64,000 nucleotides of DNA, from NCBI GenBank assembly GCA_947172415.1, contig OX359201.1, positions 930,001-994,000 on the forward strand, written 5' to 3'. The position numbers were made by a program, and so were the translations under genes. Within the stretch, counting starts at the first letter, position 1. Each line of letters starts with the position of its first letter. The DNA comes from Chondrosia reniformis (lineage: Eukaryota > Porifera > Demospongiae > Chondrillida > Chondrillidae). The notes below the pieces were generated by a model. It made no database searches, was not told the DNA's origin, and was given only the letters and a program-made list of their open reading frames with translations. This document shows, piece by piece, positions 1 to 64,000 of the stretch.

Positions 1-107
1 TACCGACCCACCTTGATACCGACCCACCTTGATACCGACCCACATTGATACCGACCCACCTTGATACCGACCCACCTTGATACCATCCCACCTTAATTGA
101 TACCATC
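1..107. repeat. 16-bp tandem repeat at the left edge
   Basis: About six copies of the unit taccgacccaccttga run in from the window edge. The last units degrade (taccatcccacc). The array probably lies in an intron of POMT1, whose first visible exon starts at 252. Confidence 0.9.
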
Positions 108-251
108 CCACCCAATAACAAAGTATATGGAGCTGGTATATATTGTTATATAAAGTCCTTTGAATAAGTTTCAAATGAAATGTCTGGTTGCTGCATTACA
201 CGATACGTAGTTACCAAATAATTCCATCTGCTGTCATATTATCTGTGCTAG

Positions 252-3200
252 GTTATTTGTGTGGTTTTCGTGGAGAGTTCATGTTTGAACAGATTAATAT
301 TCCATACCCGCCAATGGTGCCGTATGTAGCCATGAGAAGTGTTTCTGCTATTGCTGGCATATTACTGGTACCGTGTGTATTTAAGGTATGTAAGTAGTTT
401 GGATAACTTTGGATACTCTCTAGGTATTTCCTGTATACTACATACCTATGTTTACATTGTATTCTCTTGCATATGCTCATGTAATAGTTCTATATATACC
501 CTCCATTTTGATTTCTATATGCCCTCACAATTCTTTAGATTGCTGTCTTAATTTTTTCCATTTCTCTTTTTCGAATTAGATTATGCGAGAATTGGGTTAT
601 TCATTGACAAGTAGTTACCTAGCAGCATTCTTTGTTGTGGTTGGTAAGTACAGCGCATCTCTGTGAGTGGTAGTTTGTATGTGGTGAATGTCCTAACAAT
701 TTAAGAGTGTATCTACGTAAGAACCTGTCACAATTTCAAATAAAGAACACAGCTGATATAAAGACATTTCTAGCTCTGATGGATACTAATCTAACTATAG
801 ATAGTAGTATATAGTATCACTGATCTATCTTGTTTACTTACCTGTGGAATTACATGTTTTATATTTGATATTTATTTAGATAAACATTTCGATTTTATGA
901 TGTACAGATGTTTCACTATAAATCCACACGTAAAGTGTATATGTAAGATAAGTTCGACGCCGTTAGAAGAAACCCCTACTCTATTACCAACTGGCTTCAT
1001 CAATACAATTTGTTCGGATATAATTTGTATGAATTAATTGCCGATGAAGGCCTTTGGTAATAGAGTAGGGCTTTCTTCTAACTGCATTGAACTTATCTTA
1101 CAAGAAGAAACAACAAAACTACATCTCTAAACGCTCTACAAGTCAACTTTCAAAAGAGAAGGGCTGTCGGTTTAAACATTCAATTCTAAAGAATTCACTG
1201 CTGCCGAAGCTCGCTAATATTTCATTTATTATGATCACAACCAATACGTTAAACTTTGCATATACTAGAAGGCTCAGTGAATACTGTCTTCGTTTATGTT
1301 TCATGTTTCCTGTTTCCTGTTTTGTAGATAATGCATTGGCTATTCAGAGTAGAACCATTATGTTGGATTCAATTCTCATCTTATCAACAAATTTAGCCGT
1401 TTTATTTTATTTGAAATTCTGTAATTGTAAAAGGTCAGTGTTAACAAATTGTCACATTTCTCCCTACACAAGAAGGCCTGTCCCTGTTATGCAATTATTC
1501 TTTAAAGGGGGGGGGGGGGGAGATGAAAAAATTAGAAGGGGGAGCAATGGTATGAGGGTGTCAAAGCAGTTTATATTAACTTCCCAAAAGTCTACAAGGG
1601 GACAAAATCAATCCCTGCTCCCCCTCCATGCAACTCTGATTATTTTAAGTACCAATTATTCACAAAATTATACTGGCATAACTGCGGTGCATACCAACCC
1701 ACTTAACTTGTGCCCCCTTGTCTTGTCTGCAGGAGGTGGTCTAGTAGGTGGTACGGCTACTTGCTGATGTCTGGAGTCAGTCTGGGAACACTCTTGGGGT
1801 AAGTGGAGCTGGTAGGTCCATACTACTGAGTAACGTTAGTAGCCAACAAATGTATGGATAGTATAGTCACGTATGGAATACCCTACATACCTACATACGT
1901 ATATAAGTACCACATATATATGGTGAATTAGGACACCAGTAGAGAAAGAGGCCTGATTAATGGAAAAGAACTAAATGTCAATACAACATACGTAAATTAC
2001 TAGTTGAAAAAATTATAAACTGATCAAAAATAAATCATAGTTTACAAAAAATTAAAATGAAATTAATATTAGTAAGGTTGTACCTACGTACATATGTACG
2101 TTCAAAGTATACGTATATCTGCTGTAGCCCCCAATGTACTTATATAGGGAAGTGTGACTGAATAATTTACAAAACCTCCTGCTAAGAATACAAGTTTTAG
2201 TGAACACATTTTTTCATATATCCAACTCTTGTATCCTCATCCAAAGCTCTCACCAGGTTTAGTTCCATATAGGCCTTTACCTAAGTAGATGTAACATGTA
2301 AGAAGAATGGTTTGTTAGTTTATATGTATTGATATAACTCTCCTTGGTCTGTCCTGCGTAGTGTCAAGTACACTGGTATCCTAGGAATGGGTCTACTGGG
2401 TGTGATAGTATTGATAGACCTGTACCATTTGATTGGAGAGAAGAACATTTCTATAGTTGAATACTTGCTCCACTTCTCGGTCAGAGGAATTGTGCTACTG
2501 GGGATTCCCCTCCTCATGAATATTGGCCTCTTTTATGTTCACTTCAATCTGACCACCAATCCGGGCATCCATGATGGTTTCCTGTCAGCCAATGAGAAGG
2601 CTCAGATGGACGTTAGTGAGACTGTGTTTTGTGTACCTAGTAGATGGAGTTGTAGCTCAGTGGCAGAGGACTGGTAGCCCAGTCATAGAGTCCGTCCCAT
2701 TACAGTATATTAGCATTTTCTACTATCAATAGAGGATATTGATCATTTATAAACACATTTTAGTCGCATCCATTTTATAGGCTCTCACTTAACTGTGAAT
2801 GTTTCTTTTAATGTAAAATTTTGATTGATATATACGTATATCTTAGCATAGCTGCATTTCAACCTTAAAGTTAATCTATCATGCTATGATAGCACATTAT
2901 TAAGTCACATGTGTGTCATGTGACTTGTGTAGGGTACCCAATTGAAACTAGCATATGATCAGAATTCTACAGGTAAGGATATGTTGTGATTACCTTGCAA
3001 ATATCAACCACTAAATTCCACTCCTAGTCCTCCGATATGGCTCCAAGTTCTCCCTCCGCCATGCTGGTAGTAGCTGCTTCCTCCACTCTCATAACGAGGT
3101 GTACCCCCTGAGATACGAGGATGGGCGGGGCTCCAGCCATCAGCAACATGTCACATGCTATGAGTTCGGAGATGCCAACAACATTTGGTTCATCAGGAAG

Positions 3201-6200
3201 CCGGGAAAGTACGTAAAACACATCCAATGCACACCTTGCTGGTCATGTGACATACGTGCTGGTCATGTGACATATGTGCTGGTCATGTGACATATGTGCT
3301 GGTCATGTGACATACGTGCTGGTCATGTGACATATGTGCTGGTCATGTGACATACGTGCTGGTCATGTGACATACGTACACGTCATCAATTGCTGGAAGC
3401 TACGTATATACCTCTTTCATAGTACATTGCAGTATGTTGTATATATGTACATATAAAGTATTGTATTTCTTTCATAATGATATATAATTATAGCACATAT
3501 TATTATATTAATAAAACAGCAGAGATTGCTAATGTTACGTACAATTCACACATTTTTTACCTACCAACATGTGAAAAAATGAAAATGAATATCACTGGAA
3601 AATATTCATTTCTTCATCATTGCCTTTGCAGAGACGCAGTGAACTTACCTACGTACATATATGTGTACATACATATTGCATATAGAATTAATTTCTATTG
3701 GAGAACATGTGCACATATTATATTATACATGTGTAAGTGTATTTATGTATGTTAATAGACCTATTGTACAGCCAGCATTTAATTGAATTATACAGTAATA
3801 ACTAGTAAGTTACTATATAAAATGACCTGTCGGAGCTGATTCTCTCTTCACACAGTCCAGATGACAGTGTAGTCCCTGACGACACATCTCCAGTTAAACA
3901 TGGCGACATTGTGGAGTTCATCCATGCTAATACAGAGAAGCTGCTGAACAGTCATGATGTGGCAGCACCTTTGACCCCTCAGAGCCAGGAAGTGGCTGGA
4001 TATATCAACTACTCAGCCAAATTTATTCCCTACCTACGCTGGAAACTGGTAAGCTCTTTGTGATGTCATATGATGTCATGATAGTTATGTGATATCATGT
4101 GATACCATGTGACAAAGTAATTTATGGTTCTTAGTCTACAGATCTAAAGTCATTATCACTCATGAATATATTCACTGATAAAGGCCCTTATTACTGCAAG
4201 TTTACTTTTCCATGATTGTTGTGTATAAAGTCTACTATACTAGCTACGCCTTATATTATACATAATTAGGTAATTTATAGTTATAGTGAAAGGAAAACAC
4301 ATAACACGACTAATGTAATAATTGCGCAACCACAATTTGTACCTCTACGGACAATGTAACCCTTGTCATCATGCTATTAATCACCTGCATCACCTGAGTC
4401 TGATGGTGTTCAGGTGAATTGTAAAATTTTGCTACACTTTGTAATTTTGATATTATACAATTAAGAGTATACAATTAATTACTTCCTGCAGGAAGTGCTT
4501 CATGATGCTGGTCCATATCCTGTCTATTGGCAGCCAGGAAAGGTTCAGTTTGTCATAACTCACCAACATTCTGGTCAGCTACTCACAGTAAGTAAGCAAG
4601 TAAAACTGTGACTGACTAAGTCACTTTGTACCTTACACGTGTATCTTACTGTACCTACAGGGCAGTGTACATAATATGTAGCTATATATCCCAACCTAGA
4701 ATATTTATACTATTAGTTCTACCTCAATTTATGATATACAGTCAAACCTCAATTATCCGATTATCTAAGTTACAAGTACCTCTGCCTATCAGGGATTTGT
4801 TTTCCGTATGAGCGGCCATTTTTTCATGTGACTTGCTGTGAATCACCATAGTTTTCAGCACTAGATTTAATTTTTAAGTTTCAGTAAGGTAGAAGATCCT
4901 GATGTCCAGCTATGCGTATATACGTATATAGTACATGTACAAAGTGTGTTATATTCAGTACTGTTACTGAGTTACCGGCAAATTCAGAGTTACGGGCACC
5001 CTTTGGTCTCACAGTGTCCGGATAAGAGAGAGTATGCTATATACTATAGGTGTAAATTGATGTAGTTGGATGTACAAACTGACTGAGGATAGTCCAAGCC
5101 AGATACTCCTTGCCTTAGCAATCTAAGGCAAGGAGTAACAAGGTTCTGTTAAGGATTTTGTTTGTAAAGTTAGATGTACATAGGATTCACAGAAGATCAA
5201 GATAAAGAAAAAGACAAAGACTCCCAGGTTCACTGATGAAGGGTGGAATTCCCAGAAATGGCTGTCTGACCCAGTGGAAAAGAAGATGAAAGAAGGAAGA
5301 AAAGACTCCTGTATCTTCATCCAAAGCTCTCTTCAGGTTTAGTACCCCTATAGGCTCTTTTACAGAATAGGCATAGCATGTAGGAAAATGGTATCTTAGA
5401 TTTTTCATATGTACCTGCTAATTAGTGGTACACATAAAGTTATGTGGTGTATCTTGTGTGTGTTAGACCACTGGCAAGAGGCTGCCAGAATGGGGATTCA
5501 AGCAGATGGAGGCAGTCACTAGTAAGACTGCTGATGCCTTGAGCAGCATTTGGTACATGGAAGAACTTGAAGTTCCTCTGCCTAAGAAAATTGTGAAGAA
5601 AAGAAGAAAAGCAAAAAGTGACTCTAAAGGAGATGAAAAGGAAGAGGAAGATGGCAAAGGAAACACTACTTTATCAGGTGAAGATATCAACATGGCTGTC
5701 ACCTTAGGGTCTAGAAATGAGGATCAGGATATAGAATTAGATGAACTGCAGAACACTTACAGAGAGGATAAGGAAGAGGGAGAAGGAGAAGGAGGTATTA
5801 ACACCTTAGTCGGTGGAGAAGATCCTTCAGATAACAAGAGGATGGAGGGAGATGAGGATATTGAACAGAGTGAAAGTGAAGATGGTAGTCATGGAAACAA
5901 TGATGAAAAGAACAGTGAGAATAATGAGCCAACTACTGGTGAGAAGGACAGTCAAGAAGATAATGAGAATGGAGGACAGAATGGACAGGAGATCAATCAG
6001 GCGGACCAACAGAATGATCAGGAAGACGACTCTGAAGAATATGAAGAGTATTCAGAAATGGAAGGTAGACTATTAAAGAAACGAGCACTTGCCATAATCG
6101 TTATTGGCATTGCGTTTACCCCACCCACTCATGTCTCCTGAGGAGTACGATGAGCTAACGGATGAATGTACTTCCACTTAAGTAGAACTAGATTGCATGT

Positions 6201-8434
6201 CCCCTTGCCACTTGATAACTTTAGCATTTAAAGCTTTTAGATTGGTTCTATATTTTAAGGTTCCCTACTTTTCAAGCAATGTTGTTTCCCTCATTAAATT
6301 AGAGGAAACACCATTTTGTATTGTCATTATGTAGAACCTGCAAAGCCTCCCCTTCCTAAGGAGCAACATCACAGCGTGCCGGCACAGCCATTTTTAGAGA
6401 AGTACTGGAACCTCCAGAATCAGATGTTTGGTGCGCATGGCAGCATGAGTGACCACAGCTACAGCTCCAAGCCACAGCAGTGGCCAATCATTGCCAAAAC
6501 ACTTCCCTACTGGCTGGACTCTAACAGCAACGTAAGATGTGATGAGGGTTGCATGTAAGATGTGATGAGGGTTGCATGTGAGATGTGATGAGGGTTGCAT
6601 GTGAGATGTGATGAGGGTTGCATGTAAGATGTGATGAGGGTTGCATGTGAGATGTGATGAGGGTTGCATGTAAGATGTGACGAGGGGGCTGCATGTAAGA
6701 TGTGATGAGGGTTGCATGTAAGATGTGATGAGGGTTGCATGTAAGATGTGATGAGGGTGCATGTAAGATGTGATGAGGGTTGCATGTGAGATGTGACGAG
6801 GGTTGCATGTAAGATGTGACGAGGGTTGCATGTAAGATGTGACGAGGGTTGCATGTAAGATGTGACGAGGGTTGCATGTAAGATGTGATGAGGGTTGCAT
6901 GTAAGATGTGACGAGGGTTGCATGTAAGATGTGACGAGGGTTGCATGTAAGATGTGACGAGGGTTGCATGTAAGATGTGACGAGGGTTGCATGTAAGATG
7001 TGACGAGGGTTGCATGTAAGATGTGATGAGGGTTGCATGTAAGATGTGACGAGGGTTGCATGTAAGATGTGACGAGGGTTGCATGTAAGATGTGACGAGA
7101 GTTGCATGTAAGATGTGACGAGGGTTGCATATAAGATGTGATGAGGGTTGCATGTAAGATGTGACGAGGGTTGCATGTAAGATGTGATGAGGGGGCTGCT
7201 ACAGACTGTGTTACACTTATCATTGTGATAGTTCATCTTTTAGTCTTTTGAGGATCTCTAGACTCAGTTGGTAGTGGTCTTCTTGTAGTCAGATTTGACT
7301 CTGAAGGTCTTCTTCAGTGGCTCAAGTGGGTCTGCAGATGTCCTCTTTTATAGGCATTGGTTCCCACCATTTTGGATGACATCATCGAATACATCATTTT
7401 TGGGTCCTCAGAGTTGAAATGTCCAACTACAAGAAAATTGTTACCAACTGTGTCTTTAGACGCTCAAAAAGATGAACCATCCAAAAGATAAGTTTGATGC
7501 AGTTGGAATAAATCCTTATTCTATTGCATACATTTTCAATTTTCACACCTCTTATCCAACTTCTATATAAACCCCCTACCATTCCTCATTTATCATGTTT
7601 GCTGATGAAGACCTACAGGTTGAAATGTCCTATTATCAATAATTTATGTTGCTGTTGCTCAATAATACCTCTGGATTAAATTGCATACATATACGTATGT
7701 TGATATTTAGGCACAAGTGACTTTGATTGGTAATCCTCTTCTGTGGTGGTCTGGTCTGGCTGCCTGTGTCCTCTTTCCTCTGCTGCTAGTCTTTTACTTT
7801 CTGAGAAGACAAAGAAGATGCTATGATATTCCAGAAAGTTAGCAAAGCTGATTGTCTACGTACAGTATCCCATCTATCCACCCATCCACCCATCCACCCA
7901 TCCACCCATCCATCCACCCACCCATCCATCCGGCCGTCCATCCATCCACCCTTCCATCTGTCCGTCCATCCATCCACCCCCCATCCATCCATCCATCCGC
8001 CCATCCCCTCCCTCCCTACAGGTGAATTCTTTCAGTTCTCCAATTCTGGTGTGATTCTGTTCCTTGGATGGGCAGTGCATTACTTGCCATATTTCCTGAT
8101 TTCACGTGTGCTGTTCCTCCATCATTACCTACCAGCTGTCCCCTTCAAGTTTATGGTCCTGGCAGCTGTGATTGAGCACATCCTATCATGGATTTCAAAG
8201 TCAGTTTTGTAATGTGATACTCTTTGTATTATGTCCTGTGCCATTATTCTTCTGATCCACTTTTATAGGAGGAGATTCATTCAGCGTGTGATACTTGGAA
8301 CACTTGTAGTGGCCTTTTTTGTTAGTTTTCTGACTTATGCACCGTTTATATACGCAATTCCATTATCTACGGATAGCATATTATCAAGGCACATAATAAA
8401 GACATGGGATTTCCTCTATCATGTCCAGAAGTAG
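252..8434 (+). CDS. POMT1: Protein O-mannosyltransferase 1 (5' end missing)
   Basis: ER multi-pass enzyme that, with POMT2, transfers mannose from dolichyl-phosphate-mannose to Ser/Thr, as on dystroglycan. I join 14 exons: 252-385, 580-643, 1328-1433, 1733-1798, 2362-2611, 2933-2972, 3028-3208, 3856-4048, 4492-4587, 5467-6064, 6335-6531, 7711-7837, 8022-8199, 8269-8434. All phases agree, giving 797 codons plus stop. Family landmarks in order are [26 protein letters not shown], the MIR region [20 protein letters not shown] and [10 protein letters not shown], then [17 protein letters not shown] and [11 protein letters not shown]-terminal membrane segments include [29 protein letters not shown] and the TG-LPxWG block point to POMT1 rather than POMT2. 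The N-terminal exon(s), with the catalytic acidic pair, lie upstream. The exon at 5467-6064 adds about 150 charged residues absent from the vertebrate protein. The donor of exon 12 (gttagc at 7838) is the least certain junction. Confidence 0.93.
944..1100. mobile_element. Foldback/MITE-like element with ~50-bp inverted ends
   Basis: The left end (taagataagttcgacgccg...) and right end (...actgcattgaacttatctta) are imperfect reverse complements over roughly 50 bases, around a short AT-rich core. It lies in POMT1 intron 2. A relative of one arm (agataagtttgatgcag) lies at 7487-7530. No coding capacity; non-autonomous by inference. Confidence 0.75.
1500..1645. repeat. G-rich dispersed repeat, copy 1
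   Basis: A G run followed by gcaatggtatgagggtgtc, then cccaaaagtctacaagggg and a C-rich end. The same succession recurs at 34883-35048, so this is an interspersed family rather than simple sequence. It lies in POMT1 intron 3. Confidence 0.7.
2228..2312 (-). repeat. Dispersed repeat family A, fragment
   Basis: Contains the family-A block tcctcatccaaagctctc followed by ggtttagttccatatagg and acatgtaagaagaatgg. Full-length relatives are at 32160-32432 and 56684-56945. It sits in POMT1 intron 4. Confidence 0.7.
3237..3379. repeat. 20-bp minisatellite (gctggtcatgtgacatacgt)
   Basis: Seven near-perfect head-to-tail copies in the POMT1 intron after the MIR-region exon. Units differ mainly at one C/T position. 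Confidence 0.93.
4740..5042. mobile_element. Degenerate pogo/Tc1-like MITE
   Basis: Begins cagtcaaacctcaattatcc, which resembles the ends of pogo-type TA-inserting elements. It closes with tgtccggataagagagag, a weak complement of the start. POMT1 intron 9. The right boundary is uncertain. Confidence 0.4.
5180..5408 (-). repeat. Dispersed repeat family A, near full length
   Basis: Reads, in minus orientation, the same order of blocks as the copy at 32160-32432: bottom-strand homologues of ccattttcctacatgc, cctataggggaactaaacc, gggtcagacagcc and cttcatcagtgaccc. It lies immediately upstream of the POMT1 acidic exon. Confidence 0.85.
6532..7199. repeat. 23-bp minisatellite made of the POMT1 5' splice site
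   Basis: About 29 head-to-tail copies of a 23-bp unit beginning GTAAGATGTGATGAGGG and ending TTGCAT. The first unit starts at the first base of the intron, so every unit with the GTAAG form is itself a donor-like sequence. Variants change gtaag to gtgag, gatga to gacga, and a few units carry small indels (6686, 6757, 7192). Confidence 0.95.
7541..7680 (+). repeat. Dispersed repeat family B, copy 1
   Basis: Contains cacacctcttatccaactt, then gctgatgaagacctacagg, a ttgaaatgtcc block and gttgctgttgctcaataata. The copy at 33958-34100 matches almost base for base over the same span. POMT1 intron 11. Confidence 0.85.
7868..8013. repeat. (CCATCCAC/CCATC)n microsatellite
   Basis: A pyrimidine-rich array of ccatccaccc-type units ending in cctccctccctacag, which is the 3' splice site of POMT1 exon 13. 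The array therefore forms most of the polypyrimidine tract of that intron. Confidence 0.9.
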
Positions 8435-10046
8435 GATCGTACTTGACTTTTAGGTGTGAAATTTTAATAACTTTCTTAGAGACAATGTACTTCATTTTTG
8501 TGTGATATTCATTTATATCTGTGTGTTGAGAGGTGTATGTGTGCACGTGACTATATACTATTGAATCCTAGATACACAGTTCCATATATACGTAGATAAC
8601 AACAAGTATGTAAGCATAGCTACGTACGTAGAATTCCACAGTTAAACAGCTAATATATATGAAATTGCTGTTGAAACTTAGCTATGCATAAGTATAGATA
8701 TTCTCATTACATGATACATGATATAAATTTACTTCTTGTATGACATAGCTTGTATTCTGGCACATTCTATATATGTAGACAAATAGTATACTCTACATGC
8801 CTAGTATACATAAACTATAGTTAAAAGCATGGATCCAACATAGTTTACTTTCTATGAGTCTTATTTCAACACTATCCATTCAATTAAGCCAGAATAATAT
8901 TTCAGTAGCACTAACATTTTTTGGTCTTAATTTTGAGGTGGTCCTAATTCTAAAACGTAGGAAATATGTCAATTAAAATGGCGGACGCTCGGCTGGCTTT
9001 CGTTTTCTACCTTAAAAATAAGCTTTTCCTTCCTTAACGTCGAGCATTGAACCAGTAAAAGGGATTTAGAAAGCTTTAGGAACTCGAACTTTGTTTTCAC
9101 ACCTGGTCGTTATACCGAGGTTATTTGCCGGTTATTTAATAATATCGGTCCGAAAATAGTGGTCGGAAAAGTGAATTCCGAGGTGGTCGCTTTTCTGAAC
9201 ACCTAAAGTACAGCGCGAGATACAAGAATTATTCGGGACCAAAAAAATGTGTTGTAATTTTGAGGTGGTCTTAATACTGAGGTGGTCGTTAAGCGAGGTT
9301 CCACTGTATATAATGCATATTGTCAAATCTGCCATAATTTTACCAATTGTGGTGGAATAAGTACATGGACACACTTTATACTATATCTGTATACCTGTTC
9401 CAGAAATTATTACAATTTCTTGTTCTCACTGATGTATATAGCTATCTCCTGTTAAATCTTCTAATCTATACATATGACATGCTAGCACTGTTGTCAACTG
9501 TATATGTAATATACGTACAATTTTGGGCAGCAATTGCTAAGCTTGTACACAGCTGCATATGGACCTGCAGGATCCTCAAACCCAGTACCCACAACATTCA
9601 ACACTGTATATACCATTGTCAACCATCAACAAGCTTTCGCAATACAGCAAGCTCTGATAATTTGCTGTACTGAACCAGACTGTAATTACATTCGCTATAT
9701 GATATTAGCTACTATATGCTACATCACAAAAGTCAGTTATTAATCATATACATGAATGGTAGACTTATATACGTACCTGATCATAGCACCAATCCTAGCC
9801 TCACATAGTGGCAGAAAATCCTATTACCTCAAACATATACGTAATAGTGATGAGCTAAAACATATGAATAATCGGTATCTTATATATAGTCGAGGTTTAT
9901 ATCAGTGCGTATATAGTAAATACATACTTATGTGTATAAATATTTTGTCTGTTAATATGATATGCAATTAACTGTAGCCTCATTATATCAATAGCTACCA
10001 GTGTGACTAAATATTGCGCAATCGATACCATACATATAAATAATAA
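8435..10046. other. Intergenic, POMT1 to PQ-loop gene
   Basis: No convincing coding sequence. Mostly AT-rich with TACGTA words. It contains the terminal-repeat element at 8918-9308. The last 200 bases are presumably the promoter of the PQ-loop gene; no recognisable core motif was identified. Confidence 0.6.
8918..9308. mobile_element. Tc1/pogo-type MITE (gaggtggtc family)
   Basis: The right end, read on the bottom strand, is tacagtggaacctcgcttaa followed by cgaccacctc, typical of TA-inserting element ends. The gaggtggtc word is repeated internally (8935, 9181, 9261, 9280). The left end (ttggtcttaattttgaggtg) is degraded. No transposase reading frame. Confidence 0.5.
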
Positions 10047-11626
10047 ATGGCGTCAGTAGCACATCGTCAATGTCCCTGGAGAATGCCCTCGAACTCTACT
10101 GACTCCATTCTTGAGCATAACTGCGATGGTGACTTTTCTCTGAATCTGTGTTACGTGGCCAATATCTGCGGTCTGATCAGCACTGGCGTATGGTTTATCG
10201 TCCTTCTTCCTCAAGTCATGAAAAATTATTGGAGGCGCTCGGTAGTAGGTTTAAGCTTTCTTTGGGCACTGGCAAACTTTACCGCTTCGTTAGTTAACCT
10301 CTTCTTTGTATTTACCGTTGAAGTGCCCCTATATATGAAGATCAGTGCAGTTTATATGCCTATCCTAGAGCTGACCATTTTGACACAATTTTTCATATTC
10401 CATAATCAAATCTTTCGACGAAAGCTTCTGATTTTGATAGTTTGTCTGCTTCTTTGGGGCACTATTGTAGAACTGGAGCTAACCTTGCCTCAATCAAGGG
10501 AAGACTTAGAATGGATTGCAATTGTTCTCTGGTGCATAGAGAGCTTTCCGCAGATAATGCTGAACATTAAGCGACAGTCTACAGATGGACAGAGTACGAT
10601 GAGTGTGCTGATAGCGTTGTTTGGAAAGACAACCGACTTCCTGTCCAACTACGGACTCAGTGTTCCTTTGGAGTATGTGATAATGGTGTACTTTTCCAGC
10701 AGCACAAGTTTCTTTAATGGACTGCAAGTGAGACTTTAGTTTAGTAATCACAAGAACCACTCCTTTCAGCCATTTTTAACATACAACATAAATGAAGCAA
10801 TTGCTGGAAATTTAACCAAGGATATATATGTCTGTATTATATCACCAGTTCTCTTCCGCTGAGCTATAAGTGGTAGTTAGTACATAGATACGTATATAGA
10901 TAGTTTTCTACAAATTTAGGATGTAAGATGGATGGTTGTGAGTTTGGTTAGGTGACTGATGTATGCCTGCAGTCACTCATACGTATAACTAACCTCTCTA
11001 TCTATAGTCTATATAGTTATTTTCAATAGCAACTTTATCATATGTAATGGGAGGATTCTCACAAAATAGTGATTCCATTAATTGTGTGATAATTGTTGAT
11101 ATTTTATATGTAGGTGTTCTGGTATAGTAGAACAAAGTGGTATAAGAAGGACTGTACATTCTTCCCAGAATGTCCTATGTGGTTAAAAAGACGCTTTTCA
11201 AGTGGTCATGGTGATACCATTTGTAACGGAAAACCCAATGCAAGGGCTCTCAACAAAGCACCAAATACTGGATTTGAAAAGAATATTTCTAAAGAAGATG
11301 AACCGCTTATTAATGATGGACAAAGGGATCCTTCTGTCATCAGATCAGGAGAGATCTCCATATTGACAATCTATAAAAAGTTCCTGATAACTATATTCAT
11401 AGTTGCAGGATTTGTTTATTGCTGTACTGGTTTGTGTGTGTTTGTTGTGGGACTTTGGTTTCGAACTGGAAAGGGCTGGTGGTTCATAGCGGCTCCAGTT
11501 GGTTGCGTAATCTTCCTCTTGTCAGTTTACATATACTACTGGTTGGTTAGAGGAGGGCATTTGCATTCCTATCTACCTTGGGAAATGATTTCATCAAAGT
11601 TTAGTCAATTGTTCAACTTTTTTTGA
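10047..11626 (+). CDS. PQ-loop repeat membrane transporter (SLC66-like)
   Basis: Two exons, 10047-10727 and 11114-11626, joined in phase 0 at a caa|gtgaga donor and tatatgtag acceptor; 397 aa. The first PQ loop is GLISTGVWFIVLLPQVMKNY followed by WRRSVVGLSFLWAL. The second is ESFPQIMLNIKRQSTDGQS. Around these are about seven predicted membrane segments, and the C-terminal exon adds two more hydrophobic stretches (near residues 310-335 and 345-365). A polar linker of about 70 residues precedes them. PQ-loop proteins include lysosomal cationic amino acid and cystine exporters. The long C-terminal exon is not typical of SLC66A1 or cystinosin, so the substrate cannot be assigned. The start is the first ATG after an AT-rich leader. 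Confidence 0.82.
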
Positions 11627-13201
11627 CTTTTGTATCTCATCGAATTAAGTTAAATGTTTTTGAGTTTTGTACTCTTTAAACAATTATTGTTGTGCCGTGT
11701 CCTAGCTATTAATCACTTTTCAACCCACAAGTTAAATATTAAGTATAATAATCATACTGTAGGTCTAGCTAGGTATAACCTATTGTATGAATATATAGAC
11801 ATAGGATAGGGACATCATATGACATATGTATATAAAGGCCTTGGCCTTTTATGTCCTTGTTGATTATGCGAATGCATGTAACCAACTGTCGGTATTCTTA
11901 TATAGCTCCCTCACAAGGCAAATCAAATATGCTGTGGTTATATTAGCTGAGATCCCTGATATATGGCATGCAGATGCATCATCTTCAGTCTATACTAAGA
12001 TGTGAAAAGGTAATTGGTAGGCCATGTGTTCTACCTTGCAATTGGATGATCTGTATCAACTACTTCTCTCTATGCAGTAGTTGAGAATTTCAAAGCCTGC
12101 AACTATACGTACGTACTATTTAAATACTGATTATCCTAGGGGTCACTTGGATCTCTTTATATATAACTTAGCTAGTACTTGATTGTAATTTTAATATTAC
12201 TTAATCACTTGGATCTCTTAAATTTGTAACTTGTACTGTGTTACATATATAGGGACAAAAACATCAGGTTATAATATATTCTTTAACACTTAACTTCCTT
12301 GCTTAGATCTAGCTCTTTAAATGGATATATGAGGTTTCTCAGGAAGTATATACTGTGTTTGTTGTCTCTTTAATTCTTTTATCCTGTTTGTCTGCATTCT
12401 GCATCATTCTCCAAAATCCGCTGTCCTTCCATCCCTTCATCCTCCAGGTAGCACTAATAGCACTGGCGATCCTACTATCAGTCCAACTGAAAACAGTGGG
12501 GCATCATCTATATTTAGTAAGTTGATTTCTAGAGTCATGCAGTCCATGCATCTCATATTGCCCCTGTAAGCGCTAGCTCAATTCGAAGGACTCATTCTGT
12601 TAATTGCATGCATATATCTTACTATATTATGTTTGAGAGTTACTATTTTAAAGCATTGTTGCTGATGAAGACCTAATCAAGGGTTGAAATTTTCAAACCT
12701 GTTTAATAGTGTTGCTGATGTTCAAAATAATTATATATCAACCATAATGCATATGATTGCAACAAGTACCCCTTATCTATGGTATTATTGCATATATAGA
12801 TCTGATCTTTCAGAATGTGGCCGTGGCAGTAGGAATGGCCAGCAGCATGCTCATTGTGAACCACTAGAGAAGAATGTATATTTAAACTGTCTATACCATT
12901 GAGACATGTATATTAACCATTTGTGACTTTGTTATTAATTATTTATGTGATCATGAGATACAAACACACTGTACATTTAAGTCCTAAATAATTAGCTATA
13001 GACTGTATGCTAGAATTTAGCTATCAGGGGCAGGGGGGGGCTTAGTCCCCTCATTCTGAAGCTTAGCCCTCACTTTTCATGTAGCAGTGTAGTGGTAGTA
13101 AACTTGAAAATGTCCTTTAAAGGGAGCTGCGCCCTGGTTATACAATTATCGGTGTGGAGGTGTGACCAACTTCCTCTTGATCTATATACGAAAATTAAGA
13201 T
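11627..13201. other. Intergenic, PQ-loop gene to CAP gene
   Basis: No supported gene. It holds a repeat near 12070-12240 (gagaatttcaaagcctgcaa, then cacttggatctcttt) that recurs at 13860-13970 and in part, inverted, at 57530-57600. A family-B fragment (gctgatgaagacctaatcaa) lies at 12661-12690. A Ser/Thr-rich open stretch at 12449-12520 is bounded by splice-like sites but has no partner. Confidence 0.5.
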
Positions 13202-13799
13202 ATGGAGTGTCGTTGGTCTCCCATCTCTACTATCTTCAAGACTATTACAATCATATCACTACTGTGTTCCCTAGTAGGAGATCTCAGTCAGGAGGAAAAG
13301 GAGTCTCTACTGAAAGCTCACAATGATGCTCGAAGGAGCGTTGTCCCTACAGCATCAGATGTGCTGGAAATGGAATGGAGCCATTCGATAGCTGCGTTCG
13401 ATCAAGAGTATGCGGAAAGATGTGTCTTCGATCACAGCAGTAATAGCGAGAGGGTCAGTGCCTCCGGATCGTCCTACGGCTGGATAGGAGAGAATTCATA
13501 CCTTCACAGCCTTAATAATATCGATGCGTCCATGGCTGTGACCTCATGGGACGGGGAGAAAACGGACTACAGGTACAGTGACAACTCCTGTTCAGCTGTC
13601 TGTGGACACTACACTCAGGTAATAAAACACTTCTCTTAGTACGTAAACACTTCTAATTTTATGGTCCTTCTTAATATATGTATAGGTTGTGTGGGCAGAT
13701 TCATTTGAGCTGGGATGTGGAGCTAAGTATTGTGCTAGTATCACTGGTTCAACGATCTCATCTGGTACCAAAGTAGTCTATCACTACGGACCAGGGTGA
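13202..13799 (+). CDS. Secreted CAP/SCP-domain protein (CRISP/PR-1 superfamily)
   Basis: Two exons, 13202-13618 and 13686-13799, joined in phase 0; 176 aa. The N-terminus (about 26 residues with ISTIFKTITIISLLCSLVG) is a signal peptide. The CAP fold follows: LLKAHNDARRSV in helix 1, MEWSHSIAAFDQEYAERCVF, GENSYL, and the signature CGHYTQ|VVWADSFELGCG, which straddles the intron. It ends HYGPG then TGA. CAP proteins are extracellular, cysteine-stabilised proteins with diverse roles; no C-terminal cysteine-rich domain is visible. The stop at 13797 overlaps a plausible donor (gg|gtgagc), so a further exon is possible, though none was found before the XK-related gene. The His and Glu cavity residues appear present (AHNDAR, GENSY, CGHYT). 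Confidence 0.85.
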
Positions 13800-14266
13800 G
13801 CAATAAGTACATGGATAAGTTATCACACCATGCATGTGTATATATATATATCTCTATGCAATACAGTTGAGGATTTCAAAGCCTGCAACAGTGCATGTGA
13901 CTAATTATAAAGTCTTGCAGTCACTTGGATCTCTTTAAATTTGTAACTTGCACTGCATGTGTAGCTAGTACTTGATTATATATATATAAAGTATATTGTA
14001 ACTTGTACTGTATGAATAAATGAATGGAATAAATGAGAAATTAAACATGATCATGTACAGTTTTGAGAGAAAAAATCATCAAAGTACCTACAGTAATACA
14101 ATTTTACTGTATGAATAATTAGTACTGTACATTTCCAAACTACATGTTGATTATAAGATAGAAGTGTTCTGAAGGCTTGCATATTATACAAATATAAAGG
14201 ATATATACAAAAATCCACACTATCTACGAAGAAAGATAGAAAAATATACAGAATTTACAAAAACTG

Positions 14267-16591
14267 TCAATCCTGTGAACATTTTTTCACTTCCTCATGA
14301 TCAAAGAACCAGTTCATGGTTCCCGTAAAGCGTCTGATGTGTTGATCATTGTGTGCATGGCTCTTATCCTTACAGCCAAGAGTGTCACACACGTGACCAT
14401 GATTTGCCTTTTTACTTGTTTTGACACTGAGGTGATAAGCAAGCATGGCCAGTATCCCAAAAGCAAAAAGAACGAAAACACTGACAAGTCCTGCATTGGA
14501 GTACCACAGTGACCAATCGCTGGCCATATAAGCCACTAGGACAAGAATCGTGTTTTCTGTGAATATAAGAATGTGGTAACTTATGAGATGACATATAGCT
14601 CTTGCTTTATTGCGCTCAGTAGATTCATCCAAAATTGAAAAGTAGAAAAAAATATTAAACCCAGCAATCAGAAATTCAATACAGTATCTGTGGAGAAATC
14701 GAAACTTTGTTCTGCTATTGTCAGTAGAATCATGTTCATTAAAATGGAATGTATTTCCGGTTTGTTTGAACATCCAGGCAACCATAATGGTATAGTGGAT
14801 ACCCAATAACAACAGCACCCAACCACTGAAAATACCAGCAAAGAGTGCAATAGCTATTCCTCGAGATGATATCATGAATATCTGCCAGAGTATATGAATA
14901 AAATAAGATGTCCAGGATAGCCTCTCCTTCTTCAAACCCTCTTGGGTAATGGGGCTGACCTGTGACCCAATGGACACTGGAATATAGGCTAATATGTCTA
15001 CGTAGGCTGAGGCAAAGTCTGACACAGCAAAGGCTAAAGACCCAAAGGACCAAATAATGCTTAACGGAGTGATGATTCTATAAATGAGAAGAGGTTCGTG
15101 CTGGACTTGAACGAGATAAAGCTGTAGCAGTGCCTGAGGGGCTGATTCAAGAAAGGACTCCATCAGTCTTATGAAGGAAATATCGTAGTACCTAAAGTAG
15201 GTAAAGGGATCTCTGGTACAGTTCCACAGAAGCCTAATGATCCGTACTGGTAGGCCGAGATGTAGAATGTGAAGGAGGGAGATTAAAGCAAATTGCTTTT
15301 TATTGTCAAAGGTTTCAAGTGGAAGGAATTTTGGGCCAAGAACACCCATATCTATTTCTTCCTTCCCATGAGCACCTTGCTGACCCCTATGAAACATGAC
15401 CCTTGATGTGTCCTCATCAAAGGTCACATAAGGGCTGTTTGGGGACCTACGTGATTGTCCATGTTCTTCCTGCTTATCTAGACCCAGGGATTGCGGTCTG
15501 TTTGGATTTAATGATGGTGATACCTGCAATGTGGACTGATCTTCATAATTTTGACTTGCTCTAAACCATTTACTGAAGGGAAGAGAAAATCTTACACGGT
15601 TTCTTCTTGGCTCAACTGTTACTTCTGGGCTACCTTCTCTCTCAGCTTCCCTCTTGAGCCCTGGGCTACCTTCTCTCTCAGCTTCCCTCTTGAGCCCTGG
15701 GATACCTTCTCTCTCAGCCTCTCTCTTGCGGTCTGTCAGTTTCTCTTGTTCTGATAATGCGGTGGCAGCAATAGACTTTTGAGGTTTAACGGGGAGTGAG
15801 TGACTAACTACATCATTCTGAAAGGCATCGTTTTGTACTCTTCTCGGAAGGGACAGACTAGTAGAACGTTTACGTTGATAAAGGTCTGAAACAGAAAGAC
15901 TTAAGGTAGGATCCAGCGACATTTCTCTTTGGAGTCTTTCCAACTCACAAGACGGCTTTGAGCAGACCAGTCTCACCAAAGGGGTGAAGGTGGGCGTGGC
16001 AGGGACTTCCCCAGGGCCACTGCAAGAGGATAGGACCCCACCTTCAGAGATGGCAGCTAGATTAGGACTAGCTGGTGGAGTATTTGGTCTAGGTCTACGC
16101 TTGCTCTGGTCCCGGGCACCAAAGAGTGCCTTCAACTTGGATGGCCCAGTATTTTTACAGAGATAAAAAGACCAGAAATATAGAAACCACGATACAAACT
16201 GTATCAAGATGGATGGAACCACAATAAAAAATACGGTAGCTATAAAATATTTAAGTGCGTCCTCGTCTCTGCCAGAGAGATAGTTTTGAAGATACAGGAC
16301 GGCGACCCAAACATCTAATCCAATGTCAGTCAGGTAGGATACCAGCGCGAGCAACATCCCCACCTGCCTATAGAGGGGGAACTCGTACAGGTACAGTCTT
16401 CCTGGCAGCTTCCTACAGAAGACGCTGTAATGGAGACCACAGTATTGCGATTCCAGTTCTTTGGTGTAGGACGACTCTGATATATGTGAATGTGTTCTGG
16501 GTCTGATAGCGACTCCATTGACGGTCCCTGTGTCAGGCTCCTCGCGATCGTTATCAGAAACTTCCATTTTTGACAACCTACCCACGCACAT
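14267..16591 (-). CDS. XK-related protein (phospholipid scramblase family), intronless
   Basis: Single uninterrupted frame of 774 aa. The N-terminal part has the first XK membrane block (VGMLLALVSYLTDIGLDVWV and following). The second half carries the family motif MESFLESAPQALLQLYLV and six further hydrophobic segments ending near residue 730. Family members (XKR4/8/9) are plasma-membrane lipid scramblases, often activated by caspase cleavage. Between the first and second membrane blocks lies a hydrophilic insert of about 250 residues, including three tandem copies of a 14-residue unit (GLKREAEREGSP). Intronless structure among intron-rich neighbours suggests origin by retroposition, though no poly-A or target duplication was identified. 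A second ATG eight codons in (MEVSDND) is an alternative start. The first 51 codons are duplicated at 22406-22559. Confidence 0.88.
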   Translation of the reverse strand: MCVGRLSKMEVSDNDREEPDTGTVNGVAIRPRTHSHISESSYTKELESQYCGLHYSVFCRKLPGRLYLYEFPLYRQVGMLLALVSYLTDIGLDVWVAVLYLQNYLSGRDEDALKYFIATVFFIVVPSILIQFVSWFLYFWSFYLCKNTGPSKLKALFGARDQSKRRPRPNTPPASPNLAAISEGGVLSSCSGPGEVPATPTFTPLVRLVCSKPSCELERLQREMSLDPTLSLSVSDLYQRKRSTSLSLPRRVQNDAFQNDVVSHSLPVKPQKSIAATALSEQEKLTDRKREAEREGIPGLKREAEREGSPGLKREAEREGSPEVTVEPRRNRVRFSLPFSKWFRASQNYEDQSTLQVSPSLNPNRPQSLGLDKQEEHGQSRRSPNSPYVTFDEDTSRVMFHRGQQGAHGKEEIDMGVLGPKFLPLETFDNKKQFALISLLHILHLGLPVRIIRLLWNCTRDPFTYFRYYDISFIRLMESFLESAPQALLQLYLVQVQHEPLLIYRIITPLSIIWSFGSLAFAVSDFASAYVDILAYIPVSIGSQVSPITQEGLKKERLSWTSYFIHILWQIFMISSRGIAIALFAGIFSGWVLLLLGIHYTIMVAWMFKQTGNTFHFNEHDSTDNSRTKFRFLHRYCIEFLIAGFNIFFYFSILDESTERNKARAICHLISYHILIFTENTILVLVAYMASDWSLWYSNAGLVSVFVLFAFGILAMLAYHLSVKTSKKANHGHVCDTLGCKDKSHAHNDQHIRRFTGTMNWFFDHEEVKKCSQD

Positions 16592-16699
16592 GTATGAGTC
16601 ATGTGATCTTGTTTATTAATAATCCCACTAGGACCCGACCCCGACCCCGACCCCGACCGGATGCGTCCCGCAAAACACAGGTGGATATGGCTAATCGTA

Positions 16700-17412
16700 C
16701 AGTGCTCCACATCTAAAGAGTACATTTTTCGTATAAAAACGACAAAACGTTATCAGTTATTTTTTTAACATATTTCCTTACCTTAGCAAGTGTTCTCGAA
16801 GAGGATTATACCTTTTCCCTTGTCCAGAATGTCTAGGTAAATTTCCGCTGTTGTTAATAGGGAAAAATCGCCATTTTTACTAAATGACATAATTGGTCAC
16901 ATTCGATCATGTGACTATAAATTACACAATTCGCGATAATTGCTCGTACATAGCATACGTTCATGGCTTGCTGCTAGCTTGAAGTCTATCGAAAGCATAA
17001 CTCTTACACTAGCTTTTGACCTGTCTACAGCTCTTAACTACAAAAATTGCAGTGGAACGTATCTAAAAACTAAAGGTACCTAAAATTAACCTTTTCGACT
17101 CGTTTTCTCAAATGGAACGTTGAATTCAAGTTTTCTTTACACCAAGTCTCACGAATATTGGGAGCAATATCATACTGAAGTAAGAGCTCTTAACTAATAA
17201 CCATTCGTTAGTTAGTATCTAAAAACTGTTTTTTGGAAAATGGGCTGCAACTAAGTGGGCGTGTCACAAACCACGCCCATCAACCCACATAGCATTCATT
17301 AACATCTACTTGATCCATCAAATTATAAAAATTAGCTAATTCCATCACCCTTAACTACTTAGGGCTATTTTAGGCAAACCAACAAAATGCACTCTTTAGA
17401 TGTGGAGCACTG
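16700..17412. mobile_element. 713-bp TA-flanked terminal-inverted-repeat transposon (non-autonomous)
   Basis: Starts CAGTGCTCCACATCTAAAG and ends with its exact complement; about 22 bp of TIR is perfect and similarity continues a few bases further. TA flanks both sides (16698-16699 and 17413-17414). The matching place in unit 2 (around 22662) reads straight through with one TA. That empty site shows insertion after the duplication, or much less likely precise excision. No reading frame of note. The superfamily is probably Tc1/mariner-like from the TA target. It sits in the divergent promoter region between the XK-related gene and GT1. Confidence 0.93.
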
Positions 17413-17572
17413 TATATCTACGAAGAGTGAATAAGGATTCGCAAATTCGAACTTATCTTTTGAAAGATGATCCTTTCAATTAAGTGTATTGTTAATTAGT
17501 GCATTTTTAGTTTAGATGGATGAGTGTGTTCAGTAGTACCCGTGGACAAGGGGTCTATACTTGCAATTGAGG

Positions 17573-18985
17573 ATGTCTGTTGTACGTGCACATTCTACGT
17601 TGAGAAATATATTCGTCTTCTTACTACTAGTCGGTGCATTTCTGGAGTTGATACTGTTGTTTGACTCTGAAACTTTACAAAGATTCACGATGAGGAATTA
17701 TGAAAAGAAGTTTTCATTCAACTTATTATTTCATTCAAAGATAGGATCTACTTTGAAAGCGAAACCCGAAATATCAAAGTTAGATCTAGACCTAGCTGAT
17801 GCGTATATATCCCTTTTTAGAGCAGATACTCTATGCAAGACTGTAGACATATCTAAAAAGCGGCTCGAACAGACTAGGAGACCAATGAAGTCTCTAATTG
17901 AATACGCTAAGTGGCACGAGAAGGAACGAGAGAAGTTACTGTCAAAAGACCCCAAGGAGATTAAAGATCTCAGAACGTTAATTTGGCATTTTAAAGAATA
18001 TTCTCAATCGGCCGGACTAGCTGACAAAGTCAGAGGAACTACTGTTGCCCTGATCTTGGCCATTTTATCAGAACGACTCCTTTTCATTCAATGGAGCAGC
18101 CAGCCCTTCCGAACTTCTAGACAGAGAAATATCTTTAAACCTAACCACATAAACTGGGACATTGATGAAGAGATTTTAACACTTATTGGCAAAAATGCTA
18201 CAATAGACAATCCTGATTTAACTGCAACATTACATGGGAATTATAATGCTTCAAAAAACCCAAATATAATGCAAAACATTTTTAGCTGTGAAGACAGATA
18301 CCATCACTTATTTTTTGAAACTACGATTCCTATACAAGGTATACTGAGTATTTTGAGAGCACACGATGACCTTAAAATGAGAAAGTGTTTCAGACATCCT
18401 GAATTGACTCATAAGACTGATGTTATGAATTGGACTTTAACAACAGAGGCTTTTCATCTAATTAGTGGTCAATTCAGTCGATATTTGTTCAAATTCAGTG
18501 AAAAGGCTCTCACTCGGGCCTCTCATGAACTAATAAACATAGGAATGAGGATAGACCAAAATTACAGTGTAGTTCATATACGTACTGGATTCTACGGATT
18601 GTACAATGAAACAGTTACATCCACAAGATGGAGTAAATTTAATCTAACGAGTGAGGAAACTTGGCGAGGATTAGTTAATCGAACTATTGCAAAAAGTGTG
18701 AAATCAATTGGACCCCGTGCTCCTGTATTAGTATTGACAGATTCAGACCTGGTGAAGGAGTGGGTGAGGAGGGAGTACAAGGGTTCTGTCAAGGTTACTG
18801 AAGGTACTGTTGGACACATTGGCCATGGTAAGGAATTGAAAATGACCAACAAAGTAGAGGAAATAGAATATCAGACTGGTGCCGAACTGTCCATCATGGC
18901 ACACTCTCATTTACTTACTACAAGTGTCGGTGGATTTAGTCAACTTGCCAGTAGCATGTGTTTAATGGCAACTTTATCAATATGA
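17573..18985 (+). CDS. Fucosyltransferase-like type II membrane glycosyltransferase, copy GT1
   Basis: Intronless, 470 aa from the ATG at 17573; in-frame codons upstream lack an ATG. Short cytoplasmic tail, then one membrane anchor (IFVFLLLVGAFLELILLF), then a luminal domain. Two blocks resemble the GT-B fucosyltransferase superfamily (GT11/23/37/68): GLADKVRGTTVALILAILSE, like the G-L-D-R-x-x-G block, and SVVHIRTGFYGLYNE, like the HxRxG donor-binding motif. A C-terminal LVLTDSDLVKEW and SVGGFSQLASSMC complete the pattern. Several N-glycosylation sequons (NAT, NYNAS) fit a Golgi luminal protein. The acceptor and linkage cannot be inferred. It lies tail to tail with QTRT1 exons, 146 bp apart. 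It differs from GT2 at about eight residues plus a two-residue indel. Confidence 0.75.
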   Translation: MSVVRAHSTLRNIFVFLLLVGAFLELILLFDSETLQRFTMRNYEKKFSFNLLFHSKIGSTLKAKPEISKLDLDLADAYISLFRADTLCKTVDISKKRLEQTRRPMKSLIEYAKWHEKEREKLLSKDPKEIKDLRTLIWHFKEYSQSAGLADKVRGTTVALILAILSERLLFIQWSSQPFRTSRQRNIFKPNHINWDIDEEILTLIGKNATIDNPDLTATLHGNYNASKNPNIMQNIFSCEDRYHHLFFETTIPIQGILSILRAHDDLKMRKCFRHPELTHKTDVMNWTLTTEAFHLISGQFSRYLFKFSEKALTRASHELINIGMRIDQNYSVVHIRTGFYGLYNETVTSTRWSKFNLTSEETWRGLVNRTIAKSVKSIGPRAPVLVLTDSDLVKEWVRREYKGSVKVTEGTVGHIGHGKELKMTNKVEEIEYQTGAELSIMAHSHLLTTSVGGFSQLASSMCLMATLSI

Positions 18986-19970
18986 AACAAAAATAGGATT
19001 TCTGTCACATATGCATTTTAATTCATTGACTGATCACAAGACTTATTTTTCTATCTTATTTTTTATTCTTTATTGACATGTATCTAAAAATATTATATGA
19101 AAAAATATAATTAAATAATTATAAAATGGAGTTATTCTTTCTTCTTCTTTGGTGCAATTGTCTCTTCCAGGCTCTCCTCTTCTACCTGAAGTTTGATGCC
19201 AACACTACTAAATGCATCTACGGCCCAAGAAGGGTAATTCCCTTTTGGGTACATTTCCTTCATAAAGTGTCCAACGAATGCTGGAAACTGCTTCTGAAGT
19301 ATACTGTATCTTAACTCCTGCATCAAATTTAGCTGAGAAAAGAGTTGAAAGGACTATAGCTATAAAGATACTGTATATATAGTAGCCTAAGGACATACAA
19401 AGGACAAAGAAGATAAAGAATCCCTGGGTCACTGAAGGCCGCAAAAATTCCGGCCATATGGTATTTTCATCTATTATTTTTTGTTTCCCTTAATCTCTTA
19501 TGTTTGACAGCCATGCATGGTAGGAAAATGGTGAGAGTTTAGATTATTCATAAATAGAGACCACAGTAGTACTGTAAAGCAACAGCAAACATATATTAGA
19601 TTATCATAACCTTTAAGTTACAAAGCTAGACCTAAGTGAAGGTAATTGGGTCAATTATGTGAGCCAAATCAAGTTACTCATCAGAACGTCTCATTAACCT
19701 ATAACAAACACACTGAACAACCACATGAAAGTGGCAACCATATATGTACGTATATACACAACTAAATGTAGTTAATTAACCCAACTAACAAACTCCCATT
19801 AATATACTTTGACAATGTTCTAATATTTGCTTAATTTCTTAAATTAGTGTTGTACCACTTTACTGGTTTCCAGCAAAGTAGCTACGTATATGTGACCAAG
19901 AAGAGTTTACCAGTATAATAATGAGTTGATATTGATGTTGATGTAGTTGATGTGAACTAAGCAGTCATAT

Positions 19971-20143
19971 ACAGTACTTTTTGGGTCGGTTGTCCAGACC
20001 GGATGCTGCAATCGGTAACTCGTGACTACCATTTGAACAAACTTTCCCACTAAAATGACATCACCAGGCATGAGGCGATAACCTTTTACGATTACTGATT
20101 GCAATGTCCGGGCTGGACAACCGACCCAAAAAGTACGTACTGT
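19971..20143. mobile_element. MITE with ~45-bp inverted ends in QTRT1-copy intron (unit 1)
   Basis: acagtactttttgggtcgg... and its complement ...cgacccaaaaagtac bracket about 80 bp. The arms match for about 45 bases with a few mismatches. The right edge carries an extra GTAC relative to the unit 2 copy. Confidence 0.85.
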
Positions 20144-20929
20144 ATAAGTCTGAGCAACCAATGGAACAGTATTAGTGTAGGTATGTGTGTGTACTCCAAC
20201 CTGATAGGCCACGTTGTGGAGCGTGATAAGGTTACATCCAACCGTTTCCTTCCTGGAGATGAGAGTGTGAAGGTGTGATCTGCTGAACCGCTTGCATGTG
20301 GAACAGTTACACTTTGCATCGATGGGATCAAAATCTTTTGCAAATGACTGACTTTTTAGGTTAATCTGACCCCAGGGCACTAGGGCAGAGCCAAACCTCT
20401 AACACAAGGAGGACAAGGAAGGTAAAGATACCGTTAGAAAACTGTCAGAGAGAACTATTTAAATAAGGACGGTCAAAAAACATGGCCACCCTATTAAAAT
20501 GTACATATTATGTGGGGGAAAACAAAATAGAAAAAAAATTGAAGGGGGTATACCAGTCCTGTTCAATGTTTGTTTCTTATTAAAATTTTCAGTATGATTT
20601 TCTTCAAGGAGGGGAGGGGTAAAATATAATCAAAGTCTGCCCCTCCCCTTCCAGAAGAAATTCTACATTGATATGCATTATATCACTTGCATTGATATGC
20701 ATATAAATAGACATGTTCATGTATGCAGCACTCACAGCTGTTCTGGTCGGATAGACGCAGTCATACATGTCCACACCCAAAGCAGAACATACAACCAAAT
20801 CAGTCGCATAACTGCAGAGTAGCAAATAACAACATAAGACATAAATATAAATGTATATACTTCCAATATCAGAACATTGAGTAATAATAAGCAAACCACA
20901 GACAAACATCATGAAGAGTAAAAAACATG

Positions 20930-21005
20930 AAATAAGCAATTGCCAAAAACTGAACCCAGGACAGCTGGTTTGGACCACCAGAGCATTGATCTCATATACA
21001 TGTAC
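20930..21005 (-). repeat. tRNA-like fragment in QTRT1-copy intron (unit 1)
   Basis: The bottom strand reads gctctggtggtccaaaccag then ctgtcctgggttcagt, resembling the 3' half of a tRNA with a degraded B box. No full cloverleaf. Repeated in unit 2 at about 26630-26705 as part of the duplication. Possibly a tRNA-derived SINE remnant. Confidence 0.25.
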
Positions 21006-22364
21006 TAGTCCCCATTTAATTAGTGGTACATCAAAGAAGAAAAGAGAAGAGCTTGAAAAATGGAGGACTTTGACAAGCTTTTAAACGTCATATTATCAGA
21101 CTATACACTGAATATTAGTATGTACTCATAACCACTGCTAAAGAGTCTCTTAATTTATTTGCATAATTATAATATACTGCTTGTTACATTCTTGCAATTT
21201 TCAGTAAATTAGCCAAAAATTACCTTATTGCTCTCTTATTATGTGGATATCAAATTAATCAGGGAGTGTCTATCAAAAATGGCTATCACTTTAACATAAT
21301 GGAAAGCATTGTGATCAAGTAATGAGTAGGAATTTACTCACCCTATTCCCATGGCATATCTAGGCTTATGTTTTGGAAGGTGGTCAGTGCAAAGAGAAAT
21401 TATTCTCCAAAACTGGTTCTTATCTTCACCTCCACTCAAACCTCCGATAGCATAGCCAGGGAGGTCCCTCTTCACCATCTCTATGGAAACAGGTGACAGA
21501 TCACACTACAGTTCAGGTATGAAAAATCAAATACACCATTTTCCTACATGCGATGCCTATTCTGTAAAAAAGCCTATAGGGGAACTAAACCTGAAGAGAG
21601 CTTTGGATGAAGATACAGGAGTATAAAAATGTCTTACATACTTGATACCTACGTATTACATGAAGCCATACATAAAAAATAATAGGTATACATGTAGTTT
21701 AATTAGCACTTGGCAACATTAGCTCACCTTGGGCACATGTCTTGCGTAATTCCTCCTGAAGTCCTCCCTGTACTATAGCAAACAGATTTTGATCTTTCGG
21801 TCGCTTGTGAGCTTTTACACATCTAGACATGATACAGTGGAAAAGAAAGGACAGTCAGCATGAAACTGTATACTCGTCCAAGGCTCCAAATGGTTTCTCT
21901 CAGTCTCTAGGGGAAATAGTCTATTCTGTCCTTTATTTTCCCTTGTGTCATGTGACCGTCGACCAACCATATACTTATATGTATAAAAATGTGTTTTAGA
22001 TTGTTTGTCGCCCTTAATCACCCTCATGTGTAGTTAAGTATATGTAATGCATAGAGCCAAATGTCAATTAAATATCAATTAAGAGATACTCTCTAAGTCT
22101 CTTTATAGAATAAACCATCAAACAGAAACTTTATGACTTCACAACTCATACTAGTGCTTTATAGTGGGCAAAGGTCACACAATAATAATAATAATCTTTA
22201 ATTGTTCCAATGTATTGAAATAATTAAGTTGCTTGACAATTCATTCAATTCGTACAAATTCAAATTAAAACCTAAAAGTGAACACAATATAGATTTACCT
22301 TCAGTACCCCAAATAAAACTGTAATCCATTTTGCCACACTGCACGTATATGTACATCTACTGTA

Positions 22365-22559
22365 TTATACAGTACAAGTCTTTTGTATTATCTCTCCATA
22401 GGCACCACAGTACTGCGATTCCAGTTCTTTGGTGTAGGACGACTCTGATATATGTGAATGTGTTCTGGGTCTGATAGCGACTCCATTGACGGTCCCTGTG
22501 TCAGGCTCTTCGCGATCGTTATCAGAAACTTCCATTTTTGACAACCTACCCACGCACAT
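22365..22559 (-). pseudogene. Duplicated 5' fragment of the XK-related gene
   Basis: Codons 1-51 of the XK-related protein (MCVGRLSKMEVSDNDREEP to ELESQYC) are repeated exactly at the protein level. The frame then crosses the duplication breakpoint into 13 unrelated residues and a stop. The first membrane segment is absent, so it cannot be a scramblase. Upstream sequence of the parent, including the (GGGGTC)n-like gcgggacg block, is kept, so the promoter may be active. Confidence 0.9.
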
Positions 22560-22825
22560 GTATGAGTCATGTGATCTTGTTTATTAATAATCCCACTAGG
22601 ACCCGACCCCGACCCCGACCCCGACCGGATGCGTCCCGCAAAACACAGGTGGATATGGCTAATCGTATATCTACGAAGAGTGAATAAGGATTCGCAAATT
22701 CGAACTTATCTTTTGAAAGATGATCCTTTCAATAAAGTGTATTGTTAATTAGTGCATTTTTAGTTTAGATGGATGAGTGTGTTCAGTAGTACCCGTGGAC
22801 AAGGGGTCTATACTTGCAATTGAGG

Positions 22826-24244
22826 ATGTCTGTTTTACGTGCACATATGCATTCTACGTTGAGATATATATTCGTCTTCTTACTACTAGTCGGTGCATTT
22901 CTGGAGTTGATACTGTTGTTTGACTCTGAAACTTTACAAAGATTCACGATGAGGAATTATGAAAAGAAATTTTCATTCAACTTATTATTTCATTCAAAGA
23001 TAGGATCTACTTTGAAAGCGAAACCCGAAATATCAAAGTTAGATCTAGACCTAGCTGATGCGTATATATCCCTTTTTAGAGCAGATACTCTATGCAAGAC
23101 TGTAGACATATCTAAAAAGCGGCTCGAACAGACTAGGAGACCAATGAAGTCTCTAATTGAATACGCTAAGTGGCACGAGAAGGAACGAGAGAAGTTACTG
23201 TCAAAAGACCCCAAGGAGATTAAAGATCTCAGAACGTTAATTTGGCATTTTAAAGAATATTCTCAATCGGCCGGACTAGCTGACAAAGTCAGAGGAACTA
23301 CTGTTGCCCTGATCTTGGCCATTTTATCAGAACGACTCCTTTTCATTCAATGGAGCAGCCAGCCCTTCCGAACTTCTAGACAGAGAAATATCTTTAAACC
23401 TAACCACATAAACTGGGACATTGATGAAGAGATTTTAACACTTATTGGCAAAAATGCTACAATAGACAATCCTGATTTAACTGCAACATTACATGGGAAT
23501 TATAATGCTTCAAAAAACCCAAATATAATGCAAAACATTTTCAGCTGTGAAGACAGATACCATCACTTATTTTTTGAAACTACGATTCCTATACAAGGTA
23601 TACTGAGTATTTTGAGAGCACACAATGACCTTAAAATGAGAAAGTGTTTCAGACATCCTGAATTGACTCATAAGACTGATGTTATGAATTGGACTTTAAC
23701 AACAGAGGCTTTTCATCTAATTAGTGGTCAATTCAGTCGATATTTGTTCAAATTCAGTGAAAAGGCTCTCACTCGGGCCTCTCATGAACTAATAAACATA
23801 GGAATGAGGATAGACCAAAATTACAGTGTAGTTCATATACGTACTGGATTCTACGGATTGTACAATGAAAAAGATACATTCACAAGATGGAGTAAATTTA
23901 ATCTAACGAGTGAGGAAACTTGGCGAGGATTAGTTAATCGAACTATTGCAAAAAGTGTGAAATCAATTGGACCCAGTGCTCCTGTATTAGTATTGACAGA
24001 TTCAGACCTGGTGAAGGAGTGGGTGAGGAGGGAGTACAAGGGTTCTGTCAAGGTTACTGAAGGTACTGTTGGACACATTGGCCATGGTAAGGAATTGAAA
24101 ATGACCAACAAAGTAGAGGAAATAGAATATCAGACTGGTGCCGAACTGTCCATCATGGCACACTCTCATTTACTTACTACAAGTGTCGGTGGATTTAGTC
24201 AACTTGCCAGTAGCATGTGTTTAATGGCAACTTTATCAATATGA
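22826..24244 (+). CDS. Fucosyltransferase-like type II membrane glycosyltransferase, copy GT2
   Basis: Intronless, 472 aa from the ATG at 22826, almost identical to GT1. Differences: MSVLRAHMHSTLRY against MSVVRAHSTLRN in the tail, Asp to Asn in ILRAHNDL, PSAP against PRAP, and a cluster directly after HIRTGFYGLYNE where GT1 has TVTST and GT2 has KDTFT. Anchor, HIRTG motif and C-terminal block are the same. It keeps the transposon-free promoter. Its stop is 146 bp from the end of the complete QTRT1, tail to tail. Confidence 0.75.
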   Translation: MSVLRAHMHSTLRYIFVFLLLVGAFLELILLFDSETLQRFTMRNYEKKFSFNLLFHSKIGSTLKAKPEISKLDLDLADAYISLFRADTLCKTVDISKKRLEQTRRPMKSLIEYAKWHEKEREKLLSKDPKEIKDLRTLIWHFKEYSQSAGLADKVRGTTVALILAILSERLLFIQWSSQPFRTSRQRNIFKPNHINWDIDEEILTLIGKNATIDNPDLTATLHGNYNASKNPNIMQNIFSCEDRYHHLFFETTIPIQGILSILRAHNDLKMRKCFRHPELTHKTDVMNWTLTTEAFHLISGQFSRYLFKFSEKALTRASHELINIGMRIDQNYSVVHIRTGFYGLYNEKDTFTRWSKFNLTSEETWRGLVNRTIAKSVKSIGPSAPVLVLTDSDLVKEWVRREYKGSVKVTEGTVGHIGHGKELKMTNKVEEIEYQTGAELSIMAHSHLLTTSVGGFSQLASSMCLMATLSI

Positions 24245-24390
24245 AACAAAAAAAGGATTTCTGCCACATATGCATTTTAATTCATTGACTGATCACAAGA
24301 CTTATTTTTCTATCTTATTTTTTATTCTTTATTGACATGTATCTAAAAATATTATATGAAAAAATATAATTAAATAATTATAAAATGGAG

Positions 24391-27300
24391 TTATTCTTTC
24401 TTCTTCTTTGGTGCAATTGTCTCTTCCAGGCTCTCCTCTTCTACCTGAAGTTTGATGCCAACACTACTAAATGCATCTACGGCCCAAGAAGGGTAATTCC
24501 CTTTTGGGTACATTTCCTTCATAAAGTGCCCAACGAATGCTGGAAACTGCTTCTGAAGTATACTGTATCTTAGCTCCTGCATCAAATTTAGCTGAGAAAA
24601 GAGTTGAAAGGATTATAGCTATAAAGATATTGTATATATAGTAGCCTAAGGACATACAAAGGACAAAGGAGATAAAGAATCCCTGTGTCACTGAAGGGTG
24701 GAATTCCCAGAAACAGATGTCTGTCCCAGTGGAGGAGTAGAGAGGTGGATGAAAGGAATTAGAAAATAAGTCAAACTGTATCCTTATTCAAAGCTTATTA
24801 AAATTACAAGACTGATGGTTATAGCCCTATAATTCCTGTATACCATATATGGGTGGAAATTTGACAGAAAGAATAATTGGCAGATTGCTCAATTTTACTT
24901 TGGTGATTTTACTGACAAGACATGCAGTTTTTCTCCTACTTTTTATGTAGTTTGGCGGTTGAAATATTGCACTCAAAGCCACCAATCTCCAGCCATATGG
25001 TATTTTCATCATCACTGCTTGGAAGTAAACTAGTAGGTACCCATTTAATGGCATAGAGCATGATTCCAAGTGCTCCCGTGCATGATTATAACCATTTTAC
25101 ATTATAGCAACCTGTAGACATTTTTGCAATTAACTCTAACTCCTATAGTCTTATCAGACATATGTACACACCTGCAGGGTGAGTACATCTAAAATCTTAT
25201 GTTTGACAGCCATGCATGGTAGGAAAATGGTGAGTTTAGATTATTCATAAATAGAGACCACAGTAGTACAGTAAAGCAACAGCATACGTATATTAGATTA
25301 TCATAACCTTTAAGTTACAAAGCTAGACCTAAGTGAAGGTAATTGGGTCAATTATGTGAGCCAAATCAAGTTACTCATCAGAACGTCTCATTAACCTATA
25401 ACAAACACACTGAACAACCACATGAAAGTGGCAACCATATATGTACGTATATACACAACTAAATGTAGTTAATTAACCCAACTAACAAACTCCCATTAAT
25501 ATACTTTGACAATGTTCTAATATTTGCTTAATTTCTTAAATTAGTGTTGTACCACTTTACTGGTTTCCAGCAAAGTAGCTACGTATATGTGACCAAGAAG
25601 AGTTTACCAGTATAATAATGAGTTGATATTGATGTTGATGTAGTTGATGTGAACTAAGCAGTCATATACAGTACTTTTTGGGTCGGTTGTCCAGACCGGA
25701 TGCTGCAATCGGTAACTCGTGACTACCATTTGAACAAACTTTCCCACTAAAATGACATCACCAGGCATGAGGCGATAACCTTTTACGATTACTGATTGCA
25801 ATGTCCGGGCTGGACAACCGACCCAAAAAGTACTGTATAAGTCTGAGCAACCAATGGAACAGTATTAGTGTAGGTATGTGTGTGTACTCCAACCTGATAG
25901 GCCACGTTGTGGAGCGTGATAAGGTTACATCCAACCGTTTCCTTCCTGGAGATGAGAGTGTGAAGGTGTGATCTGCTGAACCGCTTGCATGTGGAACAGT
26001 TACACTTTGCATCGATGGGATCAAAATCTTTTGCAAATGACTGACTTTTTAGGTTAATCTGACCCCAGGGCACTAGGGCAGAGCCAAACCTCTAACACAA
26101 GGAGGACAAAGAAGGTAAAGATACCGTTAGAAAACTGTCAGAGAGAACTATTTAAATAAGGACGGTCAAAAAACATGGCCACCCTATTAAAATGTACATA
26201 TTATGTGGGGGAAAACAAAATAGAAAAAAAATTGAAGGGGGTATACCAGTCCTGTTCAATGTTTGTTTCTTATTAAAATTTTCAGTATGATTTTCTTCAA
26301 GGAGGGGAGGGGTAAAATATAATCAAAGTCTGCCCCTCCCCTCCCAAAAGAAATTCTGCATTGATATGCATTATATCACTTGCATTGATATGCATATAAA
26401 TAGACATGTTCATGTATGCAGCACTCACAGCTGTTCTGGTCGGATAGACGCAGTCATACATGTCCACACCCAAAGCAGAACATACAACCAAATCAGTCGC
26501 ATAACTGCAGAGTAGCAAATAACAACATAATACATAAATATATATGTATATACTTCCAATATCAGAACATTGAGTAATAATAGTGATAAGCAAACCACAG
26601 ACAAACATCATGAAGAGTAAAAAACATGAAATAAGCAATTGCCAAAAACTGAACCCAGGACAGCTGGTTTGGACCACCAGAGCATTGATCTCATATACAT
26701 GTACTAGTCCCCATTTAATTAGTGGTACATCAAAGAAGAAAAGAGAAGAGCTTGAAAAATGGAGGACTTTGACAAGCTTTTAAACGTCATATTATCAGAC
26801 TATACACTGAATATTAGTATGTACTCATAACCACTGCTAAAGAGTCTCTTAATTTATTTGCATAATTATAATATACTGCTTGTTACATTCTTGCAATTTT
26901 CAGTAAATTAGCCAAAAATTACCTTATTGCTCTCTTATTATGTGGATATCAAATTAATCAGGGAGTGTCTATCAAAAATGGCTATCACTTTAACATAATG
27001 GAAAGCATTGTGATCAAGTAATGAGTAGGAATTTACTCACCCTATTCCCATGGCATATCTAGGCTTATGTTTTGGAAGGTGGTCAGTGCAAAGAGAAATT
27101 ATTCTCCAAAACTGGTTCTTATCTTCACCTCCACTCAAACCTCCAATAGCATAGCCAGGGAGGTCTCTCTTCACCATCTCTATGGAAACAGGTGACAGAT
27201 CACACTACAGTTCAGGTATGAAAAATCAAATACACCATTTTCCTACATGCGATGCCTATTCTGTAAAAAAGCCTATAGGGGAACTAAACCTGAAGAGAAC

Positions 27301-29735
27301 TTTGGATGAAGATACAGGAGTATAAAAATGTCTTACATACTTGATACCTACGTATTACATGAAGCCATACATAAAAAATAATAGGTATACATGTAGTTTA
27401 ATTAGCACTTGGCAACATTAGCTCACCTTGGGCACATGTCTTGCGCAATTCCTCCTGAAGTCCTCCCTGTACTATAGCAAACAGATTTTGATCTTTCGGT
27501 CGCTTGTGAGCTTTTACACATCTAGACATGATACAGTGGAAAAGAAAGAACAGTCAGTATGAAACTGTATACTCGTCCAAAGCTCCAAATGGTTTCTCTC
27601 AGTCTCTAGGGGAAATAGTCTATTCTGTCCTTTATTTTCCCTTGTGTCATGTGATTGTCGACCAACCATATACTTATATGTATAAAAATGTGTTTTAGAT
27701 TGTTTGTCGCCCTTAATCACCCTCATGTGTAGTTAAGTATATGTAATGCATAGAGCCAAATGTCAATTAAATGTCAATTAAGAGATACTCTCTAAGTCTC
27801 TTTATAGAATAAACCATCAAACAGAAACTTTATGACTTCACAACTCATACTAGTGCTATATAGCAGACAAAGGTTAAACAATAATAATAATAATAATAAT
27901 AATAATCTTTAATTGTTCCAATGTATTGAAATAATTAAGTTGTTAGACCATTCATTCAATTCGTAAAAAATTAAATTAAAACCTAAAAGTGAACACAATA
28001 TAGATTTACTTTCAGTATCCCAAATAAAACTGTAATCCATTCTGCCACGCTGCACATATATGTACATCTACTGTATTATAAAGTACAAGTCTTTTGTGTT
28101 ATCTCTCCATAGGCACCAATATATTATAATAATACAGCTGCTTAGTTTTTCTTAATAAGAGGGTTTTACTCTATGCATATTGCACAACCATATTCTTTTT
28201 TCACCTGTCTAACCATCTAATGGATCTTTGCATAGCCTCCTCCACCCGTGGGCCAGTGGTCAACACATGTACCACGTCATCCAGCTGCATGATAATGTCA
28301 GCTCCTATTGTGTTCTGAAGGCAAACAGACTGTTCTGGGGTCAGCAACATCTCACTGTCGTCATGGGGAGACTGGAACTTGACACCTTCCTAAGTATATA
28401 CAATGCAAGCTATAAATACCATTATAATATAAATAATTCAAGAAAGGACTTAGAAACAGAATGGGCACATTGGCATAAAATTCAGGGTATAAAACTCATT
28501 TTAAATTAAGGGATTTTTATTTAGGCCTATTAAGTAAATATATATTATACATATTATATATATAAGTTAATTACAACTTTCTTCCTTATTCAAATAGTTT
28601 CCATGGCAACAGTTTACCAAGGTTCTCTAACACAGTGATGCAAACCTCTGTGATTTCAGCAAGCTTTAAAAGTGACACCATTTGAAATCCACCGCTATCC
28701 TAAATCATTGAGAGACTAATAATAAACATACAAGTAATGTCCAACACAAATCAAAGGCTAGAGCTCTGCACATACTACAACTCACAGTGAGAAGTGACCG
28801 ATCCCATCCCATAAACTTGTGTAGCCCGCCAATCTTATCCAGCAGTTTAGCTCCCTAAATATACAGACGAGCAGCCAATCAAATCAGTTATATACAAACA
28901 TAAAATACAATTGATTTGGTCTTTCCTTATCCCGGAGTAGTCCTGTTCGGAGTGCTAGACAAGTAGACCCAGGATTCCACGGCTCCACCAGTGAGCTGAT
29001 GTCCAAAAACATTTTGCCCTGTCTCTGAGACCCAATATATGTGTGTACTATTCATCTATTACTTAAATTGTTTATCCAAACCATAGGGGAAAATAATCTC
29101 GTTTTTCAACATGCTATATCTACATTAGAGTAAAAGGCCTAGAGGGAACTAAACCTAGAGCTTTGGATAAAACAAAGTGCATGGCAAGGTGTAATAATGG
29201 AGACATACACAGTAAATTGCACCATAGATAGAGTCGTATATCTATGATTGCACAAGAGACATACGTAGTACATTGCACCATAGATAGAGTCGTATATCTA
29301 TGATTGCACAAGAGACATACGTAGTACATTGCACCATAGATAGAGTCGTATATCTATGATTGCACAAGAGACATACGTAGTACATTGCACCATAGATAGA
29401 GTCGTATATCTATGATTGCAAAGGTTTATTGGTAAATAAGGTGACCATTTTCGGTAAATTAGCTTACGAGGCCATAATCAATAAATAAACTATTTTCACT
29501 ACATTAGCCATAAATTCGTATTCCTTACAGGCCTATTTCCCAAGTGGTAGGTATTTCCGAGCAGTATCTGACAATTTAGCTCTTTAAGTTGTTCCGGGGT
29601 CATTCCTTTGAGCGTGCCTTGCGTGCCAACAGGCATAAATACGGGTGTGTCTACTGTAGAGTGAGGCAGAACCATTCTTGCAACCCTCGCCTTCGAAACG
29701 GGACATTCAGCTAATATTTTAAACTCTAGCGCCAT
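24391..29735 (-). CDS. QTRT1: Queuine tRNA-ribosyltransferase catalytic subunit 1
   Basis: Exchanges guanine 34 for queuine in the anticodon of His, Asn, Asp and Tyr tRNAs, working with QTRT2. Nine exons on the minus strand: 29529-29735, 28786-28854, 28646-28699, 28205-28389, 27427-27521, 27041-27179, 26429-26504, 25894-26091, 24391-24591. They sum to 407 aa (human about 403). Motifs in order: [40 protein letters not shown] (general acid/base Asp), [32 protein letters not shown], the nucleophile region [14 protein letters not shown], zinc ligands CNCSTC plus HNVAYQ, and the conserved end [15 protein letters not shown] short Lys/Glu tail follows. The head is single-copy, while exons 5-9 are duplicated at 19132-21822. 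Divergent from GT3 across 276 bp. Confidence 0.96.
25668..25836. mobile_element. MITE with ~45-bp inverted ends in QTRT1 intron 8 (unit 2)
   Basis: Same element as 19971-20143, inherited through the duplication. The right edge reads aaaaagtactgt, without the extra GTAC of unit 1. Confidence 0.85.
29200..29420. repeat. ~56-bp tandem repeat in QTRT1 intron 1
   Basis: Four copies of a unit containing cattgcaccatagatagagt and cgtatatctatgattgcaca, almost identical. The first is truncated and the last ends at gattgcaaagg. Confidence 0.92.
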
Positions 29736-30011
29736 TTCTTATCAATTATCCCCTCAAAATCGATATAGACTATTGCCTCGATCAAAATGGCCGACGGTTG
29801 GAAGATTAAACAACTGTCAACTGCTTTGTTTAGGGTTAGGGGCTTAATATGGAGAGGAGATAACGGTCTAGTTCACGAGATTACCCTTAAAGATTCCGAA
29901 AGTGAGAGTAAAAATTGTGACCAATAGCGTCGCATAGATAGGGGTCTGGTTCACGAGACTACAAAGTTATTAGTGCCAGTCACCTAGCTCAGTCAGTTAA
30001 CCGCCGACACA

Positions 30012-31385
30012 ATGGGTATAAGTTACAGAAGAGCATTCTTTGCTATTATTTTTATAAGTGGAGTCCTATTATTAGTTAATAACTCAAATATTCTGTTCAG
30101 TGAGGATGCTAAAAGTGATCTACGGCCAATCACAATTTCTGGTTCGAAATGGAGGTCCACTTTGGATACAAACAATGATAGGTTAAAAACAGAGCCCGAT
30201 TTGACTGATGACTACGTTTCTCTTTATACAGCTGATCCTTTGTGTAAAACTATAGCAAAAAAGGAACCAATTGGACAGTTAAAGAATCCGATTCTTCTAA
30301 TGCACGTTTTACGAGAATATGCAGAATGGCATAAGAAGGAACGGAAAAGACTGTTGTCAAAAGATTCCGTGAATATTAGAACACTTATTTGGCATTTCAA
30401 AGAATATCCTCAATCGTCTGGACTTGCTGACAAAGTCAGAGGAATTACTTCTGCGCTCATTCTTGCAATTCTGTCAGAACGACTCCTTTTCATTCAATGG
30501 AGCAGCCAGCCCTTCCGAACTTCTAGACAGAGAAATATCTTTAAACCTAATCAAATAAACTGGGACATTGATGAAGAGATTTTAACACTTATTGGCAAAA
30601 AAGCTACAATGGACAATCCTGAATTTGGACCTAGGTTGGTAATGAATAAACAATCCCATGAACCAGAACCATCATACTTGATAGAAAGAATATTTGGTTG
30701 CAAGGCTGAAAGCCAACATGTATTTCTTTGGACGGCTGGTGTGGGCAATCACATACTTTCATTGGTGCAGAAGTATAATTACATTGATCAATGTAGCAAT
30801 TATAGCGAAAGACATAAAACTGGGAAAATTAATTTAAGTGATCAAGCTATGTCGGAGGCCTATAAATTTGGTGAAGTATTCAGTCGATATTTGTTCAATT
30901 TCTGTGAAATGGTACTCACCCGAGCCTCTGAAGAACTAAAGAAGATAGGCATAAGAGTAGATCAAGACTATAGTGTAGTTCATATACGTACTGGATTCTA
31001 TGGACTGTACAATGAAATTGGCCATTCACACACGTGGAATGTACATAATGTAACGAGTGAGGAAACTTGGCGAGGATTAGTTAGTCAAACTATTGCAAAA
31101 AGTGCAAAATCAATTGGACCCAGTGCTCCTGTTTTAGTATTGACAGATTCAGACCTGGTGAAGGAGTGGGTGAGGAGGGAGTACAAGGGTTCTGTCAAGG
31201 TTACTGAAGGTACTGTTGGACACGTCGGTCGAAGAGAGAAAGATTTAACTGATGATGATATTGAGGCAGTAGAATATCAGACTGGTGCTGAACTAGCCAT
31301 AATGGCACACTCTAGTATACTTGTCACTAGTGCTGGTGGATTCGGGAACCTGGCCGCCAACCTTTGTTCAATTCCATTAAATTAA
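30012..31385 (+). CDS. Fucosyltransferase-like type II membrane glycosyltransferase, diverged copy GT3
   Basis: Intronless, 457 aa. Signal anchor at residues 6-25 (RRAFFAIIFISGVLLLVNNS), then luminal domain. It shares GLADKVRGITSALILAILSE, SVVHIRTGFYGLYNE, LVLTDSDLVKEWVRREYKGS and a final TSAGGFGNLAANLC with GT1 and GT2. The N-terminal 100 residues and the middle (around residues 205-290) are poorly conserved. Stretches of near-identical DNA alternate with diverged ones, suggesting gene conversion. The start ATG lies in ccgacacaATGGG. Shares a 276-bp divergent region with QTRT1. Confidence 0.75.
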   Translation: MGISYRRAFFAIIFISGVLLLVNNSNILFSEDAKSDLRPITISGSKWRSTLDTNNDRLKTEPDLTDDYVSLYTADPLCKTIAKKEPIGQLKNPILLMHVLREYAEWHKKERKRLLSKDSVNIRTLIWHFKEYPQSSGLADKVRGITSALILAILSERLLFIQWSSQPFRTSRQRNIFKPNQINWDIDEEILTLIGKKATMDNPEFGPRLVMNKQSHEPEPSYLIERIFGCKAESQHVFLWTAGVGNHILSLVQKYNYIDQCSNYSERHKTGKINLSDQAMSEAYKFGEVFSRYLFNFCEMVLTRASEELKKIGIRVDQDYSVVHIRTGFYGLYNEIGHSHTWNVHNVTSEETWRGLVSQTIAKSAKSIGPSAPVLVLTDSDLVKEWVRREYKGSVKVTEGTVGHVGRREKDLTDDDIEAVEYQTGAELAIMAHSSILVTSAGGFGNLAANLCSIPLN

Positions 31386-31450
31386 ATTTTTATAATTTTA
31401 GAATATCGATATTTTATTTATCGGACGGTCTCCCAGGAGACAATTTCAAA

Positions 31451-34400
31451 ATGGCTGACAGTCGACTATGTTTTTCTGAGGAAAACACGACGCAACATGT
31501 AGAATCGTATGCGGAAATTCTGTCTAAAAAAATGAATAAATTGTAAGCATTTAATATCTATTAAAAGTTAGAAGTTTGTTTCGCTAGCCCCTGTGCCATG
31601 TCATTCACTCCCCTTTCTGTGATAGAACCACCTCTATAGAGAAGGCGAGGTTGGAAGGCGACTACAAGCAAGCGCTATTTAAGCTAAATAAAGCTATCGC
31701 TCTAAATGAAAATAATTCGGACCTCTACACGAAGAGGGGGGAGACTTATTTACGACTAGGAGACTATAATTCTGCCACTGTTAATTTTAAGCATTCTCTT
31801 GCGTTGGATGAGGACCCTGAAAGAACGCGCAGGATTCAGAAAATGCTAACTCTTGCATTTTACCTCAGCGGTCGGGCACTCTTCGACCAATCCATGTATA
31901 AGCTAGCATTAGAAAAGTTTACTGAAGGAGCAGAATTGGATCCGAGTAACATACCGCTGAGAATGCTTTGTGTGGCTTGTCTTCATGAACTGGGAGAAGA
32001 TGACAGGTGCATGGTGCTGATTGAGGACGCCATTGGAGTGGATCCTACAAATCCTGAACTGTATATTATAAAGGCAAGACTGAGCTATTCCACTGGTAAT
32101 GTAAGTGTTAGTGTTGGATTAGTATTATTATTATTATTAGATAATAATAATAATTTGTTAATGGACTTATCGTTATTGTTATTATTGCTGTACATGAAAA
32201 ATCTAAGATACCATTTTCCTACATGCTATACCTATTCTGTAAAAGAGCCTATAGGGGAACTAAACCTGAAGAGAGCTTTGGATGAAGATACAGGAGTCTT
32301 TTCTTCCTTCTTTTCCCTTCTTTCATCTTCTTCTCCACTGGGTCAGACAGCCGTTTCTGGGAATTCCACCCTTCATCAGTGACCCTAGGAGTCTTTGTCT
32401 TTTTCTTTATCTTGATCTTCTGTGAATCCTTGGCTCTGTATATACTATTGATAATATCCCAATAAAATGTTCTGCTAATTTATTGTGTTGTTGTGTATAT
32501 TCTTTGTATGCCCTTCACTTCAAAGGCTAGCTCTTCTTCCTCCTTTCTAGTTCCACAAGTGCTATCATGACATAAAGAAGGCACTGGAGCTGGATGACTC
32601 ACACGAACAAGCTCAGAAGCTCCTTCTTGAGTTGGAGGAGAGTGCAAAGGAAAGGAGGGCAGAAGCTCTTCAGTTGAGTGTCTCCGGAGAGAAGGAACAG
32701 GCAGTCAAGAAGATTTCAACAGCAATTGAAACTGATCCTTCCTCTCCTGAATATCATGTATTTAGGTGAGAGTGAATTGTACCTGTTCCCTGTCTACAAT
32801 GTACGTACGTATGTCCTATAGTTTACCTTTGTATATGTAGCTATAGCTATTCTCACATGTAGTAAAAAGGGAGTTATATTAATTGCACAAAGCCAGTGCC
32901 AAGGCCATCTATGATACCATCTCATATACAGTGTCACTTTGTACATAGACACTTTGCACGTCTGTTTCTGTTTCACAGGGGAACTCTATTTAGGCACCTA
33001 GGGAACTACAACGAGGCTCAGAATGATTTCCACAAAGCCATCCACAAGTGTGGTCATAACGAGGATCACCCAATGTTTAGACTGGCTATGAAGCAACTGG
33101 CATTCACATACAATGATGTAGCAGTTGCACACTACAAGTGAGAAACACGTTTGTGATTGATTGAGTCTTTCTCTCTGTACATTATGAGTAGAAGTAAATA
33201 CGCATAATGACTTGACTAGTTGATATTGTAAAACCTTTAATATTAGCGTGCCATTAATGCTAGCAAAATTAGCGATACGATATCATTCACTAACAATTTA
33301 TGATCACTAAAATGTTTATTATTACTCATGTGCAGTAGTGTGGAGCAAGTATTTACAACAAAATGCTAAATTTAATGGACGCTAATAAGTCATAGGGTAA
33401 AACGCTAAATATAATGGACGTTAATATTAAAGGTTTTACAGTATCTATATATATGTACGTATGTACGTACTTATTTTGGTGTCAGTTTACTGTAAATCCC
33501 TTTATTTAAGCGGAACCAAAAGTTAGCGAAACTGGATTTTACCCCTACATAGCGGAATTTAATATTAGCGACTTACAAGATGCATGGAAGTTTTGTTAGT
33601 TAATTTCAGTAATAAATAATTACAGTAGTACTCCATTTAGTAGTAATACTATATTTAGTGAACTCTAGTTTTAGCGGTAAATGTCAAATTGCTAATATAG
33701 CTAAATTTAATAGCACGCTAATAATAATAATAATAATAATAAGGGATTTACAGTATCCAGAAATGAGTGGTTTGTGTTGTGTGACGTTCTCCATAGGAAA
33801 GATAGAACTGGACAAGCTGTAGAGTTGCTCAACAGGGCAGTGGCAGTAGAGAAAGCTGAACCGTTCCTCTATGTTAACAGAGGAGGTTAGTGGCCACAGG
33901 ACATGAGGTTATATACGTACATACGTATACTCACAGGTATACACACATATACGTACATCACTTCACACCTCTTATCCAACTTCTATATAAACCCCCTACC
34001 ATTCCTCATTTTTCATATTTGCTGATGAAGACCTACGGGTTGAAACGTTCTATTATCAGTAATTTATGTTGCTGTTGCTCAATAATACCTCTGGATTTTA
34101 TCATGATCGCAACAAACAATCCTTATCACTTCATGTACGTACATACGTACATATGTATACACATGTATGGATTATTTCTGTATATAATAATAGCATAATC
34201 AATCTAACACACTAATTTTCTTACATGCTACATCTACTTTAGAGTAAAGGCCTATAGGGAACTAAATCTAGTGAGATCTTTGGATGAGGATACAAAAGTT
34301 TTCTTCTTCTCTTCTCCTGGAGATGTACTTTCTATAATTCTCCAAATTCTACCCTTCATCAGTAACCCTGGGAATCTTTGTCTTAATTCTTCTTGATCTT

Positions 34401-36542
34401 TTGTGAGTCCTTTGAGGTATTCAAATACATGGTTTATCTGTTATTGTAATGTACGTACATATCGATATATGTAGGTCCAAAGGAGAAATACACAGACTAT
34501 ACTTCCTTATGTTGTTATCTCTTCCCTTTTCACTTTCTTGTATATACGTATACGTTTATGTACGTAGCTTGTTTTCAAAAGATGAAAAACTTGCAGTTTG
34601 CCCTTGCTGATTTTGAACAAGCAATGGAGCTCTTACCTCAGGACTGGACCACACGAACACGTGTTGCCATGGTGAATTGTGATCTAGGCCTTGCCATGAT
34701 GAAATCAAAGAAGCCAACGGAATCACTGGCATATTTTACTAAAGCGATAGAGTTGAATCCCAAAGTTGGTCGTTTCTACTATTGCAGATCAACTACCAAT
34801 TATGTTACAAAGGTATATATGAAGTACATGTACTAAGTCATACGAATGGGATATGTATGTACGTATGCAATACATATGGATACCAGGGCTGCATACGGAA
34901 CTAGGGCCAAAGGAGGCAAAATGAAAATGTTCAAAATTTAGGGGGGGGGAATGGTATAAGGGTGTCGAAGCAGTTTAGGGGGTTCCCAAAAGTCTAGGGG
35001 GGGGCAAAATCAATCCTAGGGGGGCTGCCCCCCTCTATGCAGCCCTGGATACGTATGTCATACTTATGTGTTACGTATTGGATACATGTGTGATACGTCA
35101 AGCATATGCATAAGTATGTGATACACATGTCATACAAATGAGATTGGCATGGAACACAAATGGAATATGTATGATGAGCCAAGGACCCACTGGGCCAGAC
35201 AGCTGTTTCTGGGAATTTCATCCTTCATCAATAACCCTGGGAATCTTTGTCTTCTTCTTGATCTTTTGTGGAGAAGAAGAGAAGTAGAAAACTCTTGTAT
35301 CCTCATCCAAAGCTCTTACTAGGTTTAGATCCCTATAGACCTTTACTCTAAAGTAGATGTACTGTAGCATGTAAGAAAAATGGTGTATCGATTTATGTAT
35401 GTATGTACATACGTATGTATGTCTGGTTTTACGTTTCTAGAATATTCTTCAATCCCAAGATGATTTAATGTGTGCACTATTACTTGATCCTGAGAGTGAG
35501 GAAGTCCCTGCCTTGATGGCCCGTCTTTTCCCTGGTCAAACCTCCAGTGATTTACTAAAGACTAAAGAAGCAAAGCGAATCAGAGAGAGTCTTGAAATGA
35601 AAGAATCTGCAATAAAAACAGCTCTGAAAAGGGAAGATAAAAATGAAGCGACTAATTCTAGTAAAAAAGTGAAGAAAGGTATAATGGATTATCATGTAGA
35701 GCTACAAGTGATTGATGACAGCACTTCAGAACAAGACATCGAAGACTTGTTGCAACTAACACAAGTAGGCCGTACAGCCCCTAAACCTAGCATGAATATT
35801 AAAAGGACTCCTTCTAATGGGTCGCATTGTGATGGAAGTGCTGCAGTGGACGATGTACTACTGTCACCTCGTACTAGACAGCTATTGGCCCAGCCCCTGC
35901 CTCACATATCTGGTGCTAATGAGGGAGTGGTCCCCAATCTGAAGCAGTGTATTGAGGAAGAAAAGTTTCATTCATCTATCTATTATGCACAGAAAGAGGT
36001 AGGTATACGTAGGTACACTAAATTGCCAAACCCTAAGGCAGGGAATGTATAGTCTGTGGTGGGCTGCCCTATTCCTAAATACTTTGGAAGCTAAACTACA
36101 TAATTTATATACATAGGTATATCATAATAATGAATACCTTATCCAATGCTTTACAGGTTTTCCCCAATATGTAATAAGTTAGTCTGGCATGCTATCCCCT
36201 ACTTCCTTCCCCCAATGATAATTGTGCTTTGGCAGAAAGTAGGGGATAGCACGCCAGTAATAAGTCTAAAAAACACTAGTTTTTTCCTCAGCCTAATGTT
36301 GACATCAACCATATAACTTTTGAAAATGGTGTTGCATGTAAATATGTCTATCATCAGTTGGTGGTGAAATTGCTACTATTGTGTCCTACATATGTACGTA
36401 GGTTGATCAGAGGGTGCATGTCCATCTGCTAGAGTCATCCATTGTGTCACCAGCTTTACCTAGGCTGGAAGTGGCAAAGGAAGTGAAGTTTGGTTCCCGT
36501 CGAGTAGAACCAGTAGCTACAGATATCAGCTACAAGAAGTGA
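31451..36542 (+). CDS. TTC16: Tetratricopeptide repeat protein 16
   Basis: Eight exons: 31451-31542, 31626-32100, 32551-32765, 32979-33137, 33797-33885, 34568-34812, 35441-35998, 36402-36542; 657 aa. TPR-type helical pairs run through most of the protein (ALFKLNKAIALNENNSDLY, ALEKFTEGAELDP, AVKKISTAIETDPSSPEYHV, SLAYFTKAIELNPKVGRFYY). The orthologue-specific order matches vertebrate TTC16: RGTLFRHLGNYNEAQNDF, LAFTYNDVAVAHYK, LYVNRGACFQKMKNLQFALA, then NILQSQDDLMCALLLDPES and LMARLFPG. A basic, Ser-rich tail of about 190 residues lacks TPRs. Probably a scaffold; the function of TTC16 is not well established. The acceptor of exon 6 (gtacgtag at 34567) is pyrimidine-poor. Confidence 0.88.
32160..32432 (+). 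repeat. Dispersed repeat family A, best full-length copy
   Basis: Runs from ggacttatcgttattgttat through aaaaatctaagataccattt, cctataggggaactaaacc, tttggatgaagatacagga, gggtcagacagcc and cttcatcagtgaccctagg to tcttgatcttctgtgaatcc. The reverse copy at 56684-56945 has the same two ends, which helps set the boundaries. TTC16 intron 2. Confidence 0.88.
33226..33443. mobile_element. MITE, TIR tgtaaaacctttaatatta
   Basis: Left end tgtaaaacctttaatattagc and right end gttaatattaaaggttttaca are reverse complements over about 20 bases. Internal sequence also has gctaaat/attagc pairing. TTC16 intron 4. Confidence 0.75.
33487..33758. mobile_element. MITE, TIR tactgtaaatccctt
   Basis: tactgtaaatccctttattt at the left pairs with aataagggatttacagta at the right, with an (ataa)n run expanded just inside the right end. 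It lies 44 bp from the preceding MITE and ends about 40 bp before TTC16 exon 5. Confidence 0.75.
33958..34100 (+). repeat. Dispersed repeat family B, copy 2
   Basis: Matches 7541-7680 almost exactly, including cacacctcttatccaactt, gctgatgaagacctacggg and gttgctgttgctcaataata. TTC16 intron 5. Confidence 0.88.
34212..34415 (+). repeat. Dispersed repeat family A, diverged copy
   Basis: Shows cctatagggaactaaatc, tttggatgaggatacaaaag, cttcatcagtaaccctggg and cttcttgatcttttgtgag. TTC16 intron 5. Confidence 0.75.
34883..35048. mobile_element. G-rich element with inverted ends (ccagggctgcata)
   Basis: Left end ccagggctgcatacgg and right end tatgcagccctgg are inverted. Inside are runs of G and gtctaggggggggcaaaatc. 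The interior matches the repeat at 1500-1645. TTC16 intron 6. Confidence 0.7.
35188..35390. repeat. Dispersed repeat family A, internally inverted copy
   Basis: The first part (gggccagacagctgtttctg to cttcttgatcttttgtgg) is in plus orientation. It is followed directly by the other half of the family (cctcatccaaagctcttact, acatgtaagaaaaatgg) in minus orientation. TTC16 intron 6. Confidence 0.75.
36182..36258. repeat. Short foldback element (gctatcccctactt)
   Basis: tctggcatgctatcccctac and its near-perfect complement gtaggggatagcacgccag enclose about 30 bp. TTC16 intron 7. Confidence 0.75.
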
Positions 36543-38970
36543 AGACATTTTAATGGAACATGTTATATATGTCACAAATTCATTTGAAAGGACTCATTAT
36601 ATTCTCTTATAAGGTTCATTTGTCTTGAATCAGAAAAATAATCTACTATATATACAATTTCCAATGTAATTAAATATACAGTGTATAATTAGTTATGTAA
36701 AAATACTTATATACTAGGCTCAATGTGACCAGTTTTGGCAAGACTTCAAAGTGGTACATATAGTGGTAATGAGTAAATTAAGTTTTTTTAAACTGAAATA
36801 AAGTACAAAGTTTTCTCATGCTCAGCTTGCGATTGTGAGTGGTACAGGTTGTCTTTGTTTGCCAGCGTATATAAGTGTGTATGAGAATCTTAATTACCGA
36901 ATATGGAGATCAGTGACAGCTGGAATAGAATGGTCTCTTGGTTACACATTCATATATACTTATTTTACTACGAGATTATTGCTCCATAAAAAGTACAGAA
37001 ACTAGTACGTACATTAAATTCATGCACAGCTAATGCTTCACTAGCTGGGTCCCTTTCTTGTTTCTGTGTTTTTTGTGCCATCCCTGCATCTTCACTATAT
37101 TTTGTAGAAAATATCAGAGTTAAAATTTTGTGAGACATGCCATCATGCAATATTCATTAATTATTTCGATAAGTTACATTGATCCAGCCAATAAAAAGAA
37201 TTATCTATAGAACTAGTACGTACTAATTGTCTATGAATGAATGTGCATGGATTAGTATAATATGTATCTGTCTTATAATGATGCGACACGAGAAGAGAGT
37301 TCGCTGTCTAATTCAGATTGACTTGTGGGAGGAGTAGACAATTTTGGGATTTCCAGTCTTTCTCCTTCTTGAAGGTCCCTCGATCCCTACTTCTAGCATA
37401 TCCATGATGCGCCCAAACTTAGAAGTGATGTGTATAGTTAAGTTTCTTCAGTATGCCACTTCTGCAATGTAGAGCCTTACCATATGATCACTTTCTTGTT
37501 TCGTTACTTTTTCTAGATGTGCCAATCACTGGTAGAGACGCACTTCAAAGGGGCCGACTGCAGCACAGCAATAGGGTGTAAATTACAGGACGCACTTCAA
37601 AGGGGCTTATATATATGGCTCGACGAACATGTCTGCCGCCCGCGATCGAGGTTTGGCATTTTCCCTGCAGTGATGATCACTACATCCAACACGAAAGCAG
37701 CAGTCCAACCCTGCCCACCACCACCACAGCATTGGCATGTGCAGCGCTTAGCAAGGCTCGCCCCATAATGCTGTGCATTTGTCTAGTTAACTTTATGATA
37801 CCGGTGAGATACGTACGTACGTGTTTTGTATACACCGAATCGATCCAGCCCTGACCAAAGGTTATAGTTGTGGTTGGCATATCTAAAAGATGGCGTAGGT
37901 ATGAGCTACCAAAAGTACAGGTTTGTGAATTCTTTGTAGTAATGTTGGTGCAATAGCTTTAGGATAGTACGTTTATATGTGTTAGCCCAACGAACAGCAC
38001 TTTACTGTCGACACCGCACAAGCCTGCCGTTCTCCACTTTGAGGATTTAGCACATTCAACCAGTTTGTCAACAAATGAAACGCATTTAAACCAGAACGGC
38101 TCAAGCTACGTAAGTTGAGAATGATTAAACAAGCACCATATATCAATGAATTTCTTTGTAGTTTAACGTTACGCTCTCAGCATTCTTTCACTGTATACCC
38201 TTGTCTGTATCTTTGTACTGTACTGGTCAAAATATAATATAGAAAATGAAAAAGTTTGGGAAACCTCATTTTATTATTTAAGCCATAAGTGCAGTAAGTT
38301 CAGTAGCCATTATTTATTTATTTAATTATTTATTTAACCTTGGAAAGCCTTTAGCCTAAAGGCCACCATTTTATCCAACCCCAACCACTACCAATATATG
38401 TGTACTAATGATGACACTTGACACTCTATATTTTATTCATCATTTTCTCCTACTATTACAATATTGCATTGTATAATAACCTAGTTACCAACTTATTGTA
38501 TTGTATTGTATTGTATTGTATACTATTATTTATTATATATTACTAATGATGAGCCAAACTTACTAATAAAGATCCTTTTGTCATCAAAGGGTTCGGCTCA
38601 ACAGAAGAGGGTAAAGACATATCCTCATTCAAAGCTGTATGGTTTGTGTGTATACATAGAACGGTCGCAATCATACTAAGTGGGACTTCTATTGTGTCAA
38701 GAGTTGAGTATTATTTGAGTCGTGAATGGAATTTGGTATGAAATATGAGAAGTGCCATTTCATAGTAATGAATACTACTACGTATACACACCAAATGTGG
38801 AGTTCTAAATGAGGATGCTGTTATCTTTGCCTGCTCCACTGGGCCAGACAGCTATGTTTTTCCAAAAACTTCACCCTTCATCAGTGGCCCTGGAAATCTT
38901 TATTTTCTTGATCCTTTTATAGACTCCCTAACTACGTCGGTAAATGATTTGATCTTTATCTTATTAACAG
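36543..38970. other. Intergenic or 5' region of the coiled-coil gene
   Basis: No certain exon. 37360-37560 resembles the element at 59141-59384 (agatgtgccaatcactg, gttactttttctag). There are an (attgt)n run at 38494-38520 and family-A fragments at 38596-38645 (minus) and 38826-38937 (plus). The missing first exon(s) of the downstream coiled-coil gene are presumably here. Confidence 0.5.
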
Positions 38971-41900
38971 AATGATGACGTGAGGCAGAAGTTGTACTCA
39001 CTGCGTCAAGAGAACTCAAGCTTGGTTTCTCAGAGTCACAGGTTGCTAGGAGAACTAGAGGACACCTCACACCAGCTGCTCCAAGCTAATAGGAAGGTGA
39101 GTTATTCAACTTACTGCATATTCAAATAATTTGAGGATGTTATTATTGCTATGGTAATGGACGAATCTTAATTACTCAATCATGAAATTTGTAACCAGAA
39201 ATATTTATTTTACATATCTTGACTTTGTAATCTCAGTGAGTCTAGTCGAATGAAAAAGTCCTAGTTTGTACATTGTGAGCAGTATTATTATTACAGTTTT
39301 TTCACATTGGTTTAACACATTTTTTGATTGTTAAACCAATCCGAACGTCCGTTAAATCAATGTGAAAAAACTGTAATGATTTATTGGTGCCATATTAAAT
39401 GGTGACTGGTTACCATGGAAATGTGACAATGGCTGCCGTTTTTCAAGTGAGAGCTACATATGTATAATGTCTGTTTAGGTTGAAGAGTTAAAGGCAGGGT
39501 TAGAGGTGGGGAGGGGGCAACACCACACCTCCAAACAGTTGCTAGGCAACCTTGGTAATAGCTCTAATGAAAAATATGGATCTAGGCTGGGCGGAGGAGG
39601 ACTACGGAGAGAAGAGAATGAAGAGGACACTGCTCACCTCAAGAATCAGGTCACCTCACTAAAGGACAAGCTTAATCAAGTGAGGGATTCAAGTATAATG
39701 ATGGAAGGGTTAAAGATGGTATATTGATGAACTAGCAGTTCTTCAGTAGAACTTGCTTGATCTCATGTAGGAGCTATAGCTTTGGATTGTACACTGCTCC
39801 TTAGCCTATGTACAATCCAAAGCCAATCCAAATGTTTATATTTTGTCTCGAAAATGGCTGACATTCTTCCATTTTACAAATCTTAATTAAAGCTATGAAT
39901 GTCATTAAAATCCAGCCAATGACTGCTTCCACTAGACACCTCCTGGCCCCTATATACGTGCATCTCTGAGGTACGTATGAAGCAGTGAGTACGGACCTGT
40001 TTGTGATAAATATGTCTACAGAGTCTAGTCCTGAATGAGGAGCTGCGACAATTGTGTGTGAGCCGTGACAGGGAGAGAAATCAGTGGAAGAAGGAAGAGT
40101 CTACCATGCATGATCAACTGGAGGATCTCCTGGAGGAGAGAAAGAGACTGATGCAAGTCTGGAATACTGCAGAGAAGAAGGCATCCAATGACTTGGAGGT
40201 TCACTCAATAGAATCTTCTGAGGTTTCTTGGCCGAGCCCTGTTCGTCATCCAAGGACTCATGGCAAGCAGGAGGCGTACAGGAATGATGGATCACGTGGT
40301 GGGTGTGGCATATCTCAGCCCCTCCCCTCCCTCCAATCAAAAGGGTACCAAACCAGAGATCCAGTCCCTCTTCACCAGCCTCCAAATCAGCAGGCTTTTG
40401 GAAGGAGACTATTTGGCAGCATGGGTCTGGAGTCTAGTAAGAGATCGAGTGACCATGATGGGAGCAGGAGTATGCCACCAATGAATACAGAACCATTGTA
40501 TCGTCACCATGACAACCATGAGGATGGTCTAGTGAGAAAGTATTCCGACCAGGTATCTGAAAATGGCCGTCTGAGACAACAGCTGGAGACAGAGCGACAG
40601 AAATTACTTTTGTCAGAAAAAGAGGTACTGAAATAACAATGTATTATTTTATATATACAGTGCAAGTTACAATATACTAAGGTAATCTATATATATATGT
40701 ATATATATTTATTACATTAGAGATTATATGTATGACATTGGAGATACCAATTTACCTTATTTACAACTGTCTAAGTCCATGTGCTTGCATATTTGCTGCT
40801 CTTTATTTAGATCTCATTTCTTGAGAAGGAATTGCGGGAGAAGTCAGAGCTGTCACGGTCGCACACTGAGGAAGTGTCACATTTAAAGGTAAAGTTAGCA
40901 GAATGTGAAAAGGAATGGCAACGTCAAATTGAAGAAATGAAGAGATGTAATGAAGTAGAGAAAGAAAAGGTATTTTAGTATATTAGTGTTATACGTGTAG
41001 TATACTGGTGTTATACATGTAGTATACTGGTGTTATACATGTAGTATACTGTGTTATACATGTAGTATACTGGTGTTATACGTGTAGTATACTAGTGTTA
41101 TACGTGTAGTATACTGGTGTTATACATATTATACTAACTGTTTGAAGTACACTGTGTTCTCTGCCATGGCTTGTGTATTATCAATATGCATGTATGAGGT
41201 ATCACAAGTTGTGAAGATGACTGACTAGTAGTGTAGTCTTTAAACTCTTCTTTTTAAGGTACTGCAATCTTCATCAGAGAAGCTTGGTGAGGTTGAGGTT
41301 CAACTGAGGAGCTCTCAGATGCAGCTGGAGTGTAGAGATGCTGAACTACAGAGCCTGAAAAGTGAATTGAAGGAGAGAGACCATCGGTTGGCTGCCTCCA
41401 CAAAGAGATGTGAAGAGCTGGAATCTGAAGTTGAAAAGGAAAGAGAAGCAAGAGTTACTGCAGTGCAGAAGTTCTCAAATGAGGTGCACCACGGATCTTC
41501 TGTAGTTAGCAACCTTGAAAAATCCTTGGAGTCTTGTCAAGGTAAGCGTGGTATAATAAGAGGGTGGAGTGATGGAGGAGTGGGCAGAGTGATGGAGGAA
41601 TGGGCAGAGTGATGGAGGAGTGGGCAGAGTGATGGAGGAATGGGCAGAGTGATGGAGGAGTGGGCAGAGTGATGGAGGAATGGGCAGAGTGATGGAGGAA
41701 TGGGCAGCGTGATGGAGGAGTGGGCGGAGTGATGGAGGAATGGGCAGCGTGATGGAGGAGTGGGCGGAGTGATGGAGGAATGGGCAGAGTGATGGAGGAA
41801 TGGGCGGAGTGATGGAGGAGTGGGTGGAGTGATGGAGGAGTGGGAGGAGTGGGTGGAGTGATGGAGGAGTGGGCAAAGTGATGGAGGAGTGGGTGGAGTG

Positions 41901-44900
41901 ATGGAGGAGTGGGCAGAGTGATGGAGGAGTGGGTGGAGTGATGGAGGAGTGGGTGGAGTGATGGAGGAGTCCAGCATTACAGCTATTGTGTTTCATGTTT
42001 CATAGGTGAGCTGCGAGAACATCTTCTGAGGGTACAAGAAGATGCAGTGCAGCAGGAACGAGTCTTAAGAGCTCACCAAAAAGAGGTGACTGATGATAAT
42101 TACATGAGATCTATAGAGGTCAATTTGAGGTGACTTTCAAAAATGATTTCAATAGGCAAAGTTCCCTGTAAATAGAGGATATCCTTTAAGTCCTCTAGAA
42201 AAGGCATTTAGTTAGGTCATTTCAAGTGTCTCTTCCACCAAGTGGAGAAGAAGAGAAGAAGAAGGAAAAAACTCTTGTATCCTCATCCAAAGCACTCACT
42301 AGGTTTAGTTCCCCTATAATAGGCTTTTGACTCTAAATTTAACATGTTGAAAATGGTGTGTTAGATTATTCATTTGTTTACATTTCCAAGCTCCTCTTAA
42401 CTGCTCAGGTGACTGGTCTGAACAGTTTATTGGCCGAGGCCAGATCTGAACTAGTGAAGCACCAGTCTCTTGCTAAGAAGGTTCAACATGATCTGGAGGG
42501 AGCAAGAAGAGAGTTGTCCTTCAGACAGGAATCAGAAGGGAAGCTACAAGCAGAACTGGAGATCTGTTGTAATAAACTTAAGCAAACAGACGAGGAGAAA
42601 TTGAAACTGCAGAATGAGCTGATTCAGGTTGATATTCGACTGAGGTCCTCCAAAGAGGCGGAGACTAGGAAGGAGGGAGAGATCCAGAGAAAGCTAAATG
42701 GAATAGAAAACAAGTTTGTGTTTATACATGCTTGAGAACTACTGTACAATCTAATATTAGTTCCTGTAGCTCACAGAAGGGATTTAGATGATAGTGATTT
42801 CTTTTAACAGTGCCAAACTTATCTTTGAGATGGTTCATCTTTAGTCTTTTGAGTGTCTCTAAAGATGCAGCTTGTTTCTTGTGAATCAAGAGATGAAACA
42901 TCTCAAAAATTAGTTGATACTTGTTTTGTTTATCTGGTAGATATGGTGAAGTGCTAAAGGATCTAGAGAGGACCCGAAGGGAGAGAGATGAACTAAAAAA
43001 GACTTGCACAAAGCAGGACATAGTCAAGACAACTTTGGAGAGAAGGTTGACTGATTTAGCTGAGGAGATGGACAGACTGAAGGCACACTTGGAGGAGTGC
43101 AGGAGAAAGGAGAGAGAGATGGTCAGCAAGCTTCACGAGGCTGAGGGGAAGGTCAAGGAGAGGGAGGCGGACACTGAAGCAACCACAACTAAACTACAAG
43201 AAGAGCTAGCTAAAAGAGCACTGCAAGTACGTATGTATGTACATATATATGTAAAAACATCTGCTAATTACCTCTACTGATTTAATACTCTAATAGCACT
43301 GGGCTCTAATCCACCTTGCTGGTACTCTAATGGCTCCAGGCCATGTGACATCTAATAGCACTGGGCTCTATGACACCCTATAATAGCACCGGGCCCTATG
43401 ACACCAACAGGCTAATCCCCTAAGTGTCTCTAACATTGTTATTAACTATTAATGTAAAGATTCATTGTGCTCCTCAGGGACATGAGTGGGCAGGGGTAAT
43501 ATCCAGAGTTTAATGATGATGATGATATTATTGTAAATTCAGTGTTTCTCTTGATTGTGATAGGTGAGTGAGTTGGACACTCTATTGCGCAATCATCAGG
43601 CTGATACTGCAGCTAGGAGGCTGAAGTTGGAGAGGGCTTTGGCACAGAGACAAGATGACTTGCGTGTGAGAACGCAGCGTGTGGAAGAGCTGACAGAAAA
43701 ACTGAGAAGAAATGAGAAGAGCCTGGAGGATTACAAGCTGCAGATGAAGGAAGCCAGTATTGATGCTATAAAGCAGATGGAACAGAAGGTGCTTACATAT
43801 GTTACTTACATAAGTGTAATGTTCCTGTGACTGTTAACTAGAGAGCCATAGGCTGGAAGTACAACTTTATCAAGACTTCACTTTACACAGTTTCTAGTGA
43901 ATTATATAAAGCAGGAGCCCACAACATTATTGTGTCAACCTGGGGAGGAGTAGCTGGATACAGGCACCTGATCTCTCTTAATACATGTAGTAGAATTTGT
44001 ATCATAAAATAATCACAGAGAATATACAATCCTGGTCTAGCCCTTATGGGTCATTGACCTTTGGACTTTATACCCATAGGTCACATTGACCTTTGGACTT
44101 TATACCCATAGGTCACATTGACCTTTGGACTTTATACCCATAGGTCACATTGACCGTTGTTGGGCCTTGTGTGCTAGTTCTGATGCTATATTGTATGTAT
44201 ATGTGTGATATTTCTATTGTCTGCTGAACAATATATTATAGAAACAATATTTCATTTCCGTAGACTTCTAAAATTGACAGTTTGCAGCAAGCCTTGAATA
44301 AAGCTCAAAGTGAAGTAGACAGAGAGACAAAGGAGAAGAATCAAATATCCCTTCAGGTGGATCAGTTGAAGGAACAGGTCTCCCTTGAGCAGAAGGCAAA
44401 AGTTACACTGGAGAAGAGGCTAGAGTCACTAAGTGCTAAGCATCAGAAGGAGATCGATAAGATGACTAGAGCCATCAGTCACTTGAAGGAGCAGCACTCT
44501 CAACAGGTGATCTTCAGACTGCACTACATCACGTGACATCATGTCATGTCACTGTTATTCTAGTAAACACTGGGAGAAGAAGGCACATTTAGTAGATACC
44601 TACTGCTCCCTTCAGTTTAGTATTTCTACCAACTTTTTTTTGACCTTAGCTTTAATGGGATTCTATTAGTGCTCTTATCAGATATGGTTGTTGTCAATTA
44701 GGAAAGACACTTTTGTGATTTGCTAATGCGTACATACTTACGTATATGTAACTAATTTACCATATTAATTGACCAATAATTTGTTGATCGTTAAGATAAG
44801 TGACTCCCAAAATGCCACTTGAACAGTTGGCTTATAATTATATTCACAAGAGGTCTCTCATAATCAGTCGAAATTATTTAAATGTATGTTGCCTTTCCTT

Positions 44901-46108
44901 CTCAATTGCCTGTGCTATTCTGCCCACCTTGTGTAGCTACACCAGCTCCAGGAGAGCCACGCCCACATGCTGTCCTCCCACAGCCAGCATGAAGCCACCT
45001 ACCGCCAGCAGCTTCAGAAGGCACTGGCTCAAGACAAGAGAGGAACAGAAGAGTTGGCACGCTACAGAGCACAGCTGGCAGCTCTCTCATCGGAATTGGC
45101 AGCTGAGAAAAAGATTAATGAGAAGTATCAGCAAGAGGTTGCTTTGGCCAGTGCTGAGGCGGCAAGATATCAGGCGCAGGTCTCCAGCCTCCAGAGAGCC
45201 ATCAGTCTTAAGCAATACAACAACCAGCTGCAAGCTCTCTCAGTGCACACTGCTCCAGCAGCAGACACTTCTCTTTATGGCTTATCAGTCGGGAGCTTAA
45301 CCACGGATGACACTCAGTCCAGCAAACCCAACACTGGAAGGAGTACTACTGATAACATCAAACAGGTTGCATCATCAGTTGACCAGTCACAAGTAGCTAT
45401 GGAAGCATTTAAGAAGTCCAATTATCAACCTGCTAAGCCTCCGTCAGCTGCATACCAAAGTATTCCTGATCACTTTGTGGCTACTAAAGAACCTACCAGT
45501 TCTATGATTGGATTGGCTAGTCTTAATTCTCAACATAACTCATTAGATTTAGACTCAAACAGTCCACAAAATTTGGCATATTCATTTCCTCAAAGTCAGT
45601 CTGGTAACCCATCTCTACTACCTCCTATCCCCCAACCTGATGACCAGTCATCAAGTGACCAGCCATTTGTCTCGTTGCCAGGACAACCGTCCAACATGCC
45701 TCATAACCAGCCATATACATCGTTTCCAAGACAACCATCTCATTTAAAATCCAGCCAACCCATGTACCAGCTACCAGTCTCTACAGAGTCCGCTATACCA
45801 CTGCAGCTCAATCACACGGCAGACACCCTGTCTCCCGGGAAGGACAGTGTAGTGTCTGATTTGGCCGAGTTTAAGACTCTTCCATCTAAGATGTCTCCCG
45901 CCTCCCTCACACCCCCTTCAGTGAAAAAAACTGAACACACTACTAGTATGAGGTATGTAAATATATTACAGAATAATATTGTTAGTTACATATGTGTAAT
46001 GTGCACTAGTAATTTATGTACAGATCCTTAGTTGTTTTCGTTTTTCTCTTCATATTCAGACCAGTTGGAACTTCACCAAAACAATTAGGACAAGTTTTTG
46101 AAATTTAG
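38971..46108 (+). CDS. Large coiled-coil protein (5' exon not located)
   Basis: Twelve exons: 38971-39096, 39479-39679, 40022-40624, 40811-40969, 41259-41541, 42006-42085, 42409-42713, 42941-43226, 43564-43788, 44264-44506, 44937-45952, 46060-46108; at least 1191 aa. From the first visible residue it is almost entirely Glu/Lys/Gln/Leu heptad sequence (QKLYSLRQENSSLVSQ, DELKKTCTKQDIVKTTLERR, VDQLKEQVSLEQKAKVTLEK). A Ser/Pro-rich break lies in exon 3. The tail of about 250 residues in exon 11 is Pro/Ser/Gln-rich and disordered (PSLLPPIPQPDDQSS). The pattern fits a centrosomal or ciliary rod protein, but I do not recognise the family. Exon 2 could instead end at 39718, also in frame. The first exon with the start codon was not identified. 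Confidence 0.8.
39290..39378. repeat. Short foldback element (acagttttttcacattg)
   Basis: attacagttttttcacattg and its complement caatgtgaaaaaactgtaat enclose a second pair, ggtttaac/gttaaacc. It lies in an intron of the coiled-coil gene. Confidence 0.85.
39776..39824. repeat. Hairpin (gctttggattgtaca)
   Basis: agctttggattgtacac and gtacaatccaaagcc form a 15-bp perfect stem around about 17 bases. Intron of the coiled-coil gene. Confidence 0.8.
40978..41135. repeat. ~22-bp tandem repeat (gttatacgtgtagtatactg)
   Basis: Seven copies, alternating acgtg and acatg variants, beginning just after the donor at 40970. Intron of the coiled-coil gene. Confidence 0.92.
41556..41972. repeat. 20-bp minisatellite (gtgatggaggagtgggcaga)
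   Basis: About 20 copies with A/G variants at two positions (gaatggg/gagtggg, gcaga/gcgga/gtgga). It fills most of the intron between exons at 41541 and 42006. Open in more than one minus frame (Ser/Thr/Pro/His repeats), which I regard as an artefact of the repeat. Confidence 0.95.
42235..42360 (-). repeat. Dispersed repeat family A, fragment
   Basis: cctcatccaaagcactcact, ggtttagttcccctata and acatgttgaaaatgg in minus orientation, just upstream of the exon at 42409. Confidence 0.7.
44054..44158. repeat. ~34-bp tandem repeat (ttgacctttggactttatac)
   Basis: Three direct copies of a unit including ttgacctttggactttatac and ccataggtcaca. Intron of the coiled-coil gene. Confidence 0.92.
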
Positions 46109-46719
46109 TCATATGTATTTATATAATTCTTTCATGTATAATGTACCCTTCTCATATTTGTATCATGCACCATATACATATATGTATCTTGCCATACAGT
46201 GCCAAAATCTACAATTTTACAATATAATTGGTATACAAATTGAGTATTAACCAATTATTTTAATGATCAAGCAAGACAAATGACACAAGACAAGTGTATT
46301 TGAATATTACAAATCTTCAGAACATAAGTTAAACTTCAAGTAATTAAACGTTTCGATGAATAAATGCTGTAACTATTATAAAGAAAAATGATAAGAAAAA
46401 ATGGCAGACAGGTGTAGTCTTGGTGGAGTATTACCTATACGGGGAAAAAGTAACACATACTTTAAAATATGTTTACAAATAAGTATTTAGTGGTATGAAA
46501 TGCTGGAGATACGTAGATTCAATGAACTGGTTGCCACTTGCCTCCTCCATCTACGTAATTGGTGGAGCTTTGTTCTCCAGATAATGTCTGTAGTAGTTAT
46601 ATATAGGTCATGCTACGTAGACCACCTATCAGCCATTTTAACATTCTAGCTAGCCACTGATTAAATACACCAAACTCCAAACCTTACTGAAAGCATGCAC
46701 GGTATTGAGTGTTGCATTA
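46109..46719. other. Convergent intergenic region
   Basis: Lies between the 3' ends of the coiled-coil gene (+) and the SR protein gene (-). AT-rich, with no gene or clear repeat. Likely holds both 3' untranslated regions. Confidence 0.5.
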
Positions 46720-48251
46720 TCAATCTCTTTCAAATGACCTGCTCCTTGACCTATATCTCGAATCTCTACCCCTGGGACTTCCCCTTGAGTAAGACCTATG
46801 TACGCAGTAAAGACATACATGCATACTTAAAACCACACGACTCATTTTTGGCCTATTGTGCCATTTGGACAATGTCGGTCAACCTAAACCACTTTTGCAC
46901 TAAATAGGAAACTTTGGCATATCCTGACTGAATTACCTTTCATTGCTTCCGTCTCTCTTTGGAGACCTGGATAATCTATTGGTGGTTATAGAGTACATTC
47001 AATTACTACTTCTGCACATACGTACGTACGTACATAGATATGCGTATATCAATCAAGCATCATATAAATCATTCTAACAAAGATTTTGCTTTTAACATTG
47101 CTGGCAATTTTTGTTTATAAAACAAGCAATTAGATTAGTTTTAAAACCCAATTGGAACACTGATATCAAATATTTTTAAAACAAGCAATCAAAAAGATAA
47201 AAAGGATATTAAGAGGAAGTCAAAACAATTTTATTATGCACCATAAAACAATAAAACTCTAAATAAGCTGATGATTATCAAACAGTTTGTAACAAGAACC
47301 TCAGATAATGCCTTAGAACAAAAACGTCAGTCAAGACCTACATCTCTTTAGTTTTTTGAGCACCTATGTATATCTAGACAATTAAAAGACTAAAGATGAA
47401 CCATCTCAGTTCGACACAGTGAGAAGAAATCCTCATTCTATCATCTTCAACTTCTAACCTGACATTGAAACCTCACCTTTGTGGAGGGCTCCTACTGTCA
47501 TTCCTGTCATGTCTGGCTCTATATGGTGGAGACCTGAGTAGTGTAGTTGAGGTGGAGATCATGTGATTATCAGGTGACGTGCGAAGATGAAGAACACATC
47601 CCAAATGATGAGTATGTAAGTCGCAGAAGCAATCTATCGCAGACACTTAATAATGGAAGGTAGAATAATTGAGTGCGAAGTTAAGGATGGATGTAGGATG
47701 TAGGATGTAGGTAGTAGTAGATGTGATTATCCTGTAGAGAGAATTGAGTCACACAAAAATATAATACGTGCTATACAAGCAGTCGTAATAAACACCATTT
47801 TAACTATCATAAAATGGCAGTCACCTTATGAAAACCTTAGAAAGATGTCTACTAATTTAAGCGTTCTCTTACACCGCCCAAGGCACTAAACTAGGGCTTA
47901 CCTGCTTCTACTGCGGTATCGCGGCGACTCTCTGTCTCTCCTATACTGGCTACTTATGACTGGCGGCCGCGGTCCCCTCCCGCCGTAGGCTTTTCTGCCA
48001 CGATAATCCGGTTTACTAGAGGGCTTGGCTAATTCTACTCTAATTCTGGCTCCACACACGTTTCGCCCGTCCATTTCATAAACGGCATCTTCAGCATCTC
48101 TGGGATCCTCAAACTCGATAAAGGCGAATCCAGGCGGATTCCTAGCTACCCATACGCTGACGAGGTGACCGTATTTAGAAAACTCTCGTTCCAGTTCGTA
48201 TTTAGAACCGCCAGAGCCAAGATCTCCAACATAGACCCTGGTAGAAGCCAT
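46720..48251 (-). CDS. SR splicing factor, SRSF3-like
   Basis: Four exons on the minus strand: 47902-48251, 47477-47533, 46937-46966, 46720-46795; 170 aa, close to the 164 aa of SRSF3. The N-terminal RRM has RNP2 RVYVGDLG and RNP1 [18 protein letters not shown], with the SRSF3/7 signature [10 protein letters not shown]. The RS tail is spread over three tiny phase-2 exons ([19 protein letters not shown], then SPKRDGSNE, then [11 protein letters not shown]). There is no zinc knuckle, which argues against SRSF7. Nuclear pre-mRNA splicing and export factor. The last three exons were found by splice-phase matching. Each begins with a g followed by tct, completing an Arg-Ser pair. Divergent from the LEKR1-like gene across 173 bp. 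Confidence 0.92.
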
Positions 48252-48424
48252 TCCACGGATACCGAAGAGAAATTATACTTCGGTTACAAATTGACAAAAT
48301 CACACAAAAACAAATGATTTCCACGCGCGACAAACTCCTTTATCAAACCATCAAACGTGTTCGTGACGTTAGGGAGTTTTTAAACCAATCAAAGTAACGT
48401 TTCTATGGTAATTCTGCAAACAAA
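48252..48424. promoter_or_regulatory. Divergent promoter, SR protein / LEKR1-like
   Basis: Only 173 bp separate two start codons on opposite strands. It contains ccacgcgcgac and several ttcgttc/caaac words, and no clear TATA box. Bidirectional use is inferred from spacing alone. Confidence 0.6.
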
Positions 48425-51400
48425 ATGGCGGAAGCCGATAAAGCGTTCATCAACTTCCACAAAAATGAATCTCTTCGAGATCTCCCCGATGACCTTAAAG
48501 CATTGCCGAGAGAGGAGACAGTTTGCAAGTTTTGCGGGGTTAGTTATTTAATTCATCACGAAATTAAGGCTCTGCAGGAGCGAGTGAAGGAATTGGAGAG
48601 TTATGAAACGAAATGGAAAGAATCTTTTGACATTCAAATTAACTTGAAAAGTAAAATTAGCAAATTGGAAATGAAACTAATGAATTTACAAAAGGAATTG
48701 ACTCAAAGTCAAGAATGGTTAGTGCATTGTGCGCATTATGTAGCGAATTTATGATTTTATACTTTTTATTCACAAAAATCTTATATACAGACTATCCATT
48801 GGTACTGACATATGTATAGTTGTATTGCATAATATCTACGTATAAATGTAAACTTTCTAATTAGTATCTTTGAGATTGTTCATCTTTTAGTCTTTTTGAG
48901 TGTCTAGACTCAGTTAATCTTTGGGGTTCCACTGTTACGACCCTGGGAGTCTTCTTCAGCAATTGATGACCTAATATCATACTAACTTGTAAACAGTCAG
49001 CGATAACTATCAGAAACAGGTGTCATTAAAAAGATTAATTTCCTATAGACACAGTCGCCTGCAATATGAGGTAAATTATTTCCTGGACATACGTAGTACT
49101 TGGGGAAAACCTATTAATAGAGCTTTGGATAAAGATACACTTTTACGCATATCAACTTTTCTTACTTTTGTTTTGATTTGTAAGATTAATAGGGGAAGAG
49201 AGAGGGGGAGAGAGAGAGTGTGTTAAGTTGACCAATTATCCCATTTTATTCTTATACGTATATACGTATATAGGTTGAGTGAGAGGGATAAACAAGTAAT
49301 TTGTATGAAAGATGAAAATGATACACTACAAGAAAACCTCTCATTGAAAAACAGAGACCTTTCAACAGTGAAAATGGAAGCTAATGAATTAGCTAAGGAT
49401 TACAGCGAATTGAGGTATATATGTACGTACAGTTTTATACATATGTTAAACAATTAACTATTTCACTTTTATTGAGTATATATACGTATTATTAAGAGCT
49501 GAACATAATTTGGAGGTGACAATATGCTATTGATCATTGAGGTTTTTAGGAAAAATTTGGGGGCAAACCAGAAATTATTCTAGTGGGTGTGGTCAGTGGG
49601 TGTGGCTAGCCCTCCCCCACCCTGAAAATAAGGAGGGGGGCGTAGATTGGAGATGGCATTTAAGTATGTATGTACGTAGGTTTTGCTATATTCCTCTTCT
49701 ATTGAGTACATTAAGTGTATTTGAGATAGCTGAAGTTGTACATACTCACAGACAGACCATTTGAATGATCCATTTTGTTAGATGTTAACAAATGTACGTA
49801 ACTGTAATTCCTAATCAAAAGTTATTAGCTGTAGTTATGTTGACAAATTAGCAGCTTAAATCTGATTTGTTCTTGATTTGGACATAATAATAATAATAAT
49901 AAGGATACGTACGTAGTTTATTATTGTGACATGCTATACAAAACTGATATCAATAAAGACAACCCAACCACAAGGGTTTATAAGTCACACTAAGAAGAGT
50001 TCATCCTTATAGAGTAGCTTAGGTACAATTGGATAGTTTGAATTGGAGTGAGGGGGAAAGTAAATTACGTATATACAATTATAAAGCTACATGGATATAT
50101 AAACTAAGCGACTGATTTGTTAAGTAAGTACATGATATAAATACAATTGATGATTTGTCTATTAGGGTAGAAGAGGACTTAGAGGCACTTCTGAAATTGG
50201 GTAGAGAATAGACATTTTTATAATATTTATTATACTCATTAAATAATTTACAAATGAAGCATTTGGTAATAAAGTGAATGGCATCCTCAATCTCACCAGA
50301 GTATGAAATGTACACAATGTTGTATAGTATATGTACGTATGTATTATCTTTCACAATTCAACTTCAATATGTTAACCTAATATTGATGTTATGAGTATAT
50401 TTAAGATATCCGTATATACTGTATGTCCGTATAATGTGTATTTGGGAATTTCTCAGAAATATTTCTACTGCCTTATGTACGTGCATACATACATAGCTGT
50501 ATCTCCATATTGCCCTCTATTGTAAGGAAATACCATACGTACGTATGTGTGGTAATAAAAGTGATATACGTACGTACGTACATACATACGTTTGTGTGAA
50601 CAGGTGACAAATATGTATGTATAGGTTCTTTTGAATTACAGTATTCAGTTTATTGTTCCTCAATGGAAATGTATTGTTATAATAACTGTAAATGTGTAAA
50701 TATAGGTTTGCATACATATACGTAGTTAATGATTCCTCTTGTATTATTGTCTGTATATATGACTGTCTGTATATATGACTGTCTGTATATATGACTGTCT
50801 GTATATATGACTGTCTGTATGTATGACTGTCTGTATGTATGACTGTCTGTATGTATGACTGTCTGTATATATGACTGTCTGTATGTATGACTGTCTGTAT
50901 GTATGACTGTCTGTATGTATGACTGTCTGTATGTATGACTGTCTATATGTATGACTGTCTGTATGTATGACTGTCTGTATGTATGACTGTCTGTATGTAT
51001 GACTGTCTGTATGTATGACTGTCTGTATATATGACTTTGTTATATTATTGATGATCATTGTCTGTATACAGAGAAAGACAAAGGGCAGTGTCACACAGTG
51101 CCAGTTTGGTCTCCCGGGCAAGCTTGGGACAGGATTGGCAGATGTGTGTTCAAGATATCAGCTCATCGCTGGAGCACTTCTCTGCCTCCATGGCTGCCTG
51201 CACTTCTAGAGTAGTGTCACAGGTCGAAGTGTGGAGGAGGGGATGTGACAACAGGAGGGCTGAGATGGAGAGGAACACACTTAAGGCTGAACTAAAGGTG
51301 GATGAGCTGAGACGAGAAGTTCAGCTCTGTAAGGATGAGTTGCTGAGGAACCAGTCAACTGCAGATGGACATTCAAAAGAGTTGCAGCGTGAGTGAACAC

Positions 51401-54400
51401 ATTAACACAGAATCATTATCTATATATGTTTAAGTATTGGTAAGGTACGTATAACTTGAGTTAAATGTAACACAGTTGGCCCTAATAGACTGTATTATAG
51501 AAAGCCTTATGTATACAGCCTGTTATATCAACTGCACCATATACGTACAGTGTATATACGGCACTATACCCCTATATGCATATACATACATACGTACATA
51601 TCTGATTACATTGTACTTATGTACGTATCTGATTGTAGAAGAACTGGTCAAATCAAACTCAAAACTTCAAAGTCTCAATGAACAAGTCAAATCTCAAAGT
51701 TTCAAGATTAGGTAGGAAACGTCAGATTCACTGTTATCATTAGACTCCATCATCACCAGTGCATATTTGAAAATGGTGTATCACGTCCTCACCATTCTAG
51801 TACATGATGCATGCATTCCTTTTCTGATTACTAGTGAACTGACTTCAGAGTTGAATAGATGTAGAAAGACTCATTTACAGGAGAAACAGGATCTGTCAAC
51901 CAAATACAACTGGTTCGTAGTACATGGTACATACGTACGTATGTAGAGTATAGTGTATTTACGTATGATTAATGGTGTGTTATTTCCGTGTGAAGCTTGC
52001 AAAAGGAAAGTGCTAACAAGTGTAGAGAAAAGGAGGAACTAATTGCAACACTTGAGTGAGTAACAGTTCACTGTACACACTTCAGTCTTACAATGTATAT
52101 GAATACGTACGTATGTGAGACAGTCTATAAATACGTAAATGATACAGGTTGCATGAATAATCTAACGCGTACCTCTACTTATGAGTAAAGGTCTATGGGG
52201 AACTACATACGTAGGTCTAGAGGAGCTTTGGTTGGGGATACAAGTGTTCTCTCCTGCATATATTTTACTAAGTGTTTCCATTCTTTCTTACAGGAACTTG
52301 AAGGGAGAGTTGGAGAGTGTGCGGAGAGGAGCAGTGAAGGACAAACAATCTTTTGATGAAGAATGTTTCCAACTCACAGCCAAGATAAAAGGGCTTCAAA
52401 AGTCTCTAAAAACTGAACAAGTGGAAAGAGTCACTTTGAAGGAAGAGCTTAACAAGAAGCAAGCCCAGTTGGATCAACAAGAACATGTTAGTATTGACCA
52501 GATATGCAGTTGAAAGAACACAATGATAATCTTTATAGACAAACCTTAGTTATGGATATTATGTGTACTAGTGTATGGTGTATACGTGGGTACTCATTTA
52601 CGTGAGTCTGTGACCACACGCACATCCCACAAGCCGGTAGTACAGAACTACTTAACCAGAAAACAATAATACAATGTGTTACACAACCACTGTAATTACT
52701 TAACTGTACTGATGATGCATATACGTATGTACGTACTTAACTGTACTAATGATGCATATACGTATGTACGTACTTAACTGTACTAATGATGCATATACGT
52801 ATGTACGTACTTAACTGTACTAATGATGCATATACGTATGTACGTACTTAACTGTACTAATGATGCATATACGTATGTACGTACTTAACTGTACTGATGA
52901 TTTGTATACGTATGTACGTACTTAACTGTACTAATGATGCATATACGTATGTACGTACTTAACTGTACTAATGATGCATATACGTATGTACGTACTTAAC
53001 TGTACTAATGATGCATATACGTATACGTGATTGATTATGCAATGTTATGCAGTTGTGTCCCAGGCTGCGTGTCTCAGGACCTTTTCTCGTGTACATTGCT
53101 AGTTGTCAGTGTAGCCATCTTGTTGTGACTAGTGTGTGTGTTCTGCGTAGGAGGTGACACAATGTAGCACTAATTGGATTAGCAGCTGGCCTTGCTAGTC
53201 CAGCATATGTCAGCCTCTGTGTGTGTGTTGTGTAGTAAACACTTCTTTTAACCAACCTTTGATACTTGAATACTCATAGTCATCCTATGGTTATGTTTCA
53301 CAACTGTACTGCTAGTTAGTGTAAATTTATAGTGTGAAGGAAAGGGGGTGATATCTTACTAGTATGATATGGGTACATATAGGTACGTACATACCTACAT
53401 ACTAAATATAAGCTGTACGTACGTATAAATATTGCTTACATTCATATGTACGTATATGTATATTTGTACATTAATATGTACATAGTAGGTGTATGATGTC
53501 ACAGACTGCCTAGTACAGTAGAGGTACTTTTACCCTTATAAGTAATATGTAACATTCGAGTTCAACATTACCTTTCTGTAGGATCATACAGAAGAGACTA
53601 GTTTGCTTCGTTGTAAATTGAAAGAGTCTGAAGAAGAAAGGTACGTGTGTAAGATCATCTAAATACATAACAGAATATTCTATTTTACTACACATATATG
53701 TTGGACATATCTCTTTGATGAACCACCTTAAGAATAGCTTAGTACGTACGTATTGACAGTTACTGAGTACGTACATATGCACACACAAAGACTTTGATTG
53801 TTGGTCTGTTTATATGTATCCAGATTGAGTAGTAGTGCTACTAGCCAGAAACACATTGCGACACTGAAAGCTGATATTGCACAATGGCAGTCCAAGGTAA
53901 GTACGTATGTATGTATGTGAAGCAAGAACCGCATACGTATGTACATACGGACATAGTATACTAATAATGTATAAATATATGTAAGTGCTCTTTTGCATGA
54001 TGACTGTATTTACACTACGTACGTATGTTACTTTAGTATGCCTACGTATGTACATTTAGTACTTAAGTAGGATTGAGGACTAGTAATTACATGTAAAGTT
54101 GTCCTGTGACATTGTTTTTACAGTATAAAGAAGACTTGAAAGCTAAAGAGGAAGAGTTCAACCTCAAGATAAAGGAAATGGAGACCAAGCTTTACCTCAA
54201 GCACAAGATGGTACGGACATCAACACAATGGATCACTTTGGATCACTGCATAGGATGAATTAGTTGATACATGTATTGAGTGTATTTGAAGTGATTTGAA
54301 CATCATTCAGGCAGCACTATAAACAATTATTGAGGTTTAATCTAATATCTGCCCAAAATATCCAGTACCTATGGCTCAACCTGGCCTCTACTTAACATAG

Positions 54401-56165
54401 ATAATTGGAGCAAATACGTATGTACTCACACGTATGTGAAGAAAGTATAGATATACATACTATACAAACATATGTACATGTATATACGTATGTATGTGCG
54501 TACATATTATTAATAAATTGTGCAACAAAATTTATTTAGAAAATACGTATGTGTACTATTTGTGCAAGTCTCTCTCATTGCCTGTATGTATGTACATACG
54601 TATATCCTTGAGTCTCCATTTGACTCTTGTTATGTACTTACTGAATCACTGGCTCTAATTCCACTTAGCACTGTTGCTTGCCTGATTAGGTTAACCTGAT
54701 GTTTTGCCTATTTGTGGTGTAGTAATCTAATTTCCTATGGGACAATGTTATTTCTGGAACAATGAGTAACAAGAGATGTTGCTTTTGTTATGTAGGAAAT
54801 GGAGGAGATGAAGAGTCTTCATACAAGTGAAACTGAACATCTGAATAACGACCATCAGTACTCTCTATTGAAACAGAAGGAACAGTTGGAGACTTACATC
54901 AATGAGGTATGTATGTATGAACGTATATGAAACTACACATGCATCTTATTCACTTAGTGCTGTTCAATCCATACTCATATCAGTAGCTACGTACGTACAT
55001 ATGTGCATGCACTAGATAGTAGGTAATTATTAATGTCTTGCAGGATCTTATACAAAATTATATTTTGTGAGTTGTGGGACTTTCCCTTGTCAGTAGACCT
55101 TCAAATACCTATTTATGTTGTCTTTTTTTGGCTGTCAATACACTTTATAATAGTTGTGGTTGTGATTATCAAAATGCTATAAAGTGACTATTGTACATAT
55201 GTACATGTGCATTCGTATTTAGTTAAGAGCTGCTCTGAGAGATACCAGTAACCATGTCAGTGGAAATAACCTGATGAATCTGAAGGAACAGTTGGAGAAG
55301 GAGAGGGTGAGTTAATTTCCTTTAGAAATGTTGATCAGTTCCTATGTGACTAAATTGTACAATATGTACGTACGTAGGTTCCTTGTATGTTTATGGTTTA
55401 GTTATAGAGGTACGTACGTATGCATACATGTGTTTGTATACTAAGGTCCTATGTATACATACGTACGTACACATGTAGGTGCATATATACATACATATGT
55501 AGATGGAAGGACTGCACTAGAGTGTATGTGCAGTACGTAATGTTTTCTGTACTGGTTGCAGCTGAGCAATGAAGCAGAAATGGTAGCCCACATCAGAGAG
55601 GTCAAAGATTTGGAGCTGTCTCTTAAAGAGAAAGAGGAAGAAAGAGAATTGGATCGACAGCAACATAGAGCAGAATTGGAGAAGATGAAACAAGAAATTG
55701 ATCAGCAAAAGTTTGATTTTACTCAATTAATGGGTAGATTACAGGAGAAAGATGCTGTCATTGCACAACAGGCAAAAGAACTACAAGAAGCTAAAGAGGA
55801 GGTTGGCACAGCAATGTAGTAAACTTGTGGTTTGCACATTACTGATTAGAGATATTTAGGTGGTGCATCTTGACTTGAATTTCACTTTTCCTTAATTTCT
55901 TCTGTAGGTCAATCATTTGCAAGAAACTGTTCAGCATGAATGTGAAGAACGACTTGAATTAAAAGAAGCTTTGACTGAGATGAAGGAACAATTCCACTCT
56001 TACAAGAAGTCTGTAGCTGTCCCACGTGTCCCATCCTCTCAATCTCACTCTCGCCCCCTCACCCCAAAGGACAGCCTAGAGGAGTCGAGACAGAGAATAG
56101 CGTCTGCTACTGGTAGAACTAGCTCAAGGAAACTACAAAGCAGAAATGGATTTCCTCTCATTTGA
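48425..56165 (+). CDS. LEKR1-like Leu/Glu/Lys-rich coiled-coil protein
   Basis: Fourteen exons: 48425-48717, 49274-49414, 51072-51388, 51639-51711, 51835-51912, 51996-52055, 52294-52486, 53582-53640, 53824-53896, 54124-54210, 54796-54906, 55223-55306, 55562-55801, 55908-56165; 688 aa. The N-terminus LPREETVCKFCGVSYLIHHE, followed by a coiled coil, resembles vertebrate LEKR1 (REETVCKYCGVSYL as I recall it). The CxxC pair may bind a metal. The rest is continuous heptad sequence, ending in a Ser/Arg-rich tail (VPSSQSHSRPLTPKDSLEE). Likely cytoskeletal or centrosomal by composition; function unknown. Several exons are under 80 bp. Confidence 0.78.
50745..51037. repeat. 16-bp tandem repeat (tatatgactgtctgta)
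   Basis: About 18 copies with tatat/tgtat variants, ending some 30 bp before the acceptor tctgtatacag of the exon at 51072. The repeat word tctgtata itself forms part of that acceptor. Confidence 0.94.
52697..53026. repeat. 37-bp tandem repeat in a LEKR1-like intron
   Basis: Nine copies of a unit starting acgtacttaactgtactaat and ending atacgtatgt. One unit differs (gatgatttgtatacg). Confidence 0.94.
53045..53270 (+). repeat. Dispersed repeat family C, copy 1
   Basis: Shares with 62645-62862 the blocks ttgtgtcccaggctgcgtg, agctggccttgctagtcc and ttaaccaacctttgatac in the same order and spacing. LEKR1-like intron, directly after the 37-bp array. Confidence 0.82.
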
Positions 56166-57127
56166 GAACTTGCACTCTTTGATTATTTTCATTAATGATT
56201 GATCTATGTATGTAGCTATGCATTTTTGTACAAAGTGTTATTTATAATACAACTACGTATATTTTACATAATTATATTCATTTATATATAAGAGGCAAAT
56301 CTTGTATTATAAGCTTATATGCCAAAGTCAAATGGGCAAATATGAAGCTTAAATATATAAATTGGTGTCAACACACTACCCAAATAATTAATTAAAATTC
56401 ATGTATATAAATACATGCATAAAGTAAATAACAACAATTAAATTCACACTCATAAGCCAGATCCAGTACTATAATACAGAACACTATATATAGAATTATC
56501 AAAAATCATTTCAATACATATATATGTGCATGCATGACTGCAAAAATTAGTTTTAAGGCATACGTAGTTCATCATGCATCACTGTAGCTTGTTTAGTAAC
56601 CTTGAATGCCATGCACATGTATATTTTCATGCACTTTCCTACTCTTATACTGTAAATATATATAATACATGCCAAGGATTCACAGAAGATCAAGACAAAG
56701 AAAAAGACAGAGACTCCCAGGATCACTGGTGAAGGGTGGAATTCCCTGAAACGGCTGTCTGACCCAGTGGAGAAGAAATGAAAGAAGGGAAAAGAAGGAA
56801 GAAAAGACTCCTGTATCTTCATCCAAAGCTCTCTTCAGGTTTAGTTCCCCTATAGGCTCTTTTAACAGAATAGGCATAGCATGTAGGAAAATGGTATCTT
56901 AGATTTTTCATGTACAGCAATAATAACAATAACGATAAGTCCATCAGCATACATAAATTGGGGTATTAACAGCAATTAAATTCACACTCATTATATAAGT
57001 CCAGAGCTACAGCTAGTTGAAAAAGAGTCACTAACGTACACTATATAGAATTATCATTTCAATACATGACTGCAAAAAAGTTAGTTTAATTTTGTCTGAT
57101 CAAACAAATGAGAAGGCGCCTTGATTT
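56166..57127. other. Convergent intergenic region
   Basis: Between the LEKR1-like gene (+) and the SRCR/FN3 gene (-). Besides the family-A element at 56684-56945 there is only AT-rich sequence. Confidence 0.5.
56684..56945 (-). repeat. Dispersed repeat family A, full-length reverse copy
   Basis: From ggattcacagaagatcaaga to acaataacgataagtccat, the reverse of 32160-32432 over its whole length. Intergenic. Confidence 0.88.
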
Positions 57128-60100
57128 TTACTTTTTGTTTCTGTATGTCCTCAGTCTGATGTGGACCCCTTCACTTCTCCCAGCACTATTTTCAGCATAC
57201 AGGATCAAAGTATAAAATGTGCCTGGAAGCAATCCTCTCAACTGGTATGATCTTAGACTGCTCGAGATGTATACCGACCGAAGAGTTGGGTCATCTGAAT
57301 CAGTTTGATCTACCTGGTACTCCAGATAGTATCTGGTAAGATTACCATGAGTGACGGCTGGAGGTTTCCAACTGATACGTATAATGTTTGCATCCAAGGG
57401 ATATCCGCTGAAAGCATTTACATGACTTGGAACTACATATATAAGATGTCTGTAAGCTTATACATAAGGCATTTTATATTGCATGTGCCTTTTATCTCCT
57501 ATATATATACAAGACTTTAGTCATGCATACTGCTGCAGGCTTTGAAATCCTCCACTACTGCATAGAGAGTAGTAGACTATACAGATCAGAACAGAGGTGA
57601 ACGCTCTTTTTGTTTACACATGCAGGTTTCACTGTATACATATGTATATAAAAATAGTGCTTATACATGTGGCTCTTTCATGATCAACATACCTGATGAT
57701 TTTGTTGTTACTACAATTGAACTACTGAATGGTCCCACAGTTGTTCCTGATATATAGGCAACCTTGATAGTGTATGCCTTTCCTGGAACAAGATCATCAA
57801 CAATAATATTGTCACTAGGCTGAACTGTGTGAATAACAGATCTTCCAGTTCCATTAGCTAACTTGTACCACACCCTATAGCTGTCGATAGTCAAGGAATA
57901 TTGAAGTTGTGGTTTACTTGTAACAAGGAGGACTACACTCTTTGAGGTAACCCATGACTTGAGATAAGTAATTTGTGGCACTGGACCTAAAATATTGACA
58001 ACAACATTTAAGTCAAAACTTGCTTGATTAACAAATAGGGACTTCATGCTGCTGATGAAGACCTCTATATAGGTCAGAATTAATGTTTAATTTCTGTTAA
58101 TACTTTTTGCTAATGTTTAAACATTTCAATTACCAAATAGGACGCATATGTACAGCATAATAATATGCATATTTATACATGCATGCACAGAAACGTTATG
58201 CATACGTACACTCAATGACTGCTATATTATCTACATACATATACCTGCACATACAACTCCAGCATCATCATCTTTTGTACAAGACCCTACATTATTCCAT
58301 CCATCATGGAGACAAAAGCACAAAGAAGATTCAAGTCCAGTGCAGTTCACATTAGATATCGCTGGACCATAGGAAATTGTAGAATTGCTAAATGTTCCAC
58401 CTTTAGTTACCCTGACAACTCTACCAAATCCAAGCTGATTACATACAACCTTTGCATCATTAGTATCCCAGTTTATATCACAGACAGTTCCCCAAGCATT
58501 ATTGTACACTTGAACGTGTCCTTCAAATGGAGTACTTCCACCAACAAGACGTACATTAAGTTGATCTGTGCATGTATATATAAAGTGAAATATTGAAAAT
58601 ACATACTTAATCATGTATTTAAAATTAAACTGTCATTTGTATTGATGTAATAGTCATAATCAAGATTTAGATCCTTTTTATACTGGCCATGGCCCTTTTT
58701 GGAAGGTAACCTATATGATTTCCAAGTCTGCTAGGTGTGGAAAAGTCATTGGTTATGCTAATGTATGCTCTACTGTACACATGCACATGCAATTTAAGTG
58801 TTATAATTAACTGCACAATACATAATATACATTTCGCCATGCATATACCTTATACAGTGTAGTGGTTACGTATAAACCTTGAACTATGTACGTATATCAG
58901 AGAGTACAGTAGTACTCTCTAAGTAGGGATGGGCTTCTTCTTTTTCAAATGAGCCAGTGCTAACATGCGAACTTACACAGGTAAATACAAGTACTAAATC
59001 GTTATTAATGTTTCCAACTAGGCTACCCTAGGTTTCAACACACACTATCCGAAGCATGTTACTTTTGAAGGTGCCAAATATGGCGACTCTTCGGATGCCA
59101 TTTTTTAATTAAGTATCAAATTCTCTCTATATACAAAGTATTCAAAAAAAGAAGTTAAAAGTAGGGATGGCAGTGCCCACAACAGGGATTGGCACATCTG
59201 TAAAAAGTAACGAAACAAGACAGTGATCATAATAATATGGCCTAACCATGCAGAGGTGGCATATATACTAAAACTTAACTATATATATACACATTTTCTG
59301 CTTCTATCATGATCGTTACTTTTTCCAGATGTGCCAATTGCTGTTGTAGGTACTACCATCCCTACTTTTAACTTCTTTTTTGAATGTTTTTATATAATGT
59401 AACTTGTATATATGTATATAGCTGGATATATAAAATTGCTCCCAGCCCAATTGTTGCACTGTTCTGTGTGTCTGGGAACCTTTACTTTAAATATAGTTCG
59501 ACTTCCTACTTATCCAGGGCAGCAAATCGTCTCTTCAGGGACAGACAAGAGCTTTGGGAGAGCATTTTTGCTTCTCCATCATGTCGATCTGGAACAGCAG
59601 ATGTAGACTTTCCCACCAAAAGTCAAAACTCATAGTATTTAATACAGTTCATCAGTGTATTAATAGAGCAACGGCTGCTATAGTGGTTAAGACATAGGCT
59701 AGAGGGCTTTACGGCATATAAAATGCTCTCACCCGAGGGCGCAAAGTAAAATACACAGTCTTAATAAACCATGCTGCCAGTCCTTTATAACACTCACCAT
59801 TACACTGCAATGCTATGTCTTCTCCATGGTGACAGTCATTGTTTCCCCAACCAATATGGGTGCAATTTGCCAGAAATAAATCTGTAGGCTGACAATGTAA
59901 ACTCTCAAGCCAAATCTGTCCAATCCCCTCTCCATAGTGCGTTGTGGAGTTAAGGGAGTGTAATCCAGCAAATCCAAGCTGGTGGCAAGCTACTTTGCCA
60001 TCTACACTTTCAAATCCATCATCACAAATAGTTCCATATCTTCCCTTGTAGCTAATTTCTAGTCTACCATTGTGAGGAGCCGTACCACCAACAAGCTTTA

Positions 60101-61916
60101 ATGATCCATTTGTTACTTTTTCTGTGTAGATTACATAAATATTTTGCACTTATACTTATTAAAGTAAATAAAAAACATTTACAAAAATGATGTTAGAAGT
60201 AGGAATGGCAGTGCATGTTCACTAATACATCTGCAAAAAGTATCGAAACAAGACACTGATTATATGATAAGGCTAATCATACAGAAGTTGCATGTATACT
60301 GAAATTTAAGTAACTTAACCATACATACACTTCTGTGTTTGGGCGCACTAACCTGAAATTGGAATATGATAATATGATAAGTAGTTAACTATAATTACAG
60401 AATAAACTATTGAGGAAGGCAAGAAAATTCGTTATATTCCTCTAATAATCATGTACCATTCATAATGGGGATGCATTTATTAAATTTAATATATTCACAT
60501 ACCGGTCTGATCCAAGCAGCAATAGGGCCAGGTAGCAGTTTGGGTTTTATAAATGGTCCTGTATCCTCCCACAGAATCATAATAAGTCCTATATATGTCA
60601 AGTTATAAATAAAAACATGGATATGGCAAGTAGTAACTAAACAAGAGAGTAATCTTGTGGTAAAGCATATATATACTGAAATTTAAGTGACTTAATCATA
60701 TACATTATTTCTATGTTTGGATGCATCATCTTAATCAGAGAGTAGGTAGTACTGTACTCGCTAAGTATAAGCAGGCCGAAACAAGTACATTTCGAGATTA
60801 AAAAACTCGTGGGGCGCCTGGCGCTCCCCATGCAAAACTCGAACTACTTGCTGGTTCTTAGATATCCGGTTAACCGATTCTGGTCGAACTACACGTAGTT
60901 ACGAGTGAATGTAATGAGCGAGTTTCCTGATTCAGTACTTCCTGTGCAGAGCGGAGAGCAAACCATAGACTAACCACTACATCTGACCTTTTCCAAGATG
61001 GCGTCGCTTCTTCGGGTAACAATTTTCATATTTTAGGCCACGGGGAACAATTTTCATATTTTAGGCCACGGGGAACAAGTTTCAACAGACGGCATGCCCA
61101 ACAGACCGTTGCTCGCCGTGCGACCTATGTCTAGCTACATTCTCACGTTACACTAACTGCGCTACCTAGCACTACCTTCCGCAGGAATGCCTTCAGCTTA
61201 GCTTACACTGAGACAGTAACATCAGCGAATATATGCAACCTACGTTTCCAGGCCTTTCACCCTTAATGGATGTCGTATAACTAGAGAACAATAAAAAATT
61301 TCTACAAAAACAGTCCCCGATGACAGATTCAATAACTACCGTGACAATTGCCCAGTAAAGAAAAAACTGTCTCATGGGAAAGTTGAAAGGTCGTTTAAAG
61401 AGTGTTTTGAGCCGATTTTCATTTCGCCGGCACTTTAACACATTACGTTTCAGTACCAGTACCGGCGCTCTAACCAACAAAATCTGGAAGGCAAGGATGC
61501 CGGTACCGGTATCGAACGTAATAAATCTTAAAATTACCGGTACTGGCACTCTAGCCACTGCGTTTTCTTTCCGAAAACAATATAAAAAAACATGACTGCC
61601 CTATTCAATGTGTCTGAATGTATAGAATAGTGTTTTCCCACCAATAGGTACATGTTCTACTCCACCATGACCAAGTACAGGTCTGTCCTCTTCTACGCTG
61701 ACTCGCAGTATAATATTCACGATAACTGTACGTATACTGTCCGCTTCTGATGCAATTATGACACCTATAATAATTATGATACAAATTATATATCCTTATA
61801 CGTGGATATGAAAAGTGCATATCAATCATAACTGACTCTCCAAATTGCTGTGCTGTGAGGCATGTCATTACTGCCAAGAAAACAGCAAGAGGAAAGACTA
61901 ATCCAGCTGCTTTCAT
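57128..61916 (-). CDS. Secreted protein with two SRCR and two fibronectin III domains
   Basis: Six exons on the minus strand: 61642-61916, 60503-60588, 59798-60121, 58245-58565, 57693-57986, 57128-57432; 534 aa. Signal peptide (MKAAGLVFPLAVFLAVMTC), then a Tyr/Arg/Trp-rich stretch with paired cysteines (YYRCHNCIRSG, TCTWSWWSRTCTYW). One exon ends CCLDQT. SRCR 1 follows (LKLVGGTAPHNGRLEIS, YGTICDDGF, CHQLGF), then SRCR 2 (VRLVGGSTPFEGHVQV, WGTVCDINWDTNDAKVVC), FN3 1 (ending FSSSIVVTT) and FN3 2 (ISWKPPAVTHGN, SAGRSEGVHI). Each domain is one exon bounded by phase-1 introns, the classic shuffling pattern. There is no membrane segment or GPI signal, so it is probably an extracellular adhesion or recognition protein. 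Such SRCR mixes are common in sponges. Confidence 0.9.
59141..59384. mobile_element. Foldback element with ~75-bp arms
   Basis: ttcaaaaaaagaagttaaaa plus gtagggatgg at the left pairs with ccatccctac plus ttttaacttcttttttgaa at the right. The arms continue through gcacatctg/agatgtgcc and gtaacga/gttac. Related single arms are at 37360-37560 and 60185-60260. SRCR gene intron 3. Confidence 0.85.
61017..61080. repeat. 30-bp direct duplication (catattttaggccacgggg)
   Basis: acaattttcatattttaggc-cacgggga occurs twice head to tail. Intron 1 of the SRCR/FN3 gene, just after aagatggcgtcgcttcttcg. Confidence 0.9.
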
Positions 61917-64000
61917 GCCACTGCTACACTGTTACAGTATTCACGCCTTTATCTAAACACAGAATTGGTCAGGTGCAGAGAATATAATCATTCCAGTCCA
62001 GCAATGTCTGTTTATATATACATGTATATATTATATATAGTAAACCTCCAAGTGTGTGAACAAGAAAGTTAATTGGGACAAGCATACATATATATGGTCA
62101 ACGTTCACGAAACAGATTAAATTTCATATTATATGACTTCAACACAAATATAATTAGGCTGTCTGAACTTGAAAATGGATAACTTTGTTTATAGACTTCA
62201 TGTAGCCACACAACTTTTTTCTAGAGATATCAAAGACATATAATTAGCTTAATTGCATACTCTTCTAATTATAATATTTATAATATGCTCTCACTCAAAC
62301 CAATTAAAGCCTGCACTATATATATATTATCTATATTTGTCCTTGCAGACATAGAAGCTCCAGTGCATGTCTGTATATATTACTTTCATGTGCACATGTG
62401 TAACGTTCGAAAACAATAATGAGCATCGATCACTTCGCGTATAGAGCGGTTCACCGACAATGCACTTGACAATTCACTATTACACTTCACTAATATTGAA
62501 AACAACTACTAAAGCCACTCTTTTCTAAAAACACATGTACACACACAGGAAATTGATTACAAGTGACAATGATCAACTACCTAATCTAGAAGGTTCTACG
62601 CACGTTCAGTCTATTGACCTATATATTTCTTTACACATGTGCAGTGTTGTATATATATATACAGTTGGATCCCAGGATGCATGCCTCAGCCTTTTCTTAT
62701 GTACATTATAGTCATCAATTGTTTTGACTAGTGTGTACTGTGCGAAGGATGAATGTGGCACATTGTTGCATTGATTGGATGCAGCTGGCCTTGCTAGTCC
62801 TCTGATCTCTCTCTGTGTTTGTACAATGTAATAAAACCTTCTGTTAACCAACCTTTGATACGGCTATAGTTAGTGAAAGAGTATGGATTATTTGTCACAG
62901 GCCTAGGATAACTATAGATACAATTCTTGAGCTTCAGCAACAACTTATTTAAATAATATGTACATATAGAACATTTCGACCCGTAGGTATTCATCAGCTA
63001 TATATGTGAGGTGTGACAGTTAGTGATTTGTTTATATATATATATATATATGATCATGAAAGGAGTTTGCTTCTTTCTAATTGAGAAGTAAATCATCCCA
63101 GATTGGATCTAATGTGATTCCTTCACATACAAGCACCGAGTTCAGAGGTGGTGCATCATATATATTTGTCATTTAGCCTCATACTGATATCAACTACATA
63201 TATGTGTTTGAAATTGTATGAACTAAACGTGTATTACAATCATTATGTATCCAAATCACTGCAGTGATTTGTTATGTGTAAGTGGGTATGGGCATATATA
63301 TGGGTATATAAGAGTATGTATTACAATAGCAATTATATAAGCTATAAGTAGGCTTTTCATTAGAAGATAATGGTGTGTCTACATGAAGCCTACCCAATTT
63401 ATATTAACAATGCCTCTAAGGTATCATATAATTTAACTTAGAGGTTTTCCTAATATGTTTTGTGAACTGTGGCATGACCAAACTTGCATGCATGAGGTTA
63501 CCTATATACTCTGTGTGGATCTGTTTTTTATAATGTTGTTCATGTACAGTTGAACTTCTATATGATTTTTCTCTTGCCAATTATATGTCCTTTCTAGCTC
63601 CCCAAGCATTGTTTAAATGAGTAATTTCAGCTGAAATTAATATTAAATATGCTACAGAGGCATACAGACTACATATATTGGTTATCAAACACAAAGCATA
63701 ATAATAGAGAACTGACACATTTATTGAGTGAATCGTAGACATCCATCTCTATAGATATAGGGTGAATAAGCTTAATTCATGATGCGCCCAAACATGGAAG
63801 TGATGTGTTTTTAGAACAGCAATCTGACAAGTTATATTATATGCATATATACTTAGCAATCACGACAAAGAGACTCAGTGAAAAACTGAATATTATATTA
63901 TACTAGCTGGCTAGCTATGTATATCTATGATGTTACAATCCACCACTTATACATTGTACACATTCAGAGAATTTGACCAAACCACACCTGTACAGTAGGG
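61917..64000. other. Upstream of the SRCR/FN3 gene; no gene seen
   Basis: AT-rich. Contains family-C copy 2 at 62645-62862, a family-B fragment in reverse at 62962-63016 (gacccgtaggtattcatcagc), a (ta)n run at 63034-63050, and a gatgcgcccaaac element at 63780 also seen at 37408. No supported exon. Confidence 0.55.
62645..62862 (+). repeat. Dispersed repeat family C, copy 2
   Basis: Contains ggatcccaggatgcatgcct, cagctggccttgctagtcc and ttaaccaacctttgatac, matching 53045-53270. Confidence 0.82.

Follow-up and report, generated by a model that had tools for sequence, protein, structure and literature searches.

Chimeric structures that arise through partial tandem duplication are well known from Drosophila, where 76 chimeric genes were reported among 1116 tandem duplications; loss is given there as the prevailing fate of such duplications (PMC5460883). 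In that account, raised expression was measured for 24 of the 76 chimeric genes, so transcription at a similar junction in a sponge would not be surprising (PMC5460883). Here we describe a locus whose layout is of this known kind, a partial tandem duplication that creates a chimeric structure, from the sponge Chondrosia reniformis. The window, by which we mean the whole stretch of DNA that we analysed, is 64 kb long. As in the chimeras described from Drosophila, the 5' part of one gene is joined to the 3' part of another and regulatory DNA is shuffled. Unlike those chimeras, the sponge locus is known from sequence alone, and its reading frame can be kept only by skipping an exon.

Both parents of the junction can be assigned to known families. 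The right parent is QTRT1, the catalytic subunit of animal tRNA-guanine transglycosylase (TGT; PDB 6H45, 6H42, and 7NQ4). The complete gene matches PF01702 exon by exon, TIGR00430 at 3.2e-132, and human QTRT1 in PDB at 2.2e-168 over residues 6-389. Like the animal enzyme, the truncated copy at the junction encodes the native C-terminal residues in its exons 5-9, and unlike the enzyme, it has neither exons 1-4 nor the DSGGFQ motif. The left parent is a full member of the XK-related proteins (PF09815). Its best PF09815 stretch is at 412-720, and the 51 codons that were copied to the junction lie outside this match and precede it, so a hybrid would have no scramblase domain.

A self-comparison of the window revealed two direct copies that lie next to each other, and the joint that fuses the unit ends is sharp. 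By self-BLAST, 16436-16699 matches 22404-22667 (99.2% identity), 17412-19438 matches 22665-24697 (98.8%), and 19496-22407 matches 25195-28118 (97.9%). Across the joint, the XK-related sequence ...ACTGTGGT runs directly into GCCTATGG... of QTRT1 intron 4, and the bases TGGT are common to both parents. A match of at least 4 bp would be expected at about 1.6% of random joints (a hand calculation that assumes equal bases), and the 4 bp of TGGT suit microhomology-mediated joining or template switching. The sequence-only reading of this DNA had described an XK-related 5' end with its first 51 codons facing QTRT1 exons 5-9, and this is what we found: both parts lie in the same orientation, on the minus strand. 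We conclude that the duplication itself is beyond chance and that the layout is real. Table 1 lists the features.

Our preferred explanation, which we hold to be quite likely, is a recent tandem duplication of one whole gene (gene X) that carried two gene fragments as passengers and gave rise to no stable hybrid protein. The duplication of about 5.7-6 kb, joined at the 4 bp of microhomology, copied gene X whole and cut both of its neighbours.

Table 1. Features of the duplicated locus, in positions of the window
Feature	Position	Strand	Basis
XK-related gene (left parent), full length, intronless, 774 aa	14267..16591	-	ORF; PF09815 E 3.1e-41
Duplication unit 1	16436..22407	.	self-BLAST and alignment
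MITE-like insertion, unit 1 only; inverted terminal repeats of ~28 bp, CAGTGCTCCACATCT...; TA target site duplication	16700..17412	.
Gene X copy 1, complete, 470 aa	17573..18985	+	ORF; alignment
QTRT1 exons 5-9, 5'-truncated copy, unit 1	19132..21822	-
Best-scoring donor-like GT within 22700-21823 (AAG/GTAAAT, score 3.19)	22299..22300 (last exon base 22299)	-
Junction, 4 bp microhomology TGGT (minus strand), contains putative donor GT (last exon base 22406)	22404..22407	.
Duplication unit 2	22404..28122 (approximate end)	.	self-BLAST and alignment
XK-related 5' piece: 51 codons from ATG 22559 and upstream DNA	22404..22667	-
Gene X copy 2, complete, 472 aa, head to head with XK-related piece	22826..24244	+
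Complete QTRT1 (right parent), nine exons, 407 aa, unit 2 side	24391..29735	-
Older gene X paralog, 457 aa, 58% identical, head to head with QTRT1	30012..31385	+

One alternative is that the assembler laid two alleles in tandem, or that the duplication is present on one homologue only. In its favour, the units appear to differ about as much as two alleles do. Of 2230 QTRT1 intron sites compared, 20 (0.9%) are different between the units (this comparison omits 19428-19500, where the copies align poorly, and 22150-22407, which we treat separately). For the genome as a whole, the reported k-mer completeness (69.43% for the primary assembly, 74.54% for the alternate, and 93.73% combined; PMC12181767) implies that 72.4% of the primary k-mers are shared. 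This corresponds to a heterozygosity of roughly 1.0% if k=31 (1.3% from the alternate assembly) or 1.5-1.9% if k=21, which is a rough estimate that would be inflated by k-mers whose absence has another cause, such as structural differences. Sister genome notes give k=31 for their k-mer counts; we also looked for heterozygosity values in the available text of other sponge genome notes and did not find any there. Furthermore, curators took 4 haplotypic duplications out of this assembly (PMC12181767). Against an artefact, the assembly is described as having only 42 contigs in 14 scaffolds (PMC12181767), the window has no gap, and the microhomology at the junction would need to be present in the reads themselves. 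The assembly was built from PacBio HiFi reads with Hifiasm and purge_dups, and 10.31 Gb in 0.80 million reads gives a mean read length of about 12.9 kb. Because this is longer than one unit and because the window contains 0 N bases, a misjoin seems doubtful. Overall we consider the allelic alternative improbable; the duplication may yet be on one homologue only, which would change little.

A single young age does not account for every part of the comparison. In the intron beside the junction, 22150-22407 and 27865-28118 differ at 19 of 258 sites, or 7.4% (p ~1e-9 relative to the other introns). Gene conversion may have homogenised the interior of the units but not this end; the stretch may also descend from an old allele or reflect error-prone synthesis where the units were joined. 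Separately, in intron 8 (19439-19495 versus 24698-25194) the units differ by some 440 bases that were lost or replaced in a complex manner, and intron 5 of each unit contains one copy of a dispersed repeat of about 105 bases (5305-5409, 21518-21622, 27217-27321, 32194-32297, and 56807-56911; 93-94% identity), which belongs to a longer repeat (5182-5408, 32161-32448, and 56658-56944).

The truncated QTRT1 copy is in good condition. Its exons 5, 6, 7, 8, and 9 (21822-21728, 21480-21342, 20811-20736, 20398-20201, and 19332-19132) encode a protein that is identical to that of unit 2, and they contain no stop, frameshift, or lost splice site. The splice AGs and donor octamers are the same in both units, as the suggestion of intact splice sites had implied, and the frame is open; the 25 bases ahead of exon 8 and of exon 9 hold one difference each. 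AATAAA occurs at 19074 and 19067, past the stop codon of exon 9. The copy retains the block DMYDCVYP with the catalytic aspartate and the CNCSTC zinc site. Exons 1-4, or about 171 of the 407 residues, are absent, and with them DIIMQLDD (at 141, in exon 4) and DSGGFQ (at residue 93, in exon 3, outside unit 1), so it was right to expect a product without DSGGFQ. We take the aspartate of DSGGFQ to correspond to human Asp105 (PMC6165067), an assignment of motif to number that we made by alignment. An active TGT would have both catalytic aspartates and the whole barrel, and unit 1 does not encode this combination. The barrel forms one domain in the published structure (PMC6165067), and because exons 1-4 are missing, any hybrid from unit 1 would be without roughly its first half.

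How should the intact exons be read? Exons 5-9 differ between the units by 5 synonymous and 0 nonsynonymous changes, and the XK-related piece differs from its parent by 2 synonymous and 0 nonsynonymous changes. If one copy had drifted freely, a ratio of 7:0 would arise with a probability of 0.0014-0.0034, depending on the transition bias. The two young copies of gene X show the reverse, with 7 nonsynonymous and 2 synonymous changes as well as a two-codon indel (Fisher 0.003 versus the fragments), so these copies differ mainly by amino-acid changes (7 of 9). Taken alone, 7:0 would favour constraint on the fragments. But if homologues were joined, or if the event was very recent, then the changes arose in whole genes and say nothing about the hybrid. 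The changes that bear on selection since the birth of the hybrid are these 7 synonymous and 0 nonsynonymous ones, which are unpolarised and come at an allelic level of divergence; the coding differences may predate the truncation of QTRT1. As the divergence is close to the inferred heterozygosity, we do not accept the ratio as proof of selection on a hybrid. The check on dN/dS in exons 5-9 that had been proposed thus gave a result that points to constraint when taken by itself, and that is equally expected if the differences are allelic and older than the truncation.

Another alternative is a working chimeric gene, in which the XK-related promoter drives a transcript whose donor at 22406, or at 22299 if translation starts later, is spliced to exon 6, and the C-terminal half of QTRT1 serves as a decoy or as a fragment that binds the partner. 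The copied XK-related piece has no native splice donor, because its parent is intronless. It retains 51 codons from ATG 22559, or 43 from the in-frame ATG 22535, and its frame crosses the joint into QTRT1 intron 4 and reaches a stop at 22367-22365. The GT at the break is in phase 1 and sits within the TGGT microhomology. The claim that this phase does not suit exon 5 and does suit exon 6 agrees with our analysis: a join to exon 6 is in frame and would give 255 aa from ATG 22559 or 247 aa from ATG 22535, and a join to exon 5 closes the frame after two residues. Since exon 5 is the nearest acceptor, it would have to be skipped to make an in-frame hybrid, although its acceptor in unit 1 is identical to the acceptor that is used in unit 2.

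The donor at the break had been called weak, and it is. Under a metazoan donor matrix, GTG/GTGCCT scores -0.59 bits versus 0.11 to 7.72 for the eight native QTRT1 donors, and so falls below all eight. It is not absurd, as it is near the weakest native donor and at the 87.5th percentile among all 7845 GTs of the window, both strands counted. Translation from ATG 22559 allows 22 productive joins across 15 GTs, and the best-scoring of these runs from 22550 to exon 6 rather than from the break. The GT at 22299, where the base in unit 2 is A, outscores 6 of the 8 native QTRT1 donors. It lies past the end of the XK-related frame, and its join to exon 6 would give 223 or 214 aa only if translation started at 22356 or 22329. 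Exon 5 can be reached as well, from other starts and through weak donors (22340, for instance, with a score of -0.75, for 241 aa). The join from 22299 to exon 6 and these joins to exon 5 would be the best case for a hybrid protein.

The fit of phase does not distinguish the actual joint from a random one. The acceptor phases of exons 5-9 are 2, 1, 2, 0, and 0, so every donor phase suits some exon. We made 1000 random breakpoints from the same two parents by pairing a position in the XK-related ORF (14400-16500) with a position in intron 4 (21850-22407). Donors were counted if they lay between a point 60 nt upstream of the joint and the in-frame stop, and joins into any of exons 5-9 were allowed. 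A productive join was available in 981 of them, and in 448 there was a productive join whose donor scored at least -0.59. An in-frame join is thus at chance level, and we reject the fit of phase as evidence of function.

We consider a working chimeric gene very unlikely. It would be consistent with the 255 aa open frame from 22559 via 22406 to exon 6, with the 223 or 214 aa that the better donor offers, with the AATAAA past exon 9, and with the synonymous nature of all 7 coding differences. These points are offset by the random breakpoints, which do as well, by the skipping of an exon whose acceptor is unchanged, and by the loss of exons 1-4, which leaves out DSGGFQ and about the first half of a single-domain barrel (PMC6165067). 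The boldest form of the idea is a new sponge gene, in which XK-related regulatory DNA expresses the C-terminal half of QTRT1, a product that would have been under purifying selection since the duplication and that would compete for the partner subunit and in this way tune the modification of tRNA with queuosine; we consider this equally unlikely. The proposal that a chimeric protein is made thus found no support, given 981 productive joins in 1000 random breakpoints, a donor at -0.59, and the skip of exon 5. A functional hybrid protein, though possible, gets no support beyond chance from the sequence. We think it extremely unlikely that transcription of the QTRT1 fragment begins at a start of its own within the intron, with a short product from the in-frame methionine of exon 6 (EMVKRDLPG) and the open frame that follows: there is no evidence of a promoter, exon 5 would normally be included, and the divergence does not set such a start apart from drift.

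If the locus is a duplication of gene X with two passengers, as we prefer, then minus-strand transcripts into QTRT1 intron 4 probably still arise from the XK-related piece, because the upstream region of the XK-related gene is undamaged there and presumably contains a promoter. (Public RNA-seq exists for the same specimen, ERR10177766.) In transcripts that are not spliced at the break, the XK-related frame would end within 13 codons of it, and in those joined to exon 5, after two residues. Since several exon junctions follow each of these early stops, nonsense-mediated decay would be expected, and most likely the transcripts yield no stable hybrid protein. We put the intact state of exons 5-9 down to the youth of the event, with copies no further apart than two alleles, and not to demonstrated selection on a hybrid; the copy in unit 1 is too young for many marks of decay to be expected. 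Observations against our preferred explanation are the 7:0 ratio and its contrast with gene X, the donor at 22299, and the 7.4% stretch.

The locus cleanly illustrates a partial tandem duplication, and shows that in-frame fit, intact exons, and a dN of 0 are all possible without function. Such marks can arise when an event is recent and its copies are no more different than alleles. If the hybrid were expressed, this early-branching animal would offer a view of a chimeric gene near its birth, beside intact parents and an intact breakpoint.

The XK-related 5' piece is present twice in the assembly, at the junction and in the full gene, and in both places it is head to head with gene X. The distance from ATG to ATG is 267-291 bases in unit 2 and about 980 in unit 1, and the longer spacing is due to the MITE-like insertion. 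Given this arrangement, the piece at the junction may survive as a portion of the DNA upstream of gene X.

Gene X seems to be the part of this locus that tends to duplicate, as its family has 12 strong matches in the genome, several of which are clustered (C4, C8, C13, and C14). It matched no Pfam family with an E value of 0.01 or below; the only NCBIfam match (0.033) did not pass the cutoff, and solved structures gave only a match at 0.27. By eye alone, it resembles a membrane-anchored fucosyltransferase-type enzyme. We also considered whether ectopic gene conversion lay behind the differences at codons 349-352 and 384 of gene X. We compared the family loci L011-L020 besides the two gene X copies, and no compared locus has either copy's 349-352 motif in full.

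The MITE-like element, which lies between the XK-related gene and gene X in unit 1, was inserted once the duplication had taken place, and unit 2 retains its empty site. TA target sites are linked to Tc1/mariner-type elements. This one has 12 full-length or nearly full-length matches of at least 96% in the genome, itself included. Elsewhere in the window, there are large tandem repeat arrays of short units at 6532-7193, 41567-41970, and 52691-53024.
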